IMG/VR virus record: IMGVR_UViG_3300025141_016157
Coordinates: 62,001 to 126,000 of that record
Direction: 5' to 3' (one strand)
Length of the DNA: 64,000 nt
Origin: a virus
Shown here: one piece after another, positions 1-64,000 of the stretch
Layout: every line of letters starts with the position of its first letter
Position numbering within the stretch: position 1 is the first letter of the stretch
The notes under the pieces: model-generated
Database searches by the model: none
Seen by the model: only the letters and a program-made list of their open reading frames with translations
Told to the model about the DNA's origin: nothing
Position numbers and translations under genes: made by a program

Positions 1-10
1 GATAGCCAAG

Positions 11-643
11 TTGTCTAGATACTACTATAACCCATCATCCGCCAACAGTGATGGCCGGACAGGCATGGGTTATGGAAAGTCTCAAAAAATACCTTCAGCA
101 AATACAGGTCTAGGATCAACATGGGCAATGGGTTGGGAAACTGGAATATATCCGCCTGAACCTCCAGATGATGAAGATGTTGAGTTGCCATTTGATGATG
201 AAGATGACTTCGTTGAATTTCTATCCAAGATTAACTTGGGTTATCAATCTGCAGATTCTGTAAGGCCACGTGCTGATTTCTCTTCCTATGCCAGTACTAG
301 TAATAGATTTTCAACTGTTGGTCTTGCAGAACAAAATATTGCAACTATGAAAGGAATGGTTCCCATAACAAGGAAGGTAAAGTATCCAAGCGGCCTTGGC
401 ATGGCTACTGGCGGCTCTTCAAGTGAGTTTGGATCTACAAGAACTGCTCCGGGAAAGGTCGGAGGAGACGGTACACAGTTTGGTTTTGCTAGAAGAACTC
501 TTGACCTAGACGGTCAAGGCGACATGGAAATAATGTCACTTTTGGATATACTTGGTATGTCTGATGATGAGAGAAATTTTCTAAGACAGCAGAAAAAAAT
601 TAAAGATACGCTAATGGTAGTTGAATCTTTACTTAATAAATGA
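11..643 (+). CDS. Hypothetical virion-assembly protein, possibly 5'-partial
   Basis: I do not recognise this 210-aa protein. It starts with TTG, and the frame stays open to the left edge, so the true start may lie outside the window. The N-terminal third is rich in Tyr, Ser and Gly. A very acidic stretch (PPDDEDVELPFDDEDD) follows at about residues 52-67, then a Gly/Ser-rich middle and a charged helical C-terminus (DDERNFLRQQKKIKDTLMVV). It sits 61 bp upstream of the prohead core gene on the same strand, where T4-like phages keep head-assembly genes. A role in head assembly is inference from position only. Confidence 0.6.
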   Translation: MSRYYYNPSSANSDGRTGMGYGKSQKIPSANTGLGSTWAMGWETGIYPPEPPDDEDVELPFDDEDDFVEFLSKINLGYQSADSVRPRADFSSYASTSNRFSTVGLAEQNIATMKGMVPITRKVKYPSGLGMATGGSSSEFGSTRTAPGKVGGDGTQFGFARRTLDLDGQGDMEIMSLLDILGMSDDERNFLRQQKKIKDTLMVVESLLNK

Positions 644-704
644 TAAATATTGATATAAGTTTTGTCTTTTAAGACATATTTAACTTTCGAGGAGTCATAG
701 CAGA

Positions 705-2156
705 ATGTCATCTAAAATTTATGAAGAAGCATTAGCAGAAGCAAAGCAGCTTAGAGAGATAGCTGAGCAAAATGCTAAGAACGCTATCGTAGAGGCCGTA
801 ACGCCAAAAATAAGAGAGTTTATTGATAATCAATTAATGGGAGAATCTGGCAATAGATCCAATAGTGATTCTAGTGTTGATGAAATCATATCAGAGTCTC
901 TCGGTTTTGATTCAAGTAGCGAAGATGTCATCTTGGATGACAGTGCTATGCAATCTCTTGCCGGACTACTTGGTTCAGCAGGATCAAATAAAGAAGTTTT
1001 AACAATGCTAGCTGAGTCAATTAATGAGCTAGAACCAACACAAGCTGATCTTGTTTTATCTGCAGCTAAAAAATTAGATTCAACAGGTAATAGTTTCGAC
1101 TCAGACAAAAAAAATAAAAAAGTAGAAAATCTACAGGAGAATAACCAAATGGCATCAAACGAAAGAATTTATGAAGTTGACCTCGGCCTGTTAAAGGAAG
1201 AGCTGTCAAGAGGATCACTATATGAGGTTGGCGATGAAGAGCCAGAAGAACCAGATAGTGATGAAACTGATCAGTCAGAAGAAAAACAGCTTAAGGAAAT
1301 GTTAAGAAGTCTTGGACTACTTAACGAAGACAAGATAGAGATTGATCTTGGAGAAGATGTTGAGCTTCCAGAAGATGTTCAAATAGTTGCAAGACTTCTT
1401 CAAGATGAAGATGAAGATCTTGAAGCTGATCTTGAACTCGATGATGAGGTTATGGATGTAGAATTAGACGATGATGAGGTTGTCGAAGATGACCTTGACG
1501 TATCTCTTGACGAAACATTTGAAATTAACGCAACAGTTCTTAAAGAAGAGCTTCTCAGGATGAAGCGATTGGTAAGAGAGGCTAAAAGCCTTGCAGATGC
1601 CAAGGGCGGAACAGATTCCAAAGAAGACTCCTGGGGCGGAAAAGGAAATGCAAAGGCAGGTCTTAAGCATGCTTATGGCGGCAAAGGCTCTGGCAAAGGA
1701 AATGCATTTGGCGGCGGAACTGAAAAAGGTGACGTCTATAAGGTTAAACTCAATGCCCTCAAGGAGACATTGAGAAAAGAGTTGCGCAAGAATCGCACTC
1801 TAGAGACGAGGCTCGATGAATACAGAAGTGCAGTTGAAACACTTCGTGAGCAATTAACAGATCTCAATCTGTTCAACGCAAAACTACTCTACGTAAATAA
1901 ACTCTTCCAGGATAAGTCAGTTACTCCTACACGACGCAGGTCGATGATGGAATCAATTGATGGAGCAAAGAGTTTGAGAGAGGTCAAGCTAATTTATAAG
2001 ACACTTACAGGATCTTCCGCAAGGAGCTCTAAGCGTCTTAATGAGTCAACTAAAAGAACTCTTGGATCATCCTCGAGACGGGTTGGCAGATCTTCTGCAA
2101 CATCATCAAACAGCGAAGTTGATCGCTGGGCGGTGCTTGCTGGGATTAAAAACTAA
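705..2156 (+). CDS. Prohead core/scaffolding protein (gp22-like)
   Basis: This 483-aa, highly acidic protein lies directly before the major capsid gene, which is the T4 gp22 position. The N-terminus (IYEEALAEAKQLREIAEQN) is helical. The middle (about residues 180-275) is nearly all Asp/Glu/Leu/Val. A basic, helical C-terminal third holds a coiled-coil segment followed by LNLFNAKLLYVNKLF and SLREVKLIYKTL, a pattern I associate with prohead core proteins of marine T4-like phages. Several (L/I)xE sites suit processing by a T4 gp21-type protease. GAGGAG precedes the ATG. It ends in RWAVLAGIKN, resembling the end of the 1025-aa protein at 55316. A second in-frame start at 1149 has its own strong ribosome site. 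Confidence 0.72.
   Translation: MSSKIYEEALAEAKQLREIAEQNAKNAIVEAVTPKIREFIDNQLMGESGNRSNSDSSVDEIISESLGFDSSSEDVILDDSAMQSLAGLLGSAGSNKEVLTMLAESINELEPTQADLVLSAAKKLDSTGNSFDSDKKNKKVENLQENNQMASNERIYEVDLGLLKEELSRGSLYEVGDEEPEEPDSDETDQSEEKQLKEMLRSLGLLNEDKIEIDLGEDVELPEDVQIVARLLQDEDEDLEADLELDDEVMDVELDDDEVVEDDLDVSLDETFEINATVLKEELLRMKRLVREAKSLADAKGGTDSKEDSWGGKGNAKAGLKHAYGGKGSGKGNAFGGGTEKGDVYKVKLNALKETLRKELRKNRTLETRLDEYRSAVETLREQLTDLNLFNAKLLYVNKLFQDKSVTPTRRRSMMESIDGAKSLREVKLIYKTLTGSSARSSKRLNESTKRTLGSSSRRVGRSSATSSNSEVDRWAVLAGIKN
1135..1151 (+). promoter_or_regulatory. Internal ribosome binding site and ATG inside the scaffold gene
   Basis: AGGAGA at 1135-1140 lies 8-9 nt before an in-frame ATG at 1149. It begins MASNERIYEVDLG and would give a 335-aa product with the same C-terminus as the 483-aa protein. 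The site is at least as good as that of the full-length start at 705. The pattern recalls nested scaffolds such as lambda Nu3 within C, but translation from it is inferred. Confidence 0.5.
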
Positions 2157-2198
2157 TTAACTCACAAATTGTTTTAAAAACTTAAAGGAAAAATAACA

Positions 2199-4211
2199 AT
2201 GGCTAAGAAATTTACATTAGACCAGTTAACTGAGGGAATACGTCAAAGAGACGTAGGTCAGCAGTCTGCTCTTTTGACTGAGAAGTGGACCCGTACAGGT
2301 CTTCTTCGAGGTATGAACGACACAGGTCGTGAGAATATGGCTCGCCTTCTTGAAAACCAGGCAGCACAGCTTCTTCGCGAGCAGTCTTCAATCGGTAACG
2401 GTGCACGGGGCACCGCTTCATCGGGTGATCTTCGTGGTTTCACAAATATCGCCTTCCCAATCGTTCGTCGTGTATTCGGCGGTCTCGTTGCAAATGATCT
2501 TGTTTCAATTCAGCCCATGAGCTTACCCTCTGGACTGCTTTTCTATCTTGATTACACATACGGAACAAATATTGGTGGAAGCTCAACAACAACTGGTGCT
2601 GCTGGTACAGAAGATCAGCAGGATTATCGTAAGGGTCAATCAATCTACAACCTTCCAACTGGTAAGGGCGTAAGATCTGGATCAGATGCTATCGGTGGTC
2701 AGTACAACCTTGCAGGTACGGGATACTCTAGAGTCAACACGCAGCTTGCTGCAGGTGAACTAGTCCTTCTTGCATCAGGTGCTATGGCACAGCAAACATC
2801 ACTTCAGGGTGGTCAATACCTTATGTCAACAGGTTCTGACGGAAGACTTCTTCAGTTTGACCCACAGATCTGTACTCTAATTGAAGACAACCTTGATGCT
2901 GATGGTAACCGTCAGGGTCTTGGTCTATTCCAGGCAATGCTTTGGGATGTCAACAATTTCCCTGCACAAGCTGATCTTACAGCTGTTAAGGAAATTGGTC
3001 TTTATGCTGGCGGCGCAGTTATAGGAACTGCAAGAACGGCAGCGGACCCGACGGGTGCCTCCGCTACTGCTGATGGTGAAGCACTTATCAACGGTATAGG
3101 AGTCAAGGTTCTCTCTGCATCTGATTCAGTTCAGGGTGGCCAGGTTGTTAATATTCGAAGGCTTAATCAGCTAGGAACTTACGATGGTAGCAAATTCACA
3201 CCTGATCCAATGGTTACTAGAAACACAGCCAATGCAGCACTGTTGACAATTATTTCTGGTACATTCAGACCTGACATGGCAACAACAGGCGTGTCGTCAT
3301 ATCACGGATTCTCAGGATCATATGTCCAGTCTCCAACACTTAATGTTGGCGGCGACGGTGATACCCTTACTATTCCGACCTTTGAGTCTAACTTTGGAAC
3401 AGGCGCAACAGCAGTTAATCCTGAAATTCCAGAAATTGACATCAAGATCGAGTCAATAGCTGTTACAGCTGAGACACGTAAGTTGAGAGCACGCTGGTCA
3501 CCAGAACTCGCACAGGACTTGAACGCTTACCACAGCCTTGACGCTGAGGTTGAGCTTACTCAGATCCTCTCTGAGCAGATTGCTCTAGAGCTTGATCGCG
3601 AGATTCTTAATGACCTTCTCACACAGGCAAAGGGTGCTAACTACTACTGGTCAAGAGCTCCGGGTAAGTTTGTTAACAAGAAGACAGGCGCTGTTCAGTC
3701 ACTTGCTAGCTCACTTCAAACTGGTCCTAACTTCACCGGTACAGTTCGTGAATGGTACGAGACTCTTGTTGAGACCATCATCGATGTTGCTAATGAGATT
3801 CACCGTAAGACCCTTCGTGGTTCTGCAAACTTCATCGTGGTTTCACCCGATGTTGCTACAATCTTTGAGGCTTCCGTCCTCTACAAGCCCAATTATAGCC
3901 TTGATGGCCAGGGTCAGGTCGGATCACCCTTCCAGCTTGGTGCAGCACCGATTGGTAGCTTGAGCAACCGTTTCACGGTCTATAAGGATCCATACTTCCC
4001 GCGCAACAAGGTTCTTGTTGGTTATAAGGGTGGTAGCTACCTTGAGACTGGTTACGTATACGCTCCTTACGTACCTCTCATTGTCACTCCTACTATCTTC
4101 GCACCAGAGGACTTCACACCCCGCAAGGGCGTGATGACTCGCTACGGTAAGAAGATGGTTCGTGCTGACTTCTACGGTACAGTTACATGTATGGATATGG
4201 ACGTTATCTAA
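2199..4211 (+). CDS. Major capsid protein (gp23-like)
   Basis: This 670-aa protein forms the head shell, and several parts match T4 gp23. They are the region after the maturation site (FPIVRRVFGGLVANDLVSIQ), the LRARWSPELAQDLNAYHSLD block equivalent to gp23 LKAAYSIELAQDLRAVHGMD, the FIVVSPDVATIFEAS block, and the end with GYKGGSYLETGYVYAPYVPL plus a TRYGKKM segment. It is about 150 residues longer than T4 gp23, with a Gly/Thr-rich insertion at about residues 150-390. LLRE|QSS at residues 58-64 is the likely propeptide cleavage site; T4 gp23 is cleaved at residue 65. Codons such as CGT and GGT are commoner than in neighbouring genes, as expected for high expression. A strong terminator follows. 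Confidence 0.93.
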   Translation: MAKKFTLDQLTEGIRQRDVGQQSALLTEKWTRTGLLRGMNDTGRENMARLLENQAAQLLREQSSIGNGARGTASSGDLRGFTNIAFPIVRRVFGGLVANDLVSIQPMSLPSGLLFYLDYTYGTNIGGSSTTTGAAGTEDQQDYRKGQSIYNLPTGKGVRSGSDAIGGQYNLAGTGYSRVNTQLAAGELVLLASGAMAQQTSLQGGQYLMSTGSDGRLLQFDPQICTLIEDNLDADGNRQGLGLFQAMLWDVNNFPAQADLTAVKEIGLYAGGAVIGTARTAADPTGASATADGEALINGIGVKVLSASDSVQGGQVVNIRRLNQLGTYDGSKFTPDPMVTRNTANAALLTIISGTFRPDMATTGVSSYHGFSGSYVQSPTLNVGGDGDTLTIPTFESNFGTGATAVNPEIPEIDIKIESIAVTAETRKLRARWSPELAQDLNAYHSLDAEVELTQILSEQIALELDREILNDLLTQAKGANYYWSRAPGKFVNKKTGAVQSLASSLQTGPNFTGTVREWYETLVETIIDVANEIHRKTLRGSANFIVVSPDVATIFEASVLYKPNYSLDGQGQVGSPFQLGAAPIGSLSNRFTVYKDPYFPRNKVLVGYKGGSYLETGYVYAPYVPLIVTPTIFAPEDFTPRKGVMTRYGKKMVRADFYGTVTCMDMDVI

Positions 4212-4233
4212 AATAGATCTCATCTATAGTTCT

Positions 4234-4266
4234 AAAGGGCACCTCTATGAGGTGCCCTTTTTTTTT
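4234..4266 (+). terminator. Rho-independent terminator after the capsid gene
   Basis: A perfect 12-bp stem (AAAGGGCACCTC / GAGGTGCCCTTT) with a 3-nt TAT loop is followed by a run of T. It starts 22 bp after the capsid stop codon and should end the head transcript. Confidence 0.9.
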
Positions 4267-4297
4267 AATTAAAAAACTGTTTTTTAATTAAAAAACT
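4261..4297 (+). repeat. Tandem pair of AT-only palindromes
   Basis: TTTTTTAATTAAAAAACT occurs at 4261-4278 and again at 4280-4297, a 19-bp period. TTTTTTAATTAAAAAA is a perfect palindrome in each copy. The first copy begins in the terminator T-tract. The rest of the 186-bp spacer (4212-4397) is AT-rich and contains TATAAT at 4336 without a clear -35 box. Confidence 0.7.
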
Positions 4298-4397
4298 TCT
4301 TTTTTACAAACTTAGTTGATATTTAAACATTGAGATATAATAATCTCTAATTTAATAATAAAATTACTCTCACTATACAATCATAGGAAAAAATCAA

Positions 4398-4883
4398 ATG
4401 GGAAGACCGACAATATTTAAATATACATTCGATAAATTAGCATACACAGAAGACTTTGGAGCAAGCGCAAGAGATTTTCTCTTAGACATGAAAAATATCT
4501 ACCTTGCTGGGACAACTGTTAAAGAAGGTAGAACATTAGAGGCACATAGTATAACGATTCATAGAGGCCCACAGCAAATAATTGCAAATAGTACAGGATC
4601 GAATAGTGTTACACTTTTGTCAGGCAGCGTCTACCCCATCGGAGTAACACTGGACTCAACCGGCAACAAGCCTGGTCAAATCCATAATATATACGTTGTA
4701 TCTTTCCCTGTTGGCGGAGAATCGATTGTACTTTCTGGGGCAAATACTTCTTTTGCAGGAAATGGTACTGTCTCGGATTATAGATTCATAACATCCGGAT
4801 CTGGTGCAACATGCAGATGGAATACCTCTTCGAAAGTATGGGACGTTCAGCTTCACGGATCAGGATCATTTATAGCCTCATAA
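4398..4883 (+). CDS. Hypothetical small virion-type protein
   Basis: I do not recognise this 161-aa protein. It is rich in Gly, Ser, Thr and beta-prone stretches (IHNIYVVSFPVGGESIVLSG) with no membrane segment or catalytic motif. The ATG has an AGGAAAA ribosome site. It lies between the capsid gene and the neck genes, a position where phages often keep head decoration or fibre-like proteins. A structural role is inferred from composition and position only. Confidence 0.65.
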   Translation: MGRPTIFKYTFDKLAYTEDFGASARDFLLDMKNIYLAGTTVKEGRTLEAHSITIHRGPQQIIANSTGSNSVTLLSGSVYPIGVTLDSTGNKPGQIHNIYVVSFPVGGESIVLSGANTSFAGNGTVSDYRFITSGSGATCRWNTSSKVWDVQLHGSGSFIAS

Positions 4884-4920
4884 CTTCCGATTGCTAGATG
4901 AAAGACTAACAATAATAAAT

Positions 4921-4943
4921 AAGCACTGCAATTTGCAGTGCTT
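4921..4943. terminator. Hairpin between two small virion genes
   Basis: AAGCACTGC (4921-4929) pairs with GCAGTGCTT (4935-4943) around a short AT loop. No T-run follows on the plus strand; the T-rich side is on the minus strand (5' AATAATAAAT). It may stabilise the 3' end of the upstream mRNA or act as a weak terminator. Confidence 0.5.
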
Positions 4944-4950
4944 ATCACCC

Positions 4951-4990
4951 TAGACAATATAAATCTTTCTAAATATATAGATTAAATGGA
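4951..4990 (+). promoter_or_regulatory. Duplicated leader/promoter element, copy 1
   Basis: This 40-nt element contains AATATAAATCTTTCT and AAATATATAGATTAAA and ends 11 nt before the ATG at 5002. It matches 38 of 40 positions with 5377-5416 before the next gene. TATAAATC is one base off the T4 late promoter TATAAATA, so a late-type promoter is possible but not shown. Confidence 0.55.
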
Positions 4991-5001
4991 GCAAACAAGT
5001 C

Positions 5002-5367
5002 ATGGCAGTTACAGTTACTACACAACAAAACCCAATTGGGACCATAATGGTTCAAGATACGGCAGCAATACAGACTGCAGTTGATAATACAACAGGCTCA
5101 AGTGGCACACTCTATATGGTGGAGATTGTTAATTCTGCAGGAGCAATAGTTTATTTTAAGATGGCAGATACTACAGATGCCACAGCGGGAACGACTGCGG
5201 CTGATATAGTTCTCATGTGCCCAGCTTCTTCTACGAGAAGCTATGCTTTCCCAAACGGGATAGCATTTGCCAACGGTTTTAGTCATTGGTGTGTTGCAGG
5301 CGCAGCAGAAGCCAATGTAGGTGCACCAGGCTCCGTCGCTGTCCGGTATATCACAAGTGCAAGCTAA
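5002..5367 (+). CDS. Hypothetical small virion-type protein
   Basis: I do not recognise this 121-aa protein. It is Ala, Thr and Val-rich with beta-prone segments (TLYMVEIVNSAGAIVYFKM), low in charge, and has no signal peptide. It is preceded by a leader element almost identical to the one before 5427, so the two genes are probably co-regulated. Size, composition and position suggest an abundant accessory head protein such as a decoration protein, but this is inference. Confidence 0.62.
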   Translation: MAVTVTTQQNPIGTIMVQDTAAIQTAVDNTTGSSGTLYMVEIVNSAGAIVYFKMADTTDATAGTTAADIVLMCPASSTRSYAFPNGIAFANGFSHWCVAGAAEANVGAPGSVAVRYITSAS

Positions 5368-5376
5368 ACTGGTGAT

Positions 5377-5416
5377 TAGATAATATAAATCTTTCTAAAT
5401 ATATAGATTAAACGGA
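5377..5416 (+). promoter_or_regulatory. Duplicated leader/promoter element, copy 2
   Basis: This is the second copy of the element at 4951-4990, differing at two positions, and it ends with the CGGAGG ribosome site of the next gene. A degenerate start of a third copy (CCTAGACAATAAAT) is visible just after the 5427 gene, suggesting modular duplication. Confidence 0.55.
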
Positions 5417-5426
5417 GGTCATAAAA

Positions 5427-5669
5427 ATGGCATTAAGAAAAGTAAGGATAGCAGGACCACCAAGGTGGACAAGAGAAGGTAGACGATATCTTGAAAAGCA
5501 TCAGGGTAAAAGTGAAGTAGTAGAAGTAGAACTATCTCCTGAGTCAGAAGCTGAAACTGTAGAGGAATCTCTAGATGTTGTTCATGAAGCTCCCAAAGAA
5601 GAAGTCAAAAAAGTATCTATAAAAAAGAAGAAGGCTGCAACAAAAAAGAAATTAGCAAAGAAAAGCTAG
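5427..5669 (+). CDS. Small protein with lysine-rich tail
   Basis: This 80-aa protein is of unknown function. The N-terminus is basic (RKVRIAGPPRWTREGRRYLEKH), the centre acidic (Glu/Val-rich, residues 30-60), and the last 20 residues are Lys/Ala repeats resembling histone-like tails. It has a strong CGGAGG ribosome site and the shared 40-nt leader. Nucleic-acid binding or a minor virion role is possible. No family is recognised. Confidence 0.65.
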   Translation: MALRKVRIAGPPRWTREGRRYLEKHQGKSEVVEVELSPESEAETVEESLDVVHEAPKEEVKKVSIKKKKAATKKKLAKKS

Positions 5670-5709
5670 CCTAGACAATAAATTTAAAAATAATTTTTCA
5701 AATAGGTGA

Positions 5710-5777
5710 AGACATTATCCGCTTATGGGTTATTTAAATTTCTCATAAGCGGATTCTTTTTGTAATGTCTTTTTTTA
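5710..5777 (+). terminator. Nested double-hairpin terminator
   Basis: An inner stem (ATCCGCTTATG / CATAAGCGGAT) is enclosed by an outer stem AGACATTA (5710-5717) / TAATGTCT (5763-5770). T-rich tracts follow the inner arm and the outer arm (T-run to 5777). It separates the small head genes from the neck genes. Confidence 0.82.
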
Positions 5778-5805
5778 TTGTATATTTAAAATTGGGAATA
5801 GAGCA

Positions 5806-6993
5806 ATGAGCACGTTTGCAGAGACAACAAATCCGACACCTTTTGGCTTTTACGATGGTGAGACTATGTTTCAAACAGAGGCAGACTCCATTGTAACATT
5901 TGTCAAAAGAAAGCTTGGTGATGACGTCTTATCAGTAGAGCTCACAAAAAAGCAGATATGGGCAACATTTGAAGAAGCAACACTAGAGTTTAGCTCAATT
6001 TTAAACACATATCAGGCAAAGTCTCAAATAGTTAATTTTCTGGGAATGCCAACTACGGGATCAGATGGATTAATGTCTGGATCTGAGGGTAAGTACCCTA
6101 GAGAAAATCTCGACTACCTGACTAGATTTGCTGAGCCATATTCATTTGAAGCAGGTGTCGGAGGATCTTACAATACACTGTCCGGATCTCTAGATCTAAA
6201 AGCAGGAGTTCAAGATTACAATATCTATAATACACTGTCAGATGCAAATGGAGATTTACTTTTTTCCTCTAGTTTAAATACTAAGATGGGTAAGATGCAG
6301 ATTGTTGAGGTTTTTCACTTTAGTCCGCAAGCAGCTTATAGATTTTTTGATACAACATCTGCAATAAACTATCTTAATAATGAGTTTAGCTTTGAGTCAT
6401 TTACCCCTGAGACGATATTTTATGTTCTACCGGTATTTGAAGATATTCTTAGGGCTGGGCAGCTTGACCTTTCAAATAGAGTTAGAAGGTCAAACTATTC
6501 TTACAAAGTATCAGGCCAGAATATAAGAATTTATCCAATACCTCAGTCAGATGCAGATACACCAAAAAAATTGTGGATCAGGGTTAGATATGGATCAGAT
6601 CCATTGGATCCAGCCTATCGTGACGATACTATAGGCGGAGTTTCAAATCTTTCAGATCTTCCTTTTGGAATTATACCCTATACTAATATTAATAGCATAG
6701 GTCAACAGTGGATCAGGCAGTGCTCCCTTGCGCTTTCAAAGGAGCTATTAGGTCAAGTTAGATCAAAATTCTCAAACATTCCAATTCCGGGATCAGAGCT
6801 TCAGCTGAATGGTAAAGATTTAATAACGCAGGGAAGAGAAGATAAAGATAAGCTCTTAACACAGCTTAAAGAAATGCTTGAGACAATGACTTATGATAAG
6901 TTGATGGAGACTGCTGCTACGAGAGCAGAGTTTATAAATAAACAGCTTAAATTTGTGCCTATGCCGAATGGCTTAGCAATCTTTATGGGATAG
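5806..6993 (+). CDS. Neck/head-tail connector protein (gp13-like)
   Basis: This 395-aa protein begins with TPFGFYDGETMFQTEADSIV and a segment ending in WATFEEATLEFSSILNTY, a pattern I associate with the T4-superfamily neck protein gp13 that completes the head and joins the tail. It is followed 4 bp later by the gp14-like gene, matching T4 order. The C-terminus is helical (about residues 320-380). The assignment rests on remembered family patterns plus position. T4 gp13 is 309 aa, so this version is longer. Confidence 0.62.
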   Translation: MSTFAETTNPTPFGFYDGETMFQTEADSIVTFVKRKLGDDVLSVELTKKQIWATFEEATLEFSSILNTYQAKSQIVNFLGMPTTGSDGLMSGSEGKYPRENLDYLTRFAEPYSFEAGVGGSYNTLSGSLDLKAGVQDYNIYNTLSDANGDLLFSSSLNTKMGKMQIVEVFHFSPQAAYRFFDTTSAINYLNNEFSFESFTPETIFYVLPVFEDILRAGQLDLSNRVRRSNYSYKVSGQNIRIYPIPQSDADTPKKLWIRVRYGSDPLDPAYRDDTIGGVSNLSDLPFGIIPYTNINSIGQQWIRQCSLALSKELLGQVRSKFSNIPIPGSELQLNGKDLITQGREDKDKLLTQLKEMLETMTYDKLMETAATRAEFINKQLKFVPMPNGLAIFMG

Positions 6994-6997
6994 ATTT

Positions 6998-7663
6998 ATG
7001 AGTAGACTTTTTATAACACCCAGAGAGATAAATTTAATTAATGATATTGCAAAAGAGCTTGTTAAGGATGTTGTAGGGCAGGCAATTTATTACTACCCGA
7101 TTTCAATTGTTAAGTCAAACGTTCATGATGTTTACGAAGAGTCTACAAAGAAGGTTTTTGAAAATCCAATAAAAATAGATGCACTTGTAAAATATGAACC
7201 TCAAGATATTAGGGCAAATAAATTTGGAAGTGAAGAATACTATACAATAGAAGTGTACATCCAGGAAAGAGATCTAATTGATAAAGGCATATCTGTTCAA
7301 GAGGGAGATTTCTTTTCATACGGTGAGGTATTTTTTGAAGTTATTACAGTCCCAGACTCAAATACGATATACGGAGAGGTTGAGCATAAAGGGTTTATTA
7401 CAATTACAGGAAAACAGGCAAGAAAGGGACAGTTCGAAACAAAGGTCTTTGGACCCACAGACGAGAGATACAGCGATCCAGATGCAGTTCAAGACGAATT
7501 CTATCAGCAGAGGGGTTTCAAGGTAAATCAGGAAGGAGTCACAGGAGACGTACGAGAGCTTCAGAGAAAGGGAGTCCTAGATAAACCATTGACTGGGCCG
7601 CAGAGTGTAACAGATGAGGCAGGAGACAAGGCGGGACCTGGTTTTTACGGCGACGATGAGTGA
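6998..7663 (+). CDS. Neck protein (gp14-like)
   Basis: This 221-aa protein begins 4 bp after the gp13-like gene. The segments IKIDALVKYEPQDIRANKFG, EEYYTIEVYIQERDLIDKGI, EGDFFSYGEVFFEV and FITITGKQARKGQF match a pattern I recall for gp14-like neck proteins of marine T4-like phages. The last 60 residues are hydrophilic and probably disordered. The likely role is head completion with its upstream neighbour. Confidence 0.6.
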   Translation: MSRLFITPREINLINDIAKELVKDVVGQAIYYYPISIVKSNVHDVYEESTKKVFENPIKIDALVKYEPQDIRANKFGSEEYYTIEVYIQERDLIDKGISVQEGDFFSYGEVFFEVITVPDSNTIYGEVEHKGFITITGKQARKGQFETKVFGPTDERYSDPDAVQDEFYQQRGFKVNQEGVTGDVRELQRKGVLDKPLTGPQSVTDEAGDKAGPGFYGDDE

Positions 7664-7671
7664 GGTAATGC

Positions 7672-8874
7672 ATGTCCAGTGAATCTGATAAGAGAAATGA
7701 GCTAGCAACGCCAGAAAACTTTGGAATACCGTCTGCAGGAATAGAAGATATGGATCGAGCTGTTTTCGATCTGTTTGATAAATTCTTGCCCTTACAAGTA
7801 AAAATAGATGATCAGTCGACAAAAGTTCCAGTTGTCTTTTCAACTGGTGAGAGATTTGCGCTTACAAGAAGAAACTCACCAATTAGAGATAGAAATAATG
7901 CTATAATTCTTCCAGTCATAGCAGTATATAGAAAAAATATTGATCTTTCACCTGGTCAATCCGGTTATGGATCACCAATAGCGTTTAGAGATCAGCCAAC
8001 ATACACAGTTAAAAAAAGATTATCTAAAAAAGATAGAAATTATCAAAATATTATTAACAGATACGGTATTAAAAATCAAAAAAATGTTAGCAGTAGAAAA
8101 AACTTTACTTTTACAGATAATTTTCCTGGAAACATAGCACAGCCGGGAACTTTTGCAACTCGTAGAAATGGAAAGAATCTTTCTCTAATATCAAGCGCAC
8201 AGACAACAAGCATTTCAAATTTTCTTACTGATAATATTTTTGAAATTATAACAATACCGTATCCGACATTTATGGTTGTTTCATACGAAATAGTATTTTG
8301 GACACAGTACGTACAAAATATGAATCAGCTTTTAGAAGTTATGATGTCAAGATTTACTGGGCAAGATACAGGATTCAAGCTTACTACAAAAAAAGGCTTT
8401 GAGTATGTTGCATTTATAAATTCTCCAATTAATACAGCTGATAATTTTAATGATTTTTCAAAAGATGAAAGAATTATTAGATATAATTTTACAATTGATG
8501 TTCCGGGCTATCTTCTTGCCACAGAGCAGGAGGGATTGCCTAGTCCATATAGAAAATATGAATCTGCACCTCAAATAGAATTTGGATATGTTCAAGTAGA
8601 TGGATTTGTTTTTACAGAAGATAAGAATCCCGAAGCAGTTGTTGATCAAAATAAATTTATACTTTCTGAAATTGAATCTGAAGCCATGACATCACTACAA
8701 AGAGGTCAAACATCAGCAAAAGTAGTTGAAACAATCATAAATCCATTCACTGGCGAGGATACAATAGCTGTTTCAAAAATAAAAACTCGCAATGAAAGAG
8801 CTGGTGAGACCGTTGCAAGTTCAAGAATTGCAATAGAATTACAAACAACCTTAGATTCTCCTACATCTGAGTAG
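7672..8874 (+). CDS. Tail terminator/sheath-stabiliser protein (gp15-like)
   Basis: This 400-aa protein lies between the neck genes and the sheath, where T4-like phages encode gp15. The block VSYEIVFWTQYVQNMNQLLE followed by a fold ending IRYNFTIDVPGYLLA resembles this family from memory. The N-terminal part is basic (about residues 110-150). The expected role is capping the tail tube and sheath and docking to the neck. The assignment combines position and partial motif recall. Confidence 0.55.
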   Translation: MSSESDKRNELATPENFGIPSAGIEDMDRAVFDLFDKFLPLQVKIDDQSTKVPVVFSTGERFALTRRNSPIRDRNNAIILPVIAVYRKNIDLSPGQSGYGSPIAFRDQPTYTVKKRLSKKDRNYQNIINRYGIKNQKNVSSRKNFTFTDNFPGNIAQPGTFATRRNGKNLSLISSAQTTSISNFLTDNIFEIITIPYPTFMVVSYEIVFWTQYVQNMNQLLEVMMSRFTGQDTGFKLTTKKGFEYVAFINSPINTADNFNDFSKDERIIRYNFTIDVPGYLLATEQEGLPSPYRKYESAPQIEFGYVQVDGFVFTEDKNPEAVVDQNKFILSEIESEAMTSLQRGQTSAKVVETIINPFTGEDTIAVSKIKTRNERAGETVASSRIAIELQTTLDSPTSE

Positions 8875-8934
8875 AGATTTTTGATCGTTTAAGAGATAGT
8901 TATACCTGTAAAGAGTAGAACAGGAGATTTGTCA

Positions 8935-11900
8935 ATGGCCGAACAGACATTTAAATCACCCGGGTTTTTTGAGAGAGAGATAGATCTGTCTCAGACTTCA
9001 ACTTCGGTGTCAGGAGTTCCTGCAGGAATTGCTGGAACTTCACAGATGGGACCAGCATTTGTCCCAGTTACAGTGGGTTCATTTATTGATTTTGAAAATA
9101 GATTTGGAACACTTGATCCTGACATGTTTGGGCCCTATGCGGTAAGAGAATTCTTAAAGCACAGGACAGCACTTACGTATGTAAGAGTTCTAGGAGCAGG
9201 CGCTAATTCAGCTGGAACAGACTTTATAACCACACAGGTAGCAGGAACAGTCAAAGGTGCAGGATTTATTATTCAAGGTGCTGACGCCGAAGCTGGTCAA
9301 GGACCAGATGGCGATCATAGTAGAAAGCTCGGATGTGTACAGTTTATTAGTGCTAGACACTATGTCTCAGCATCTGAAGCCGTAGGGTATCCAGTTCTTA
9401 CAGATAATATATCAGTCGGACTTGATAACAATGTTGCAAACCTTGTTAGAGCTGTTCTCATGACTCCAACAGGATCACGATTCCAGGTTTTACCTTTTGC
9501 ATCATCTTCATATCCTGTTGATGTCTTCTCATATTTAGATAATAACGATCTAGCCAAACCATCATCTTCTGGTATGTTTAAGCTAATTCTATCTTCAACT
9601 GCAGGCTCTACATTTGGATCAACAGATGGAGTTTCAGGAATAAAAATATTTACAGCATCTCTAGATCCAGGATCTGACGCATATATTTCAAAAATTCTTA
9701 ATACAGATCCTCTACAATTTCAGTCAACACAGCATTTACTTTATGCTGATTTCCCAGTTGAGAAAGAGATTGCAAGGGTCGACCTTGGATCAGAAACTAG
9801 ACCGTCCTGGACTAGCGGATCAATAGCACTTTCATCTGGATCATCATTGACATCTTCGAAGTCAGGAGCAGGATCTGTATCGTTTAATAATCTTTTTGGA
9901 AAATTTGATTCACGATATACAACACCTACAACACCATTCTTTATATCTCAACCCTACGGTGATACAGAATATAATCTATTCAGAGTTGAGACAATATCAG
10001 ATGGTGCATGGGCATCCACTAAATTCAAGATATCAATTAGGGACATTAGAAAACCACAAAGCCCTGGTCAAGATCCGTATGGAACATTTACTCTAGAGGT
10101 TAGAGATTTCTCTGATACTGATAGAAGCAGATCTGTACTTGAAAGATACACGGGATGCACTCTCAACCCTGCTAGCGACGACTATGTTGCAAAGAAAGTT
10201 GGAGACTATAAAGCATTTTATAATTTTGATGCAATTGATCCTGATGAAAGAAAAGTAGTTGTTCAAGGAAAGAATCCAAATATATCAAGCAGAATAAGAA
10301 TTGTAACAACAGATGAGCTAGATATGGGATTGATACCTGCAAATGCTATTCCGTTTGGATTTAGAGGTGTACCAGTTCTAAAGACAACTGATACACTAAC
10401 AGATAACACTGGCTCAATACGAGGAGATGTGCCAACCCCATCTGGACCGGGATCTTGTAGAAGACTATCTTCAAATATTGGCGGGTGGAGCACAGATGAT
10501 GGTTCAGGACCAGGGTCAGCAACATGGTCTCAGTTTATCACATCTTCAATTCTCCCACCTGTTCCAATGAGGTTTAAAGTTACAAAGGGAGTTGCAAACA
10601 AATCTCCAAACTTTACCGGTGAGCAGAGTGATACAGAACTCGTAGATGGAAATCTATACTGGGGAGTAAAATTTACCAGACTTGCACAATCTAGTTCAAC
10701 ACAGACTGATACGATATATAGGACAAACCTGTCTTCGATGCCAAATGGTCTTATATCTTCTTACTCGAAGCTTATAGGAATACTAAAGCTTGATACAAAT
10801 GTTACGGGCTCAGGTGCTGACAAGTTTAACAATAATAAATTCAGTCTATCAAGAGTTGCATTTTACAATGGAACGGGATCATATACTGATAGCGTTGTTG
10901 ACTCAGTTCAATCACAAATTACAGGATCTACTGTGGCACACATGATTGATGCAGCATACATTAGAGATGGAATTGTTGATCCTACACTATATACAATTGC
11001 AGACGGATCTGAGCACAATAAGCGACTAACATTCGCATCACTTGCAGCACTTACATCCTCTGTTTATTTTAATAAGTTTACTGACTTTGCAAAGTTTACA
11101 ACATTCTTCTATGGTGGGTTTGACGGATTAAACATATTAGATCCAAATATGGCAAATATGAATGATAAAGCAAGCTCTTCAGATACTGGCGGATATTCAT
11201 CTGGTGCAACCCTTGATATAGGTCTCAACAATGAGGCAAATGATTTTGGAACAGGAGATGATAATGCAATTATTCAATCGTATAGAGCTGCTGCAAGGAT
11301 CCTAACATCTGAAGTTACATCTCGTGTAAATATAGTTTCAATTCCAGGGATTAAAGATTCTACGCTTACTGACTACGTTATGGAATTATTGCCGGGATAT
11401 GGAAAAGCTTTTTATGTAGTTGATTTACCTGCTTATGATGCTGAACAGACTAGACTATTTAGAGATAGTTCAAATCGTCCAAACATAGACAAGACTTCAT
11501 CGGTATTTGCAGGACGTGCTGTTGATAATAATTACTCTGCTACTTACTTCCCGGATGTTACAATAACTGATGAGATTAACAATAGACCTGTAAGGGTTCC
11601 GGCATCAGTTGCAGTAATAGGTGCACTTGCATATAATGATAATGTATCATACCCATGGTTCGCACCTGCAGGTTTCAATAGAGCATCTTTAGGATTTGTT
11701 ACAAATACAGATGTCAGATTAAATCAGCAAGATAGAGATACTCTTTACGAAAATAGAGTCAATCCGATAGCTTCATTCCCAGGAGCTGGATTTGTAATAT
11801 TTGGGCAGAAAACTCTTCAGATCCTCAAGAGCTCTTTGGATAGAGTAAACGTCAGAAGGATGCTTCTTGAAGTCAAAAGGGTAGTCGGCGAAGTTGCAAC

Positions 11901-12153
11901 AAACATAGTATTTGAGCAAAATACGCCTGCAACTCGTGCAAGGTTTGTTTCAGAAGTTACACCACTTCTATCAAACATACAAATTCAGCAGGGGATTGAT
12001 CAGTTCAGAATAGTAATGGATTCTACAAACAACACAGATGAGGATATTGCAAACAATATTCTAAACGGTCGAATTGTAATAGTTCCGACTAGAGCAGTTG
12101 AATTTATTGCAATTGACTTTATCATAACAAATGCTGGTGTAGATTTTGTTTAG
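8935..12153 (+). CDS. Tail sheath protein, paralogue 1
   Basis: This 1072-aa contractile sheath protein starts at the ATG at 8935, 8 nt after AGGAG. A TTG two codons upstream is too close to that site, and the paralogue also begins MAE. The N-terminal KSPGFFEREIDLS and PAGIAGTSQMGPAFVPVTVG segments are typical of phage sheaths. The C-terminal domain holds LDRVNVRRMLLEVKR and ends VEFIAIDFIITNAG, the conserved sheath core. The middle is greatly expanded compared with T4 gp18 (659 aa). It forms a tandem pair with the gene at 12188. Confidence 0.92.
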   Translation: MAEQTFKSPGFFEREIDLSQTSTSVSGVPAGIAGTSQMGPAFVPVTVGSFIDFENRFGTLDPDMFGPYAVREFLKHRTALTYVRVLGAGANSAGTDFITTQVAGTVKGAGFIIQGADAEAGQGPDGDHSRKLGCVQFISARHYVSASEAVGYPVLTDNISVGLDNNVANLVRAVLMTPTGSRFQVLPFASSSYPVDVFSYLDNNDLAKPSSSGMFKLILSSTAGSTFGSTDGVSGIKIFTASLDPGSDAYISKILNTDPLQFQSTQHLLYADFPVEKEIARVDLGSETRPSWTSGSIALSSGSSLTSSKSGAGSVSFNNLFGKFDSRYTTPTTPFFISQPYGDTEYNLFRVETISDGAWASTKFKISIRDIRKPQSPGQDPYGTFTLEVRDFSDTDRSRSVLERYTGCTLNPASDDYVAKKVGDYKAFYNFDAIDPDERKVVVQGKNPNISSRIRIVTTDELDMGLIPANAIPFGFRGVPVLKTTDTLTDNTGSIRGDVPTPSGPGSCRRLSSNIGGWSTDDGSGPGSATWSQFITSSILPPVPMRFKVTKGVANKSPNFTGEQSDTELVDGNLYWGVKFTRLAQSSSTQTDTIYRTNLSSMPNGLISSYSKLIGILKLDTNVTGSGADKFNNNKFSLSRVAFYNGTGSYTDSVVDSVQSQITGSTVAHMIDAAYIRDGIVDPTLYTIADGSEHNKRLTFASLAALTSSVYFNKFTDFAKFTTFFYGGFDGLNILDPNMANMNDKASSSDTGGYSSGATLDIGLNNEANDFGTGDDNAIIQSYRAAARILTSEVTSRVNIVSIPGIKDSTLTDYVMELLPGYGKAFYVVDLPAYDAEQTRLFRDSSNRPNIDKTSSVFAGRAVDNNYSATYFPDVTITDEINNRPVRVPASVAVIGALAYNDNVSYPWFAPAGFNRASLGFVTNTDVRLNQQDRDTLYENRVNPIASFPGAGFVIFGQKTLQILKSSLDRVNVRRMLLEVKRVVGEVATNIVFEQNTPATRARFVSEVTPLLSNIQIQQGIDQFRIVMDSTNNTDEDIANNILNGRIVIVPTRAVEFIAIDFIITNAGVDFV

Positions 12154-12187
12154 CTAATAGTTAACATATAGAATGGAGATCATTTAG

Positions 12188-15100
12188 ATGGCAGAAAAAG
12201 TTTTTAAAAGCGCAGGAGTTTTCGCAACTGAGACAGACCTCTCAAGGCCTGTAGCTGCGTCGCCTACTGGTATTCCGGCAGGCATTATTGGGCCGTCAGT
12301 AGAAGGGCCGGCATTTGTACCAATTACTGTCGGGTCGTACTCGGATTTTAGAAGAGTCTTTGGTGATACTGATGGTAAGAAATTTGGACCTTTGGCTGTA
12401 TATACTTTTCTACAGCAATCAACGGCACTAACATACCTACGTGTTCTAGGAATCGGTGATGGATTAAAGAGAGATTCATCAACAGGAAAAGTAAATAGGG
12501 CAGGATTCACTGTTGGCGAGAAGATGGTTCAAAATGACGGTCTTCTTGGAGCAAACCCGTATGCAGTCGCGGCAGGTGATGAGGGTAGAACATGGTTTAT
12601 TGGTTGCTTTATGTCTGGAACTTCGGGAAGTGTCGTATTTTCTGAAGCAGGTCTTCAGGCGGGCGGAAACCAGCAAGCAGTTCCAATTATCAGAGGTATT
12701 TTGATGGCAGCATCTGGAGTAATACCTCAGCTTTCAGGTGCACACATAGGTGACATTTCAGGTCAGTCTGCACAGCCTACAAATACTGACCCAGCAGTAT
12801 TAGGATCAGCAACAACACAAGGCGGTGCATCAGGATCTGTAAACCCGTCAACAGGAGACTTTGTTCTACTCTTAAATGGGCATAAGTCAACAGACGCATA
12901 TAAGAATGTTATAACTGCATCATTTAAGCTTGGCGATAATTATCTTGCCAACAAACTAAATACAAATCTTGACAAACTTCAAGAGGCAGGCCACTATCTA
13001 TATACTCACTATGATATTAACAATTCATTTGCTGAAGTGACAGGTAGCGGAATTATAAATCCTAAAATAGTATGTCCAGCTACTGGTGCGTATCTTAACA
13101 ATACTGCACTAGAAGATATTGGATTCTTACTTACTGGATCAGGTGTAAGAGATTCTTCAACAGCAGGTGTAACACCAAATTACGAATCGTTTCAAGATAG
13201 ATTTACCACAGCTAAGTCACCATTCTTTCTTTCACAGGACTTTGGTGGAACAAAGCACAACTTGTTTAGAGTTCACGCAAGGGGTGATGGTGAATCGCCA
13301 ACAGCAAAATACAAGATATCAATTGAGAATATTTCGCCGGCATCAGAAGTTGCAACAAATCAATTTGGAACATTTGACCTGATGGTTAGATCATTTACAG
13401 ATTCTGATGAGATGCCAGAAATTATTGAGCCCTGGGTTGGTCTTACAATGGATCCTTCAAGTGAAAAATTTATCGGAAGGGTAATTGGTGATCAAAGGGT
13501 ATTTTTCGACTTTGATCAAAGTCTAACAAGTCAAAAACTTGTTGTTGAAGGAAATCATGCAGGAAACTCATCTCTAGTAAGAGTCGAGATACCAAGGGCA
13601 GTAGAGCTAGGATATGTTCCAGATAATGCACTACCAATGGGATTCAGAGGGCCTTCCCACCTTGTCTCTTCAGGGTCAGGACCTTTGTCATCATATGACG
13701 GATCGCTTCTCGGACCAGGTGGCGGAAGAAGTGATAAGCTTCAGATTACAGACGATGTATGGAAGAGAGCAGTATCTTTACCGATTAGATATAGAAAGGA
13801 TGTTAGAAAAGCTCAAACTGCAACAGAAGAAGGAATACACTTTGTGGGAGCAAATCCGTCTCTATACTGGGGTGTCCAGTTTAGAATGAGAGATCCAGAC
13901 AACTTGATAACAAATGCATTTGGAGATCGCGAACTTAGAAGTCTAAATTCAGCAACAGCTACATTTGATTCTTCAATGGAGTCTAGAACAAAATATTTTC
14001 CCAACTTTGATCCAGCAGCGTTTAAGTTTGCTGTGGGTAACAATCCCGGAGTTGCTGATGTAAACGGAACAGTTCTTGATTGTGATACATTTAATAACAA
14101 CATATTTACTCTAGAAAGAATTAGAATAAAAACTGGATCAAACGATGCATTACTGGCTGATCCACTTATGTGGAAAAGTGCATCATACATAAGAGAAGGA
14201 AGCATTGCAGCAGATCTTGGAATGAGAGCACTTAAAGTGAAAGATCTATCTCTTCAGGGAAATAGAAAATATGCGAAATACTCAACCATTTTACAGGGTG
14301 GGTACGACGGAACTGATATTTTCAATATTGATAAGAGAAGGATGTCATCTACAGCATGTAAAAGAGAAATGGATGATTCAGTAAACCAGGGTGGAACTTC
14401 AGGGGCAACAGTTGCAACATATAGAAAGTCTATTGACATAATGGGTGTCAAGGCTGATGTTGATATTAATCTTCTATCAATTCCTGGAATTAGAAACTCT
14501 GGTGTTACAGATTACGCAATTACAGCTGTTGAGTCAAGATATGACGCGATGTATGTAATGGATATTGAGCAAAGAGATGAAAATAACATGGTTATGACTG
14601 GATCAAAGGATGCTGATGGTAATATGATAGTTCCAAGTATATCAAATACGACAGCCGGATTTAGTGCAAGAGGTCTCGACTCATCATTTGCTGCAGCATA
14701 TTACCCAGATGTTAATATGACAGATCCTACAACCGGAGGAACAGTATTAACACCAGCAAGTGTTGCTGTCATGGGTGTAATGTCTCAGAATGATAAGATT
14801 GGTAGACCGTGGTTTGCACCTGCAGGCTACTCTAGAGGAAAGCTAGATTCTTCAATCTCAGGTACATCACTAAGTCTTGAAAGAGCTGACCTTAACAGAT
14901 TGTATGAAGTTAATATCAATCCACTGGTATCTTTTGCCGGAGGATCTCCGGTTGTCTGGGGGCAGAAAACATTGCAAGCAAATGCATCTGCACTTGATAG
15001 AGTTAATGTGAGAAGGCTTCTAATAGATGTTAGAAGAAAAGTCAAGAATATTGCAAATTCACTTCTCTTTGAACCCAACAGACAAGAGACATTAGACAAG

Positions 15101-15313
15101 TTTAATGCTCTTGTTAAGCCTATCATGCAGAGAATTCAGGATCAGTCAGGTGTAGATAGATTCAAGGTTATAATTGATACTACAACTACTACACAGGCTG
15201 ATGTTGAAAATAATACAATTAGAGGTAAGATATACTTACAACCAACCCGTACCGCAGAGTTTATAGCGCTAGACTTTACAGTAACAAATGCTGGCAATTT
15301 TGACAGTGTTTAA
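12188..15313 (+). CDS. Tail sheath protein, paralogue 2
   Basis: This 1041-aa protein is co-linear with its upstream neighbour: MAEKVFKSAGVFATETDLS at the start, GPAFVPITVGSYSDF, HNLFRVHARGDGE in the middle, and LDRVNVRRLLIDVRRKV then AEFIALDFTVTNAG at the end. The intervening insert domains are much diverged. The gap is 34 bp with AATGGAG upstream. Both copies keep the full sheath core, so neither looks broken. They may form a mixed sheath or specialised rings; which is unknown. Confidence 0.9.
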   Translation: MAEKVFKSAGVFATETDLSRPVAASPTGIPAGIIGPSVEGPAFVPITVGSYSDFRRVFGDTDGKKFGPLAVYTFLQQSTALTYLRVLGIGDGLKRDSSTGKVNRAGFTVGEKMVQNDGLLGANPYAVAAGDEGRTWFIGCFMSGTSGSVVFSEAGLQAGGNQQAVPIIRGILMAASGVIPQLSGAHIGDISGQSAQPTNTDPAVLGSATTQGGASGSVNPSTGDFVLLLNGHKSTDAYKNVITASFKLGDNYLANKLNTNLDKLQEAGHYLYTHYDINNSFAEVTGSGIINPKIVCPATGAYLNNTALEDIGFLLTGSGVRDSSTAGVTPNYESFQDRFTTAKSPFFLSQDFGGTKHNLFRVHARGDGESPTAKYKISIENISPASEVATNQFGTFDLMVRSFTDSDEMPEIIEPWVGLTMDPSSEKFIGRVIGDQRVFFDFDQSLTSQKLVVEGNHAGNSSLVRVEIPRAVELGYVPDNALPMGFRGPSHLVSSGSGPLSSYDGSLLGPGGGRSDKLQITDDVWKRAVSLPIRYRKDVRKAQTATEEGIHFVGANPSLYWGVQFRMRDPDNLITNAFGDRELRSLNSATATFDSSMESRTKYFPNFDPAAFKFAVGNNPGVADVNGTVLDCDTFNNNIFTLERIRIKTGSNDALLADPLMWKSASYIREGSIAADLGMRALKVKDLSLQGNRKYAKYSTILQGGYDGTDIFNIDKRRMSSTACKREMDDSVNQGGTSGATVATYRKSIDIMGVKADVDINLLSIPGIRNSGVTDYAITAVESRYDAMYVMDIEQRDENNMVMTGSKDADGNMIVPSISNTTAGFSARGLDSSFAAAYYPDVNMTDPTTGGTVLTPASVAVMGVMSQNDKIGRPWFAPAGYSRGKLDSSISGTSLSLERADLNRLYEVNINPLVSFAGGSPVVWGQKTLQANASALDRVNVRRLLIDVRRKVKNIANSLLFEPNRQETLDKFNALVKPIMQRIQDQSGVDRFKVIIDTTTTTQADVENNTIRGKIYLQPTRTAEFIALDFTVTNAGNFDSV

Positions 15314-15338
15314 AATGAAGTAGCGTTATACTTATAAT
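15310..15338 (+). promoter_or_regulatory. Sigma70-like promoter for the tail tube gene
   Basis: TTAAAA (15310-15315), a 17-bp spacer and TATAAT (15333-15338) lie just upstream of the tube gene. The predicted start near 15345 leaves an 18-nt leader with a TTAGGAG ribosome site. The same TTAAAA-17-TATAAT arrangement recurs at 58553. Confidence 0.5.
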
Positions 15339-15362
15339 TTGAAACCTTAGGAGAATATTCAG

Positions 15363-15854
15363 ATGGCAGAAACACTTTCAGTTAGCGAGATGCTACCCAA
15401 CAAGTTCGAACCCAAGCGACAGTTTCGGTGGGTCTTCGCTATAGAGGGTATCGATTCATTTTTGATGAAGACAGCAGCAAGACCACAGATGCAATTTCAA
15501 GAGCTTGCAATTCCTTTTATCAATTCGTATAGATACATGGCGGGAAGGATGCAATTTCAGACAATGCAGATTTCCCTTTACGATCCAATTGCACCATCAG
15601 GCGCACAGCAGGTGATGGAGTGGATTAGAACTCACTACGAATCAGTATCAGGACGAGCAGGCTATGCTGATTTTTATAAGAGAGATATACAGATTAAGTT
15701 ACTAGATCCTATCGGTACTGTCGTAGAACTTTGGGATATGAAGGGTGCAATGATTACAACTGTAAACTTTCAAACTCTCACTTATGAAAATGATAATGCT
15801 CCCGTTACCATTGATCTAACACTGAGATATGATAACTGCGTATTACAGTACTGA
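15363..15854 (+). CDS. Tail tube protein (gp19-like)
   Basis: This 163-aa protein has the size and pattern of T4 gp19. Near the start PKRQFRWVFAIEGIDSFLMK is followed by RPQMQFQELAIPFINS. A central VMEWIRTHYESVSGRAGYAD follows, and the end is TIDLTLRYDNCVLQY. It should polymerise into the inner tail tube inside the sheath encoded upstream. It is followed by a strong terminator, so the gene may be expressed as its own short transcript, consistent with high copy number in the virion. Confidence 0.88.
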   Translation: MAETLSVSEMLPNKFEPKRQFRWVFAIEGIDSFLMKTAARPQMQFQELAIPFINSYRYMAGRMQFQTMQISLYDPIAPSGAQQVMEWIRTHYESVSGRAGYADFYKRDIQIKLLDPIGTVVELWDMKGAMITTVNFQTLTYENDNAPVTIDLTLRYDNCVLQY

Positions 15855-15882
15855 TTAAAAATATATTCTATTGGTTTCTTTT

Positions 15883-15915
15883 AAAAATCCTCCCTGAACA
15901 GGGGAGGATTTTTTA
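15883..15915 (+). terminator. Rho-independent terminator after the tail tube gene
   Basis: The stem AAATCCTCCC / GGGAGGATTT with a loop of about six nucleotides runs into a T-tract. It ends the sheath/tube transcription unit. Confidence 0.88.
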
Positions 15916-15963
15916 TTTACAATAACTACGTCGTATGTTAGATTTTCTTAGAGGGAATATTAT

Positions 15964-16767
15964 ATGAGCGATATGATAGAAAAGTTGGACCTTGTTAAAG
16001 AAAAATTTGGCTGGGAAGTTCCTATTGAAGCGGTTCCGTTGCCTTCAAGAGGTAAGGTTTATCACAAAGGATCACCACTTTATAATAGAGAGGTTATTGA
16101 AATAAAAGCAATGACTGCACAGGAAGAGGATATTTTGATGTCACCTGCACTTCTAAAGCAGGGAAAGATCATGTCACAACTTCTTTCATCTTGTATAGTT
16201 GATAAAACAATAGATCCAGACGAAATGTTGTCTGGAGATAGAAATGCTGTAATGGTGGCAATAAGAATTACTGGATATGGAGCAGATTATTCAGTAAGCA
16301 CACAGTGCCCAAATTGCACTTTTACAAGTGTTCAAACATATGATCTAGGCCAGCTTGCACTTAAAAGGCTGGATTTATCACCTGTAAATGATAGCGGCAG
16401 CATTTTTGAATTTAAGCTTCCGGTTACAGGAAAGACAGTCCATTTTAAATTTTTGAGCGGAAAAGAAGAGTCAGATAGATCTTTAATGCTAGAAAGAATG
16501 AAAAAAATGACAAATGGAATGGGTGTAGAGAGAGAAGTAACTTCCAAACTAGAAACTCAAATTATATCAATAGACGGAATTGATGATAGAAACGCAATTA
16601 GACAATTTGTATCAAAGATGCCTGCAAGGGACTCTAAGTCTCTAAGAAGACATATTCAAATTAGTGAGCCTGGCGTAGATATGAATGTTGATATGAAATG
16701 TCCTGAGTGCATGAAGCACGGGAGGGTTGCGCTACCACTTGGCGCAAACTTTTTTTGGCCCGAGTGA
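15964..16767 (+). CDS. Baseplate hub assembly protein (gp26/T4_baseplate-like) with zinc knuckles
   Basis: This 267-aa protein has VPLPSRGKVYHKGSPLYN then EVIEIKAMTAQEEDILMSP, the pattern of the phage T4 baseplate (gp26-like) family. Two CxxC pairs, CPNC at about residues 115-118 and CPEC near 246-249, could bind one zinc. It ends FFWPE, with a 7-T run three codons before the stop. The following small gene starts 4 bp after the stop. The probable role is baseplate hub or tail assembly. Family recognition is moderate. Confidence 0.68.
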   Translation: MSDMIEKLDLVKEKFGWEVPIEAVPLPSRGKVYHKGSPLYNREVIEIKAMTAQEEDILMSPALLKQGKIMSQLLSSCIVDKTIDPDEMLSGDRNAVMVAIRITGYGADYSVSTQCPNCTFTSVQTYDLGQLALKRLDLSPVNDSGSIFEFKLPVTGKTVHFKFLSGKEESDRSLMLERMKKMTNGMGVEREVTSKLETQIISIDGIDDRNAIRQFVSKMPARDSKSLRRHIQISEPGVDMNVDMKCPECMKHGRVALPLGANFFWPE

Positions 16768-16771
16768 TGGA

Positions 16772-17059
16772 ATGAGAGAAGAGTTTCTAGAAGAAGCTTT
16801 TCTATTACAATATCATTTAAATATGAATTATTCTGATGTAAGATCAATGCCACTTCCATATAGAAGGTGGTTCATTAAGCGACTTGCTGATGAGTTTAAG
16901 AAGCAGTCTGATGCAAGGAAGAAAGCATCTGATGAAAGACAAGGTCTTGTTGACATTCCAATGGGAGATATGTCGCTATCCCAAGATTCAAACCAGCAAG
17001 GTGAAAGAGTGTCTTCGCAGGTATACGCGCCTAGAACGACAAAGTTTAGCAATGACTAA
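16772..17059 (+). CDS. Small tail-assembly protein
   Basis: This 95-aa protein starts at the ATG at 16772, four bases after the gp26-like stop. An earlier ATG in the same frame at 16727 would overlap the upstream gene with no ribosome site. MREEFLEEAFLLQYHLNM and MPLPYRRWFIKRLADEFKKQ are helical and amphipathic; the second half is Gln/Ser-rich. Short genes of this type between gp26-like and tape-measure genes are often tail chaperones, which is my inference. Confidence 0.65.
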   Translation: MREEFLEEAFLLQYHLNMNYSDVRSMPLPYRRWFIKRLADEFKKQSDARKKASDERQGLVDIPMGDMSLSQDSNQQGERVSSQVYAPRTTKFSND

Positions 17060-17099
17060 ACTTTCTAAAGGTATATTTACCACTGTAGGAGAATAGTGC

Positions 17100-19529
17100 A
17101 TGGCTGGTGAAATGACAGAAGCAACAGGTCGAAGACTAGCAGACGCAATGGAAGCCCTTGCCGATGATGGCATTGGCAGCAGAAGGAGAGATCAGTCAGA
17201 CTCTTCATACGAAGCAGGGAGTAGAAGGGGACGCACGGGAGGCGGAGGTGCTACGTCACCAAGCATCGTAGACAGGCAGTGGGAGGCAGTATTTACGTCT
17301 ATTGCAAATACTGCACCTATAGCAGAAATAAGAAGATTATCAAGTGAGTTTGACAGGCTAGCTGATCCACAGGTCCTAGATAGAATGCAAGCTCTTCAAA
17401 GACAACTAGGAGGTATTGGAGGAGCTGGCGGAGAAGCATTTAGAGAAGGTGCTGGAATGGTCGGGGATATGCGTGACACATATCTTAGATTTAATGAAGA
17501 GCTTGCTGGATCAATAACATCAGGAAATGATGCTGTTTCTGGTCTCGGGGTAAGTTTACGATCCCTGCTTGGAGATGCAGGAAGAACCTATGATGCATTT
17601 GAAATGATGACAATCGGTGCAAGAGGGTCAGCGAATGGATTTAGATTCATGCAAAATGAGACTGATGAGACCATGCTTAGGATGGGTTTATTTGGTCAGC
17701 AAATGGATTTACGTGCATCTGAGATTGCTACATTTCAGGAAAGAGAGATATCTCTAGGGATTGAATCTGGAACAATGCTAGAGAATGCAGCTATTGCTGC
17801 AACAAGAGTTGCTGACGTTTACGGTGATTCTGGCAAAGAAATTATGAATATTATCGAGGAGATAGTATCTGACACACGGAGGTTTGGAAACGTTTCAGAG
17901 ACAGAGGCAGCAAAGATAGGTGGAGCTTTAAGACAGCTCGGTCTAGACTATGGCGAGCTTGGCGGCATGACTGATAAGTTCTTTGACTTCGAAGGTGCTG
18001 CTAGTAGTGTGTCAGCACTGACATCAGTGTTTGGTGTTCAAATAGATGCCATGGAGGCAATGAGGCTTGCAAACTCACCTGATAGGCTTGATTTCTTAAC
18101 TTATATGAGAGATCAGTTTATGGCATCTGGTAGAGCTGTTGAAGATATGACTCTTGCAGAAAAAAGGCTTATTCAGCAACAGCTAGGATTATCAGATATT
18201 CAGGCTGTTGAGAGACTCTTTGATCCAACAGTTGATCTGGAGAATCTAGATGCTATAGATGAGGCAGCAAACAGGGGAACAACATCACTTGAAGGTAGCA
18301 TAGAAGAACTAGAGACACAAATTAAGAACTTTGGAGACGGAACTGACGATGCTCTTGAAAGAGTGAGGGATGCATCTAGGGATGCATTCACTGCTGGAAT
18401 GCAAAGAGATATAATGGCTACAATTACAACTGCTGAAGATCTTATTGGAACGATGGAGCTTGTTGGTCAAGCTGGGGGAAGGGAGCTAGCAGATTCTGAT
18501 CAGTTTGGATTCCTCCAGCAGGGACTTAGGGATATGGAAGCTTTTGTAAGCAGCATGGATGGATCTATAGGTGAAATTCAGCAGGGGCTAATTCTTGCAT
18601 TTACTGGAGACGGTACAGAGGCAAATCCTGGAATTACTGCTACAATAATCAAAGAGCTAGGGGACGCATTTGAGGCTCTTCTTAATGATCCAAGGTGGCG
18701 ATCCAGGTCTCCATCGCTTGCAGGTCTTGCGATAACTGGCGGAGTTATCAAAGCTCTCCAGGAACTTTCTCCCGAAGCTAGAAAGAGTTTCGATGCCATA
18801 GGGAAAGAAGGAGATAAATTTGCAGCAAAACAACTAGATGGCTGGTCAAAAGAAATTGGAAAACTAGGGATGAAATCTACTGATTTCGGAAAATCAGAGA
18901 TAGAAAAGCTTGCTAGTGATTTTGGAACAACGACAGCTAGGGTTGAATCTGCAATAAATGCAAATCTTAAAAATACCAAGCAGAGAGACAAGGCACAAAA
19001 AATAGAGACACATCTTGAGGGAATTATGAACCTCGGAGACAAGCAGCTCGTTCAGAACCGCCTATCTGAACTTGCAAGGTATTACAAAGTTTCAAAAGCA
19101 TCGCTTGAGTCATATACATCTGGAAAGAAAGATCAGGATGCAATTTTTAAAGATATACTGGATACAAAGAAAAAAGATGCTGAGAAGGCAGAGAAAAAGA
19201 AAAAAGAAGATGCAGCTAAAAAAGCAGAGGGCAAAGACAAGCCAGAAGTAAATTCAAAAGCTGATGAATCAAATAAAGAAAGTATTAGAGCAATTAAAGA
19301 TGCAAAAACTGCGCAGCTCAAGGCTGAAACAGAGCTAGAAGAACTTAAATCAAAGCTTGAAAGTAAAAAAGGAGAGGATGGTATTATTAATCTTACAATT
19401 AACCCTGCTGATGTTATACTCGAAGTTTCAGATAGAGAAATTGGAAGGGCAGCCCTCAATGCATTCTCCTCCGGGACACCAGTTTTAAGCGATTCTGGTA
19501 AATCTTGGAAAGTTGTTTTAAAAACATAG
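17100..19529 (+). CDS. Tail tape measure protein
   Basis: This 809-aa, mostly helical and Ala/Gly-rich protein lies between the tail chaperone-like gene and the baseplate genes. The segment FGVQIDAMEAMRLANSPDRL through LTYMRDQFMASGRAVEDM matches a pattern of marine phage tape measures that I recall. A hydrophobic stretch is near residues 520-560. A Lys/Glu-rich coiled coil spans about residues 690-770, and a short folded end (LTINPADVILEVSDREIGR) follows. At roughly 0.15 nm per residue the length would specify a tail of about 120 nm, which is an estimate. Confidence 0.75.
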   Translation: MAGEMTEATGRRLADAMEALADDGIGSRRRDQSDSSYEAGSRRGRTGGGGATSPSIVDRQWEAVFTSIANTAPIAEIRRLSSEFDRLADPQVLDRMQALQRQLGGIGGAGGEAFREGAGMVGDMRDTYLRFNEELAGSITSGNDAVSGLGVSLRSLLGDAGRTYDAFEMMTIGARGSANGFRFMQNETDETMLRMGLFGQQMDLRASEIATFQEREISLGIESGTMLENAAIAATRVADVYGDSGKEIMNIIEEIVSDTRRFGNVSETEAAKIGGALRQLGLDYGELGGMTDKFFDFEGAASSVSALTSVFGVQIDAMEAMRLANSPDRLDFLTYMRDQFMASGRAVEDMTLAEKRLIQQQLGLSDIQAVERLFDPTVDLENLDAIDEAANRGTTSLEGSIEELETQIKNFGDGTDDALERVRDASRDAFTAGMQRDIMATITTAEDLIGTMELVGQAGGRELADSDQFGFLQQGLRDMEAFVSSMDGSIGEIQQGLILAFTGDGTEANPGITATIIKELGDAFEALLNDPRWRSRSPSLAGLAITGGVIKALQELSPEARKSFDAIGKEGDKFAAKQLDGWSKEIGKLGMKSTDFGKSEIEKLASDFGTTTARVESAINANLKNTKQRDKAQKIETHLEGIMNLGDKQLVQNRLSELARYYKVSKASLESYTSGKKDQDAIFKDILDTKKKDAEKAEKKKKEDAAKKAEGKDKPEVNSKADESNKESIRAIKDAKTAQLKAETELEELKSKLESKKGEDGIINLTINPADVILEVSDREIGRAALNAFSSGTPVLSDSGKSWKVVLKT

Positions 19530-19541
19530 TATAGGAAAGAT

Positions 19542-19793
19542 ATGAAAAATATAGTAGAAATTGTTATGGAAACAGACATCATGTCTTCACTAGTTGAGGA
19601 TCTTACAGAAGAAGAGCAAAAAGATTTTAAAAAATGGGCTTCTGATACACTTTCACCTTTAAATGAGCTTGCGCACATAATAAATGATATGTCATCTACA
19701 GTAGAGTCTGCAGAAAGAATATCTGAGGTTGTTCATAGTATTTTATCACCCGAGGGGTTTGCGGAGGTTGAGAAATGTCTAGAGAAAAGCTAG
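19542..19793 (+). CDS. Small acidic helical protein
   Basis: I do not recognise this 83-aa protein. It is acidic and helical throughout (LVEDLTEEEQKDFKKWASDT) with no Cys-rich, membrane or enzyme motif apart from one late Cys. It starts 12 bp after the tape measure stop with an AGGAAAG ribosome site and overlaps the next gene by 19 nt, so it belongs to the tail operon. A chaperone or minor baseplate role is possible. Confidence 0.65.
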   Translation: MKNIVEIVMETDIMSSLVEDLTEEEQKDFKKWASDTLSPLNELAHIINDMSSTVESAERISEVVHSILSPEGFAEVEKCLEKS

Positions 19794-22700
19794 GTGAGTT
19801 TTTAGAATCTTATACAGAGGGATCAACTACAACACCAGGAAAAATATCATATACAAATCGTGATAGAGACGGCCAGGGGCTTGATCCAGGAGTAGATGAT
19901 CTCGGTATAGATCCAGGATCTGGTCGACCACTTTTGCAACATAATTCCAAAGGTCCACAGGGTATAAGTCTTGTAAATGATTTTCTTAGCTTTCTTACAA
20001 ATCACGCACCCAATTATTATAAACTTAAACAAGGAGCTACAACTGCACAGTCAGTTAAGCATTTGACAGAAGACGGTTCGCCGGTAGTTCTTAAGGCAGC
20101 AGAAAATACAAGTGCTGAAAATGTCTTTGTTAAGACTGCTGAATCAGCAGGCGATGGATTAGGTGCGACAATGTCACAATATTCCAATAGCGGCTATCTT
20201 GATGGGTTAAATAATATAGTTTCAAAACTAGGTGATATTACAGATCCATCAATGGATGAAGGGCCTGGCCCGCATTCTGGAAATAAGCTTTTGACATCTA
20301 TTGAAGGGCAAGATCAAAATGTAACGGGAAAGACATTTGTAGATACAACAGTTGATGACCTAGAGCAGAACTCACTAAATGCAGTTCAGGGAATGCTTCA
20401 AGAAAGAAATAGATTTAACACTTCTCAAGAAAGAGCATTTGCTCCCTATGATAATAGTCAATTATCAAAAAATATGAAAACGGGAAAAGACGGGCAAGGG
20501 TCAAGAACCGCCCAGTCAGAATATGGATCTTTTGTTAAATCTGCACCCGAGATGGTGAATAATGATCTTGCTCATGTTGGAAGATCAATGATACTTCAAG
20601 CTCTTGGTATTGACTGGTCTGATAGCCCAGGCGGGGCTACAAATCCCAACGAATTTGAATATGATACAGAGTCTGTAATAGTTAATGGCGCAGCTATGGT
20701 TCTTAACACACCGACTAGTGTTCAATTCCCTAGGGCAAAAAATGCATATGGTGCACCGGTTGTCGGAGATGGTGTTGATAGCTCGCCATTGAGTGAAGGA
20801 GCATTTGAGACTGATGGCGAGAGTCACAGCTACGGAGGACACTATACACCTGATTTAGCTTACAGCTCTCCAAAGTCAAGAGCAGTGCTTAGGGCACGAG
20901 CAGCTGCAGTAATAATTGGAATGGTTATTGCTACAAAGACTGTATCTGACTCTTTGGATATAGCATATAGTACTATAGAGTTAGGAAGAAGTCACGGAAA
21001 GTTAGGTGAGGCAAAGAGATTCGCAGCTAATGCAAAAACCCAGGTCTTTCAAAGGCTTGTTATTCCAGTCACAAGATTCCCGTATTCTGACTGTTTAAAC
21101 ATGGGTCTTACTATGCTTTTTGGAACAAGTGATATGTCGTTTGACAAAATAAAAAATGTTAGTAATCATCAAACAATATCGGAAGCACCTGGGTTCTGGT
21201 ATGCAATTGGAAAGTCTATGCTACAGAAGTTTGCTGCAGCATCTACATCTCTTACAAAAAATCTAGAGTCGTTTGAATCAGATCCCGTAGGTTCTTCCAC
21301 TGCAATTCTTGCAGATGTTACTAGAAGCGGAATAGTAGGCGTTATTAACTCAATAGTTCAAATAGGCGATATAGGACTATTTTCAACAGGGGGAACTGCA
21401 AATCTACAAAATGCAGCAAACGGCGGGGTGCGACCTTGGAATGTAGACTCTCTGGTCGAAGGCCCGCAAACAAGAATTTCAAAGAGTAGGGTAAATACAA
21501 ATGGTCAAACTTCTGCTGCACTTGCGTGGAGGGGAATGTCTGCACCTAGTCTCTACCTTCTTCCTAGAAATGTTATAAAAGCAGTTGTAGACTCTAATAC
21601 TCTAAACTGGGGGCCGAATCCAATTAAAGCTCATACTGCAACTTCTTTAATTGAGAAATCATATATTGATGTAAACGGATATGGACCCACTGCAGGAATA
21701 TCAAGAGGTAGAATTCCAACAGATGTTAGGAGAAAAATGGAGAATACTCTAGATGCAGAGTATGTACCGTTTTATTTTCATGATGTAAGAACCAATGAGA
21801 TGATAGGATTCCACGCATTTTTAACAAATTTGAGTGACTCATTTAGTCCACAATTTTCATCAAACAAGGGGTACGGAAGAATCGATCCTGTCTATATTTA
21901 CAAGGATACAAAAAGAACAGTTACATTTAGTTTCTACGTTGCTGCAACATCAAAGGAAGATTTTGATGAGATGTGGTTTAAGATCAACAAGCTTACAACA
22001 CTGGTATATCCCCAATGGTCAAAAGGAAGCGGCTTAGTAGATGGAGACGACAACAAGATAGTTCAACCATTCAGTCAGGTAATAGGTGCAACACCGCTTG
22101 TTAGACTAAGAATTGGCGACGTTATAAGGGGAAATTATTCAAGATTTAACCTTGGAAGAATGTTTGGAATAGGAACTGATGAGTTTAAGATAGCTGATAA
22201 TACATTTGGCTTGGGCGGTGGATCATCTGGTTTCGTTAATATGACAGCACCGTGGACAACAGCAGTTTCTGATTTCATGATTGACTATATATTTTCCACT
22301 GCATATGGTTCACCAATGGCGCTTCTGCCTTTCAGCGGAGATGCAGGAGCAAGTGTTGCAGATAAACTTGTAAGATCAGTTGTGGGAACTGGAATGGAGG
22401 CACTCGGAGGAAGCGGAATAGTTAATCCAATTGGTGCTGCACTAATACTAGGGGAATTAAGCAATCCCGATTCTGATGAGGCAATAGCTGATTCGCTGGG
22501 AACATCAAATGTTGTTCTAGACGGTGTGGCTGCACTTGCATCTAAAATAGCAACAGGCAGGGCAAAATCAAATCTAGGAACAGGCGGAGGATATACCGGA
22601 ACAAGCTTTCCATTCCTTAAGCCATCATCGAATATTGGATATACACTTGTAACTGAATCAGGAGAAACAAAGTTAAGAACTACAATTCCGTACAGGGTTG

Positions 22701-23389
22701 CAGTAAAGGACAAAAAGAAAGTTGCAATTAACTCAATTAAGAATGCAAATAGCGCATATGTCAGTAAGGGTCTTGAGAAGCAAAATCATATGAAGACGAG
22801 ATATGAAGTACAGTTCTTTGATTTAGATGCACCAAAGGTTGATGGAAAACTATATGTTTGGCATGAGGATTTAATGCCAAATCCCGATATGCTATTTATG
22901 GTTCGAGTAAGTCTTTTGCTTGATCCCGTTGCTACTGTTGCAGGACTTGGGCAGATGGTAGTTAATGAGACAGCATCTAAATATATGGGATTTCCTGCTG
23001 ACGCATTAAATATTTTCACAACTGATGCTGCTGAGTTTATGCATCCTGCAAACAATCCGATAACGAGAGCATTTGAAAATTCTGGCGGGCGGGGTCTAGC
23101 AGGTGTCTTGCAAAGTTTATCATATGACTGGTATGATAATACAATTCCATGGGAGACTGAGTGGGGCTCTAGGGCACCAATGATGGCAAAAGTAAGTGTA
23201 ACATTTGATGTTATTCATGATCTACCTCCGGGAATTGACTCCAGCGGATATAACAGAGCACCTGTATATAACGTAGGAAGGACTATGAATGCAATTTCAG
23301 GTGACGAAAATCCAGATCATGGGCAAGGCTCTAGGCAATCCTATACACGTGCAGGTATAAAAGCAGTTCAAAAACTTAAGAAGGAGTAG
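19775..23389 (+). CDS. Large baseplate structural protein
   Basis: This 1204-aa protein overlaps the previous gene by 19 nt and uses GGAGG as ribosome site. The central third has VPFYFHDVRTNEMIGFHAFL, a run of RIDPVYIYKDTKRTVTFSF, and DEMWFKINKLTTLVYPQWS. I recall this arrangement from large baseplate proteins of marine T4-like phages. The N-terminal 450 residues are Gly/Ser/Asp-rich. No enzymatic motif is seen. Neighbours are the tape measure and a LysM/gp53-like gene, supporting a baseplate or tube-initiator role. A precise T4 equivalent cannot be fixed. Confidence 0.66.
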   Translation: MSREKLGEFLESYTEGSTTTPGKISYTNRDRDGQGLDPGVDDLGIDPGSGRPLLQHNSKGPQGISLVNDFLSFLTNHAPNYYKLKQGATTAQSVKHLTEDGSPVVLKAAENTSAENVFVKTAESAGDGLGATMSQYSNSGYLDGLNNIVSKLGDITDPSMDEGPGPHSGNKLLTSIEGQDQNVTGKTFVDTTVDDLEQNSLNAVQGMLQERNRFNTSQERAFAPYDNSQLSKNMKTGKDGQGSRTAQSEYGSFVKSAPEMVNNDLAHVGRSMILQALGIDWSDSPGGATNPNEFEYDTESVIVNGAAMVLNTPTSVQFPRAKNAYGAPVVGDGVDSSPLSEGAFETDGESHSYGGHYTPDLAYSSPKSRAVLRARAAAVIIGMVIATKTVSDSLDIAYSTIELGRSHGKLGEAKRFAANAKTQVFQRLVIPVTRFPYSDCLNMGLTMLFGTSDMSFDKIKNVSNHQTISEAPGFWYAIGKSMLQKFAAASTSLTKNLESFESDPVGSSTAILADVTRSGIVGVINSIVQIGDIGLFSTGGTANLQNAANGGVRPWNVDSLVEGPQTRISKSRVNTNGQTSAALAWRGMSAPSLYLLPRNVIKAVVDSNTLNWGPNPIKAHTATSLIEKSYIDVNGYGPTAGISRGRIPTDVRRKMENTLDAEYVPFYFHDVRTNEMIGFHAFLTNLSDSFSPQFSSNKGYGRIDPVYIYKDTKRTVTFSFYVAATSKEDFDEMWFKINKLTTLVYPQWSKGSGLVDGDDNKIVQPFSQVIGATPLVRLRIGDVIRGNYSRFNLGRMFGIGTDEFKIADNTFGLGGGSSGFVNMTAPWTTAVSDFMIDYIFSTAYGSPMALLPFSGDAGASVADKLVRSVVGTGMEALGGSGIVNPIGAALILGELSNPDSDEAIADSLGTSNVVLDGVAALASKIATGRAKSNLGTGGGYTGTSFPFLKPSSNIGYTLVTESGETKLRTTIPYRVAVKDKKKVAINSIKNANSAYVSKGLEKQNHMKTRYEVQFFDLDAPKVDGKLYVWHEDLMPNPDMLFMVRVSLLLDPVATVAGLGQMVVNETASKYMGFPADALNIFTTDAAEFMHPANNPITRAFENSGGRGLAGVLQSLSYDWYDNTIPWETEWGSRAPMMAKVSVTFDVIHDLPPGIDSSGYNRAPVYNVGRTMNAISGDENPDHGQGSRQSYTRAGIKAVQKLKKE

Positions 23390-23394
23390 TATAA

Positions 23395-23691
23395 ATGTCA
23401 ATAGGAAGATACACATTTTCAGTGTCAATTGGTGAGGGAAAGGGAAAGTCAAACCCGAGAGTGTCAAGCAAAATATATACTGCCGTTACAACAGGTGCAA
23501 TTCCTATATCAATAAGAAAGCTAGAAAGGGGAGAGAGGCTAGACACAATATCAATGGATGCATATGGATCACCTGTCTATTGGTGGGTTATAGCAGCAGC
23601 ATCAGGGATAGGCTGGGGATTACAAGTACCACCTGGTACAACTATTAGAATACCAGTTAATATAGGACAGATATTAGGAATGGTGACATAG
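23395..23691 (+). CDS. LysM-like baseplate wedge protein (gp53-type)
   Basis: This 98-aa protein consists almost entirely of a LysM-like fold. IRKLERGERLDTISMDAYGS is followed by YWWVIAAASGIGWGLQVPPG and TIRIP, matching the pattern of phage gp53 and tail protein X. It lies 5 bp after the large baseplate gene and its stop directly abuts the next ATG. The likely role is linking baseplate parts, or contact with peptidoglycan, by homology to gp53-type proteins. Confidence 0.75.
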   Translation: MSIGRYTFSVSIGEGKGKSNPRVSSKIYTAVTTGAIPISIRKLERGERLDTISMDAYGSPVYWWVIAAASGIGWGLQVPPGTTIRIPVNIGQILGMVT

Positions 23692-26600
23692 ATGGCATTT
23701 AAAGATATATTCACATCTGACGATACAATGAAAGTACCTCCAGAAAACAGGCTTGACCTAGCAGTGACAGCTCTAAGCAAGTACTATATGTCAACTGCAT
23801 CCGAAACAGAGTTAAAAAATTATAAAAGAGGGAATTCAAGTGATGATAAATCTATTGCAGAGGAAAAGCTAAATGCAAGAAAAGAATCATCAGAAGTGAA
23901 GAGAAAATTAAGATCACTTATTCAAGATACATCCATGGGCGGATTATTTGTTAACGAGATTATCAGGAAGGTTGAGGAAGATACAGTTTTAAAATCCTAC
24001 AAAGGTATTCAAAATATTTTAAAGGTTAAGTTTGAAAGTCATGCGCCAGGAGTTATAAACTCAACAGTTGAAAATGATAACGATAGAGGTATAAATGCAC
24101 AATGTGGTCAACTAATTGTTCAATCACCTGCAGAGTCACCAGATGATAGTGCACAGGCAGCTGCTGATGCAGTATCAGGAGATAGCGACGGAGATGGCGA
24201 TGAACCAGCGGGAATTGTTAATTCAGTAGTTGGGGGAAATGCATCGGGAATCCCAGATGCAATAAACAATCCATGGCTTTCTGCAATACTTGTCAACGAT
24301 AGCACTTTAACACCGGGAAATAATAGAAATGTAGCTGGTTCATTATTTTTCAATAGCATTCCAACAACTGAGATGTCGCAGTGTTCACCCTTTATCAAGA
24401 TTACGTTTATCACAGAAAATGATAATTTTCTAGACGGTGCCAGATCAATGACACTGCAGGGATTTACAAAAGCTTCTGACACATCTATGTGGGATTGGTC
24501 AACTGGAAAAAATATAGATTGGAACACACTTAGCCTAAGAAGGGATGCTGGGTTTGATGTTTCCGGTGAGGTATCAGCAGCAGCAATATCTGAAGAGGCA
24601 CCAGCAAACTCTGCGCTTAGAGAGTTCGAGGGGCTGACAATAGATGCTACCAGGGTCATAAGCAGCGGTATTGAACTATTTCAGGCACCACAAACTCTAA
24701 ACAATCTTGGTGTTGCTGATGACCCAGCACTGGGAGGAGCTCTTAATCCCTCTGCACCCCTAGCTTCATTGCAAAGATTAAGCATTGATATTAGTGGATT
24801 AGGTCTTTCTACACTTTGTAATAAAACTGCATCCATGGAGTTTATTTTACATGATAGATCTCAAATGAGGCTTATAGCACCCATAGTAGGTGCAAGCTCA
24901 TTTGCCGGGACACATGTTGAGATTGAGTATGGCTGGATGCACCCACAGGCATCGTTTGCTCAATCTGGTAATGTCTACGCAAACTTTCTAAACTCACTCA
25001 GGTCAAAGTCATTATTCAATATTCAGGTTGCAGATTTATCAGTTCTAGAGGATGGGCAAGTTAGAGTTAATTTAAAATTAGCCTCTAGGGGTGCAGCAGA
25101 AATGAATGCTGTTCCTGCTGCTAGTGGTGTATCGAAAGTTTCTGCAGCTATGATAGCTCCATTTTTAAATAAAGTTTTATCACAAATGTCTCATATGAAA
25201 TCTAAGTCATTCCAAGAGTCACAGCAGGCAGCAGCAGATGCAGAATCAGCATCAGAATATGTTGCTGCTGCAGCTAGAACAGCAGATAGAGAGCTTCTTG
25301 ACATTCAAAGAGGATTTTCTGCACAGGCAAACTTCAATACACCGAGAGCTATGATAGATCTTGGTTTGTATAGAGAGCTATTGTCCAATCTAAGGTCTGG
25401 AGCATCTTCTGTCGCACAATCTGCTGCAATATCATCTGCAATAGAGATAATTAATGATATTATGACAACTGCAGATGAAGATCAGGACTCAAGCGGTGCC
25501 AGGGTTACACTAGCAAGTGAGCTTGAAGCAAAAAGAGCAATGCTTGAAAGGCTTGATATCTTTGATAATGGAACAAATACTCCTGTGCAGGAAGTTGAAG
25601 CAGAGGATAGAGCAGCAGAAGGTGCTGCACCCGTTGATGCAAACGCAGAAGACGCAAGTACAAATAGAGGAACAATATCTCCAACCTTAGGGTCAGTTTT
25701 ATTGACATATATCGGAAGGCCCTTGCAGGCAATTGGAAAATGGGATGAAGTTCAAATGATTTTCTATCCGTTTAACTATCAAGCTGGTGCAATGACAATG
25801 ACAAATATTGCAAACTTTAGGCTTACTGGATTTCCAGACTTTTTAATGAAAATAATTGATGAAAGACCTTTCTGCTCGACGGCTCAATTTGCAGAAAAGC
25901 TATTTAAAGATGCATGTGGTCCTGAAACTATATCACATCCAAACTACTGGGGTGATGAAGCATACGCAAGAGTTGATCAGGAAGCACTTCGTGAGCTAGG
26001 AACAAGAGAAGAAAGGCTAGAGGCTATACAGGATGTACGACTTGCAAACGAAGCAGCATTATCAAGAATATATAGCACTCGCGGTAGAGAGCTTGCACCA
26101 GAGTTTGAAGTTCCAGATATTACTATGCTTACTGAGTGTGTTCCTGCAAAATCTTCACCTGAAGGACAGTCTAAATCAATTCTAAGGATTCATGTTTTCG
26201 ATGCAAAAGCAGGAGTACCAATAGAGGCAAATTTACTATCACAAATAGTTCAAGGAAATGAGCTTGCAATTAGAGTCAAACCAGAGGGTATACAACCTAG
26301 TTCAGATGCATCTGAGGAAGACGAGGCTGATCAAGGCACTGTTGCAGAAAGTGAAAGTGATGAAGCAGCAGCAGAGCAACTAGCCGGGATAGTTGCAAAT
26401 GATGAAGTTGGTCAAGGAGAGTCTGATGCAACAGATGCTGTTCCCGTGCCTCATACACTTTATATTTCAAAAATATCAGCAGAAATGATTAAAGATGCAA
26501 TAAAGTCAGTATACCCATCAATAACTTTCGGGTCACAATTTACAAATGTATTTAGCTTTGGAATGTCTTCTAATACAGGCGGAGCAGTAAATCAGGTTTT

Positions 26601-26934
26601 ACTGCTTAACGCCATTGAACAAAACAGGGATGAAGACTCAGGACCACAAAGAAACTCTAATATAGACGATGTATTTGTCATTCCTACAAATGCAACGTTA
26701 CAAACAGCTGGGTTTCCCAATGTTACTTACGGTCAAAAATACTATATTGACATGGGAACAGGAACAACAGCTGATAACTTCTACTATGTAGTTGGAATCA
26801 GACACACGTTGACACCGGGATCGTATGAGACTACTTTAACGCTAACATATAATGGATCAGGAACAAGTAGGTCTTTAAGAACTGCAATGTCAACAGTTGC
26901 CGGTGTTGTATACCCGGGTGATAGTGTAGGATAA
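23692..26934 (+). CDS. Large baseplate hub-like protein
   Basis: This 1080-aa protein starts immediately after the LysM gene stop. The N-terminal region is charged and helical; residues 130-170 are acidic and probably disordered. The middle has MEFILHDRSQMRLIAPIVGA and an IEYGWMHP motif. The C-terminus ends NFYYVVGIRHTLTPGSYETT LTLTYNGSG, the pattern of hub proteins related to gp27/gpD, where it closes a beta domain. Ala/Asp/Glu-rich linkers lie near residues 505-530 and 880-920. It is the last gene of the structural run. Confidence 0.62.
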   Translation: MAFKDIFTSDDTMKVPPENRLDLAVTALSKYYMSTASETELKNYKRGNSSDDKSIAEEKLNARKESSEVKRKLRSLIQDTSMGGLFVNEIIRKVEEDTVLKSYKGIQNILKVKFESHAPGVINSTVENDNDRGINAQCGQLIVQSPAESPDDSAQAAADAVSGDSDGDGDEPAGIVNSVVGGNASGIPDAINNPWLSAILVNDSTLTPGNNRNVAGSLFFNSIPTTEMSQCSPFIKITFITENDNFLDGARSMTLQGFTKASDTSMWDWSTGKNIDWNTLSLRRDAGFDVSGEVSAAAISEEAPANSALREFEGLTIDATRVISSGIELFQAPQTLNNLGVADDPALGGALNPSAPLASLQRLSIDISGLGLSTLCNKTASMEFILHDRSQMRLIAPIVGASSFAGTHVEIEYGWMHPQASFAQSGNVYANFLNSLRSKSLFNIQVADLSVLEDGQVRVNLKLASRGAAEMNAVPAASGVSKVSAAMIAPFLNKVLSQMSHMKSKSFQESQQAAADAESASEYVAAAARTADRELLDIQRGFSAQANFNTPRAMIDLGLYRELLSNLRSGASSVAQSAAISSAIEIINDIMTTADEDQDSSGARVTLASELEAKRAMLERLDIFDNGTNTPVQEVEAEDRAAEGAAPVDANAEDASTNRGTISPTLGSVLLTYIGRPLQAIGKWDEVQMIFYPFNYQAGAMTMTNIANFRLTGFPDFLMKIIDERPFCSTAQFAEKLFKDACGPETISHPNYWGDEAYARVDQEALRELGTREERLEAIQDVRLANEAALSRIYSTRGRELAPEFEVPDITMLTECVPAKSSPEGQSKSILRIHVFDAKAGVPIEANLLSQIVQGNELAIRVKPEGIQPSSDASEEDEADQGTVAESESDEAAAEQLAGIVANDEVGQGESDATDAVPVPHTLYISKISAEMIKDAIKSVYPSITFGSQFTNVFSFGMSSNTGGAVNQVLLLNAIEQNRDEDSGPQRNSNIDDVFVIPTNATLQTAGFPNVTYGQKYYIDMGTGTTADNFYYVVGIRHTLTPGSYETTLTLTYNGSGTSRSLRTAMSTVAGVVYPGDSVG

Positions 26935-26943
26935 AATAACATA

Positions 26944-26972
26944 TTGAAAATACAGGGATTGGATGTTATAAT
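26944..26972 (+). promoter_or_regulatory. Sigma70-like promoter giving a predicted leaderless mRNA
   Basis: TTGAAA (26944-26949), a 17-bp spacer, and TATAAT (26967-26972) preceded by TGT (extended -10). The expected start, 7 nt downstream, is 26979, exactly the A of the polymerase ATG. No ribosome binding site precedes that ATG. This is the junction between structural and replication genes. Confidence 0.65.
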
Positions 26973-26978
26973 CAATCT

Positions 26979-28163
26979 ATGATTTTAGCAATTTCATCTC
27001 GAACAATAGGGTCTGATCTCAATTTAATCTTCGATGGATCAGAATGGTCATGGTCAAAGAATTTTCCGAAAGAATCTCTTCTCTGGGGTTTTGAAGACTA
27101 TAGAGATTTAAGAGATGCAGCTAGCTCACTAAAGCTAGATATTCCAGAATTTTGGAATACACCGTGGGGAAATGCTCAATCACACGTTCAAAAAAAGTTT
27201 TCATATGTAAAGTGGCAACATGCACTCCCGGTATCACAGTGGAAAGATATAGTAACAAGGCTTGTAGATCAGCTCTGGAGACATTTCTCATGTGAAGATA
27301 ACAGTTACTATGTTAGTACTCACATAAGAAATCGTAGAATCACCCAGGGACTCTCTAGGCCTATTGTATCGGACGCTCTGTGTAGGGAGAAGATAGATAG
27401 CGCAAAGAACGGAAAAAGAGGGCTTGTAGAAAGATTTTTGCCTATAGATGATGGAAAGCCAGAAAGGTCGATATACTCATTTTCAAACACAGTTACTGGT
27501 AGAATGACAATAAAAAAAGGTCCAAACATTCTTACTTTAAAAAAAGAAGATAGAAATATTCTTAAATCTAGATTTAAGAATGGAAAACTTATAGAGATAG
27601 ACCTTCAATCTGCAGAGCCAAGAGTTGCACTTTCTATGTTTGACAAACATATAGACGGAGACATATACAGTGAGATAATAAAGTCGCTTGGCATGAATAT
27701 TACAAGAGATATATCAAAAATTGCAACAATATCAGCACTCTATGGTGCATCACATCATGCTTTGTCATCACATGTTTCAAATAGCTCTGATGCAATGAAA
27801 ATCATAGATTCAGTAAAGGAGTACTTTGGAGTCAGGCATTTAGAAAAAATGATTATAGATCAACACAGTGAGAACTCGTATATTACAAATACGCATGGTA
27901 GAAAAATCTTTTCAGAATCAGCCAGCGTTAATCATTTAATACAGTCATCTACTGTAGATGTTGCATTTGATGTTTTCGAATTGATTATAGGAAAGATAAA
28001 AGAGTTGAAAATAGATGCAGTTCCAGTGTATATTATACACGATGCTATTATCTTCGATGCTAGAGAAAAAGATCTTGAAAAAATTTATAAAATATGTGAA
28101 GATGGGTTTGTATCAAAAACTGTGAAGACTAGATTTCCAGTTAAAATAAAGGAGATAGAATGA
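26979..28163 (+). CDS. Minimal family A DNA polymerase (polymerase domain only)
   Basis: This 394-aa protein carries the three polymerase motifs of family A. Motif A is EIDLQSAEPRVAL with catalytic Asp208. Motif B is R243xxxK247 with YG at 255-256. Motif C is IIHDAIIFD with Asp355. TGRMT and GPNIL before motif A also fit. It is far shorter than Pol I (928 aa in E. coli) and has no 3'-5' or 5'-3' exonuclease domain; a separate 5'-3' exonuclease lies at 32859. Motif C has Ala356 where Glu is usual, and Ile251 lies at the motif B position usually Phe/Tyr. It overlaps the HD gene by 4 nt. A DnaE-type polymerase is also encoded at 49421, so the division of labour is unknown. Confidence 0.82.
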   Translation: MILAISSRTIGSDLNLIFDGSEWSWSKNFPKESLLWGFEDYRDLRDAASSLKLDIPEFWNTPWGNAQSHVQKKFSYVKWQHALPVSQWKDIVTRLVDQLWRHFSCEDNSYYVSTHIRNRRITQGLSRPIVSDALCREKIDSAKNGKRGLVERFLPIDDGKPERSIYSFSNTVTGRMTIKKGPNILTLKKEDRNILKSRFKNGKLIEIDLQSAEPRVALSMFDKHIDGDIYSEIIKSLGMNITRDISKIATISALYGASHHALSSHVSNSSDAMKIIDSVKEYFGVRHLEKMIIDQHSENSYITNTHGRKIFSESASVNHLIQSSTVDVAFDVFELIIGKIKELKIDAVPVYIIHDAIIFDAREKDLEKIYKICEDGFVSKTVKTRFPVKIKEIE

Positions 28164-28741
28164 CCTCAAAAATAGAAGAAAAAATAAGATTAAATTGGGA
28201 AAAATACCAAATGCTATCAGAAAAACTTGGTGACGAAAATATAAATATTTTTCTTGAATTTATGGGTGAAAGGCTTGTCATGTGTCCTGCATCGCTTAAA
28301 GAAAATGAGTATAACTCAAGACCTGGTGGGCTTATTGAACATGCACTAGATGTTGCATTAGCAATGAAATCTATTAATGAAGCTTTAGACCTTGGTGTTT
28401 CAACATCATCTATTTTAAAAGTTGGTCTTTTTCATGAAGTTGGAAAGATAGGAGATGAGGAGAATTCTTGGGTAGTTGAACAAGATTCTGACTGGCATCG
28501 CGAAAAGCTTAAGCAAAATTATAAATATAATGAAAATGCTCCTAAGATGTCTATATCGCATAGAACACTATATCTACTTCAAAAATTTAATATTAATCTT
28601 ACACAAGATGAGTGGATTGCAATTCAGATTGCACCCGGATCACACTATGAAGAGAATAGGTTTTATGTCGGATCAGAACCTCCACTAGGTATCCTTTTAC
28701 AAAAAGCTAAGTCTTTAGTAATTCATCAGTCAACAAGCTAG
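28160..28741 (+). CDS. HD-domain phosphohydrolase
   Basis: This 193-aa protein has the HD-family pattern GGLIEHALDV (His61), then LFHEVGKIGD (His92-Glu93) and a later SHRTLYLLQKF. It resembles metal-dependent phosphohydrolases common in large marine phages. The canonical His-Asp doublet is His-Glu here, which may alter metal binding. The ATGA overlap with the polymerase gene indicates translational coupling and possibly a shared role in nucleotide pools or replication. The substrate is unknown. Confidence 0.75.
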   Translation: MTSKIEEKIRLNWEKYQMLSEKLGDENINIFLEFMGERLVMCPASLKENEYNSRPGGLIEHALDVALAMKSINEALDLGVSTSSILKVGLFHEVGKIGDEENSWVVEQDSDWHREKLKQNYKYNENAPKMSISHRTLYLLQKFNINLTQDEWIAIQIAPGSHYEENRFYVGSEPPLGILLQKAKSLVIHQSTS

Positions 28742-28761
28742 GAATAGAATATTTATATGAT

Positions 28762-30480
28762 ATGCCTACTAAGAAAGATAATTTTTTAAAAAGATATTTC
28801 ACACAAAGGTCTGATCTATCAGGACCAATTTCAAGATCTGGCGATGGCTTCGGTGCTGCTGGTGCTATGGGTAGTGGAGATGGGTATAAAGAAAAAATAG
28901 GAAGGGAAAAGATACCGTGGTATCTAAGCGACTTTAGAGGTCAACCATCTATGGCAGCGGACTCAGGATTCTCTTCAATAGTTATGTCAAGAGTAAATAA
29001 GGGAAGAGATGAAATTCACGATCCTAAGAGAATGTTTCCAGATCAAGATGTGAAAGATTCAGATGAGGAAGATAATTACTTATCAAGGGCTCAGCATAAA
29101 ATGAAAGAATCATCACAAAAATATTTTAATGAAAATCATATAGTAAAAAATTCCCAATATTCCCTATCAGAGTTGTCATCCCTTATGGGTGAAGATATTG
29201 ACTGGGAAAGGTTTATACCTGATCCCGTTGAAGACTTGGGATCAAGTATTTCAACAGGCATAAGTGATAACTGGAGATCATTAGTTCCCGACTCACTAGA
29301 AGATGAGGCCGAAGATGCTTACGAGTATGTATCAGATCTTTTATCACAGGCAGCCACCCAGGGAGAAGAGGCGTATGACTTACTTTCAGATAAGATAGAT
29401 ACTCTTACACAAGATTCTGAAACGTTTAGAGACGTTAAAGATATAGCAATGGAAGTCGGCAGAGACTTTATAGCACTAACTGCTGCTGGGATACCAGTAA
29501 TCGGAACACCTCTTGCCGCCGCTTATGTTTTATACAATCTATCAGAGCTAGACGAAGGGCAAGAGCAGGCAAGAAGGTCTATAGATCTACTCTTGACTAA
29601 TGGATCGTATGAAAATCTTGAAAATATGCAAAGAGTATCTGGCGATCTATTTGATGATTACATAGATCTTCTTCAGGCGTCGACATATCTTATTCCGTTT
29701 GTTGGAGTTGGAAGGGGAATTGTTGGGACAGCGGGAAAGCTTTTAAATAGAACAAAAGCTACAACAGCAACTGCTTTTTTAGGCCTAACTGGTTCAAGTG
29801 TTCTAAAGTCTGCTATAAAATCAGAAATACTGCTTAGTAATGTCTTTAAGATTGCAGCCAGGATGGCAAACTCAGACGTTGCTGACTCCCTAGGTTTAGA
29901 CAAAACTTACTTTTTTGATTCAATTGTTAAAATACCATCTACGCTAATAGTCATGGCAGATATTATAGAAGAGGCGATTAAGCAGTATGAATCATGGGAA
30001 CAGTCAGGATCACATTCACAATTTAGATTTAATCCCTCACCTCTTTCACTACAAAGAAGTGAAATTCAAAGTTCTGAAGAGAGGTTAGCAAGTGATGACT
30101 ATTTGACAGGTATCGAAGAGTGGATAAGGTCTGTTTCTAGAGACGTTACAGATTCAGTCCTGGGATCAGGACCAGATATAACAATTGAGGCAAAAAAAAT
30201 GAAAGATAATGAGAAGATATTAAGAGCATTTATTAGAGAGTCAATCTATCATACTACAAGAACTGAGCTAGAAGCAAAACCAGCCGGATGGGAGTACAGA
30301 GTACCACCCACATCAGATGAAGATGATACATCTGCAATGGGATCAGGAAAAGATCTTGTTAATTTTAAAACAGACATGGGATATGCAAGCTATCAGTCAA
30401 GACCAGAGAATATAAAAGAACAAGCGCTAAGACGAATTATTAGAAGAAAAATTAGAATTTCTGAGTCTAAAAAAAAGTAG
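28762..30480 (+). CDS. Large structural-type protein, 0-frame part of a frameshifted gene
   Basis: This 572-aa protein is unrecognised as a whole. The N-terminus is Gly/Ser-rich (RSGDGFGAAGAMGSGDGY). Residues 150-260 are acidic and helical. Two hydrophobic stretches (FIALTAAGIPVIGTPLAAAY and YLIPFVGVGRGIVG) could be membrane-active. Near the end come NEKILRAFIRESI and EQALRRIIRRKIRISESKKK. The frame stops at 30478-30480 immediately after A AAA AAG, and the -1 frame continues for 73 codons. The gene sits in a replication neighbourhood but looks virion-related. Confidence 0.68.
   Translation: MPTKKDNFLKRYFTQRSDLSGPISRSGDGFGAAGAMGSGDGYKEKIGREKIPWYLSDFRGQPSMAADSGFSSIVMSRVNKGRDEIHDPKRMFPDQDVKDSDEEDNYLSRAQHKMKESSQKYFNENHIVKNSQYSLSELSSLMGEDIDWERFIPDPVEDLGSSISTGISDNWRSLVPDSLEDEAEDAYEYVSDLLSQAATQGEEAYDLLSDKIDTLTQDSETFRDVKDIAMEVGRDFIALTAAGIPVIGTPLAAAYVLYNLSELDEGQEQARRSIDLLLTNGSYENLENMQRVSGDLFDDYIDLLQASTYLIPFVGVGRGIVGTAGKLLNRTKATTATAFLGLTGSSVLKSAIKSEILLSNVFKIAARMANSDVADSLGLDKTYFFDSIVKIPSTLIVMADIIEEAIKQYESWEQSGSHSQFRFNPSPLSLQRSEIQSSEERLASDDYLTGIEEWIRSVSRDVTDSVLGSGPDITIEAKKMKDNEKILRAFIRESIYHTTRTELEAKPAGWEYRVPPTSDEDDTSAMGSGKDLVNFKTDMGYASYQSRPENIKEQALRRIIRRKIRISESKKK
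30471..30477 (+). other. Slippery heptamer A AAA AAG for -1 ribosomal frameshifting
   Basis: In the 0 frame the codons read TCT AAA AAA AAG TAG; the heptamer 30471-30477 is A AAA AAG, the efficient E. coli dnaX type. The next 0-frame codon is the stop. A -1 shift continues as GTA GAT AGT into an open frame of 73 codons. No obvious stimulatory hairpin or upstream Shine-Dalgarno was found. The site lies within a run of eight A, so an indel error is the rival explanation. Confidence 0.6.
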
Positions 30481-30698
30481 ATAGTGATAATGAGCCTCTA
30501 GATATTGATGAAGATTGCTCAGCAGAACACATCGACGAATTTAGCTCAATAGGCGGCGGATCAATTTCCGGATACACACTTCCCCTTGGAATGAAAGGCA
30601 AGGGAAGCGCAATGGATAGTGTCTTTCCCTGGAAGAAAGTAAAAAATAAGTCACAAAGTAAGAAAAAAAGATCAAAAAAGACTTCTAAAAAATCTTGA
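30477..30698 (+). CDS. C-terminal extension in the -1 frame (frameshift product)
   Basis: These 73 codons follow the slippery site and end at TGA 30696-30698. The frame has no ATG, GTG or TTG before codon 39, so it is not a free-standing gene. It encodes an acidic part (NEPLDIDEDCSAEHIDEF), then SSIGGGSISGYTLPLG, a Gly-rich peptide I recall at the C-termini of marine phage proteins, then a Lys/Ser-rich tail. It fills most of the 315-bp gap before the SSB gene. The joined product would be about 645 aa. Confidence 0.65.
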   Translation, partial: VDSDNEPLDIDEDCSAEHIDEFSSIGGGSISGYTLPLGMKGKGSAMDSVFPWKKVKNKSQSKKKRSKKTSKKS

Positions 30699-30723
30699 AA
30701 ATATTTTCTATTTGCTGTAATAT
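30695..30723 (+). promoter_or_regulatory. Sigma70-like promoter for the SSB gene
   Basis: TTGAAA (30695-30700), 17 bp, TAATAT (30718-30723). The -35 box overlaps the stop codon of the frameshift extension. The predicted start is near 30730, giving a leader of about 66 nt rich in A, with AAAGGA before the ATG. Confidence 0.5.
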
Positions 30724-30795
30724 CATTATGCAATGGCAAATTAAACATTAAAAACTAACACATTGCAATTTAAAAACTAAAAGGAAAAAAATAAC

Positions 30796-31581
30796 ATGGC
30801 AATTGATTTTGAAGCAATTAGAAAAAAGCTTGATCGGCTTAGTGGAGCAACACGAAATAGATCGGTTATGTGGAAACCAACTGAAGGTGAAGAGCACGTC
30901 GTTCGGCTGCTTTCTTTTCCCGATAATGATGGACAACCATTTAGGGAGATGTGGTTCTACTACGGGATTGGAAACAATAGAGGACTATTGGCACCGAACC
31001 AGTTTGGAAAACCTGATCCCATTCAGGAGTTAATTACTAATCTTCGAGAGGATGGGTCAAAGGAGTCTTATGAGCTAGCAAAGAAGCTATATCCAAAGAT
31101 GAGAACATATGCGCCTGTCATTGTTCGCGGAGAAGAGGACAAAGGTGTTCAAATTTGGGGATTTGGAAAGACTGTTTACCAGGCACTTCTAGGTCTCATG
31201 CTTGATGAAGACTATGGTGATATTACAGATCCAAAGACTGGAAGAGATATAAAGGTGTCATGTGTTAAGCAGCCAGGAAGAAAGTGGGCAATGACTGAAG
31301 TTCGACCAAGAGGAAAGCAGTCAAATCTTGCGACTAGCTCCGAGAAAGCTTCAGAGTGGACTACAACTATTCCGAATCTTGATGACATTTATACATGCAA
31401 GACTTACGATGAGCTATCAAAGATTGTCAATGATTGGATCTCTGACGAAGAAGATGATGGATTCGGAAGTGATGGTCTAGATAATTCATCTAATACAACA
31501 AGTACAAGTAGCACGACAGAAGCGTCTAGCAAGTCATACAATAATTTAGACGATGCTTTTGCTGATTTGATGGATGAATAA
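30796..31581 (+). CDS. Single-stranded DNA-binding protein (gp32-like)
   Basis: This 261-aa protein has the gp32 order. A basic N-terminal helix (FEAIRKKLDRLSG) is followed by an OB-fold region containing VRLLSFPDNDGQPFREMWFY and later PVIVRGEEDKGVQIWGFGKT. A Ser/Thr linker then leads to the acidic tail NLDDAFADLMDE that recruits replication partners. T4 gp32 has a His/Cys zinc site; only two cysteines are seen here, so zinc binding looks absent. It has its own promoter and an AAAGGAAAA ribosome site, and is followed by a hairpin and then uvsX. Confidence 0.85.
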   Translation: MAIDFEAIRKKLDRLSGATRNRSVMWKPTEGEEHVVRLLSFPDNDGQPFREMWFYYGIGNNRGLLAPNQFGKPDPIQELITNLREDGSKESYELAKKLYPKMRTYAPVIVRGEEDKGVQIWGFGKTVYQALLGLMLDEDYGDITDPKTGRDIKVSCVKQPGRKWAMTEVRPRGKQSNLATSSEKASEWTTTIPNLDDIYTCKTYDELSKIVNDWISDEEDDGFGSDGLDNSSNTTSTSSTTEASSKSYNNLDDAFADLMDE

Positions 31582-31609
31582 GAAATCTTAAAATATTAGA
31601 AATATAAAT

Positions 31610-31640
31610 AAGCGGCACCAGATTTAATCTGGTGCCGCTT
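31610..31640. terminator. Strong hairpin between SSB and UvsX genes
   Basis: A perfect 14-bp stem (AAGCGGCACCAGAT / ATCTGGTGCCGCTT) with a TTA loop. No T-run follows on the plus strand, but the minus-strand side is T-rich. Its downstream edge touches the uvsX -35 box. It may limit SSB read-through or protect the SSB mRNA 3' end. Confidence 0.65.
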
Positions 31641-31668
31641 TGAACATATACTGTTTTTACTGTATATT
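31640..31668 (+). promoter_or_regulatory. Sigma70-like promoter for the uvsX gene
   Basis: TTGAAC (31640-31645), 17 bp, TATATT (31663-31668). The TTG of the -35 box opens a longer reading frame in phase with uvsX, but the predicted transcript starts near 31675. This excludes a start at 31640 and supports the ATG at 31691. Confidence 0.6.
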
Positions 31669-31690
31669 AAATCATATTTTAGAGGAAGAA

Positions 31691-32857
31691 ATGGGAAAAG
31701 ATATCATACCTGAAGATTTTACGCAAGACTTGATCAAGTCTCTAAACAAAGATCACGGTCAAAGAGTTGCATATAATTTATCAGTTGATGAATCACCTAC
31801 ACATGTAAAAAGATGGATTAGCACTGGTTCAACTCTTCTTGATTATATATGTTCGAATAGAAGAGATGGCGGTCTTCCAGAAGGAAGAATTGTTGAAATA
31901 TTTGGCCCACCATCAATTGGAAAGTCTCACATAGCAACGCAGATTGCAAGAAATACTCAAAAGCTAGGGGGCATAGTTGTTTACATTGACACGGAAAATG
32001 CAACCTCAGTAGAAAATTTGCAAATGCTTGGTGTAGACGTTTCAAAAAGGTTTGTGTATGTTGATACTCATTGTACAGAAGAGGTTTTTCAAGTTGCAGA
32101 ATCTACAATTTTAAAGGCAAAGGGAATGAACAAAGACGTTCCTATTACAATTGTATGGGATTCAGTTGCTGCTTCATCTCCAAAAGCTGAACTTATTGGT
32201 GACTACGATAAAGAGTCAATTGGGCTGCAAGCAAGGGCAATTTCAAAAGGGATGAGAAAAATAACAGGTGTTATTGGTGAGACAAATACGCTTTTTGTAA
32301 TTTTAAATCAAATAAGAACAAAGATAGGTGTTATGTTTGGAGATCCTCATACTACTCCGGGTGGTAAAGCTATACCATTTCATGCATCAACAAGAATTAA
32401 ACTTGGAGCAGGGCAGCAGATTAAAGATGGGGATGACGTTATAGGAATTAATGTCTCTGCGAAAACAATTAAAAATAAAGTAGCACCACCGTTTAGGAAA
32501 GTTAATTTTGAAATTCATTTTGGTGTAGGAATAAAAGAACATGAGCAAGTGTTTGACCTGCTAAGAAAAAACGGACCAGAGGAAATAGACGGAAATAAAA
32601 TTGAAGTATCAGGAACGGGCGGATGGAAAAACTTGAGTGTATGTAATTTATCAACTGGAGAAATTCTAGTTGATAAAAAGTTTAGAAAGGCAGAATTTGA
32701 CACGATTCTTTCGTGCCCAGACCATTCAAATTATCTAAATGATTTAATTGAGGTTGCTATGGTTAAAAAGTTTAATACTTCACCAGACATAGATGTTGAA
32801 TCACTTAGTGAAATGGAAGCAGTTGCAATAGAATTGGAAATGGCCGATCTCAAATAG
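31691..32857 (+). CDS. uvsX: RecA/UvsX-like recombinase
   Basis: This 388-aa strand-exchange ATPase has a Walker A FGPPSIGKSH (about 71-80), VVYIDTENA, a Walker B-like PITIVWDSVAA, and RecA-type NQIRTKIGVMFGDPHTTPGG, the L2-like region. The end is acidic. The start was chosen at 31691 because GAGGAAG lies just upstream and the in-phase TTG at 31640 belongs to the promoter. The exonuclease gene follows after one base. It acts in recombination-dependent replication with the SSB encoded upstream. Confidence 0.88.
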   Translation: MGKDIIPEDFTQDLIKSLNKDHGQRVAYNLSVDESPTHVKRWISTGSTLLDYICSNRRDGGLPEGRIVEIFGPPSIGKSHIATQIARNTQKLGGIVVYIDTENATSVENLQMLGVDVSKRFVYVDTHCTEEVFQVAESTILKAKGMNKDVPITIVWDSVAASSPKAELIGDYDKESIGLQARAISKGMRKITGVIGETNTLFVILNQIRTKIGVMFGDPHTTPGGKAIPFHASTRIKLGAGQQIKDGDDVIGINVSAKTIKNKVAPPFRKVNFEIHFGVGIKEHEQVFDLLRKNGPEEIDGNKIEVSGTGGWKNLSVCNLSTGEILVDKKFRKAEFDTILSCPDHSNYLNDLIEVAMVKKFNTSPDIDVESLSEMEAVAIELEMADLK

Positions 32858-32858
32858 A

Positions 32859-33806
32859 ATGGACACATGTATAATTGTTGACGGATTAAACTTATTTACT
32901 AGACACTTTGTTGCAAATCCATCTACAAATCAGAACGGAGAGAGTGTAGGTGGTATTACTGGTACCGTCACTGCTATATCAAGACTTTCGGAAAGATTTA
33001 GCCCAGACAGAATTGTAGTCGTATGGGAATCTGGTGGGTCCTCGAGAAAGCGTGCAATTTTTCCAAACTATAAGTCAGGTAGAAGACCGCAAAGGCTTAA
33101 TAGATACTACGGTGATGACATACCCGACACAGTTGAAAATAGAGACAACCAGTTAGAAATTCTAATATCAATTTTAAGAAATATGCCCATAGTTCAGATA
33201 TACATTCCAGACTGCGAAGCAGATGATGTCATCGGGTATCTTTCAAAGTATACACTAAGAGAAATGAGAAAAGTAATTGTTTCATCAGATAAGGATTTTT
33301 ATCAGCTTTTAGACAAGAATACATTAATTTACTCACCTACATGGAAAAAGTTTGTTTCTTTTAAACAAGTTAGAGAAAAATTTGAAATATCTGCACAGAA
33401 TTTCTGTCTTGGAAAATCAATATGCGGCGACGTGTCAGATAATATTGACGGAATCAAAGGCGCAGGATTTAAAACTGTTGCAAAAAGGTTTCCAAGATTT
33501 AGGGAGGAAAATTTTTTTACAATTTCTGAACTTATGGCTGAGTGTAGCAGGAAGATAGAAAGTGGCTCTAAGGTTAAGATATACAAGTCGATAATTGAAA
33601 ATGAAGATGTCATAAGGCGAAACTGGAAATTAATTAATCTTGACACTAACAATTTATCACACAGCCAAATTGCTAAAATAGTAAATTCAATTGATACTTT
33701 TAGCCCTACACGAAATAAAATGAATATATTGAAAATTTTTAAAAATCACGCAATTCAAAATATTGACGTAGATAGATTTTTTTTATCAATGAAATTACTC
33801 AAATAA
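32859..33806 (+). CDS. 5'-3' exonuclease / flap endonuclease (FEN family)
   Basis: This 315-aa protein matches the Pol I N-terminal/T4 RNase H nuclease fold. Acidic metal ligands appear in IIVDGLNLFTRHF (Asp8), DCEADDVIGYL and VSSDKDFYQLL. A helix-hairpin-helix follows (GDVSDNIDGIKGAGFKTVAK). It should remove RNA primers and flaps. The polymerase part of a Pol I-like enzyme is a separate gene at 26979, so the two activities are split. It is tightly packed between uvsX and the helicase. Confidence 0.87.
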   Translation: MDTCIIVDGLNLFTRHFVANPSTNQNGESVGGITGTVTAISRLSERFSPDRIVVVWESGGSSRKRAIFPNYKSGRRPQRLNRYYGDDIPDTVENRDNQLEILISILRNMPIVQIYIPDCEADDVIGYLSKYTLREMRKVIVSSDKDFYQLLDKNTLIYSPTWKKFVSFKQVREKFEISAQNFCLGKSICGDVSDNIDGIKGAGFKTVAKRFPRFREENFFTISELMAECSRKIESGSKVKIYKSIIENEDVIRRNWKLINLDTNNLSHSQIAKIVNSIDTFSPTRNKMNILKIFKNHAIQNIDVDRFFLSMKLLK

Positions 33807-33816
33807 GAGAAGGATA

Positions 33817-35187
33817 ATGAGCGAAGAAGCATACTTTGGAAAGTACGGAAAATCATTTCAGGAAAAAATATTTCAAGCATTTATAGCTGACTCCAACTGG
33901 GCAGCACAAATGATAGAGATAATGACTCCTACATATTTTGAAAAAGAATATTTGAAATATCTTACTAGTAAATATTTCTCCTATTATGAAAAATACAAGT
34001 GTTTTCCTACACTTCCACTTCTTGTAACGATAGTAAGAGATGATCTAAGAGAGGGAAATGATGTAATATTGAGAGATCAAATAGTAGAATTTCTGCACAG
34101 GGTAAAAACAAACCCAGATGTAGGAGATCTTTGCTTTGTAAAAGAGAAGTCTCTTGATTTTTGCAAAAAACAGTCTCTGAAAGATGCACTTGAACAAGCT
34201 GTTGACCTAATTGCAACTGAAAAATATGATTCAGTTGTCACTCTTATGAAAGAAGCTATATCAAAGGGTACACCTGCAACACTTGGTCACGACTTCTTTA
34301 ATGAATATGAAACTAGATTTACAAAGATAACAAGATCTACATGTCCGACAGGCCTAGCACAGATAGATAAAAAAGATATTTTAAACGGCGGTCTTGGTCG
34401 AGGGGAAATTGGTGTCATTACAGCACCAACCGGAGTGGGAAAATCACACTTTCTTGTTCACGTCGGATGTGAGGCGCTAAAGGTTGGGAAAAATGTAATA
34501 CATTACACATTTGAATTATCTGAAAGAGCTGTTGGGATAAGATATGACTCAAATCTTTGTAATATTCCCAGTAATGATATTGTTGAAAGAAAGGATGAGG
34601 TTATAAAGAACTACAAAGATAGTGATTTAGGCAGGCTAATCATTAAAGAATATCCAACGGGATCTGCAACCGTTATGACAATTAGAAATCATATTGAAAA
34701 GCTTCTATTGAAAGGTTTTGTACCAAGCCTGATAGTCATTGATTACGCAGACATTATGAGATCATCAAGGTCTTATGACTCTTTGCGACACGAGTTAAAA
34801 CTAGTATATGAAGAATTGAGAAATCTTGCAATGGATATGAACCTTCCAGTATGGACTGCTTCTCAGGCAAACAGAGAGGCATCAAATGCATCCGTTGTCG
34901 GTCTAGAGAATATGTCAGAAGCATATGGAAAAGCAATGGTTGCAGATGTTGTTCTTTCAATATCAAGAAAGCCAATGGAAAAAGCAACAGGCGAAGGAAG
35001 GCTTTTCATAGCAAAGAACAGGGCAGGAAGAGATGGAATACTATTTCCAATTTATCTCGACACGTCAATGTCAAAGCTTAGAATTGTTCAAGATTCTTCT
35101 GAGATGTCACTTTCTGATGTAGTAAAGTCAGATGAGTCAGATATGAAGAATCTTTTAAAGAAAAAATGGAGACAGGTCAATTCTTAG
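33817..35187 (+). CDS. Replicative DNA helicase (DnaB/gp41-like)
   Basis: This 456-aa RecA-fold helicase has Walker A ITAPTGVGKSHF (near residues 203-214), NVIHYTFELSE (motif 1a), Walker B LIVIDYADIM, and WTASQANREA carrying the Gln sensor. The N-terminal helical domain (about residues 1-170) is the oligomerisation part. Its length is near T4 gp41 (475 aa). It should unwind DNA 5'-3' at the fork. No primase gene is visible in the window. The ribosome site is GAGAAGGA. Confidence 0.85.
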   Translation: MSEEAYFGKYGKSFQEKIFQAFIADSNWAAQMIEIMTPTYFEKEYLKYLTSKYFSYYEKYKCFPTLPLLVTIVRDDLREGNDVILRDQIVEFLHRVKTNPDVGDLCFVKEKSLDFCKKQSLKDALEQAVDLIATEKYDSVVTLMKEAISKGTPATLGHDFFNEYETRFTKITRSTCPTGLAQIDKKDILNGGLGRGEIGVITAPTGVGKSHFLVHVGCEALKVGKNVIHYTFELSERAVGIRYDSNLCNIPSNDIVERKDEVIKNYKDSDLGRLIIKEYPTGSATVMTIRNHIEKLLLKGFVPSLIVIDYADIMRSSRSYDSLRHELKLVYEELRNLAMDMNLPVWTASQANREASNASVVGLENMSEAYGKAMVADVVLSISRKPMEKATGEGRLFIAKNRAGRDGILFPIYLDTSMSKLRIVQDSSEMSLSDVVKSDESDMKNLLKKKWRQVNS

Positions 35188-35216
35188 GTGTAATATTGAC
35201 TTAAAGGAAAAAATCA

Positions 35217-37733
35217 ATGTTTACTTATGACAACGTATATGAATCAAGTCTAAAATATTTCAAGGGAGATTCTCTGGCTTCAAATGTTTTTTTAACGAAA
35301 TATGCTTTAACTGGCAGAGATGGTGATATTCTTGAAGAATGTCCAGAAGATATGCACAAAAGACTTGCAAAAGAGTTTGCTAGAGTAGAGAAAAAATACC
35401 CCAATCCTGTATCAGAAAGAGAAATTTTCTCCCTTTTGAAAGATTTCAAGTATATAATACCGCAGGGTTCACCTATGGCTGGTATTGGAAATAATAATCA
35501 GATACAGTCAATATCAAACTGCTTTGTTGTCGAATCACCTCACGATTCTTATGGTGGAATTCTTAAGACAGACCAAGAGCTAGTTCAGATTGCCAAACGG
35601 CGAGGAGGTGTAGGTTTTGACATATCCAATATTAGACCAAAGGGTATGACAACTGGGAATGCAGCAAGGACAACAGACGGAATTGAAGTTTTCATGGATA
35701 GATTTAGCAATTCATGTCGTGAAGTAGCCCAGGGAGGCAGACGCGGTGCATTAATGCTAACCATATCAGTCCACCATCCGCAGATAAAAGATTTTATAAA
35801 GATTAAAAGAGATCTATCAAGAGTTACAGGTGCAAATATATCAGTAAGAGTAACAGATGAGTTTATGAATGCTGTAAAAGAAAATGGTGAAGTTGGGCTT
35901 AGATGGCCTGTTGACTCCTCATCACCAAAAGTTACAAAGATCGAACAAGCTTCAGAAATATGGCACCTCTTAATTGAGTCAGCACATTCATCAGCAGAGC
36001 CTGGAATATTATTTTGGGATACTGCTAAGTCAATGACACCTTCTGACATATACGAAAGTGAAGGCTTTGGATCTGTGTCAACAAACCCATGCGGTGAAAT
36101 TATATTGTCGCCGTATGATTCATGCAGGCTTATGCTTGTAAACTTGACTTCTTTTGTAAGAGACCCGTGGTCAGATAATGCTGAGTTTAACTTTGGCGAT
36201 TTTGCATCAAAAGTTCAAAAAGCTCAGCGGTTAATGGATGACATGATCGATCTTGAAGTAGAGCAAGTAGACAAGATTATTCAAAAAATAGAGAATGATA
36301 CTCAGCCTGAAAGTGTAAAAAAGATTGAGAAAGATCTATGGGAAAATATCAAGCTTCAAGCTGTCAATGGCAGAAGAACCGGTCTCGGGATAACTGGTCT
36401 GGGTGATACACTTGCAATGTTATCCATACGATACGGATCAAAGGAATCTATCAGAATAACAGAAGAAATATATAAGTGGCTTGCAATTAATTCTTACGAG
36501 TCATCTATTATCCTTGCAAAAGAAAGAGGGTCATTCCCAGCGTGGGATTCAGAAAAAGAAAAAGATCATCCGTTTATTTCAAGAATTGTAAGTGAGCTTC
36601 TACCCCACAGACAAGAAGATTATGAAAAATATGGTAGAAGAAATATTGCAAATACTACAACAGCTCCTGCTGGGTCAGTATCAGTCCTTACACAGACAAC
36701 ATCTGGCATTGAGCCGGCATTTATGCTTCACTATACACGACGTAAAAAGCTGACAGGTCAAGATTCAAGCGGAAGAGTAGATTTTGTAGATGATAGCGGT
36801 GATGAATGGCAAGAATATACTGTGTATCATCATGGGTTTAAAAGATGGATGAAGCACATGTCCGAATCGGATCCTGATATCTTTATGGGTCTTTCAGATG
36901 ATGAGATGGTATCAATGAGTCCATACACAAGGGCAACTGCTAGTGAGATTGACTGGATCTCGAAAGTAAAAATGCAGGCCGCTGCTCAAAAGTGGGTATG
37001 TCATGCAATATCAAATACAACAAATCTACCCTCTGATGTTGATGTTGAAACTGTAAAGAAAGTTTATATGACAGGCTGGGAGCTTGGCTGCAAAGGAGTA
37101 ACAGTATATCGCGATGGAAGTAGAGCTGGAGTTCTTGTATCTAGTGATAAAACATCGAAAAAGAAAGACCTATCCTTTAAAAGCAATCGTGCACCAAAGC
37201 GCCCAGAGATCCTGTCTTGTGAAATACATCAAGCTTCTGTTTCAGGAGAGCCGTGGACTATAATAGTAGGATTGATGCAAGGAAGGCCATACGAGATATT
37301 TGGGGGAAAATCTGAATATGTTGAAATACCGAGAAAATATAAATCTGGATTTTTAACAAAAAAATCTAGAAAGACTATGAATTCAAAATATAATCTAAGC
37401 TTCGGCGAAGAAGGCGAAGAAATAATTGTAAGAGATATTGCAACTGTATTCGACAACCCAAATTATTCAGCATTTACAAGAACATTATCACTAGCATTAC
37501 GACACGGAGCTCCTGTTAACTATGTCTGTGAGCAACTTCAAAAAGATAGGGATGCAGATTTATTTAGTTTTTCAAAAGTAATAGCAAGATGTCTTAAAAA
37601 GTACATAGCAGATGGAACAAAGCCTGGAAACGGAACAATAGATTGTAACTGTGATAATGCAGAAGAGTGCGAAGTAGTATATCAAGAGGGATGTGCTACA
37701 TGCCTTACATGTGGTTTTGCGAAATGCGGATAA
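35217..37733 (+). CDS. nrdJ: Adenosylcobalamin-dependent (class II) ribonucleotide reductase
   Basis: This 838-aa reductase makes deoxyribonucleotides for phage replication. It has SISNCFVVESPHDSYGGILK, GGRRGALMLTISVHHP, the active-site STNPCGEI (about residue 288-295), TAPAGSVSVLTQTTSGIEP, and TGWELGCKGVTVYRDGSRAG. The C-terminus has clustered cysteines (CNCDNAEEC ... CATCLTCGFAKCG), as in NrdJ. No small-subunit nrdB gene accompanies it, which supports class II. It would need cobalamin from the host. Replication genes lie upstream. Confidence 0.88.
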   Translation: MFTYDNVYESSLKYFKGDSLASNVFLTKYALTGRDGDILEECPEDMHKRLAKEFARVEKKYPNPVSEREIFSLLKDFKYIIPQGSPMAGIGNNNQIQSISNCFVVESPHDSYGGILKTDQELVQIAKRRGGVGFDISNIRPKGMTTGNAARTTDGIEVFMDRFSNSCREVAQGGRRGALMLTISVHHPQIKDFIKIKRDLSRVTGANISVRVTDEFMNAVKENGEVGLRWPVDSSSPKVTKIEQASEIWHLLIESAHSSAEPGILFWDTAKSMTPSDIYESEGFGSVSTNPCGEIILSPYDSCRLMLVNLTSFVRDPWSDNAEFNFGDFASKVQKAQRLMDDMIDLEVEQVDKIIQKIENDTQPESVKKIEKDLWENIKLQAVNGRRTGLGITGLGDTLAMLSIRYGSKESIRITEEIYKWLAINSYESSIILAKERGSFPAWDSEKEKDHPFISRIVSELLPHRQEDYEKYGRRNIANTTTAPAGSVSVLTQTTSGIEPAFMLHYTRRKKLTGQDSSGRVDFVDDSGDEWQEYTVYHHGFKRWMKHMSESDPDIFMGLSDDEMVSMSPYTRATASEIDWISKVKMQAAAQKWVCHAISNTTNLPSDVDVETVKKVYMTGWELGCKGVTVYRDGSRAGVLVSSDKTSKKKDLSFKSNRAPKRPEILSCEIHQASVSGEPWTIIVGLMQGRPYEIFGGKSEYVEIPRKYKSGFLTKKSRKTMNSKYNLSFGEEGEEIIVRDIATVFDNPNYSAFTRTLSLALRHGAPVNYVCEQLQKDRDADLFSFSKVIARCLKKYIADGTKPGNGTIDCNCDNAEECEVVYQEGCATCLTCGFAKCG

Positions 37734-37746
37734 TAATTAGTATAAA
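37717..37746 (+). promoter_or_regulatory. Candidate sigma70-like promoter upstream of the ClpP-like gene
   Basis: TTGCGA (37717-37722), 18 bp, TATAAA (37741-37746), overlapping the end of nrdJ. The predicted start near 37753 leaves a 12-nt leader with an AGAGGAA ribosome site. The same TTGCGA box occurs at 48868. Confidence 0.4.
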
Positions 37747-37764
37747 CCCAAGAGGAATTTAAAA

Positions 37765-38367
37765 ATGCATTGGAAAAGTACAATATCACCTTTAATAAAA
37801 GAAATAGAGCTAAGAAAATCTCCTCAAATAATAAGAGTAAATAAGTTCGATGAAAAGTCAGCAAAAGAATTTCAAGATCAAGTATCACTTGCGCACAACA
37901 CAGGGCAAAAGGTAATTCCTGTTATCATCGATTCTTATGGCGGCCAAGTTTATTCGCTTATGGCAATGATAGCTACAATTAATGCATCTGAAATACCAAT
38001 TGTAACAATTGTAGAGGGAAAGGCGATGTCTTGCGGTGCAGTCTTATTTTCATTTGGTGAACAGGGTCTAAGATTTATGGATCCCGATGCTACTATTATG
38101 ATTCATGATGTTTCATCTATGGATTTTGGAAAAGTTGAAGAGTTAAAAGCTAGCGCAGCAGAGGCAGATCGTCTAAATGATAAAATTTATACTATGATGG
38201 CTAGGAATTGCGGAAAGAAAGATGACTATTTTTTAAAAATTGTAGATAAGAAAAAGCATGCAGACTGGTTTTTAGATTCTAATGAAGCAAAGAAGCATGG
38301 AATGGCAAATCAGATAAGAGTTCCAAAGCTTTCAATAAGTGTAGATGTGTCAATAGACCTGGAGTAA
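37765..38367 (+). CDS. ClpP-like serine protease
   Basis: This 200-aa protein has the ClpP fold pattern. IIDSYGGQVYSLMAMIATIN is the oxyanion-side strand, GKAMSCGAVLFSFG carries the nucleophile Ser89, and ATIMIHDVS carries His114. An Asp in ADWFLDSNEAKKHGM (about 167-171) can complete the triad. ClpP normally has AAS and MIHQP, so both motifs are variants. There is no Clp ATPase nearby. The role in the phage is unknown; remodelling of host proteins or head maturation are possibilities. It precedes the endolysin by 7 bp. Confidence 0.8.
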   Translation: MHWKSTISPLIKEIELRKSPQIIRVNKFDEKSAKEFQDQVSLAHNTGQKVIPVIIDSYGGQVYSLMAMIATINASEIPIVTIVEGKAMSCGAVLFSFGEQGLRFMDPDATIMIHDVSSMDFGKVEELKASAAEADRLNDKIYTMMARNCGKKDDYFLKIVDKKKHADWFLDSNEAKKHGMANQIRVPKLSISVDVSIDLE

Positions 38368-38374
38368 ATATAAA

Positions 38375-39328
38375 ATGGATAAAGATTTTTATAACAAGTC
38401 TAGCTCCGATAGTTTAGGCTGGAAGCCTTCTTGGTTTGGATGCGAAGAATTTGACTTTAATTTAGTAAAAGCGGTCCAAAAATGGCAAAAAGCTCATGGA
38501 TTAACCGGAGACGGTCTTGTTGGGCCAATGACATATAGAAGGATCTGGACAGAAAGGGAAGTCAGCATTTCAGACTATGAGCCTAGAAAAAACGATTATA
38601 CTTCTTATGGCAATCATCACATTGTTCACAATGGGAACTTTATCCCTATTGAATGGAATAAGGTTGTTCTATGGGATGAAAGAGATGGATTCAAGGCAAG
38701 CAAGGGATGCTATACTGATTATTCTGGAAAACCTGATCGTGAACCGACAATGTTCGTGAACCATTGGGATGTATGTCTTAGTGCTGAGTCTTGTGCGACA
38801 GTTTTGAATAGGCGTGGAATATCTGTCCATTTTCTTATAGACAATGATGGAACAATCTTTCAAATGCTAGATACGCAGCACAAGGCGTGGCATGCCGGAA
38901 TCCCGAGGTATGAAGGTGGCAATACGAAGGGGATTGGGGTAGAGATTAGTAACGCGTATTATCCAAAGTACCAGGATTGGTATGTTCGAAAAGGCTTTGG
39001 TGAGCGACCACTTCAAGAACATGGCTATGTTCATGGAAAAACCCTGGACCCATTTTTAGATTTTTATCCTGTCCAGCTTGAAGCTTTAAAAGCGCTATGG
39101 AAAGCTATTCATATTGGTATTGGTATTCCGCTTGAGTATCCAAAGAATTCCAACGGGCATATCGAAACTAGCATCCACAAAGAATGCGAACGAGGAAAAT
39201 TTCATGGAATATGTAACCACTACAACTTTATCAAAACGAAAATTGATTGTGCTGGTCTTGATCTTCCTACTCTTTTAGATGAAGTAAAGAGAACACCGAT
39301 GTATTGCCTGGATAAAAATAGTGAATGA
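38375..39328 (+). CDS. Endolysin: peptidoglycan-binding plus N-acetylmuramoyl-L-alanine amidase
   Basis: This 317-aa protein has an N-terminal peptidoglycan-binding domain (VKAVQKWQKAHGLTGDGLVG, about 31-60) followed by an Amidase_2-type domain. That domain has VNHWDVC (zinc His130), VHFLIDNDGTIFQ, KAWHAG (His173), TKGIGVEISN, and a late HGICNHYNF. It should cut the bond between muramic acid and the stem peptide at lysis. There is no signal peptide, so a holin is expected, but none is recognised nearby. It shares 4 nt with the cysteine synthase gene. Confidence 0.85.
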   Translation: MDKDFYNKSSSDSLGWKPSWFGCEEFDFNLVKAVQKWQKAHGLTGDGLVGPMTYRRIWTEREVSISDYEPRKNDYTSYGNHHIVHNGNFIPIEWNKVVLWDERDGFKASKGCYTDYSGKPDREPTMFVNHWDVCLSAESCATVLNRRGISVHFLIDNDGTIFQMLDTQHKAWHAGIPRYEGGNTKGIGVEISNAYYPKYQDWYVRKGFGERPLQEHGYVHGKTLDPFLDFYPVQLEALKALWKAIHIGIGIPLEYPKNSNGHIETSIHKECERGKFHGICNHYNFIKTKIDCAGLDLPTLLDEVKRTPMYCLDKNSE

Positions 39329-40188
39329 TAAATAATATGAATCTATCACTAGAAAGAATTATAGGGGATACACCGCTAGTAAAGATCTCAGATAAAATAT
39401 ACGGAAAGCTAGAAACATACAGTCCATCTGGATCTGTAAAAGATAGAATGATTTCATATGTTGTCAAGAAATCAATCGACAGGGGTGAAATATCAGAAAA
39501 TACTACACTTTGTGATGCAACAAGCGGAAACACTGGGATAGCGCTAAGCATGATTGCTGCATCGCTTGGTTTAAAATGCGTTATTTTTATGCCATCTAAC
39601 ATGTCTGAAGAAAGAAAGAAAATGATGAAAATCTATGGTGCAAGAATTATAGACGCACCTGAAGATGATTTTGAAAGAGCGATTTCAATGAGGGATGAAT
39701 TCATATCTGCGGGATCTAATATATGGTCACCCATGCAGTTTAGCAATCTTGAAAACATAGAATGCCATGAGACAATTACAGGTCCGGAAATTCAAAATCA
39801 GATAACAAGTCGAGGCCTAGCATGGTCAGCATTTATTCATGGCTCAGGGACGGGCGGAACAATTGAAGGAGTTCGTAGATTTTTAAAAAATACACCTACA
39901 GAAATACACATGGTTGTTCCAGATGAATCACCGCATGGAATACAAGGGATCGGTGATGGAAAAGATTTCCTAGCCAATCCAGAAGAAATGGATGGTATCA
40001 TAGTAATAAAAACAGAAGATGCAATCATGCGAGCAAAAGACTTTGCAAGAGAAACTGGACTTCTAGTGGGTATCAGTTCTGGAGCTAATATACTTGCATC
40101 GGAAAAATATGTAGCTAATAACTCTCCTGATGGGTCAGTTGTTACAATTCTATGTGATCGTGGTGAGCGGTATATGTCAATCTATTAA
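39325..40188 (+). CDS. Cysteine synthase-like PLP enzyme
   Basis: This 287-aa fold-type II PLP enzyme has GDTPLVKI near the start and the PLP lysine in SPSGSVKDRM (Lys39). It also has ATSGNTGIALSMIAASLGLK, SGTGGTIEGVRRFL (phosphate-binding) and a late LVGISSGANI. The pattern fits CysK/CysM, forming cysteine from O-acetylserine and sulfide. It is slightly shorter than bacterial CysK (about 320 aa). It overlaps the endolysin stop (ATGA), though an ATG four codons on is also possible. It may be an auxiliary gene for sulfur supply. Confidence 0.84.
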   Translation: MINNMNLSLERIIGDTPLVKISDKIYGKLETYSPSGSVKDRMISYVVKKSIDRGEISENTTLCDATSGNTGIALSMIAASLGLKCVIFMPSNMSEERKKMMKIYGARIIDAPEDDFERAISMRDEFISAGSNIWSPMQFSNLENIECHETITGPEIQNQITSRGLAWSAFIHGSGTGGTIEGVRRFLKNTPTEIHMVVPDESPHGIQGIGDGKDFLANPEEMDGIIVIKTEDAIMRAKDFARETGLLVGISSGANILASEKYVANNSPDGSVVTILCDRGERYMSIY

Positions 40189-40217
40189 TTGTAAAGATTA
40201 ATATTTTTTTATATAAT
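40189..40217 (+). promoter_or_regulatory. Sigma70-like promoter for the sulfotransferase gene
   Basis: TTGTAA (40189-40194), 17 bp, TATAAT (40212-40217), immediately after the cysteine synthase stop codon. The predicted start near 40224 gives a leader of about 20 nt. Confidence 0.55.
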
Positions 40218-40243
40218 AATAAAAATTACTGTAGTGAGAATAG

Positions 40244-41182
40244 ATGAAAGATTTCATATTTAAAATTAACAAAGCTAGAATTGACAAAGTAGCTAATGAA
40301 ATAGCAAGGGTAAATCCCCAGCTATCTGATATAAAAGGATGGGAGGATGATTGCTCTGTTGCTTTAAAGATTCAAGCAGCGATTCTTTTATCAAAAAAAG
40401 AAGATTTTGCAGATATTGTAGAGAATGAAAAGGGAGCTATTAGTATATCTAAGGTTGTTCCCGTGAGATATTTCAATACAGCCGGTGATCATTGCTATTT
40501 TGTAAAATATAAAAGATCTTTTATTCACATACCCAAGACTGGGGGTCGACATCTAATATACAAATATTTTGTATTTCAAGTTGGTGGCAACCACATGTTT
40601 GCAAAAACTAATAGTGAAAACTATGGTCAATATACAGAAGATTTTAAAAGATGCTTTACGATTGTAAGAAATCCATTTAGCTGGCTTTATAGCTACTGGG
40701 CACATATTTCAGAAGGCGGGGATCATACGGGTCATCACGGATGCCGACTCATTTCAAATAATAGTACATTTGAAAAATTTATTTTTAATGTCTGCAATCT
40801 AGAAAAAGATGAGTACTGGTTTCCCTATAATAGTGGAATGACTTCTCAGATTTTTGACATTGATGAAAAAATATGTGTAAGCGATATAATATTTTTTGAA
40901 AAATATAGTGAAGGCATTATGTCTCTCAATATTGAAGAAAAGTGCGAGCCTTTCTTGTCATTCGAATGTCAGGAAAAACATAGAAGATTTATTGAATTTA
41001 GGCAAAGCTCAGACGAATATAAGAAACACTATACTGATGAAATGATTGATGCAGTTAGTAGAAAGTTTAAGTTTGACTTAGATTTCTTAGGGTATGACTT
41101 TAACGGATTAGTTCACAAAAAGTCATCAATTCATATTCCCAAGAAAGTGTTCAAAAGTGAACTATCAAATATTTGGAAATAG
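40244..41182 (+). CDS. Sulfotransferase-family protein
   Basis: This 312-aa protein has the two PAPS-binding signatures of sulfotransferases. FIHIPKTGGRHLIYKYF (about 93-109) is the 5'-phosphosulfate loop, and TIVRNPFSWLYSYW (about 139-152) is the 3'-phosphate motif. The first 90 residues are a separate helical region of unknown role. The acceptor could be a lipid, glycan or small molecule. It follows cysteine synthase, and a second sulfotransferase lies at 62448. Confidence 0.75.
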   Translation: MKDFIFKINKARIDKVANEIARVNPQLSDIKGWEDDCSVALKIQAAILLSKKEDFADIVENEKGAISISKVVPVRYFNTAGDHCYFVKYKRSFIHIPKTGGRHLIYKYFVFQVGGNHMFAKTNSENYGQYTEDFKRCFTIVRNPFSWLYSYWAHISEGGDHTGHHGCRLISNNSTFEKFIFNVCNLEKDEYWFPYNSGMTSQIFDIDEKICVSDIIFFEKYSEGIMSLNIEEKCEPFLSFECQEKHRRFIEFRQSSDEYKKHYTDEMIDAVSRKFKFDLDFLGYDFNGLVHKKSSIHIPKKVFKSELSNIWK

Positions 41183-41189
41183 TATAAAG

Positions 41190-41218
41190 TGTTGATCCCG
41201 CAAAGATCACCTTATAAT
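41190..41218 (+). promoter_or_regulatory. Weak candidate promoter upstream of the nucleotidyltransferase
   Basis: TATAAT at 41213-41218 has TGTTGA 17 bp upstream (41190-41195); the better match TTGATC would leave only 15 bp. The 89-bp gap also holds TATATAAATG near 41250. The start site is uncertain. Confidence 0.3.
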
Positions 41219-41270
41219 CTAATTCAAGAGAAGTTGTATATTTATGATATATAAATGATGGTGGAGCAGT

Positions 41271-42059
41271 ATGACAAACTATGCTAAGAAAAACGCGTCT
41301 TTAATTTTTGAACATATTAGGATCGATGAGGCTGAGGCAGAAGATGTAGATGTAGTAGGCTTTGAAATCAATGAAACGTTAGATTCTGATATATGGTCTG
41401 AAAGTGAAAAGATGAAACCTGAGGTTAGAGAGAAACTTCTTGCTGTCTCTGAAGACTTTATAGCTGGGCTTCCATTCGATGTTGACGCTGAAGATATTAA
41501 ACTAACTGGATCTCTTGCGACATATAACTGGTCAAGATTTTCCGATGTTGATCTTCATATTGTAGTTGATTTTACTACTGTTGATGATGATGAACAGCTA
41601 GTAAAAGATTATTTTAATTCCAAGAAGACTGTGTGGAACTTAAAGCATGAAATTTATATACGAGGATATGAAGTTGAAATATACGTTGAAAATATAAATG
41701 ATAAACACACAGCACAAGGCATGTATTCAATTCTTCACGATGAGTGGATAAAGAAACCAAAAAGAGAATTTTTTGAGATAGATGAGGAAGAAGTTAGGAA
41801 AAAGGCAGCATCAATAATGTCGCAGATAGAGTATATCGAAGAAGTCTCAAGCGATGAGCCAGCAGAAGCAGAAAAACTAGCAGAAAGAACAAAAGAAAAA
41901 ATTAGAAAGATGAGACAGGCAGGTCTTGATTCAGAGAAGGGAATCTATTCAGTTAAAAATGTTGCTTTTAAAGTCCTAAGAAGAAACGGATATCTTGAGA
42001 GGCTAAGTAATATAAAGACTCAGTCATATGACAGGGTAATGTCTCTAGCAGACCTATAA
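41271..42059 (+). CDS. Nucleotidyltransferase-domain protein
   Basis: This 262-aa protein has the polymerase-beta-type motif TGSLATYNWSRFSDVDLHIV, with Gly80-Ser81 and Asp92/Asp94 as metal ligands and YEVEIYV as the probable third acidic strand. The C-terminal half is helical and charged. Such stand-alone nucleotidyltransferases are frequent in large marine phages; their targets (protein, RNA or small molecule) are mostly unknown. GGTGGAG precedes the ATG. It lies 8 bp before the first gene of the shared N-terminal peptide family. Confidence 0.76.
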   Translation: MTNYAKKNASLIFEHIRIDEAEAEDVDVVGFEINETLDSDIWSESEKMKPEVREKLLAVSEDFIAGLPFDVDAEDIKLTGSLATYNWSRFSDVDLHIVVDFTTVDDDEQLVKDYFNSKKTVWNLKHEIYIRGYEVEIYVENINDKHTAQGMYSILHDEWIKKPKREFFEIDEEEVRKKAASIMSQIEYIEEVSSDEPAEAEKLAERTKEKIRKMRQAGLDSEKGIYSVKNVAFKVLRRNGYLERLSNIKTQSYDRVMSLADL

Positions 42060-42067
42060 TTAGATAC

Positions 42068-42703
42068 ATGATTATTACAGAGAAAAGGATAAGAGAAATT
42101 GTTCTCGAAGAAATTATAAGAGAGCAAGAAGAAGTCAATCAAGATTGTCCAATTCCATTTCTTGCTGCCATATTAGCCTCTGAAGCTCCCAATAGTGAAA
42201 GAGAGATGAGTGCCGTATATGATGTTATTATGAAACGAGCAGAAATAGGCTTTAAAGAAGTAAATACGGTCGATGGACAATTAAGAGTTCCCAGGCAATT
42301 CTCTGGATATACAAGATTTAGACCAGACGATACTGCATTTATTGCATACTATAGTGGTACTGCTCCAGATTCTGAATATTCAGTTTCAGCAGATAGAGTA
42401 GAAACAGAGAAGCTTATAAGAAGAAATCAATTTAAAAGAGCATGTGGTGTAATAGTCTCAGATTTTCAAGATCCCGGTAACCCAGATGCACCTACATATG
42501 GAGCAACTCATTTTGTAAATCCAAGAGCAGCATCGACAGATAACAAGTGGTGGGAACTAGATACGTTTAGACCGATTCCGATTAATAATGGATATATAGG
42601 TGATCATCTTTTTGGGTGGGACTTGACAACAAGACAGTCAAGAGAATCATATTTACAGTTTAGATCTAGCCATCCAGAATTTAGCAGTCTCTATCCGGAT
42701 TAA
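42068..42703 (+). CDS. SleB-like cell wall hydrolase with capsid-targeting-like N-terminus
   Basis: This 211-aa protein begins MIITEKRIREIVLEEIIREQ, matching the N-terminal peptide seen in five other genes of the window, with a possible IRE|Q cleavage at residue 19. The remainder resembles SleB/CwlJ hydrolases. It has AAILASEAPNSEREMSAVYD with a likely catalytic Glu39, VPRQFSGYT, and GATHFVNPRAA at 145-155. It would cut peptidoglycan glycan strands. If packaged in the head it could act during entry. The packaging idea is inference; the family match is moderate. Confidence 0.66.
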   Translation: MIITEKRIREIVLEEIIREQEEVNQDCPIPFLAAILASEAPNSEREMSAVYDVIMKRAEIGFKEVNTVDGQLRVPRQFSGYTRFRPDDTAFIAYYSGTAPDSEYSVSADRVETEKLIRRNQFKRACGVIVSDFQDPGNPDAPTYGATHFVNPRAASTDNKWWELDTFRPIPINNGYIGDHLFGWDLTTRQSRESYLQFRSSHPEFSSLYPD

Positions 42704-42706
42704 GCT

Positions 42707-43366
42707 TTAATCTTCAAATTTTCTCAGCCTGGCAACACCATCTGTCACAGTAACATACGTCTGGTGTGTAACCCAGTCGCCTGCATTGATATATGTTTTA
42801 ATATTCTGATCTTCGTCAACCCATATTAAAGCTTCTGGTATGTGTGTATGACCCATAATAAACACATCAACTTTGGGATGGTGTCTAAGAATATTTATAA
42901 TTGATCTTAGCTTGTGCTTCTTAATTTGAATTTCCGTCCACCATGTTGTAAAGTCAAAGTTAAAAGTGAATTCAAGTATATTTTGAATAACAGATAGAAA
43001 TTTAACAAATACTCTATTTGCAAGAGCACCCTTGTCGTAAGAATCGCCGTGTTCAACTCTAAACACTCGGCCTTCATCTTCAAAGTCATACCTTTTAACA
43101 AATTCAACACCCATTATTTTTTTACCAACAACTCCCATTAAACCTTCGTCATGATTTCCAACTACATAGATAATTCTTTTTGCATCACCCATTTTTTCAA
43201 GTATCTGAAGACATCTTTCTGTAAAGACAGGTATCTTTATAAAATCTATAATATCACCAGCGAGAACAAGCTCATCACAATCCTCAGACTCTAAAAATGA
43301 TAAAAGCTCGAGAGACTTATAGAACCTAGTCCCAATATGTGTATCAGATATAATAACTCTTTTCAT
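42707..43366 (-). CDS. Calcineurin-like metallophosphoesterase
   Basis: This 219-aa protein reads leftward between plus-strand genes. It shows the full metallophosphoesterase signature: ISDTHIG (Asp8, His10), LAGDIIDF, VVGNHDEG, EHGDSYD, and IMGHTHIP near the end. The arrangement is like LpxH/UDP-diacylglucosamine hydrolases and other phage phosphoesterases. The substrate is unknown. It converges on the SleB-like gene, with 3 bp between stops, and its start faces the small gene at 43460. Confidence 0.85.
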   Translation of the reverse strand: MKRVIISDTHIGTRFYKSLELLSFLESEDCDELVLAGDIIDFIKIPVFTERCLQILEKMGDAKRIIYVVGNHDEGLMGVVGKKIMGVEFVKRYDFEDEGRVFRVEHGDSYDKGALANRVFVKFLSVIQNILEFTFNFDFTTWWTEIQIKKHKLRSIINILRHHPKVDVFIMGHTHIPEALIWVDEDQNIKTYINAGDWVTHQTYVTVTDGVARLRKFED

Positions 43367-43374
43367 TGAACAGT

Positions 43375-43403
43375 TTGCTAACCTTATATTAATATTATAT
43401 ACA
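43375..43403 (+). promoter_or_regulatory. Candidate promoter for the 43460 operon
   Basis: TTGCTA (43375-43380), 17 bp, TATACA (43398-43403) in the 93-bp divergent gap. A TATACT at 43420 is a second -10-like box without a clear -35. The gap must also hold the leftward promoter of the phosphoesterase. Confidence 0.35.
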
Positions 43404-43459
43404 GAACTACAAGGTGTACTATACTTGTGTTACTGAAGTTTAAAAATAAAGGAAAAAAA

Positions 43460-43702
43460 ATGACAGATACAAAAAACACATCAATGGCTTTTAGCGATGA
43501 GGTAATTGGACAAATTGCAAAACTAGTCCAACTAGCAATTATTACAGGGACAGATATTGTTGATAATTTAAGGATGATGCGTGTAACTCTTGATGGAGAA
43601 ACTGATGTTCTTACACTAACTGAAGAATATCGTGAAATATCAGAGGCTCAGGTTGAAAAGCTTATGCAAGAAGTAGAGGCACTTCAATCAGAAGAGGTGT
43701 AA
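43460..43702 (+). CDS. Small hypothetical protein
   Basis: This 80-aa protein starts at the ATG at 43460, preceded by AAAGGAAAA. An in-phase TTG at 43427 would place the start inside the candidate -10 region. The sequence is helical (DEVIGQIAKLVQLAIITGTD) with an acidic C-terminus and no recognisable motif. It is 3 bp from the dUTPase-like gene and probably co-translated with it. Function unknown. Confidence 0.7.
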   Translation: MTDTKNTSMAFSDEVIGQIAKLVQLAIITGTDIVDNLRMMRVTLDGETDVLTLTEEYREISEAQVEKLMQEVEALQSEEV

Positions 43703-43705
43703 GCT

Positions 43706-44077
43706 ATGGAAGATAGACTCTTAGAAATATTTAGGAGAAGAGAATCTTTTATGAAGAGCCTTGGTGATTCTTCCGGAGAATCTATGAACTGGCCACTTGA
43801 TTTATCAAAAAAAGAAAATCAGCAACATGTCAGGGATATGGCACTAAGAGGTGTCGAAGAGATGTTTGAAGCACTTCAGCATTTAAAAAACTGGAAACCT
43901 CATCGGAAAACAGAAATAACTGAATTTGATAGAGAAGAATTTCTTGAAGAGATTGTAGATGCATTTAATTATTTTCTATCGATTCTTGTCCTTACAGGAT
44001 TTGATGATAATGATTTAATTGATGCATACAGAAGAAAAGACAAGATTATAAATGAAAGATTGAGGACTGGATATTGA
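43706..44077 (+). CDS. dUTPase-like all-alpha NTP pyrophosphatase
   Basis: This 123-aa protein has the paired acidic helices of dimeric dUTPase/MazG-type enzymes. RGVEEMFEALQHL (Glu51, Glu52, Glu55) is followed by REEFLEEIVDAFNYFLSI (Glu81, Glu82, Asp85). A Lys/Arg-rich end (YRRKDKIINERL) matches the nucleotide-binding region of phage dUTPases. It should hydrolyse dUTP or a related nucleotide. The next gene, itself starting with a similar domain, overlaps it by 4 nt. Confidence 0.75.
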   Translation: MEDRLLEIFRRRESFMKSLGDSSGESMNWPLDLSKKENQQHVRDMALRGVEEMFEALQHLKNWKPHRKTEITEFDREEFLEEIVDAFNYFLSILVLTGFDDNDLIDAYRRKDKIINERLRTGY

Positions 44078-44985
44078 AAGTTAAAAAGCTATTTGAAGAT
44101 CAGAATTATTTTTCAAAGATGATAGGTACTGTGTGTAACACATCAGAAGATCTTGATAACTTTACAAAAACCCTATCTCTTGCACTTCATAAAGAAGTAA
44201 GTGATCTTGTATCTGCTACTAACTATAGATCTCACACTGATGATAGTATGGTTCCAGATGCAGACAAGATACTTTTTGAATCAGTAGATGTAATTAGATA
44301 TGCAGTAGCTATAATGAATGCGTGGAGCATAACTCCTGAAAAATTTCAAAAAGCATGGATACTAAAGGACAAGTATCTTTCACTTTCAAGAAAGATTGAA
44401 GGAAATACTTGGAAAGGGGAAAAAGTTGCAATTGTTGATATGGACGATGTTCTTTGTGAGTTTAGAGTAGGATTTTCAAATTGGCTAAATAAAAACTACA
44501 GCGTTATAACTGATGTAGAATCAAAAGAGTATTATTTTATTAATGCTCTTGAAAAAGCAGGTATAAACCCAGAGGGAATATTTTTAAAATTTGTATCTGA
44601 AGATGGATTCTCATCTTTAAAGCCAGCATCCGGTGCAATAGATTTTATTAAATCTCTTCAGGAGAAAGGTTATTTTATTCATATATTGACTGCAAGGCCA
44701 GGAGATAATCTAAGATGTCTTTATAATACACTTGACTGGCTTGACTCAAACAATGTCTGCTTTGACAAGGTTAGCTTCTCATCAGAAAAACTGAGATGGT
44801 GCATGCAATCAGAATACTGGTCATCAGGTGCAATAGAGTTTGCAATAGATGATTCACCTAAACATGCAGCAGAATATGCAAAACATGATATAAGAGTTCT
44901 TTTGCCAAGAAAGACTTATAATACAGAGGTTCAAAGTCTTTCAAATGTAATTGTCTATGATTCTTTCCTAGATATTGATATTTAA
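44074..44985 (+). CDS. Fusion of all-alpha NTPase-like domain with HAD nucleotidase
   Basis: This 303-aa protein begins at TTG, overlapping the previous stop (TTGA). Residues 1-105 resemble the helical NTP pyrophosphatase fold: HKEVSDLVSATNY, ILFESVDVIRYAVAIMNAW, then WILKDKYL. Residues 115-303 are a HAD phosphatase: VAIVDMDDVLCEF (Asp122, Asp124), HILTARPGD, and IDDSPKHAAEYA. The C-terminal half resembles 5'(3')-deoxyribonucleotidases. The fusion suggests stepwise dephosphorylation of a nucleotide. Confidence 0.72.
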   Translation: MKVKKLFEDQNYFSKMIGTVCNTSEDLDNFTKTLSLALHKEVSDLVSATNYRSHTDDSMVPDADKILFESVDVIRYAVAIMNAWSITPEKFQKAWILKDKYLSLSRKIEGNTWKGEKVAIVDMDDVLCEFRVGFSNWLNKNYSVITDVESKEYYFINALEKAGINPEGIFLKFVSEDGFSSLKPASGAIDFIKSLQEKGYFIHILTARPGDNLRCLYNTLDWLDSNNVCFDKVSFSSEKLRWCMQSEYWSSGAIEFAIDDSPKHAAEYAKHDIRVLLPRKTYNTEVQSLSNVIVYDSFLDIDI

Positions 44986-45017
44986 TTTATCCAATGATTA
45001 AGAATTTTCTGCAGCAG

Positions 45018-45048
45018 TTGAATAATTAAACATGTTAACTGCTATAAT
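45018..45048 (+). promoter_or_regulatory. Extended -10 sigma70-like promoter
   Basis: TGCTATAAT is an extended -10 (TATAAT 45043-45048), with TTGAAT 19 bp upstream (45018-45023). The predicted start near 45055 leaves about 30 nt before the ATG at 45085, with a GAGG ribosome site. Confidence 0.55.
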
Positions 45049-45084
45049 TGTAGAAATAAATTTATTAACGAAATAGAGGAAAAG

Positions 45085-46017
45085 ATGAAGCTAACTCAAA
45101 AATCTTTAAAGAAAATTATTCTTAGCGAGCTTAGAAGGTCCATATCAGAACAAGCACGAGATGCGGGTGACGTCCCCGGGGGCCAGGCACCAGCACGAGG
45201 CACCCAAGCCTATGCTGACAGCCAGAGAGAAATATGGGGTGTCTCTGATGAAGATCTCGAAAGAGAGCGCATCCAGAAACAGGCAGACGAGCGAGGAATA
45301 TCTTTTGAAGAAATGGAGGCTATTCTTGCTCATATGGATTCCCCAGAGTACCGCAGAGAACAATACCTAAGACAGCAAGAACAGGCACGTGCCCATGCAC
45401 GGGATGAAGGAAACTGGCCTGAGCCAAGGACTGGCAATATGTATGAAATCATTGGTGATCCACACAGCGTTGATATTCAAAACGGATTGAAGTGGTTGTG
45501 GCTTGGTGCAGTCCGGGACTCTAAGGTTTTGGAAGGTGTTGCTAAACAGTTCACCCCTAGAGTTCCAGCTGAGGGTGAGTACTTGGCAGGTTTTTCTTCT
45601 CCGATGTGGGCATTGGTTGATCACAGGGACGAAAATGGTGTATATACACAGCTTGTCACTCAGCCCGTGGGTGAGAGGCGAAGAGGCGCAGAGATATGCA
45701 GAATCACCGTCGAATACATTATGAAAGTATCGGGCGATCAAGTAGATTGTGAAATGGCATGGAACAGTGATATGGTTAGACCAGGTAGCCAGCTTGCGCG
45801 AATGATGGACGCAGCAGTTCAGGCAGTAAATGGTTCATCAGCTTCTTTCCCTGCATCGCTAAAATTCTTTCCTGATGGACGAACTGAGGGAGCAAACGCA
45901 GAAGTTCCAGCCTCAGAAGACGAAGTACCGGTTGCAATTCTTGAATTCACAGGAGGCGAGGTTGTGGCGCTGGTCAACATGGACTTCGGTTTTCGCGTTA
46001 GCCCATATGCTCGATAA
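45085..46017 (+). CDS. Capsid-targeting-like N-terminus plus unknown domain
   Basis: This 310-aa protein begins MKLTQKSLKKIILSELRRSI, a diverged member of the shared N-terminal peptide family, with a possible ISE|Q site at residue 22. A Gln/Glu/Arg-rich helical region follows (about 60-110), then a domain of unknown fold containing WLWLGAVRDSKVLEG and EICRITVEYIMKVSGD. Base composition is unusual: 41 of 60 bases at 45161-45220 are G or C by my count, against an AT-rich background. This suggests recent acquisition of the payload part. Confidence 0.68.
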   Translation: MKLTQKSLKKIILSELRRSISEQARDAGDVPGGQAPARGTQAYADSQREIWGVSDEDLERERIQKQADERGISFEEMEAILAHMDSPEYRREQYLRQQEQARAHARDEGNWPEPRTGNMYEIIGDPHSVDIQNGLKWLWLGAVRDSKVLEGVAKQFTPRVPAEGEYLAGFSSPMWALVDHRDENGVYTQLVTQPVGERRRGAEICRITVEYIMKVSGDQVDCEMAWNSDMVRPGSQLARMMDAAVQAVNGSSASFPASLKFFPDGRTEGANAEVPASEDEVPVAILEFTGGEVVALVNMDFGFRVSPYAR

Positions 46018-46129
46018 TAGACTGACAAATTATGAACACTTCGCATTGTTTTTTTCATAGTTGAGTTTTTTTATATTGTAAACTTTAATTTCTTGCTGTA
46101 TTGTATAAATGTAAAGCACAGGAGGAAAT

Positions 46130-46558
46130 ATGTTTCGTTTTACCCTACTCACGCCCCTACTTTTTTCACTCTCAGCATACGGAGATATTCCACCAGATAA
46201 TATTCGCATTGAATCTACTCTGGTTGGAAATGCTCCTATAGAGATTCCTGAGAGTGATTGCTCTTCTCCCATTTCAAACTCTATTGTTAAGTTTTTAGAT
46301 ACGGGATCAATGTGCATTGAAGGTGTTCGTGCCCATATTGATGGAAGAGGTTGTAATACAATTTTCTGGGAAAGGGGTTCTGATAATGAATATATCTTCT
46401 TTTGCAAGACAAGAGATACATGTGATATTACTCATGTAGGAAGATTTATTGCATACCCGACTTCACTTCCCGCACCTGAGATTTATTCTAGAAATCCTGC
46501 TATTTGCGAAGATTCAAATTATATTATTTTTCATGAACAAAATAATGTTAGTGAATAA
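46130..46558 (+). CDS. Secreted cysteine-rich small protein
   Basis: This 142-aa protein begins MFRFTLLTPLLFSLSAYG, a clear signal peptide with probable cleavage after residues 16-18. The mature part has six cysteines (about 44, 62, 75, 92, 98, 126), consistent with disulfides in the periplasm. It has no lipobox and no family I recognise. AGGAGGA is a strong ribosome site. A phage-encoded exported protein expressed from its own start could alter the envelope, for example against superinfection, but that is speculation. Confidence 0.7.
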   Translation: MFRFTLLTPLLFSLSAYGDIPPDNIRIESTLVGNAPIEIPESDCSSPISNSIVKFLDTGSMCIEGVRAHIDGRGCNTIFWERGSDNEYIFFCKTRDTCDITHVGRFIAYPTSLPAPEIYSRNPAICEDSNYIIFHEQNNVSE

Positions 46559-46588
46559 AATTAACTAGCGTTAAATATAGGAATACAG

Positions 46589-47575
46589 ATGCCAAAAAAT
46601 AAAAACTTAGAACCAGTTACTTTTCCAATGAAGATTAGATTTGACGAGGATCCGAGCACTGAGTTTAAGAATGATCTTGAATCAATTAATATTTCACTAC
46701 TAGACCATCCCGACCCGCTTAGGGCAAGAAGGATGGTGTACCAATTTATTAATGCAACATGGGAAGATGAGCCCGGTCTTCACAATCCAGACGATGTAGA
46801 TGACTGGAAGCTTTTTCAAGCACTAGAAGCTGCGCTTCAGTTCAAAGCTTTGCCTACAGTCTTGGAGACGCTTGATTTTACATTTAGAATTGAAGGAATC
46901 GATGTCCAGACAGTTACACATTTAATTCGGCATAGAACAGGATCTTTCTCTGCTCAGTGTACAGGAGACAGGTGGCAATCTCATGCAAATGCATTAGTTC
47001 CCGGTCCCATTCAGAATAGTCCTGAGATTTATGAAAGATGGAAAAGTCTAGTTGTTGAGTCAAAGAAGCTTTATTGTGACATGATTGATACAAGGAAGAT
47101 TTCGATTATGGATGCACGAACAATTCTTCCAAAGTGTCTCGAGACACATTATTACGCACGCTTTAATATGAAAGATCTTCTAAACTTTATTAGACAAAGA
47201 ATGGATAAGCAAATTCAGCCAACAACTGACAATATTATTGCATATCAGATGTACTTAGCCGTTGCAAGAATATTTCCAGAAGTTACAACAGTCGTGAATA
47301 TGCACTCACCTTCGAGACATTATGTTGCTACTGCAAGAACCGGAAAGGCAACAAATCTTTATTTTCCAGATAAAGATTCTGATTCGTTTGACTGGCACCC
47401 TAATGACTTTATCTACTCAGCATATCGCGATGAAGTAAATGGTACAGACCCAGATCTCGGCGGAAGAGAAAACTTTAAATTTTCAGAATTGGCATCAATG
47501 TACGATAGACAGGTCAATGACCTTGTAGAAAAGTACAATGAGTGGAAAGAAACTGTCGGATTTGAATCACCATAG
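46589..47575 (+). CDS. thyX: Flavin-dependent thymidylate synthase (ThyX-like)
   Basis: This 328-aa protein has the ThyX signature region HLIRHRTGSFSAQCTGDR (about 111-128), then ARTILPKCLETHYYARFNMK and LLNFIRQRMDKQIQP, matching the substrate-binding and helical end of ThyX. It would methylate dUMP using FAD. The RHRx7S motif carries Cys124 in place of Ser, and Ala stands where many enzymes have Glu. It is longer than typical ThyX (about 220-250 aa), with an extended N-terminus and C-terminus. It fits with thymidine kinase, dCMP deaminase and dUTPase genes nearby. Confidence 0.8.
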   Translation: MPKNKNLEPVTFPMKIRFDEDPSTEFKNDLESINISLLDHPDPLRARRMVYQFINATWEDEPGLHNPDDVDDWKLFQALEAALQFKALPTVLETLDFTFRIEGIDVQTVTHLIRHRTGSFSAQCTGDRWQSHANALVPGPIQNSPEIYERWKSLVVESKKLYCDMIDTRKISIMDARTILPKCLETHYYARFNMKDLLNFIRQRMDKQIQPTTDNIIAYQMYLAVARIFPEVTTVVNMHSPSRHYVATARTGKATNLYFPDKDSDSFDWHPNDFIYSAYRDEVNGTDPDLGGRENFKFSELASMYDRQVNDLVEKYNEWKETVGFESP

Positions 47576-47583
47576 GCGAAAAA

Positions 47584-48000
47584 ATGTCTTTTTCAGATTC
47601 ATTTAGCATGATTGAATCATGGCTTTTTGAAAAGGATTATGAAGTCTTGTACGAGACTGATGGTCAAGATGCTGTTTATTTTGGCTGTAAGCAAATTATT
47701 CTTAACAGTAGAAACCATATTGAAAAGAGACTATATATACTTTTGCACGAATGTGGTCACATACTAATAAATAGCAACTCTTTCGACAGGGTATTTTCCC
47801 TTAGCAGCGAAACAGAAGCTATAATGGGCGGTAGAAAAGTTTCTAGAAAAAGAAGAGTTGCAAAGCTAACAGAGGAAATTGAAGCCTGGAAACGAGGTGA
47901 GAATCTTGCAAGAAGGCTTGGGATAGAAATAAATGAAGAAAAGTTTGATAGAATACGTGCGAATGCTATTATGAGCTATATCGAATGGGCAAGAGATTAG
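47584..48000 (+). CDS. HExxH zinc metallopeptidase, ImmA/IrrE-like
   Basis: This 138-aa protein has YILLHECGHIL (His55-Glu56-His59), the zinc-peptidase motif, followed by a Glu-rich segment (SSETEAIM) that can supply the third ligand. Small size and the ARRLGIEINEEKF helical end resemble ImmA/IrrE-type peptidases. It lacks the N-terminal peptide found in neighbouring metallopeptidases. Its stop overlaps the stop of the convergent gene by 4 nt. The target is unknown. Confidence 0.72.
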   Translation: MSFSDSFSMIESWLFEKDYEVLYETDGQDAVYFGCKQIILNSRNHIEKRLYILLHECGHILINSNSFDRVFSLSSETEAIMGGRKVSRKRRVAKLTEEIEAWKRGENLARRLGIEINEEKFDRIRANAIMSYIEWARD

Positions 48001-48809
48001 CTCACTGAATGTTTAATATTTGTGTAGAGCTTAGTTAGAAATTTCTCTAGAGATTTTCTATCATTCTTTAATGTTTCTTTATATCTGGAAACTATTCCAG
48101 CAAGATCAGAGTCTTGCCTTTTGATAAGTGAAAGCGCTTCTTCTTGCGTGTATTTATCTAAAAGCTGCTCAGATGCTTCATATGCAAATGCATCAATTTC
48201 ATTATGAAGGCTAAGGTAGTCTTCCTGCGTTCCGCCTTTTGACAACTGCTTGGGATCGTTCTGTAGTTCTTCCCATGCCTCTTCTTCACTAATCCCTTTG
48301 CTTTCTGCCTGTTTCTTAAGTTGATTATAGTGAACTAGTTCATGGTTGATAGTTCGTGATATTATCTTTGATAGCTCTGTAGAGTCTAAGTCATCCATAT
48401 CATACTCATCAGAGTAGGGTCTAAACTCAAGCCATATAATGTGTTTCCCATTTTCAGGACCTCTGTATTGACCTCTCATCATCCAGTTGCTAGGATATCC
48501 TCCATATTCATCTCCCGGTCCTAAAGTATATAGCTCATTATCTGTAACACTGAGGAAAAAATATAGATCTGTACCAAGATCACTAGCAGATGTATTTAGT
48601 GCATCCATAAGAGTTTCAATTGCAGGAGTTGACCAGGTCGACTCATCAACAAGATCTACATCATTTTCATTGTGAGCCATTTCCCAAAACTTAGAATCGA
48701 CAATTCCTTGAAAAATAGCTGATGTCAATTCTTTATCAGGTGCTGTTGATTCACACAGCAAGATCTCTTCCTTGATGATCTGTCTTAATTGCCTGCGTGT
48801 GATTTTCAT
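47997..48809 (-). CDS. Capsid-targeting-like N-terminus plus HExxH metallopeptidase
   Basis: This 270-aa protein reads leftward. It begins MKITRRQLRQIIKEEILLCE with a possible LCE|S cleavage at residue 20. RTINHELVHYNQL (His156-Glu157-His160) is a zinc-peptidase motif, and LHNEIDAFAYEASEQ (Glu204) is the likely third ligand. Residues 60-140 form a mixed domain with aromatic strands. Its inverted orientation among plus-strand genes and its shared N-terminus suggest an independently mobile cassette. The protease target is unknown. Confidence 0.75.
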   Translation of the reverse strand: MKITRRQLRQIIKEEILLCESTAPDKELTSAIFQGIVDSKFWEMAHNENDVDLVDESTWSTPAIETLMDALNTSASDLGTDLYFFLSVTDNELYTLGPGDEYGGYPSNWMMRGQYRGPENGKHIIWLEFRPYSDEYDMDDLDSTELSKIISRTINHELVHYNQLKKQAESKGISEEEAWEELQNDPKQLSKGGTQEDYLSLHNEIDAFAYEASEQLLDKYTQEEALSLIKRQDSDLAGIVSRYKETLKNDRKSLEKFLTKLYTNIKHSVS

Positions 48810-48867
48810 GTTTAAACCCTGTTAGATAATAATTATTTCACTTTTTCTAATTTATTTTAAAAACTAC

Positions 48868-48895
48868 TTGCGACAAAGTTATAATCATCTATACT
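48868..48895 (+). promoter_or_regulatory. Sigma70-like promoter for the deoxyribosyltransferase gene
   Basis: TTGCGA (48868-48873), 16 bp, TATACT (48890-48895). The predicted start near 48902 leaves a 14-nt leader with AAGGAG. The TTG of the -35 box is in phase with the gene but lies upstream of the transcript, so the start is the ATG at 48916. Confidence 0.6.
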
Positions 48896-48915
48896 ATAAA
48901 CAAGGAGAAATAGTA

Positions 48916-49356
48916 ATGAAAGCGTATCTTGCAAGTTCATGGTTTAACCCTGTTGCAAATCAAGAGGTTGATGATATTATCTCATCACTTGAGAACAATA
49001 ACTTTGAGGTATTTTCACCTCGTGATTTTTTTGTTTGTCCGCCAACTGCTGACCTGGCAACACAAAAGTCAACCTATGAGGGAAATCTTGAACATCTTCA
49101 CAAGTGTGATTTTATGGTTTGTAATACTCATGGAAAAGATATGGGTTCAATTTTTGAAGCTGGATATTTTAAAGCACTTGAAAAGCCTATCGTTTATTTC
49201 TGCGCTGGGCTGCCCGCAGGGGCGGCATTCAACTTAATGTTGGCACAGAGCGGAGTAAAAGTATGCACATCTATTGATGAGCTTAATGACTACATGGCAC
49301 GCTGTAACTCAGAGGGTAAGCTTCTTTTCGAGCCATACTATGGAAATATTGAGTAG
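48916..49356 (+). CDS. Nucleoside 2-deoxyribosyltransferase-like protein
   Basis: This 146-aa protein has KAYLASSWFNP at the start and KDMGSIFEAGYFKALEKPIV, the family pattern with the likely nucleophile Glu in FEAGY (about residue 79). Enzymes of this family move deoxyribose between bases or hydrolyse deoxynucleotides, so it fits the nucleotide salvage set. AAGGAG at the correct distance fixes the ATG at 48916. Confidence 0.76.
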   Translation: MKAYLASSWFNPVANQEVDDIISSLENNNFEVFSPRDFFVCPPTADLATQKSTYEGNLEHLHKCDFMVCNTHGKDMGSIFEAGYFKALEKPIVYFCAGLPAGAAFNLMLAQSGVKVCTSIDELNDYMARCNSEGKLLFEPYYGNIE

Positions 49357-49420
49357 AATTTAATAACATCGTTGCGTGTAAATTTGGCTAATTTATTTTA
49401 TAATAAATTGAGGAATATAA

Positions 49421-52400
49421 ATGTCATCTATTATTAAACCCAAGAAGTTTGTCGGTCTACATGCACATTCTGGAACAGGTAGTCCGTATGACGGTCTTGG
49501 ATATCCAAACCAGCATATTGACTTTGTCTTGTCAAATGAAATGAATGCATGGGCACTGACTGATCACGGTAACGGTAACGGTCTTGCCCATGCACATGCT
49601 TATGCAAAGAAGCTAAAGAAGAAAGGTAGGGATTATCGACAGATTTATGGTGTTGAGTTTTACTTTGTACCTTCATTGCTTGAATGGCGTGAATCTTACG
49701 AAGCACATCGTGAAGAAGTTCGTGCAGCAAGGTCTGAAAAGAAGTTAAAAGAGTCAACAGATATTAACTCTGAAGATGAGATTTCTGGAGGTCTTATAAT
49801 TGAAAATGAAGATGAGACAAAAAATGATTTCGAGAAAAACGATTGGAAGAGGCGATATCACCTAGTTGTCATCGCAAAGAATCAAATTGGTCTACAGAAT
49901 CTTTTCACTCTTGTCAAGAAGTCTTATACAGATGGTTTCTACAGATTCCCTAGAATTGATTACAATCTTCTCAAGATGCACGGTGAGGGTCTTGTAGTAA
50001 GTACAGCATGCATTGGTGGCTATCCCTCATCTTTAATTGCTAGAGGGGAGGCAACAGGCAAGTCTGATAGTGATATTATTCTAGATTTAGAAAACATGTC
50101 TGATAGATTTATTGATGCCGTAGGCAGGAAAAACTTTAATCTAGAAGTTCAATTTAACTCTCTATCAATGCAACATAAAACCAATAAGCATCTTATTTCT
50201 CTACATGAGAAAACAGGTATACCGCTTGTCGCTACTGCTGATAGTCACTACTATGGTAGAAATATGTGGGAAGCACGAGAATTGTATAGAAAACTCGGCC
50301 GCATGGGTGCAAGAGGAGATGCAATGCCGTCACTTCCAGCTTTTGAAGACTTGAAGTGTGAGCTCTATCCCAAGAATGCTGAACAAATGTGGGATGAGTA
50401 TAAACAGCATGCTTCAAGCTATGATTTCTACAAGGGTAAAGATCAGCTAATAGCTGATGCAATTGAAAGATCTTACGATATTGCATGGGAACAATGCGAA
50501 GATGTCTGGTTTGATGAGGAGGCAAAGCTTCCAAGATTTGGTACACCGACAGACTCAGCATTCAATCAGCTAGCACGAAGAGTTAAAGAGGCACTAGTTA
50601 AAGAAGACCTTCATAAAGATCAAGAATATGTTGATCGTGCAAAGATGGAGCTAGATGATATCAAGTATCTTGGATTTGAAAACTATTTCCTAACTATGAC
50701 AAAGGTTTTTGACCTAGCATCACAAAGCACTATTATCGGCCCAGGTCGCGGCTCTGGCGCTGGATCACTAGTTAACTACTTGCTAGGAATTACAACAACA
50801 GACCCGATTAAATATGGGCTTCTATGGGAGAGATTTCTTCACAGGGCAAAGGCAGGATGGCCAGACATTGATACAGATGCTGGTGATAGAGATGTCCTGA
50901 TCAATGCTTCAAGAGAACTTTTCGGAGAAGAGTCTGTTGTTCCAGTTTCCAATTTTAATACACTTAAGCTTAAGTCCCTTGTTAAGGATGTTTCAAAGTT
51001 TTATGGTATTGACTTTGGCGAAGTTAACGCAATGACAAATACTTTAGAAAAAGATGTTATGCATAAAGCTATGGGTGATCATGAAGAAAGATCAACATAT
51101 GTTCTTACACATGAAGATTGTATGAAGTACTCGCAGAAGTATTCTGATTTTATGGATGAATACCCGAAGGTAAGTGAACATGTCCAGAATCTTTTTATGG
51201 AGTCTAGATCAATTGGTAGACATGCTGGGGGTGTTTTAATCTGCCCGAATCTCGAGAAGCATATGCCCGTTATTAAGGTAAGGGGCGAATTGCAAACACC
51301 ATGGTCTGAAGGTATGAACTTTAGACATCTTGAAACAAACGGATTTCTTAAGTTTGATTTTCTCGGTCTAACAACACTTAAGATGGTCGAAGATTGTACA
51401 AGACTTATTCTTAGAAAGCAAGGCAATCTATCACCTACGTTTGCTGATATTCAAAAGTTCTTTGATGAAAAGATGAATTGTAGATATAATGATCTTGATG
51501 ATCAAAATGTATGGGAGCATGTTTACCATAAGGGTCGGTTTGTACAGGTATTCCAGTTTACCCAGCAAGGCGCAAGAAACTTTTGCACTTCTGCAAAGCC
51601 AAGTACTATTGAAGAATTAGCAACAATTACAGCAATCTATCGGCCAGGACCTCTTTCTGCTGGTGTTCATAGAAAGTACGTAAAAGCTAAGAAGTCAGTT
51701 GAGGATGGTAAACCTATTGAGTATGATCACCCTGTTATCGAAGAGATTCTAAGCGAAACTTACGGCTTTATCTCGTTCCAAGAGCAGTTCATGCTCTTAG
51801 CACAGAAGCTAGCTAATTTTGACAAGGGTGCATCAGATAAGATGCGTAAGACACTAGTTAAGAAATCACTCGATTCAAATGCTGCAAAGGTTCAAGAAAG
51901 AATTGACCTTCACAAGAAGTTTGTCAACGGTGCAGTTGAGATATCTGGGATGGATAAGGACAAGGCTGAGAAGCTCTATGAGACAATTGAATTCTTCTCT
52001 GGGTATGGCTTCAATAAGTCGCATGCAGTGTCCTACGCCATTGATTCCTATTACTCTGCATGGCTTCACACATACTATGAAAAAGAATGGCTTGCAACAT
52101 GCTTGCAAACACAAAATGGCTCTAGTAAGTTTGGAAAGGTCATCTCTGAGATTAAATCACTAGGATATACAATTTTACCGCCTGACATCAACGCCTCTTC
52201 TGATGTCTGGGTTTACAGTGATGAGAGGGGAGGCTTTGTCCCACCTCTAACAGCAATCAAGGGTGTTGGCGACGCTGCCGTTGCAGAGATTATGGAAAGG
52301 AGACCATTCTCCAGTCTTGATGAGATGATGTTTACTGAGGATGGCAAGTGGCGACCATCAAAGATGAACAAGACATGTTTTAGCTCACTTTCTTTGGTCG

Positions 52401-52978
52401 AGGCTTTTGGAAGCCTAGATGAGTTCAAAACTGGAAAGGTACTAAATCACAGACAACTTTACACTGTTATCATTGACAACTATGACCTCCTTAAGAAGGG
52501 CAGACATGGAATGACAAAGACTGCTGTTAAGAAATTGTTAAAGGAACAGGACTACATTCCAAACTTTATCGATATCAAGCTTAACGAGGTTGATGGAATG
52601 CCTGACTGGAATCGTGCAGAGAAGATTGGAAACAGTGTTGAATTAATGGCAAGTGCAGATGAGACTCTTGTATTCCCGCCAAGAATTATGGCAAAGATTG
52701 AAAAGGCAGATGTTCGCCCAGTCACTGCACTCTCGGGAAAAGAAAGAGATATTGTCTGGTTCTGTATTCAAACAATGGAAGAGAGAACAACAAAGAACAA
52801 CAAGAAGTTCTATCGGATGAAGGTCATGGATAATAACTCTGAGAGCTGCTGGCTCCGTGTCTGGGGTAGGTTTGATGATCCCCCTGACCTATATACCATG
52901 TGGCTGGCTGAAGTAGCTTCTACAGAGTCCTGGGGTTGTTCTACATCATCATATAAGATGAAGAAGCTAGAGGTTTAG
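49421..52978 (+). CDS. dnaE: DNA polymerase III alpha subunit (DnaE-like, family C)
   Basis: This 1185-aa replicative polymerase has an N-terminal PHP domain (GLHAHSGTGSPYDG, His14/His16; LTDHGNGNG). The catalytic core is GPGRGSGAGSLVNYLLGITT and WPDIDTD (Asp482, Asp484), with the third Asp in LKFDFLGL (Asp646). It continues with YRPGPLSAGVHRKYV, FQEQFMLLAQKL, FSGYGFNKSHAVSYA, helix-hairpin-helix (IKGVGDAAVAEIM) and an OB-like end. Full length is close to bacterial DnaE (1160 aa). T4 uses a family B polymerase, so a DnaE in a T4-like phage is a replacement. No proofreading subunit is seen. GAGGAA precedes the ATG. Confidence 0.93.
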   Translation: MSSIIKPKKFVGLHAHSGTGSPYDGLGYPNQHIDFVLSNEMNAWALTDHGNGNGLAHAHAYAKKLKKKGRDYRQIYGVEFYFVPSLLEWRESYEAHREEVRAARSEKKLKESTDINSEDEISGGLIIENEDETKNDFEKNDWKRRYHLVVIAKNQIGLQNLFTLVKKSYTDGFYRFPRIDYNLLKMHGEGLVVSTACIGGYPSSLIARGEATGKSDSDIILDLENMSDRFIDAVGRKNFNLEVQFNSLSMQHKTNKHLISLHEKTGIPLVATADSHYYGRNMWEARELYRKLGRMGARGDAMPSLPAFEDLKCELYPKNAEQMWDEYKQHASSYDFYKGKDQLIADAIERSYDIAWEQCEDVWFDEEAKLPRFGTPTDSAFNQLARRVKEALVKEDLHKDQEYVDRAKMELDDIKYLGFENYFLTMTKVFDLASQSTIIGPGRGSGAGSLVNYLLGITTTDPIKYGLLWERFLHRAKAGWPDIDTDAGDRDVLINASRELFGEESVVPVSNFNTLKLKSLVKDVSKFYGIDFGEVNAMTNTLEKDVMHKAMGDHEERSTYVLTHEDCMKYSQKYSDFMDEYPKVSEHVQNLFMESRSIGRHAGGVLICPNLEKHMPVIKVRGELQTPWSEGMNFRHLETNGFLKFDFLGLTTLKMVEDCTRLILRKQGNLSPTFADIQKFFDEKMNCRYNDLDDQNVWEHVYHKGRFVQVFQFTQQGARNFCTSAKPSTIEELATITAIYRPGPLSAGVHRKYVKAKKSVEDGKPIEYDHPVIEEILSETYGFISFQEQFMLLAQKLANFDKGASDKMRKTLVKKSLDSNAAKVQERIDLHKKFVNGAVEISGMDKDKAEKLYETIEFFSGYGFNKSHAVSYAIDSYYSAWLHTYYEKEWLATCLQTQNGSSKFGKVISEIKSLGYTILPPDINASSDVWVYSDERGGFVPPLTAIKGVGDAAVAEIMERRPFSSLDEMMFTEDGKWRPSKMNKTCFSSLSLVEAFGSLDEFKTGKVLNHRQLYTVIIDNYDLLKKGRHGMTKTAVKKLLKEQDYIPNFIDIKLNEVDGMPDWNRAEKIGNSVELMASADETLVFPPRIMAKIEKADVRPVTALSGKERDIVWFCIQTMEERTTKNNKKFYRMKVMDNNSESCWLRVWGRFDDPPDLYTMWLAEVASTESWGCSTSSYKMKKLEV

Positions 52979-53009
52979 CCAGATATATATTATCTGAGTG
53001 TGACACAGC

Positions 53010-53060
53010 ATGAAGATAACAGAGTCAAGAATCAGAAGAATTATAAGAGAAGAGCTTCTT
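53010..53060 (+). repeat. Conserved N-terminal coding cassette, copy A
   Basis: These 51 nt encode residues 1-17 (MKITESRIRRIIREELL) and match 55316-55366 at 48 of 51 positions. A 24-nt block within it is also identical in the 54382 gene. The payload sequences behind the cassette are unrelated, which points to cassette shuffling. Confidence 0.7.
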
Positions 53061-54341
53061 CAGGAATCTAGTGACTTTAGATTTGACATTAACAAAAGTG
53101 TATATGTACTTCCTGATGCGCAGGTAGAGATTGAAAAAGCGGGGGATGGCTGGCTATTAAAGATCAGGAATTTACAAGCAGGACAATTTGGTTCAGTTCC
53201 TTTGAACATCTACGGACCATCCTACATGCTTGATTCGCTTGTACCACACGGAGCAGAGCCGGGCGATAAGCATCATAGGTTCTTGCAATCTGTAGGCTTT
53301 CCATTTGATGATCATCCTCCCTACGAAACCTGGGAGAATGAATTTCCCGGGGGCGCCAGAAGATTTATCACTGATGGTGACTACCTTGATCAGTACCTTG
53401 AAAGATTTCACAAAGATGAGGAATTTACTAGTGAGTTCAGGCTAAGCTACTTTGGCTACGCTCAGGATGTCTTACAGGGAATTCGCTTAACGCTTGATAG
53501 AATTGACAGCTATATACATAGCAATAGGGTTCAAAATATCATAGCTAGGGATCATGATGATTTTAAAGATAAGCTTGCAAAATTTTTCTCAATAAGTGAA
53601 ATAAACATTGTTGATAAGACAGCACGAGATACGGCTGGTTTCTATATGCCATCTGAACACAGTATCACAATTGCAGTTGCAAGAAACCCGCGTAAGGTGA
53701 CAAGGGAAACAACCTATCATGAATTTCTTCATCACTGGCAAGAAATTTTTGATGAACCTGAAAATTTTGATTGGAAGTTTCGTCCACTTGAACGTGAAGA
53801 TGAGACAGGCTTAGGGCAAGAAGATGAAACATATGAAGCTCTTTATTCACAACTAATGGCTGCCTCAAATATTCCAGTAAGAAGGTGGCTTAGGAACCTC
53901 GGAGCAAGCTATCTTAATCTTCCTACTAATTTTGACAGATATACTGTTAGAGAGTCAATGAGAAAAGCTGAAAGCTTTGAGATGTCATTAAGCGCTGATG
54001 ATAAGGGGGAGTGGAGTGGTTTTGATTCAGTCTTTAAGGCATTTTACCAGTTTCAGGAAAACCACTTTACAATGTCCCTAAGACGACTCTTTATGATCTT
54101 AAATAACTTAGGATATGATTTAGATTTAACTAGTGATAATAGCATTGAAAGATTTAAAGAGGGATTAAATTTATTTTTAAGATTTGGATTTCCACACAGC
54201 GTATATCTTAAAAACAGGGATTTGATTGCGTTACCTTTGTTTCTTAAGCCTACACCAAAGAATATAAATTTAATCACAAGAATAGGTGATACTCTTGCTT
54301 CTAATGAAATACATTCTGACAGTGGTACTGAAACTGTATAA
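53010..54341 (+). CDS. Capsid-targeting-like N-terminus plus HExxH metallopeptidase
   Basis: This 443-aa protein begins MKITESRIRRIIREELLQES with a possible LQE|S cleavage at residue 19. TTYHEFLHHWQEIF (His237-Glu238-His241) is a zinc-peptidase motif, with EDETYEALYSQL (Glu276) as probable third ligand. The first 200 residues have mixed strands and no clear family. The start codon lacks a good ribosome site. Its first 51 nt match the 55316 gene at 48 positions, indicating a shared, recently copied leader cassette. The protease target is unknown. Confidence 0.74.
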   Translation: MKITESRIRRIIREELLQESSDFRFDINKSVYVLPDAQVEIEKAGDGWLLKIRNLQAGQFGSVPLNIYGPSYMLDSLVPHGAEPGDKHHRFLQSVGFPFDDHPPYETWENEFPGGARRFITDGDYLDQYLERFHKDEEFTSEFRLSYFGYAQDVLQGIRLTLDRIDSYIHSNRVQNIIARDHDDFKDKLAKFFSISEINIVDKTARDTAGFYMPSEHSITIAVARNPRKVTRETTYHEFLHHWQEIFDEPENFDWKFRPLEREDETGLGQEDETYEALYSQLMAASNIPVRRWLRNLGASYLNLPTNFDRYTVRESMRKAESFEMSLSADDKGEWSGFDSVFKAFYQFQENHFTMSLRRLFMILNNLGYDLDLTSDNSIERFKEGLNLFLRFGFPHSVYLKNRDLIALPLFLKPTPKNINLITRIGDTLASNEIHSDSGTETV

Positions 54342-54381
54342 AACAATTATTAAGAATAATTATATTAAGAGCAAAGTTATT

Positions 54382-55314
54382 ATGAAAATCACACACAAGC
54401 GGCTAAAAAGAATTATAAGAGAAGAGCTTCTACGTGAGGCCAGTGGAGCTGCAGGTCCGGGCACAGTTCCAGGATACAATTATATTGAGGTATCTGAGTA
54501 CAGAGGTAAACCTGCTCACATGATAAATGCTAAGCATCTCAAAAGAACTTTGAAAGAGACATTGGGTATAAAGCAACATGGAACGGCTGACGACCACTTC
54601 CACCAGGCGGGCTTGGGAGGTATTATTTCTGGTTGGGGAAGCCTAAGTAAGAAACTAACAAAAATCTGGAGCGATCGAATCCCCCAGGGACAAGGCGGTC
54701 ATGGAACGGGATGCCAAAGCTGCTGGGCAGACTTCTTTATTCTTGTAGATCTTGGAAAATGTGGAGCATCTCAGGCATACTTGATCCCTGGTGTTAGCGT
54801 TGTTGAAGATATTCCAATTATAGTATTTGGAGATATTAGTCTTGAGCCTCTAATTGATCACATAGCAGATGAAGCAGGCTTGGCGATAATTGGGAAAGGC
54901 GAAAAAAGAGATGATGCTGAACAACAGACTGTTGAAAATGAGTGGGCAGAATGGACAGGTAGACAGTATGAGCTTATTAGTAAATTTCATAATAAGGTGT
55001 ATTATGGAGGCGAGATGCTTTCCGACCTATTACACGATGCATTTGTTTTCCGGACACCAGTAATTGTTGTGCTCCCAAGGTCATCGCTAATTAAAGATAT
55101 TGATCCGTGTGTCATTGCTAAAAATTATCAACTTCTTAGAGCGCCACCGGTGACACCGGTGGCTCCAGCTGTTAAGGATGAAGTAGAGCTTGATCCTGCA
55201 AGCGTGGAGATAGATCCCCAGGGCCAGCAAATAGATATTGATTCTGAGATATATGATGCGCCTCTTGAGCCGTATAAATCTCCCTTTAGAACTCCAATAG
55301 GTAAGCAAGATTAA
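54382..55314 (+). CDS. Capsid-targeting-like N-terminus plus unknown domain
   Basis: This 310-aa protein starts at the ATG at 54382. A longer frame from 54286 overlaps the upstream gene and is excluded because MKITHKRLKRIIREELLREA begins here. Possible cleavage is LRE|A at residue 19. The body contains HGTADDHFHQAGLGGIISGW, a GTGCQSCWADFFILVDLG segment, and FRTPVIVVLPRSS, followed by a Pro/Val and acidic tail. No family is recognised. The AIIG and DDHFHQAG patches could be an active site, but none is proven. It ends one base before the next gene. Confidence 0.68.
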   Translation: MKITHKRLKRIIREELLREASGAAGPGTVPGYNYIEVSEYRGKPAHMINAKHLKRTLKETLGIKQHGTADDHFHQAGLGGIISGWGSLSKKLTKIWSDRIPQGQGGHGTGCQSCWADFFILVDLGKCGASQAYLIPGVSVVEDIPIIVFGDISLEPLIDHIADEAGLAIIGKGEKRDDAEQQTVENEWAEWTGRQYELISKFHNKVYYGGEMLSDLLHDAFVFRTPVIVVLPRSSLIKDIDPCVIAKNYQLLRAPPVTPVAPAVKDEVELDPASVEIDPQGQQIDIDSEIYDAPLEPYKSPFRTPIGKQD

Positions 55315-55315
55315 A

Positions 55316-55366
55316 ATGAAGATAACAGAATCCAGAATCAGAAGAATCATAAGAGAAGAGCTTCTT
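55316..55366 (+). repeat. Conserved N-terminal coding cassette, copy B
   Basis: These 51 nt code for MKITESRIRRIIREELL, the same 17 residues as copy A at 53010. The three differences are all third-position or synonymous changes, so the peptide is under constraint. Confidence 0.7.
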
Positions 55367-58300
55367 AAAGAAGATAGCGAAGATACCGTTCTAGGAAAAA
55401 TGAGCTGGCCCATGGCGCCTGGTGTCTCAGACCCGTTTGGTGAACTACGATCCTCAAATCCCCCACCAGTTCTTTCAACATCAATGTGGTATGACCTCGA
55501 TGGTGACGCAATGCTATCGAGTCATAAGATTGAATCAAAGAAATTTATTGAACACCTTATGGATACTATAGAGCACAGAGGTGGAGTTGCAAACTCTGTT
55601 GCAAATGCTGGACACATCGCAGCTGTCTACAAGGAAATGGGTGTTGAGACGCGAATAGCTCCATACCCTGGGCCTAAGCATTGGGGTGCAGGAGATTATG
55701 AGTCATGGGGAGAGTTTCCAGGATCAGCAAGAAGTTTTTTTAAAAAGTATGACCCATGGGTTCTTGATGCGGACGAGATATTTCTCGTAACAGTTGATAA
55801 TACTTCTTACAGGGCTCCTGGCCAAAAAGTTACAGAGATTGAACCTGAAGATATGGAGATGGGAGTTGAATACGGAGGAACAACTGATCCCGCAGCTGGC
55901 AAGATTAAGCGAGCACTTAGCTCTCTACTTGGTGACCTTACGCTTCCTGCCCATTACGATCCTTCACCAGTTCAACTGACCGCTGCTAAATCATGGCTGT
56001 CTCAATGGCTTCCAGGAGGAAATCCATCTCCTGAAATGGCTAGGGCAATGGCAGCTACAAATCCATACAATGCTGTCTGGGAAACATTTCTAGGTCCAAT
56101 AAAAGAGTGTCTAAGCGGTCAAGCAGCTGCCAAAGAAGAAGCTACTCGAAGAGCATCAAAGCAGGATGATTTCTATTCTAGAGAAGGGGCAGACATAACC
56201 TTTGCTGGAGGAGCAACGTCAGAGGATACCCAGGCTGTTCTCAAACAAATGCAAAAAACTGGGGAGGCAGAAAAGATATCAGATGAATCAATTGGGACTT
56301 CTTCTGCTGGTCTGTGTGCATCAGCCAGAGCATCAGAGCTTATAGCATTGTTAGTTTTGCCATCTGGACAGTTTACTTTAGCCGGAAGGATTGCGCTAGC
56401 AGCTGGTCTCGTTCATCTTGCAAGAGGCTCTCACAGAGAGGCTATGTTTGAACTACTGCTTGGTGCATTTGAGATTGTAGCAGCAACCAAAGCGATTGTA
56501 AGATATACCGCAGTAGTTAAAAGTGCACTTAGGTCAGGAAAGCTTCCGGCAGATGACATTCTCGAAGAAATGATTAAAGCTGGAGTATTTGAAGAGCATG
56601 CTGATATAATAAGGCGGTTAGCAAGACAGCCAAAGATGGAGGAAGAAGTTCAAGCTATGCGCCAAGAGATGGCAAGAGTAATCGAGACAATGGATAGTAC
56701 AGATCCCTTGAAGCCTTATCTGGATGCATATGTTAGAGGAGCCAGTTCAGATGAGCTTAGGGGAATATACAAGGCTGCCAAGGCTGAGATTGAGTCTGGA
56801 GCTCGCTGGGACATTCACACGTCAACTAGACGTGCAGCTGATATTGATCCAGATGAGCTCGATGCGTGGCTAGAAAGACTTGAGGACTTACCGCTTACAT
56901 CATCTCCTGGATCTAGAAAAGCTGTAATAGACAAGTATATAGAATCTCAGATCAGTATAAATAGAGCTCTGGAAGCTGAACAGGCAACAGCAAGAGGTGC
57001 AGGTCGAGGGAAATCGACTCCGGAAAATCCATGGGGAAAGGGTCCTGAGCCTAAAGCAATTAGACCCGCAGGATCTAAGGCGCCATTAGCACAAACAGCC
57101 AATATGGGAAGACAGATTATTGATTTAGCATATGCCAAATTACGATCGATACCTGATGGTAAAATTTATAAGATTGCAAAATTCGAAAGAGGTCACTTCA
57201 GCGACGTTGATAGAATTGAAATTAGACTGGATGGTTTGTTTGATGTTGATGATATTGAAAAAATTGTTGACGACTCTCTCGGTGACTATCTAAACACGCT
57301 CACACCCCCGCAGGCATCAAGGTATAAGCAAGATGTTATTGAAGAAATCCAAAACCTTGACTTTGTAGTAGGACCAAGGACTCCTGACAGGGTGGGACAA
57401 TATGTCCAATCCGGACCTGGTCAAAGAGGCCAAGTCTGGGTTGAACCGTTTGACAAAGAAGAGTGGAAGGCTATAGTAGGAACCAATAGAGATCGACCAG
57501 ATTTTGAAGAAGCCGTTAAAAAAGCTTTTATCGACGCTCTAGATTCTGGAACAAAATTTGATTTGCCAGAGCAGGTGAGAAATACACTTTCTCATGAACT
57601 TGGTCACTGGATAGACCTCACTATCGAGGGAAATAAATATGATCACCTTATTGTAGATTCAAATGGAATTCCCATGAGGGAAATCGATGGCAAGCAGATG
57701 ACATTTGATCAAGCTGTCAAAGAAAGAAAAGTTAAAACAATAGAAGAATGGCTACAGGACCCGCCGGATATCTTTGGAGATTTCGTAACGCAACCCTGGC
57801 ATGGAAGAATTGGGGAGCTAGATGCTGAAATAACAAGAGGCGTAACAGATTTTCAAGATTCCCTAGAGGCATCAATTAAAAGAATTCGTGACCTTGATGA
57901 TCAATATAAGCTTCCCTGGGATATCTCTCCCAGAAAGCCGCCGCGAGATCAACAGCCAGTAGCATCTGATAGTCCGTCAGCATGGGATAGAAGAAGTACT
58001 ACCAAACACCCATCACAGACTACTCGCAGACAAGAGCCGAAAAAATGGGATGATGCAGAGACAAAGTCAGCAATGCACAAAGAAGAGATGGCAGAGATCG
58101 GCTTGGACGAACTAGATTATACATATCAAATATTGACTGATAAAGATCTATTTAGGGATATATTTGTCGGAGACTACTTTCCTATTGAGCCTAACCGTGG
58201 GTATCTTGATGATTATGGATGGGTAGGAAGTGCAGAAAATATCGTAGATCAAAAGATTGATGACGTTCTTTTCGAACCTGGCGGATTATGGGACTGGGCT

Positions 58301-58393
58301 AGAAAGGAAGCAGGAATAAACGTTGAGTACATTGACATGCAGGAGTCAGTTGTATATGTGTCTCGGTGGATGAAACTTGCAGGTATAAAATGA
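55316..58393 (+). CDS. Very large capsid-targeting-like protein with HExxH motif
   Basis: This 1025-aa multidomain protein begins MKITESRIRRIIREELLKED with possible LKE|D cleavage at residue 19. Residues 50-160 form a compact domain (HWGAGDYESWGEFPGSARSF). Residues 335-400 contain a hydrophobic stretch (IALLVLPSGQFTLAGRIALA) and helices, possibly for membrane interaction. A Pro/Gly linker lies near 560-590. Zinc-peptidase TLSHELGHWIDL (His760-Glu761-His764) follows, then a Pro/Arg-rich disordered part (about 875-910). It ends VSRWMKLAGIK, like the scaffold end. Its size and layout suggest an ejected effector, which is inference. Confidence 0.72.
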   Translation: MKITESRIRRIIREELLKEDSEDTVLGKMSWPMAPGVSDPFGELRSSNPPPVLSTSMWYDLDGDAMLSSHKIESKKFIEHLMDTIEHRGGVANSVANAGHIAAVYKEMGVETRIAPYPGPKHWGAGDYESWGEFPGSARSFFKKYDPWVLDADEIFLVTVDNTSYRAPGQKVTEIEPEDMEMGVEYGGTTDPAAGKIKRALSSLLGDLTLPAHYDPSPVQLTAAKSWLSQWLPGGNPSPEMARAMAATNPYNAVWETFLGPIKECLSGQAAAKEEATRRASKQDDFYSREGADITFAGGATSEDTQAVLKQMQKTGEAEKISDESIGTSSAGLCASARASELIALLVLPSGQFTLAGRIALAAGLVHLARGSHREAMFELLLGAFEIVAATKAIVRYTAVVKSALRSGKLPADDILEEMIKAGVFEEHADIIRRLARQPKMEEEVQAMRQEMARVIETMDSTDPLKPYLDAYVRGASSDELRGIYKAAKAEIESGARWDIHTSTRRAADIDPDELDAWLERLEDLPLTSSPGSRKAVIDKYIESQISINRALEAEQATARGAGRGKSTPENPWGKGPEPKAIRPAGSKAPLAQTANMGRQIIDLAYAKLRSIPDGKIYKIAKFERGHFSDVDRIEIRLDGLFDVDDIEKIVDDSLGDYLNTLTPPQASRYKQDVIEEIQNLDFVVGPRTPDRVGQYVQSGPGQRGQVWVEPFDKEEWKAIVGTNRDRPDFEEAVKKAFIDALDSGTKFDLPEQVRNTLSHELGHWIDLTIEGNKYDHLIVDSNGIPMREIDGKQMTFDQAVKERKVKTIEEWLQDPPDIFGDFVTQPWHGRIGELDAEITRGVTDFQDSLEASIKRIRDLDDQYKLPWDISPRKPPRDQQPVASDSPSAWDRRSTTKHPSQTTRRQEPKKWDDAETKSAMHKEEMAEIGLDELDYTYQILTDKDLFRDIFVGDYFPIEPNRGYLDDYGWVGSAENIVDQKIDDVLFEPGGLWDWARKEAGINVEYIDMQESVVYVSRWMKLAGIK

Positions 58394-58539
58394 AGATAAA
58401 AGGTGCCACCCAGGCTCACAAGGGTCATCTTGATTTCGAAGATGATGAAGAAATAGACATCGAATTTGATGATTACGATTCTCCATTCACTACAGACTTC
58501 TGTGAAATGTTTCCTGATCACCCGAAATGCAGAGATTAA
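58390..58539 (+). CDS. Short acidic protein
   Basis: This 49-aa frame starts with ATGA overlapping the stop of the 1025-aa gene, so it is probably translationally coupled. It begins MKIKGATQAHKGHLDFEDDE, is very acidic in the middle, and ends TTDFCEMFPDHPKCRD with two cysteines. No family is recognised. The overlap and the tight end before a promoter support a real gene, but its shortness limits certainty. Confidence 0.5.
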   Translation: MKIKGATQAHKGHLDFEDDEEIDIEFDDYDSPFTTDFCEMFPDHPKCRD

Positions 58540-58552
58540 TTTATATCAAATC

Positions 58553-58581
58553 TTAAAAACTTTAAACTATCATGTTATAAT
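58553..58581 (+). promoter_or_regulatory. Extended -10 promoter giving a predicted leaderless mRNA
   Basis: TTAAAA (58553-58558), 17 bp, TATAAT (58576-58581) preceded by TGT. The predicted start is 58588, the A of the second ATG in the ATGATG at 58585. No ribosome binding site is present. It mirrors the site before 26979: ATGTTATAAT, six bases, then ATG. Confidence 0.5.
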
Positions 58582-58584
58582 AAT

Positions 58585-59493
58585 ATGATGTTAATGTTTC
58601 CAACACAAAATTTATTTATCGAAGGTCCTGACTGTTCAGGAAAGACAACACTCGTTAGAAATATTCACGATCTTTCCAGATACAAATGGCATATTCATGA
58701 TAGATCTCAGATATCAAGAAAGATCTTTAAGTATGAATACAGTAGAAATCTTTACTATTCTGACGATGATTTTCACAGGGAGATTTTTAATCTTAACAAT
58801 AGGTTTATTTTTCTACTCCCAGATATTGAAATAATAAAAGATAGATTTAAATTGAGAGGGGATAATATTCACAAGAGTATAAGCGATATTGAAAAAGTTT
58901 ATCATCTTTTTAAAGAAGAGCTTGAGCGTATCTCCAGTTTACCAAATATTATACCGTGTTTCTCAGTTGCGACACCCAGGGCTGTTGAAGCTCTATGCAC
59001 AACGCTGTCTCTAATAGAAAGAACAATGCTGAGAGAAGTTTCAGATCAAGTTATAAAATCTGTCAATTTTTGTGGTGATGAATGCTTTCCTATTGAGTTT
59101 ACTCTGTACGACAATGGAATGTTTGAAGAGGCAGATCCATTATCAATGAGATATAAGCCCGAGGAGGAGTATTATGAAAAAATCTATGATAGAGTTCACA
59201 ATAAAATTACAAATGAAATGCTGGGAAAAAATGAGTATAGTAGAACAGAATCATTTTTATCAAGAAGATTTGTTTATTCCGATGATAGTTGCATATCATT
59301 TATTCAGCTTTCAGTAAGAAAAAATGTTATGGATTTTCACACAGTAATAAGATCAACAGACGTCAAGAATATCTTTCCTCATGATCTTAAATTTTTATAC
59401 TATCTTGCATCAACATGTTACAAAAGGTTCAAAGATAAGTGTAGTTCAGCAAGGCTTCGTTTTAATTTGAACTCTGCACACATAATTAGTTAA
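58585..59493 (+). CDS. P-loop nucleotide kinase-like domain fused to ThyA-like C-terminal domain
   Basis: This 302-aa protein has FIEGPDCSGKTT (Walker A, about residues 11-22) and a helical region resembling thymidylate kinase-type enzymes (residues 1-150). From about 160 onward, ISFIQLSVRKNVMDFHTVIR, STDVKNIFPHDLKFLYYLAS and LNSAHII match the substrate-binding end of ThyA-family enzymes. The ThyA catalytic Pro-Cys loop is not seen. It could be a kinase with a nucleotide-recognition domain. The start is one of the ATGATG codons at 58585/58588. Confidence 0.66.
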   Translation: MMLMFPTQNLFIEGPDCSGKTTLVRNIHDLSRYKWHIHDRSQISRKIFKYEYSRNLYYSDDDFHREIFNLNNRFIFLLPDIEIIKDRFKLRGDNIHKSISDIEKVYHLFKEELERISSLPNIIPCFSVATPRAVEALCTTLSLIERTMLREVSDQVIKSVNFCGDECFPIEFTLYDNGMFEEADPLSMRYKPEEEYYEKIYDRVHNKITNEMLGKNEYSRTESFLSRRFVYSDDSCISFIQLSVRKNVMDFHTVIRSTDVKNIFPHDLKFLYYLASTCYKRFKDKCSSARLRFNLNSAHIIS

Positions 59494-59519
59494 AATAATA
59501 ATATAGGATTGGAGAATTT

Positions 59520-60530
59520 ATGAGAGCACTAATCACAGGAGGTTGCGGATTTATTGGATCAAATCTTGCAAAAGCTCTTGTATCAAATGGCTGGACAGTA
59601 GACGTAGTAGATAATATGTCAGCAGGATCAATTTCTGCACTTGATAACTTAAAGATAAGACAATTACCCAATGCAAGCTTTTTACCACATTTTTATGAAA
59701 GTACTACTGGGACGGAAAGGGAAAGGATGCAAGATGAAATCTTGGTCATACCCGACGATCTTTCGCATGAATCAGTTTTAAATCATATAAGATCAAAAAT
59801 GTATGATATTGTCTTTCATCAGGCAGCAATACCACGAGTAAGCTACTCAGTTGAAAATCCTGCAGAAACCACATACGAAAATATTACAAAAACAGTTTCA
59901 CTTTTTGAAGCTTGTAATGGAAATGTTAAAAGGGTCGTCTGGGCATCTTCATCTTCAGTATATGGTGGCGCAAAGATTCTTCCAACTCCAGAATCAGAAA
60001 GAGGAAAGATGCTACCTCTTTCTCCATACGCCTGGCAAAAATTTGCGATTGAAGACTTTTCAAAGATTTGTGGAACACTCTATAATTTAGACATAGTGTG
60101 TTTAAGATATTTTAATGTTTTTGGACCTGGTCAGCTTGGAGACTCTCCGTATGCAACTGCAATATCTGCATGGTGCAATGCTGTAAAGAAAGGTTGCGGC
60201 CTTAGGAGTGACGGAGACGGCAATCAATCAAGAGATCTCTGCTATATAGAAAATGTTATCCATGCTAATATTCTAGCTGCTACTTCAAGTAAGACATTTA
60301 ACGGTAGATGCTATAATGTAGCTTGCGGAGATAGAGTTTCAAATAATGAAATATTAGAGTTTTTTACTAATAAATTTGATGCTAGTATTATAAATGCACC
60401 TGAGAGACCTGGTGATGTCAAGCATACACAGGCAGATATAACTAGAATACAAGATGAGCTTGGGTATTCACCAATTGTTGAATTTTGGGAAGGTCTAGAT
60501 AAAACTATCAAATGGTGGGGTCTTGAGTGA
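59520..60530 (+). CDS. NAD-dependent sugar epimerase/dehydratase
   Basis: This 336-aa short-chain dehydrogenase-type enzyme has ITGGCGFIGSNLAKAL (NAD-binding Rossmann motif, residues 5-20), a VWASSSSVYGGAK serine region, and SPYAWQKFAIE with the Tyr-x3-Lys pair (about 169-173). The overall pattern is like UDP-glucose 4-epimerase or related enzymes. It should alter nucleotide sugars. It overlaps the cupin gene by 4 nt (GTGA), so the two probably work together, perhaps in glycan synthesis. Confidence 0.86.
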   Translation: MRALITGGCGFIGSNLAKALVSNGWTVDVVDNMSAGSISALDNLKIRQLPNASFLPHFYESTTGTERERMQDEILVIPDDLSHESVLNHIRSKMYDIVFHQAAIPRVSYSVENPAETTYENITKTVSLFEACNGNVKRVVWASSSSVYGGAKILPTPESERGKMLPLSPYAWQKFAIEDFSKICGTLYNLDIVCLRYFNVFGPGQLGDSPYATAISAWCNAVKKGCGLRSDGDGNQSRDLCYIENVIHANILAATSSKTFNGRCYNVACGDRVSNNEILEFFTNKFDASIINAPERPGDVKHTQADITRIQDELGYSPIVEFWEGLDKTIKWWGLE

Positions 60531-60952
60531 GTATTAAAATTCCAAAACATGTAAAATCTTCATGGGTAAAAAAAGGCATGTCAAAGCCAATACAAAAACC
60601 GTGGGGCCATGAATATGTGTGGGCAGGATTTTCAGGAATTCATGGAAAATCTCTATTTATAAAAAAAGATCATAGAACAAGCTTTAAGTATCATAGTTTA
60701 AAAACTGAAGTTTTGTTTCTTCAAAAAGGAACAGCAGAAGTTACGTTTGGCGATGAATACTCATTACGAGATCCAGTTGGACACCCATTTAAAATAGAAA
60801 TCATTGATGCCGGAAGCTCTCTAATGGTACAGTCAAATTGCCCCTATAGAATAAAAGCAATATCTGACTGTGAGATTATTGAAATAGGTAATAACTCATC
60901 AGATACACCAGTAAGAATAGAAGATGACTACGGAAGAATAGAAAATGAATAG
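60527..60952 (+). CDS. Cupin protein resembling mannose-6-phosphate isomerase type II
   Basis: This 141-aa protein starts at GTG, overlapping the epimerase stop. KPWGHEYVWAG, SFKYHSLKTEVLFLQKGTAE and SLMVQSNCPYRIKAI fit a cupin barrel with metal-binding His and Glu, as in the C-terminal domain of phosphomannose isomerase/GMP enzymes. It may modify sugars with the epimerase. The next gene overlaps it by 8 nt. Confidence 0.72.
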   Translation: MSIKIPKHVKSSWVKKGMSKPIQKPWGHEYVWAGFSGIHGKSLFIKKDHRTSFKYHSLKTEVLFLQKGTAEVTFGDEYSLRDPVGHPFKIEIIDAGSSLMVQSNCPYRIKAISDCEIIEIGNNSSDTPVRIEDDYGRIENE

Positions 60953-61514
60953 AATGCCAGAATTTATTATATTTACAGGTCCAATGTTTGGAGCAAAAAC
61001 AAGCAGGCTACTAGCAACAATTGATAGATTTTCATATCAAAATAGAAAAGTAATAGCATTTAAACCTAAAATAGATAGAAGATATTCGCAGACAGATATA
61101 ACAACACATAACGGAATTTCTATTGAAGCACATGCTGTCAATACAGGTGAAGATATAGTATCTCAGGTTCTTGAAAGAGAAGATTGCATAGACGTTGTAG
61201 CTGTTGATGAAGCATTTATGATAGAAGATTGTGCAGATTCCCTGTTAAAGCTATTTAGAATGGGAAAGACAATAGTAGTTTCATCTCTTCAGCTGTCTGC
61301 ATCTGGAAATGTTTTTACAGAGATTAGAGATATGATGCCATGGGCAACCAAGATAGAAGTTTGTCCAGCAGTTTGCACTGTTTCTGGTCATGATGCATAT
61401 TATACACACAAGAAGGTAGATGATCTTGCAGAAATTACTGTTGGTGGATCAGAGCTTTATGAACCTCGTTCATGGAAACATCATTCCTTCATGAATCAAA
61501 CTTTTAAAAATTGA
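60945..61514 (+). CDS. tdk: Thymidine kinase
   Basis: This 189-aa protein begins FIIFTGPMFGAKTSRLLATI, the thymidine kinase P-loop. The usual Gly-Lys is Ala-Lys here. KVIAFKPKIDRRYS and VAVDEAFMIED (Walker B-like, usually DEAQF) follow. One CxxxC (CPAVC) is seen; most enzymes carry two Cys pairs for zinc. It phosphorylates thymidine and fits with ThyX and dCMP deaminase. The ATG overlaps the cupin gene; a second ATG three codons later is possible. Confidence 0.82.
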   Translation: MNRMPEFIIFTGPMFGAKTSRLLATIDRFSYQNRKVIAFKPKIDRRYSQTDITTHNGISIEAHAVNTGEDIVSQVLEREDCIDVVAVDEAFMIEDCADSLLKLFRMGKTIVVSSLQLSASGNVFTEIRDMMPWATKIEVCPAVCTVSGHDAYYTHKKVDDLAEITVGGSELYEPRSWKHHSFMNQTFKN

Positions 61515-61521
61515 GAAAAAA

Positions 61522-62436
61522 ATGATTGAACCTACTAGTGTAAATTGCGTAATTTATCATGCTGATTGTACCGATGGTTTTGGTGCTGCTTATGCCGCAT
61601 GGAAATGCTTGGGCAATAGAGCTGAATATCATCCATGTAAGCACGGCATGGATACACCAGACATAACGGGAAAAAGCGTTGTTATTTTAGATTTTTCCTT
61701 TGACAACTCAACAACAAAAAAAATGATTTCTGATGCTGAGTCATTGCTTGTAATTGACCATCATAAATCTGCAATGGTTGAGTTGCATGATATTACTAAT
61801 ACTCGTTTTGATATGACTAAGAGCGGAGCAATGCTAGCTTGGGAATTTTTTCATCCCGGGAAAGAACCTCCAAAGTTCATCCAGTATATTCAAGATAGAG
61901 ATCTTTGGAAGTGGGAACTCCCATACTCAAGAGAGTTTGCAGCAGCGTTTGACATGGTACCATTTGAGTTTGAAGAATTTGAGAAGTTTGAAGATGATTC
62001 TGTATTTGATGATGCTAGAAAGAGAGGGTCCTTTATCCTAGCTTATTCTAAGACAGTTGTTAAGAAAGTGTGTGAAAAAGCATCACCTCGAAAAATGATG
62101 GGAAAGGATGTAATGGTGGTAAATGCTTCACACTGGATGTCAGAGATTGGAGCTAGACTAGCTCCTGACTGTGATCTTGCTATGATATGGTACTGGGATC
62201 ATGATGCAAAGCATACAAAAGTTAGCCTAAGAGCGTTTCATGATACCGTAGACGTTTCAGAGATAGCTAAGAAATTTGGCGGAGGCGGGCATAGAAAAGC
62301 AGCGGGATTTCAACTTCCAAAAAATAAGCATGTAGAAGATTTATTTGATAAGCCAAAGCCTGCAAAGAAGAAGAGGGTGACAAGGCCAAAAACTAAAGCA
62401 AAGCAAGATCAGCAAAAAAAAGATGATGAAAAATAA
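61522..62436 (+). CDS. DHH-family phosphoesterase
   Basis: This 304-aa protein has VIYHADCTDGFGAAYAAWK (about 10-28), VVILDFSFD, LLVIDHHKSA (the DHH motif) and the C-terminal DHHA1-type FGGGGHRKAAGFQL. This is the pattern of NrnA/RecJ-like phosphoesterases that degrade short oligonucleotides or cyclic dinucleotides. The end is a Lys-rich tail. Possible roles include nucleotide recycling or removal of host cyclic-dinucleotide signals; which is not determined. It lies in the nucleotide gene run. Confidence 0.85.
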   Translation: MIEPTSVNCVIYHADCTDGFGAAYAAWKCLGNRAEYHPCKHGMDTPDITGKSVVILDFSFDNSTTKKMISDAESLLVIDHHKSAMVELHDITNTRFDMTKSGAMLAWEFFHPGKEPPKFIQYIQDRDLWKWELPYSREFAAAFDMVPFEFEEFEKFEDDSVFDDARKRGSFILAYSKTVVKKVCEKASPRKMMGKDVMVVNASHWMSEIGARLAPDCDLAMIWYWDHDAKHTKVSLRAFHDTVDVSEIAKKFGGGGHRKAAGFQLPKNKHVEDLFDKPKPAKKKRVTRPKTKAKQDQQKKDDEK

Positions 62437-62447
62437 GGTTATAGCCA

Positions 62448-63089
62448 ATGTCAACTATATTTGAAAAAGATGGAAGAAGAATTCTATTTGTTCATATTCC
62501 TAAGTGCTCCGGTACATCTGTTAGAATGATGCTCCAGGAGGAAGGGTGGAAACCTCAACCTCAGCATATAATAAGGCCAACATTCTTTATCACAGGAGAG
62601 TTTGCTGGTCCCGTTACGTCTAATCATCAGCACGCAGAGATGAGAAATGACTGGATTTCAAAATGGGATTATGAGTTTGCACTTGTAAGAAATCCATATG
62701 ATAGATTAGTATCTCGTGGAAAACAGTCAGCAAGAAGGCTAAAGCTTACTTATATCAAAGAAGTTAATTTTTTTGCTTGGGCAGATGATGTTCTAGGAAG
62801 AGTTATGAGAAAAGAGGGTCCCGGCGCAGAAGATAATCACTACAGACCACAAGTAGAATTTATTTCAGATAAAACTCAATGGTTTAGAATGGAAGACCAG
62901 AAAGAGCTTTTTTTAGAAACCCTTAGAAAGGAGAATATAATATCAAACACTGCAAAGCTTGGCGTTTTTAACAAATCTCTTTCTGAGAATAATGAGTATA
63001 GCTTTAATTGGGGTATGTTTCCCGATATCCACAAAAGATTTTTAGATAAATACAAAAAAGATTTTGACGTATTTGGATATAAAATATGA
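62448..63089 (+). CDS. Sulfotransferase-family protein 2
   Basis: This 213-aa protein has LFVHIPKCSGTSVRMML (about 13-29) as the 5'-phosphosulfate loop and FALVRNPYDRLVSR (about 77-90) as the 3'-phosphate motif. It is a minimal sulfotransferase, shorter than the one at 40244, and is not a copy of it. The acceptor is unknown. It overlaps the dCMP deaminase gene by 4 nt. Confidence 0.77.
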   Translation: MSTIFEKDGRRILFVHIPKCSGTSVRMMLQEEGWKPQPQHIIRPTFFITGEFAGPVTSNHQHAEMRNDWISKWDYEFALVRNPYDRLVSRGKQSARRLKLTYIKEVNFFAWADDVLGRVMRKEGPGAEDNHYRPQVEFISDKTQWFRMEDQKELFLETLRKENIISNTAKLGVFNKSLSENNEYSFNWGMFPDIHKRFLDKYKKDFDVFGYKI

Positions 63090-63499
63090 AAAGGCCGACG
63101 TGGAATAAAATATGGCTAGAGTTTGCAAACTCTATATCAAAAAGATCATATGATCCAAGGTACAGAGTTGGAGCAGTAATAGTAACAGAAGATAACACAC
63201 AGGTTTTATCAGTAGGGTATAATGGTAACTATGCAGGAGGGCCAAATCAAGTTGAATCTACAGTTCCAGGAGAGTCTGGAATGATACATGCTGAAATTAA
63301 TGCTTTGCTTAAAATGGATTATAATAATCCAAAGTCTAAAAAGTTATACCTTACTTTATCACCGTGCAGAATGTGTGCAAAGGCAATAATAAATGCAGGA
63401 ATATCAGAAGTTTTTTATTCCGAGATCTATAGAGATGATTCATCTCTTAAAATTCTAGATGAGTCGGGAATAAAACATAAGCTAATTCAATTAGAGTAA
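63086..63499 (+). CDS. Deoxycytidylate deaminase
   Basis: This 137-aa zinc enzyme has GMIHAEINALLK (His68, Glu70) and LTLSPCRMCAKAIINAGI (Cys94, Cys97), the cytidine deaminase motif pair. RYRVGAVIV near the start and GYNGNYAGG also fit dCMP deaminases. It converts dCMP to dUMP, the ThyX substrate encoded at 46589. The ATGA overlap with the sulfotransferase indicates co-translation. Confidence 0.88.
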   Translation: MKRPTWNKIWLEFANSISKRSYDPRYRVGAVIVTEDNTQVLSVGYNGNYAGGPNQVESTVPGESGMIHAEINALLKMDYNNPKSKKLYLTLSPCRMCAKAIINAGISEVFYSEIYRDDSSLKILDESGIKHKLIQLE

Positions 63500-63516
63500 A
63501 TAATTATTAATGTATC

Positions 63517-63795
63517 ATGAAAGAATTGAACTCTAAATCCATCAACAAATTAGTCTCTTATATAAGAGAGAACCTATCAGTATCTGCAGGCACAGGTGAT
63601 AACAAAAGAATTCTTATCAAGCCCGGGTTGAAAATAACGCATGTGGGCAATAAAGAAAATCAGGGTTCTGGGCTCAATTATACAGTTGATGCAGTTTTAG
63701 ATTCAGAAGATGGATTACTTATAAGATGTGTAAGACCCCCAGACGTCTTTATCACACTCACAGGCACTGACCTAAAACAGTTTGAGAGAACATAA
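63517..63795 (+). CDS. Hypothetical small protein
   Basis: This 92-aa protein begins MKELNSKSINKLVSYIRENL, a helical start, then a beta-prone part (GLNYTVDAVLDSEDGLLIRC). No motif or family is recognised. The spacing after the deaminase is 17 bp with no strong ribosome site. It shares one base with the next gene, so both are probably in one operon. Confidence 0.62.
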   Translation: MKELNSKSINKLVSYIRENLSVSAGTGDNKRILIKPGLKITHVGNKENQGSGLNYTVDAVLDSEDGLLIRCVRPPDVFITLTGTDLKQFERT

Positions 63796-64000
63796 TGACA
63801 ATAACAAAAAAAGATTTATTATCTAAAATTAGAGATGATCTAAATTTATCAGATACCCTAGAAGAATCTATAATTGCCCAGCCAAAGAAGTTTAGATTAA
63901 AAACTGATTTATTGAGCGAGGCAAACAAGGTAAATCATGTTGAGCTATATGATCAGTACGTAAAAGACTTTAATAAGATAAGCATTGAGTTAGACTCAGC
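63795..64000 (+). CDS. Partial protein, possibly UvsY-like recombination mediator
   Basis: The frame opens at the ATG at 63795, sharing one base with the previous stop, and runs off the window. The visible 68 residues include MTITKKDLLSKIRDDLNLSD, then TDLLSEANKVNHVELYDQYV, a helical pattern loosely like the start of UvsY, which helps UvsX load on ssDNA. Only a weak resemblance; the rest of the protein is not visible. Confidence 0.45.
   Translation, partial: MTITKKDLLSKIRDDLNLSDTLEESIIAQPKKFRLKTDLLSEANKVNHVELYDQYVKDFNKISIELDS

Follow-up and report, generated by a model that had tools for sequence, protein, structure and literature searches.

A conserved poly-A run at a frame junction that probably gives a phage protein two lengths

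We report a probable conserved recoding site in the window, i.e. the whole stretch of 64,000 nucleotides that was analyzed (positions 62,001 to 126,000 of the virus record IMGVR_UViG_3300025141_016157). Slippage at a poly-A run would lead to two forms of one protein, a 572-aa form ended by TAG and a 645-aa form with a Lys-rich tail that carries the motif EFSxxGGGxxxGYTLPLG. From the comparison of sequences we give this reading a probability of roughly 0.6. For the family, transcriptional slippage at the run appears to be a somewhat better fit than ribosomal frameshifting, while the case for it at the window's own junction is about even. About 36 related viruses share this arrangement, and on the strength of that recurrence we take it for a genuine regulatory device rather than an error of sequencing. 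The features at and around the junction are the following.

28762..30480, + strand: 0-frame gene of 572 aa (ORF list; family alignment of 14-18 homologues)
30469..30476, + strand: slippery run of eight A, which together with G30477 gives the in-phase heptamer A AAA AAG (sequence; homologous runs have 9-12 A)
30478..30480, + strand: 0-frame stop TAG immediately 3' of the run (closeness of stop and run is kept in relatives, with at most 4 codons in 22/29)
30477..30698, + strand: tail in the -1 frame, 73 codons plus TGA (tail alignment; dN/dS; no start codon before 30591)
30796..31581, + strand: downstream gene of a gp32-like ssDNA-binding protein, used as bait for finding relatives

In the window sequence the 0-frame of the 572-aa gene ends with TCT AAA AAA AAG TAG, and the original prediction of a frame that stops directly after A AAA AAG is thereby confirmed. 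From 30471 onwards the -1 frame has no stop before the TGA at 30696-30698. Its new part comprises 73 codons (30477-30695) and translates to VDSDNEPL...EFSSIGGGSISGYTLPLG...KKS. The earliest ATG, GTG or TTG in this frame is the 39th codon at 30591, past the Gly-rich motif, in agreement with the earlier statement that the first 38 codons are startless. The predicted long form would read ...SKKKVDSD... at the junction, with the spanning peptide ESKKK-VDSDNEPLDIDEDCSAEHIDEFSS, and this 645-aa product is identical for a transcriptional and a ribosomal route. A second contig with the window virus, IMGVR_UViG_3300002514_000266, has the same A8 and no differences over 6,376 bases; it could not be shown to be an assembly independent of the window record. 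Another A8 run lies inside the 572-aa gene (30192-30199, GCA AAA AAA ATG), where a -1 slip would lead to an end after a few codons.

Direct searches with the 572-aa protein or its tail returned only the same virus among viral contigs and nothing among INPHARED phages. Relatives were therefore recovered with the neighboring gp32-like gene as bait, and a few more with the N-terminal signature. After removal of near-duplicates 89 gp32-like loci with usable upstream sequence were compared. Many of the relatives possess, upstream of the gp32-like gene, a homologue ending with ...LRRIIRR...ESKKK and a tail in another frame. These tails start with KKK, usually followed by [VIL]D, and contain the motif [DE][EQ]xS...GxxxPLG and a Lys/Arg-rich end. 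The gene is split at a poly-A run in 29 of the 89 loci, 27 of which need a shift of -1 and two a shift of +1 (L012, L019). Seven further relatives (L007, L017, L057, L116, L118, L253, L263) keep the run in frame. As a -1-frame stop follows 0-4 codons past the run in these seven, slippage would still yield two lengths there, with the short form as the minor product.

One-frame fusions were scored in 15 loci, a count which is too low since the motif scoring missed L006, L013 and L017 among others and entered them as “none”. A small separate tail ORF with its own start is present in 26 of the 89. The closest relatives of the window, L005 and L006, have a continuous gene without the run. On the gp32 tree, well-supported branches alone call for five or more changes of the split state, and parsimony for 10-12; the junction counts are not phylogenetically independent. 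Two isolate phages encode a similar gp32 (Microcystis Mel-JY01, Flavobacterium immuto); their genes just upstream contain no such tail, and no further copies of the tail or its motif were found in the virus record. We also observed stand-alone ORFs with the tail motif just upstream of the gp32-like gene (L061, L065, L067, L080, L182 and others), which have approximately 75-95 aa and a start resembling MRNLxLLREYIRRLLE, without the large N-terminal part.

That both parts belong to one protein, as had been claimed from the window alone, is borne out by the relatives: many others are split alike, and homologues with both parts in a single frame, the proposed check, exist in L005, L017, L043, L057, L060, L116 and L118. 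The predicted joined product of the two frames is thus one 645-aa protein. For most of the diverged pairs (56-86% identical) the dN/dS of the tail in the shifted frame is approximately 0.06-0.35, and by this measure the tails are under purifying selection in that frame. The short form is probably wanted as well as the long form, because a 0-frame stop near the run is far more common than expected by chance: the 22/29 split junctions with a stop within 4 codons compare to an expectation of 14%, taken from the stop rate farther along the 0-frame (binomial value about 1e-13, ignoring shared ancestry). The stop is TAG in 22/29 split junctions, since the tail usually starts with an xTA GAy codon pair. 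Across the whole phage group gene callers miss this C-terminus of the protein.

The length of the run bears on the mechanism. It amounts to 8 A in the window, whose A8G is the shortest among the 29 split junctions, and to 9-12 A in the other 28. The runs begin in all three codon phases, and in 28/29 they reach at least 9 A regardless of phase. An in-phase A AAA AAN needs 6, 7 or 8 A, set by the codon position at which the run starts. Where it starts at codon position 2 or 3, 6-7 A are sufficient for the heptamer, and all 17 of 17 such junctions have at least 9 A. We counted 397 in-phase heptamers in these coding sequences, usually within runs of 6-7 A. Elsewhere in coding sequence only 8 of 388 lie in a run of at least 9 A, and most of these few background runs are in-frame copies of the same junction. 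In approximately 233,000 codons 35 out of 38 runs of at least 9 A are located at the junction (29 split, 6 in frame). No downstream stimulatory RNA structure was found at the 29 junctions (mean z -0.06 for 60 nt and -0.34 for 90 nt; window z 0.23), and SD-like sequences are few.

We favor slippage of the RNA polymerase because the run is kept, the frame is indifferent, RNA structure is absent and SD-like sites are few. The RNA polymerase would at times insert an extra A when copying the run. In the fraction of mRNA with the added A the frames would be fused, and ordinary translation would lead to the long form. For the window member, with its A8 and in-phase A AAA AAG, a -1 slip of the ribosome could serve equally. 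Several points speak against the transcriptional route: the bias towards -1 (27 vs 2) is explained only if insertion of a single A dominates, the A8 of the window represents the lower edge for slippage of RNA polymerase, and the window site is a textbook A AAA AAG with the stop next to it.

Programmed -1 ribosomal frameshifting, by a tandem slip of tRNA-Lys on A AAA AAG (or A AAA AAA) with help from the adjacent stop, would produce the same 645-aa form, and we regard it as a possible though less convincing explanation. The original prediction had called it probable. Of this claim the union of the two frames in one protein, the heptamer and the stop are borne out, but the ribosomal nature of the shift is not established by the family, given at least 9 A regardless of phase, +1 and in-frame variants, and no structure. 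In its favor the window heptamer is in phase and immediately followed by the stop, every -1 junction run includes an in-phase A AAA AAN, and the need for -1 in 27/29 junctions is what a ribosomal slip directly predicts. The phase of the heptamer is, however, uninformative, because any A-run of this length automatically holds an in-phase heptamer. The sufficient runs of 6-7 A, common elsewhere, are used at no junction; a +1 shift is needed at two junctions, and at seven others the run is read in frame. Stimulatory structure and a good supply of SD-like sites are missing; a stimulator is also absent from some bacterial cases of ribosomal frameshifting. Ribosome sliding on pure poly-A was weak in vitro at A9-A10 and robust only from A11 (PMC4363877).

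Phase variation, in which replication slippage at the run would switch single genomes from one length to the other, seems very unlikely to us. Sister phages do differ in run length and frame (L115 is split with A9, L116 and L118 are in frame with A10), but within one virus the run length is constant across contigs from different samples, and a 0-frame stop kept near the run suits two products of one genome. There is still less reason to regard the tail as a separate gene translated by reinitiation, or as decaying sequence. In 26/89 relatives a small ORF with a start codon of its own carries a similar motif, as would fit a separate gene, yet the first start codon in the window falls past the conserved motif, most split relatives are startless for 18-60 codons or throughout, dN/dS is well under 1, and fused relatives exist.

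An error of sequencing or assembly in the homopolymer, which would leave a continuous true gene, is equally improbable, even though the run is a homopolymer and the close relatives L005 and L006 are continuous. Of the 89 genes directly preceding the gp32-like gene, 28 carry a run of at least 8 A no more than 60 nt from the stop. Among the gp32 genes there is none (0 of 90), and among the remaining genes there are four (4 of 465); these four (L014, L021, L022, L133) belong to the same family and are displaced by inserted genes. The split is seen in 29 distinct regions, with a consistent direction of the shift and more 0-frame stops close to the run than expected. Run length is shared by contigs of one virus from different metagenomes (four contigs with A11, three with A10, four with A9, three with A9 and four with A9, and pairs with A10 and A11), although a single sample may have been assembled more than once in some of these cases. 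The one-base error in the A run that had been considered at the outset is rejected for the family because independent contigs agree on the length of the run. Individually, an error could account for the two +1 cases and for the tail of L040. In L040 a change of frame interrupts the tail ORF when it is compared with that of the near-twin L039; this looks like an indel or an assembly error.

Lambda gpG/gpGT is a short and an extended product made from one gene by a -1 shift. The phage family is similar to it, and to related tail assembly chaperones, in this pairing of a short and an extended product. It differs in showing no recognized similarity, in its replication-gene neighbors instead of major tail and tape-measure genes, and in a long homopolymer instead of a short heptamer. 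A tail assembly chaperone (G/GT) is not supported as identity of the window protein, which has no PHROG hit and no Pfam hit above the cut-off and is surrounded by pol A, HD-domain, gp32 and uvsX genes.

In Citrobacter rodentium tssM1 (also in tssM of the Yersinia T6SS-3) transcriptional frameshifting at A11 produces two length variants, both of which are required (PMC4256274). As in tssM1, a poly-A run stands just before the stop, an added A would fuse a C-terminal extension, and no SD sequence or RNA structure accompanies it. Unlike this bacterial secretion gene, the present case is a phage family with 8-12 A, many lineages and shuffled C-terminal modules. A-runs longer than 7 are used in programmed transcriptional realignment (PMC3711429), and runs of 8-9 A in bacterial IS elements (PMC1088944). 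The conservation of such runs at the frame junction is in agreement with the A8-A10 runs of transcriptional slippage in Thermus-type dnaX and IS elements (PMC5009743, PMC3711429, PMC1088944), whose proteins and functions are unrelated. Phage coat and tail proteins can obtain Ig-like C-terminal extensions by -1, +1 or in-frame fusion (PMC5009743). Here, too, part of the molecules of a phage protein would receive a C-terminal module, with variation between -1, +1 and in frame among related phages. The tail is, however, not Ig-like (no Pfam or PHROG match), the slippery site is a long poly-A run, and the gene adjoins gp32/uvsX outside the head-tail cluster. An Ig-like extension was accordingly rejected, the 73-aa tail being without a family match.

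The 572-aa protein consists of an N-terminal signature (GGGDDYKxKIGR..PSxxAD..FSS..MFPxQ), a helical hydrophobic middle and two LRxFIRE-type motifs near the C-terminus; the tail adds an acidic stretch, the EFSxxGGGxxxGYTLPLG motif and a Lys/Arg-rich end. The same modular order is found in the family: the N-terminal signature is conserved and the helical middle variable, and LRxFIRE motifs, an acidic linker, GxxxPLG and a basic end follow. Profile searches against Pfam, PHROG and PDB gave no convincing match for the protein family, and for the window protein there was no PHROG hit and no Pfam hit above the cut-off. One of 18 homologues had a weak tape-measure PHROG hit (E 0.0045). The AlphaFold2 model (18 sequences) is mainly helical and of low confidence. 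As its mean pLDDT is 53 and Foldseek returned nothing from the PDB at E<0.001, we make no claim about the fold.

Side observations concern the appended part and the neighborhood. In L022 (3400-4470; also in L023 and L024) the -1 frame entered at the same slip site (TC A9 G TAG) encodes first a GDSL-type hydrolase domain and then the usual tail motif; the Pfam match (PF13472, 9e-16) was obtained with L022. The domain is an insertion behind the recoding site. In L049, L051, L052, L053 and L059 the run comes after the PxG motif, and no more than the final 30-40 residues (..GGSLVDPDLAMSYYDTAAGFARG) are gained by the shift. The family-A DNA polymerase gene of the window (26979-28163, Pfam polymerase domain match) encodes just 394 aa. 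A 315-aa ORF (32859-33806) lies at the same place as the 5'-3' exonuclease gene of Flavobacterium phage immuto and may represent the separate exonuclease of this polymerase. Three other window proteins (ORFs at about 53003 and 55300 on the + strand and near 48800 on the - strand) have N-termini of the MKIT..xRRIIREEL type that resemble the LRxFIRE motifs. These LRxFIRE-like peptides are possibly a common targeting or assembly signal.

The internal head proteins of T4 are diverse, with a capsid targeting sequence as their only common feature (PMC3012670). By analogy one might guess that motifs of the present family act as such a sequence. The protein itself is, we would guess, a modular protein of the virion or the internal head whose targeting tail is removable.

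The extension of phage proteins by recoding and transcriptional slippage are each well known. Most documented cases of programmed transcriptional slippage come from bacterial genes, IS elements and RNA viruses. Our literature search yielded no report of a conserved, frame-indifferent poly-A case in tailed phages, apart from slippage suggested for one Campylobacter phage methyltransferase (PMC2853527). The about 36 related regions represent a natural experiment in which the run length is held and the frame drifts, and transcriptional and ribosomal slippage should therefore be directly separable by experiment. We consider it an even chance that this widespread family of uncultivated marine phages employs programmed slippage of the RNA polymerase at poly-A as a frame-indifferent switch, which would set the ratio of the two lengths, and that it swaps the appended module, be it just the short tail with GxxxPLG or a GDSL hydrolase followed by the tail.

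Follow-up and report, generated by a model that had tools for sequence, protein, structure and literature searches.

Six genes in a single record of an uncultivated T4-like phage encode proteins that begin with variants of one short peptide ending in (I/L)xE and continue into mutually unrelated payloads. We estimate, with a probability of about 0.8, that such peptides are interchangeable capsid-targeting leaders, similar in their action to the capsid-targeting sequence (CTS) of phage T4, that are cut by a gp21-type protease, after which the payloads would leave the head with the DNA. The leader would probably serve as a tag that directs cargo to the virus head ahead of injection. To our knowledge, proteins that are packed in the head and injected have been described for very few phages, and a tag that is recognizable, can be swapped and has a precise cut site would allow sequence-based prediction of packaged proteins in uncultivated T4-like phages. 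Our analysis centers on a window of 64 kb, that is, the whole stretch of DNA analyzed, which corresponds to positions 62001-126000 of a 160,346-base virus record; coordinates below are those of the window, and ↓ denotes a predicted cut.

The six genes and the head module

The original prediction held that six proteins share an N-terminal leader, and all six open reading frames (ORFs), each starting with ATG, as well as their N-termini were confirmed: 42068 (211 amino acids (aa)), 45085 (310 aa), 48809 on the minus strand (270 aa), 53010 (443 aa), 54382 (310 aa) and 55316 (1025 aa). Upstream of the ATG of 54382, a longer ORF starts with GTG at 54286. The leader, which we denote class A, has the consensus MKITxxxLxxIIxEE...(I/L)xE and spans about 20 residues. 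The (I/L)xE site expected at residues 17-22 is likewise present in all six proteins, with the Glu at residues 19, 22, 20, 19, 19 and 19, in the order given above.

A regular expression derived from these leaders matched 6 of the 319 candidate starts in the 160-kb record, compared to 0.0 expected when the N-termini were shuffled; this expression was drawn up after inspection of the six genes, and the weight therefore rests on independent scans. An independent profile, built from 155 IMG/VR leaders, recovered four of the six at E=5e-11 to 5e-9, namely, those of 48809 (MKITRRQLRQIIKEEILLCE; 48750..48809, minus strand; LCE↓S; E=4.9e-11), 54382 (MKITHKRLKRIIREELLRE; 54382..54438, plus strand; LRE↓A; E=1.1e-10), 55316 (MKITESRIRRIIREELLKE; 55316..55372, plus strand; LKE↓D; E=1.1e-9) and 53010 (MKITESRIRRIIREELLQE; 53010..53066, plus strand; LQE↓S; E=4.5e-9), and also picked up ORF51, located just outside the window (E=8e-7). 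The leader of 45085 (MKLTQKSLKKIILSELRRSISE; 45085..45150, plus strand; ISE↓Q) scored only E=4.3, and that of 42068 (MIITEKRIREIVLEEIIRE; 42068..42124, plus strand; IRE↓Q), a divergent class A version matched by the regular expression, was missed by this strict profile, so that we treat both as weaker members resting on the regular expression and the site. The genes 53010, 54382 and 55316 are nearly identical in DNA from the ATG over about 50 bases (to about codon 17) and differ in their upstream DNA, a pattern that would fit a leader module moving from gene to gene.

None of the payloads is similar to another, as had been claimed, and all are acidic in their mature form (192-1006 aa, net charge -8 to -48). 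The HExxH motif noted in three of them was found in the metallopeptidase-like payload of 48809 (47997..48749, minus strand; 250 aa; HELVH) and in the putative metallopeptidases of 53010 (53067..54341, plus strand; 424 aa; HEFLH) and 55316 (55373..58393, plus strand; 1006 aa; HELGH), the last of these within a large multi-region protein whose C-terminal 200 aa are 85% identical to a counterpart in another record (L111). In 48809, HELVH and further H/E/D residues are conserved across six homologues; an AlphaFold model from six sequences is mostly confident for the payload, with blocks mostly at pLDDT 65-95, and presents the leader as a separate loose helix of low confidence (pLDDT ~52). A fold search with this model returned no PDB match; in BFVD, it matched phage proteins weakly. 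The 53010 payload matched PHROG 308 ‘internal virion protein’ at E=0.033 only, and a search of viral contigs yielded no homologues. The proposed SleB-like hydrolase assignment of the 42068 payload (42125..42703, plus strand; 192 aa) proved weak: the likeness to SleB/CwlJ-type cell wall hydrolases comes down to a match with Pfam Hydrolase_2 (E=0.0044) at 18.1 bits, under the cut-off of 27, and single-sequence fold prediction was uninformative (pLDDT 37). The payloads of 45085 (45151..46017, plus strand; 288 aa) and 54382 (54439..55314, plus strand; 291 aa) had no Pfam, PHROG or NCBIfam match, and four of the window proteins found no match in the phage collection.

Judged by its genes, the phage encodes a head module of the T4 gp20/gp21/gp23 type. 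The gene for a gp21-like head protease (phrog_207, E=4e-56) lies outside the window, about 1.3 kb upstream of its first base, with a gp20-like portal gene further upstream; an alignment with T4 gp21 covers the His (GE-x-x-HP) and Ser (G-x-SSRG) motifs of the protease, in which the catalytic His and Ser are conserved. Within the window, a probable prohead scaffold (705..2156, plus strand) occupies the gp22 position between the protease and the gp23-like major capsid protein (2199..4211, plus strand; phrog_138, E=1.8e-73); a PHROG search with this putative scaffold gave no match, and 19 related head clusters have a homologous gene in this position. In the capsid protein, LLRE61↓Q aligns with FLTE65↓A, the known maturation site of T4 gp23, and relatives keep hydrophobic-x-Glu there.

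Exchange and spread of the leaders

In the sequences compared, the best evidence for the leader reading comes from a natural leader swap. Homologues of the 48809 payload are encoded in other virus records, two of them still with a class A leader and others with unrelated leaders in its place. The six sequences read MKIT..IIKEEILLCE↓ST, ..LYE↓ST (twice), MRLIMESWRKYIVE↓AT, MKQLMENWRRFLVE↓AT and MRFLKEYISQVLKE↓AT; all of them share the Glu, with ST or AT directly behind it, and the homology of the payloads begins exactly at this point. A second class of leaders, B, with the consensus MKL(L/I)MENWRK(F/Y)(L/I)xE (e.g., MKLLMENWRKFLxE↓), is as widespread, with at least 120 viral stretches and 99 distinct proteins, and its cargo matches zeta toxin or P-loop kinases, protein kinases, M23 peptidase, NT5C and cytidylyltransferase. 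The frequency of the cut site in class B is no independent evidence because the search pattern demanded Glu at residue 14. In a nucleotidyltransferase-like family, members with leader B read MKLIMENWRKYLQE↓GGNIF (..LQE↓GGNIF), whereas leaderless members begin with M↓GGNIF; as aligned, the start of these leaderless homologues is the same leader/payload boundary, arrived at independently. These alignments present leader and payload as separate modules, with at least two unrelated leader classes, A and B, exchangeable on one payload.

The original prediction had suggested looking elsewhere for the same N-terminal peptide joined to different domains. With a degenerate DNA pattern for class A, this search succeeded, detecting at least 120 stretches of viral contigs on highly varied proteins; the reversed pattern, used as a control, matched no viral stretch. 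Exact-pattern copies number up to 8 per record. In 257 Gb of cellular genomes, the class A pattern occurred in 18 stretches only, and the two cellular contigs richest in copies belong to metagenome-assembled genomes that also carry a phage head protease. The codons of the conserved class A residues vary freely, which implies selection on the peptide rather than on the DNA. Among the nearest cultured relatives tested (immuto, Mel-JY01, RM378, P-SSM2, HTVC008M, S-SSM7, XacN1 and T4), class A was absent within one mismatch, and of the relatives tested, only the uncultured 484-kb LR756508 contains near versions; a short-peptide tblastn search against cultured phages gave no match, as expected from the query length.

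The leaders co-occur with the gp21-type head module. The protease family phrog_207 is present in 21/21 other leader-bearing records of at least 130 kb (14 with class A and 7 with class B), compared to 2/4 random control contigs of at least 130 kb and 6/13 of at least 50 kb. Against this small control, Fisher p=0.02 and 0.11, so that co-occurrence alone is only modestly significant because random large contigs also often carry phrog_207. Shorter leader-bearing records often have no phrog_207. Among the class A records of at least 50 kb that lack it, 10/11 have no T4-type portal either, which fits fragmentary records; the exception is a leader-bearing 125-kb record (G010) with a T4-type portal and no recognizable protease. 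An S78 protease was sought in the leader-bearing records without phrog_207, and none was found. In 19/30 records, class A genes are found no more than 15 kb from the protease gene, versus 9.6 records expected (p=0.0004), with an enrichment at 1.5-3 kb that is weak if counted per site.

The cut site itself is specific in both position and sequence. The (I/L)xE motif is present at residues 16-26 in 60.6% of 155 distinct class A leaders, compared to 26.5% when residues 16-26 of each leader were permuted (z about 11), and about 40% of the leaders lack it in this segment. No enrichment was detected in residues 27-48, the next two windows of the same leaders. Within residues 16-26, the leaders are depleted in (I/L)xD and show no enrichment of (V/M/F)xE; (I/L)x(K/R) is mildly enriched in them, as expected from helix patterning. 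The same test on 977 genes of random viral contigs gave a ratio of 1.13 for (I/L)xE; with I/L and E content matched by the same filter, the ratio was 1.01 for control genes versus 1.73 for leaders. Random-contig genes were chosen as the clean control because other genes of the head loci themselves have an excess of (I/L)xE (ratio 1.7). When every gene of the record was considered, an excess of (I/L)xE was unconvincing.

Alternative explanations and a proposed mechanism

Class A leaders also occur on small proteins encoded immediately before or after the protease in several of 31 head clusters, and a conserved family in these clusters (orf50) begins with a divergent class A version ending in (I/L)xE (e.g., MKKSELKNIIKECVKEVIFEEG and MAKISRNALKGLVKECLVEILAEG). 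These carriers, along with the median class A protein length of 109 aa and the precedent of the T4 core proteins gp67, gp68 and gp22, with gp21 cleaving gp22 and gp67 (PMC9026906), point to the main rival explanation, namely, that the leader is a prohead-core assembly peptide and that its carriers are core, scaffold or DNA-associated internal structural proteins rather than delivered effectors. We consider this explanation unlikely given that the six payloads span 192-1006 aa, three of them with HExxH, and that the kinases, M23 peptidase and NT5C among the class B cargo would be implausible scaffolds. The core and delivered roles may both be true, for different carriers.

Given that the leader is an amphipathic helix and that (I/L)x(K/R) is mildly enriched alongside (I/L)xE, the leader might instead target proteins elsewhere, to the tail or baseplate, the host membrane or a replication compartment, with (I/L)xE arising as a by-product of an acidic amphipathic helix. 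The depletion of (I/L)xD, the lack of an excess in composition-matched control genes, the boundary that falls exactly on the Glu even with unrelated leaders and the clustering of class A genes near the protease gene make this improbable. We attach hardly any credence to the idea that the common 5' ends are recent duplication or gene-conversion tracts without function, as might be suspected from the near-identical starts of 53010, 54382 and 55316 beneath different upstream DNA. As a full account, such tracts are refuted by the conservation of the peptide in hundreds of divergent viral proteins, even as synonymous codons vary freely, and by the replacement of one leader by another, unrelated one at the same point. 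Duplication or gene conversion may be the route by which leaders spread.

Under the capsid-targeting interpretation, the leader would form a short amphipathic helix that attaches to the prohead core while the head is being assembled, carrying any fused payload into the prohead. We infer that the gp21-type protease would then cut after (I/L)xE at residues 19-22, setting the mature payload free in the head. The payloads, which include putative metallopeptidases and perhaps a wall hydrolase, might then exit with the DNA and act as effectors in the new host, as an analogy with Alt and IPI suggests, and evolution would recombine leader and payload modules. What stands of the original prediction of a T4-like capsid-targeting leader is an (I/L)xE-ended leader on varied payloads, backed by the gp21-type protease, the site enrichment, the Glu-exact swaps and the leaders in head clusters; for two of the six proteins, the leader is weak. 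On balance, we also lean, with less confidence than in the preceding interpretation, toward a general plug-in code for capsid loading, in which at least two interchangeable leader classes and one protease would serve a rotating arsenal of enzymes (peptidases, kinases, nucleotidyltransferases and wall hydrolases) delivered with the genome. If so, the leader would be a sequence tag for finding packaged effectors across environmental viromes, with leader swaps and leaderless homologues showing which enzymes were recruited to, or released from, the virion.

Comparison with known systems

The CTS of T4 IPI, IPII, IPIII and Alt is likewise a short N-terminal leader on unrelated proteins that ends in (L/I)-x-E and goes with a gp21-type protease. 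T4 gp21 cuts after L/I-x-E, the first 10 residues of the CTS are enough for packaging, and an Asp as the final CTS residue prevents cleavage while leaving targeting intact (PMC9026906); the preference for Glu over Asp in class A leaders fits this block. The T4 N-termini are MKTYQEFIAE↓A in IPII and IPIII, MELITELFDE↓D in Alt and MAKINELLRE↓S in gp24. Class A does not clearly resemble MKTYQEFIAE in sequence, and class B has in common with it a loose MK...F(I/L)xE pattern only, so we classify the leaders as working like the CTS rather than as members of the T4 CTS sequence family. In contrast to the T4 CTS, the class A leader consists of 19-22 residues of a different sequence, several carriers are present per genome (up to 8 by exact-pattern counts), the cargo is larger, acidic and often endowed with enzyme motifs, and the system is known from sequence alone. 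The T4 internal proteins are basic, unlike the acidic payloads here, and none of the six payloads matched the T4 IPI/IPII/IPIII families in PHROG or Pfam.

According to a review, the internal proteins of T-even phages differ widely and share only a conserved CTS (PMC3012670). Those proteins are small and basic, and the studied one is anti-restriction, whereas here the cargo is far more varied and either of two leader classes can take the other's place. In the giant phages phiKZ and SPN3US, as described in excerpts of PMC5694885, ejection proteins carry N-terminal propeptides that are cut after Glu by a gp21-related protease, and the paralogues gp53 and gp54 have an identical N-terminus. These propeptides are mostly longer than 100 residues and are cut at A-x-E or similar sites, and the same excerpts do not report leader swapping of the kind found here. 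The open-access papers searched mention neither the two leader classes nor how widely they occur nor that they replace each other on one payload at a precise junction, and all of this appears to be new; already known are diverse cargo with a common CTS, in T-even phages, and propeptides with Glu sites, in giant phages. Swappable leaders make the origin and spread of T4-type CTSs testable.

Genes adjoining leader-bearing genes

Immediately 5' of the first gene in the window with the leader, a putative capsid-targeting peptide (start 42068), lies a gene for a nucleotidyltransferase-domain protein (41271-42059; phrog_36119, E=2e-39). Also adjoining the leader-bearing genes are two possible auxiliary metabolic genes (39325-41182), one for a PLP enzyme that resembles cysteine synthase, the other for a sulfotransferase-like protein. 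The leader-bearing gene for the putative HELVH peptidase (48809, minus strand) has a convergent, tail-to-tail neighbor at 47584-48000, which encodes a 138-aa HExxH protein (LLHECGHILI) that lacks a leader. The small ORF that follows the last leader gene (55316), at 58366-58539, has a C-terminal motif (CEMFPDHPKCRD) similar to the one that ends a leader-bearing protein in a related phage (L111:614-1390; CDQFPTHPTCKD).

Putative tail genes and the head clusters

Two large proteins encoded in tandem in the window (8929-12153 and 12188-15313) start alike (..FKSPGFFEREIDLSQTS and ..FKSAGVFATETDLSRP) and may be tail sheath paralogs, as their appearance suggests. Between their protease and capsid genes, many of these phages (head clusters L273-L290) encode a small, basic protein similar to ribosomal protein bS21, for example, at L280:9037-9285; the counterpart in the cultured phage Mel-JY01 is annotated RpsU (L429:5184-5411). 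The 125-kb leader-bearing record G010 (L441) contains a T4-type portal, near which no recognizable gp21-like protease was found.

Class B cargo

Some proteins behind the class B leader (L022:4765-5892, L340:1776-2891 and L406) look by eye like ADP-ribosyltransferases, with stretches such as DVVYHYT... and LIVYRG...; Pfam gave no confirmation of this likeness. The suspected activity is that of T4 Alt, an ADP-ribosyltransferase.
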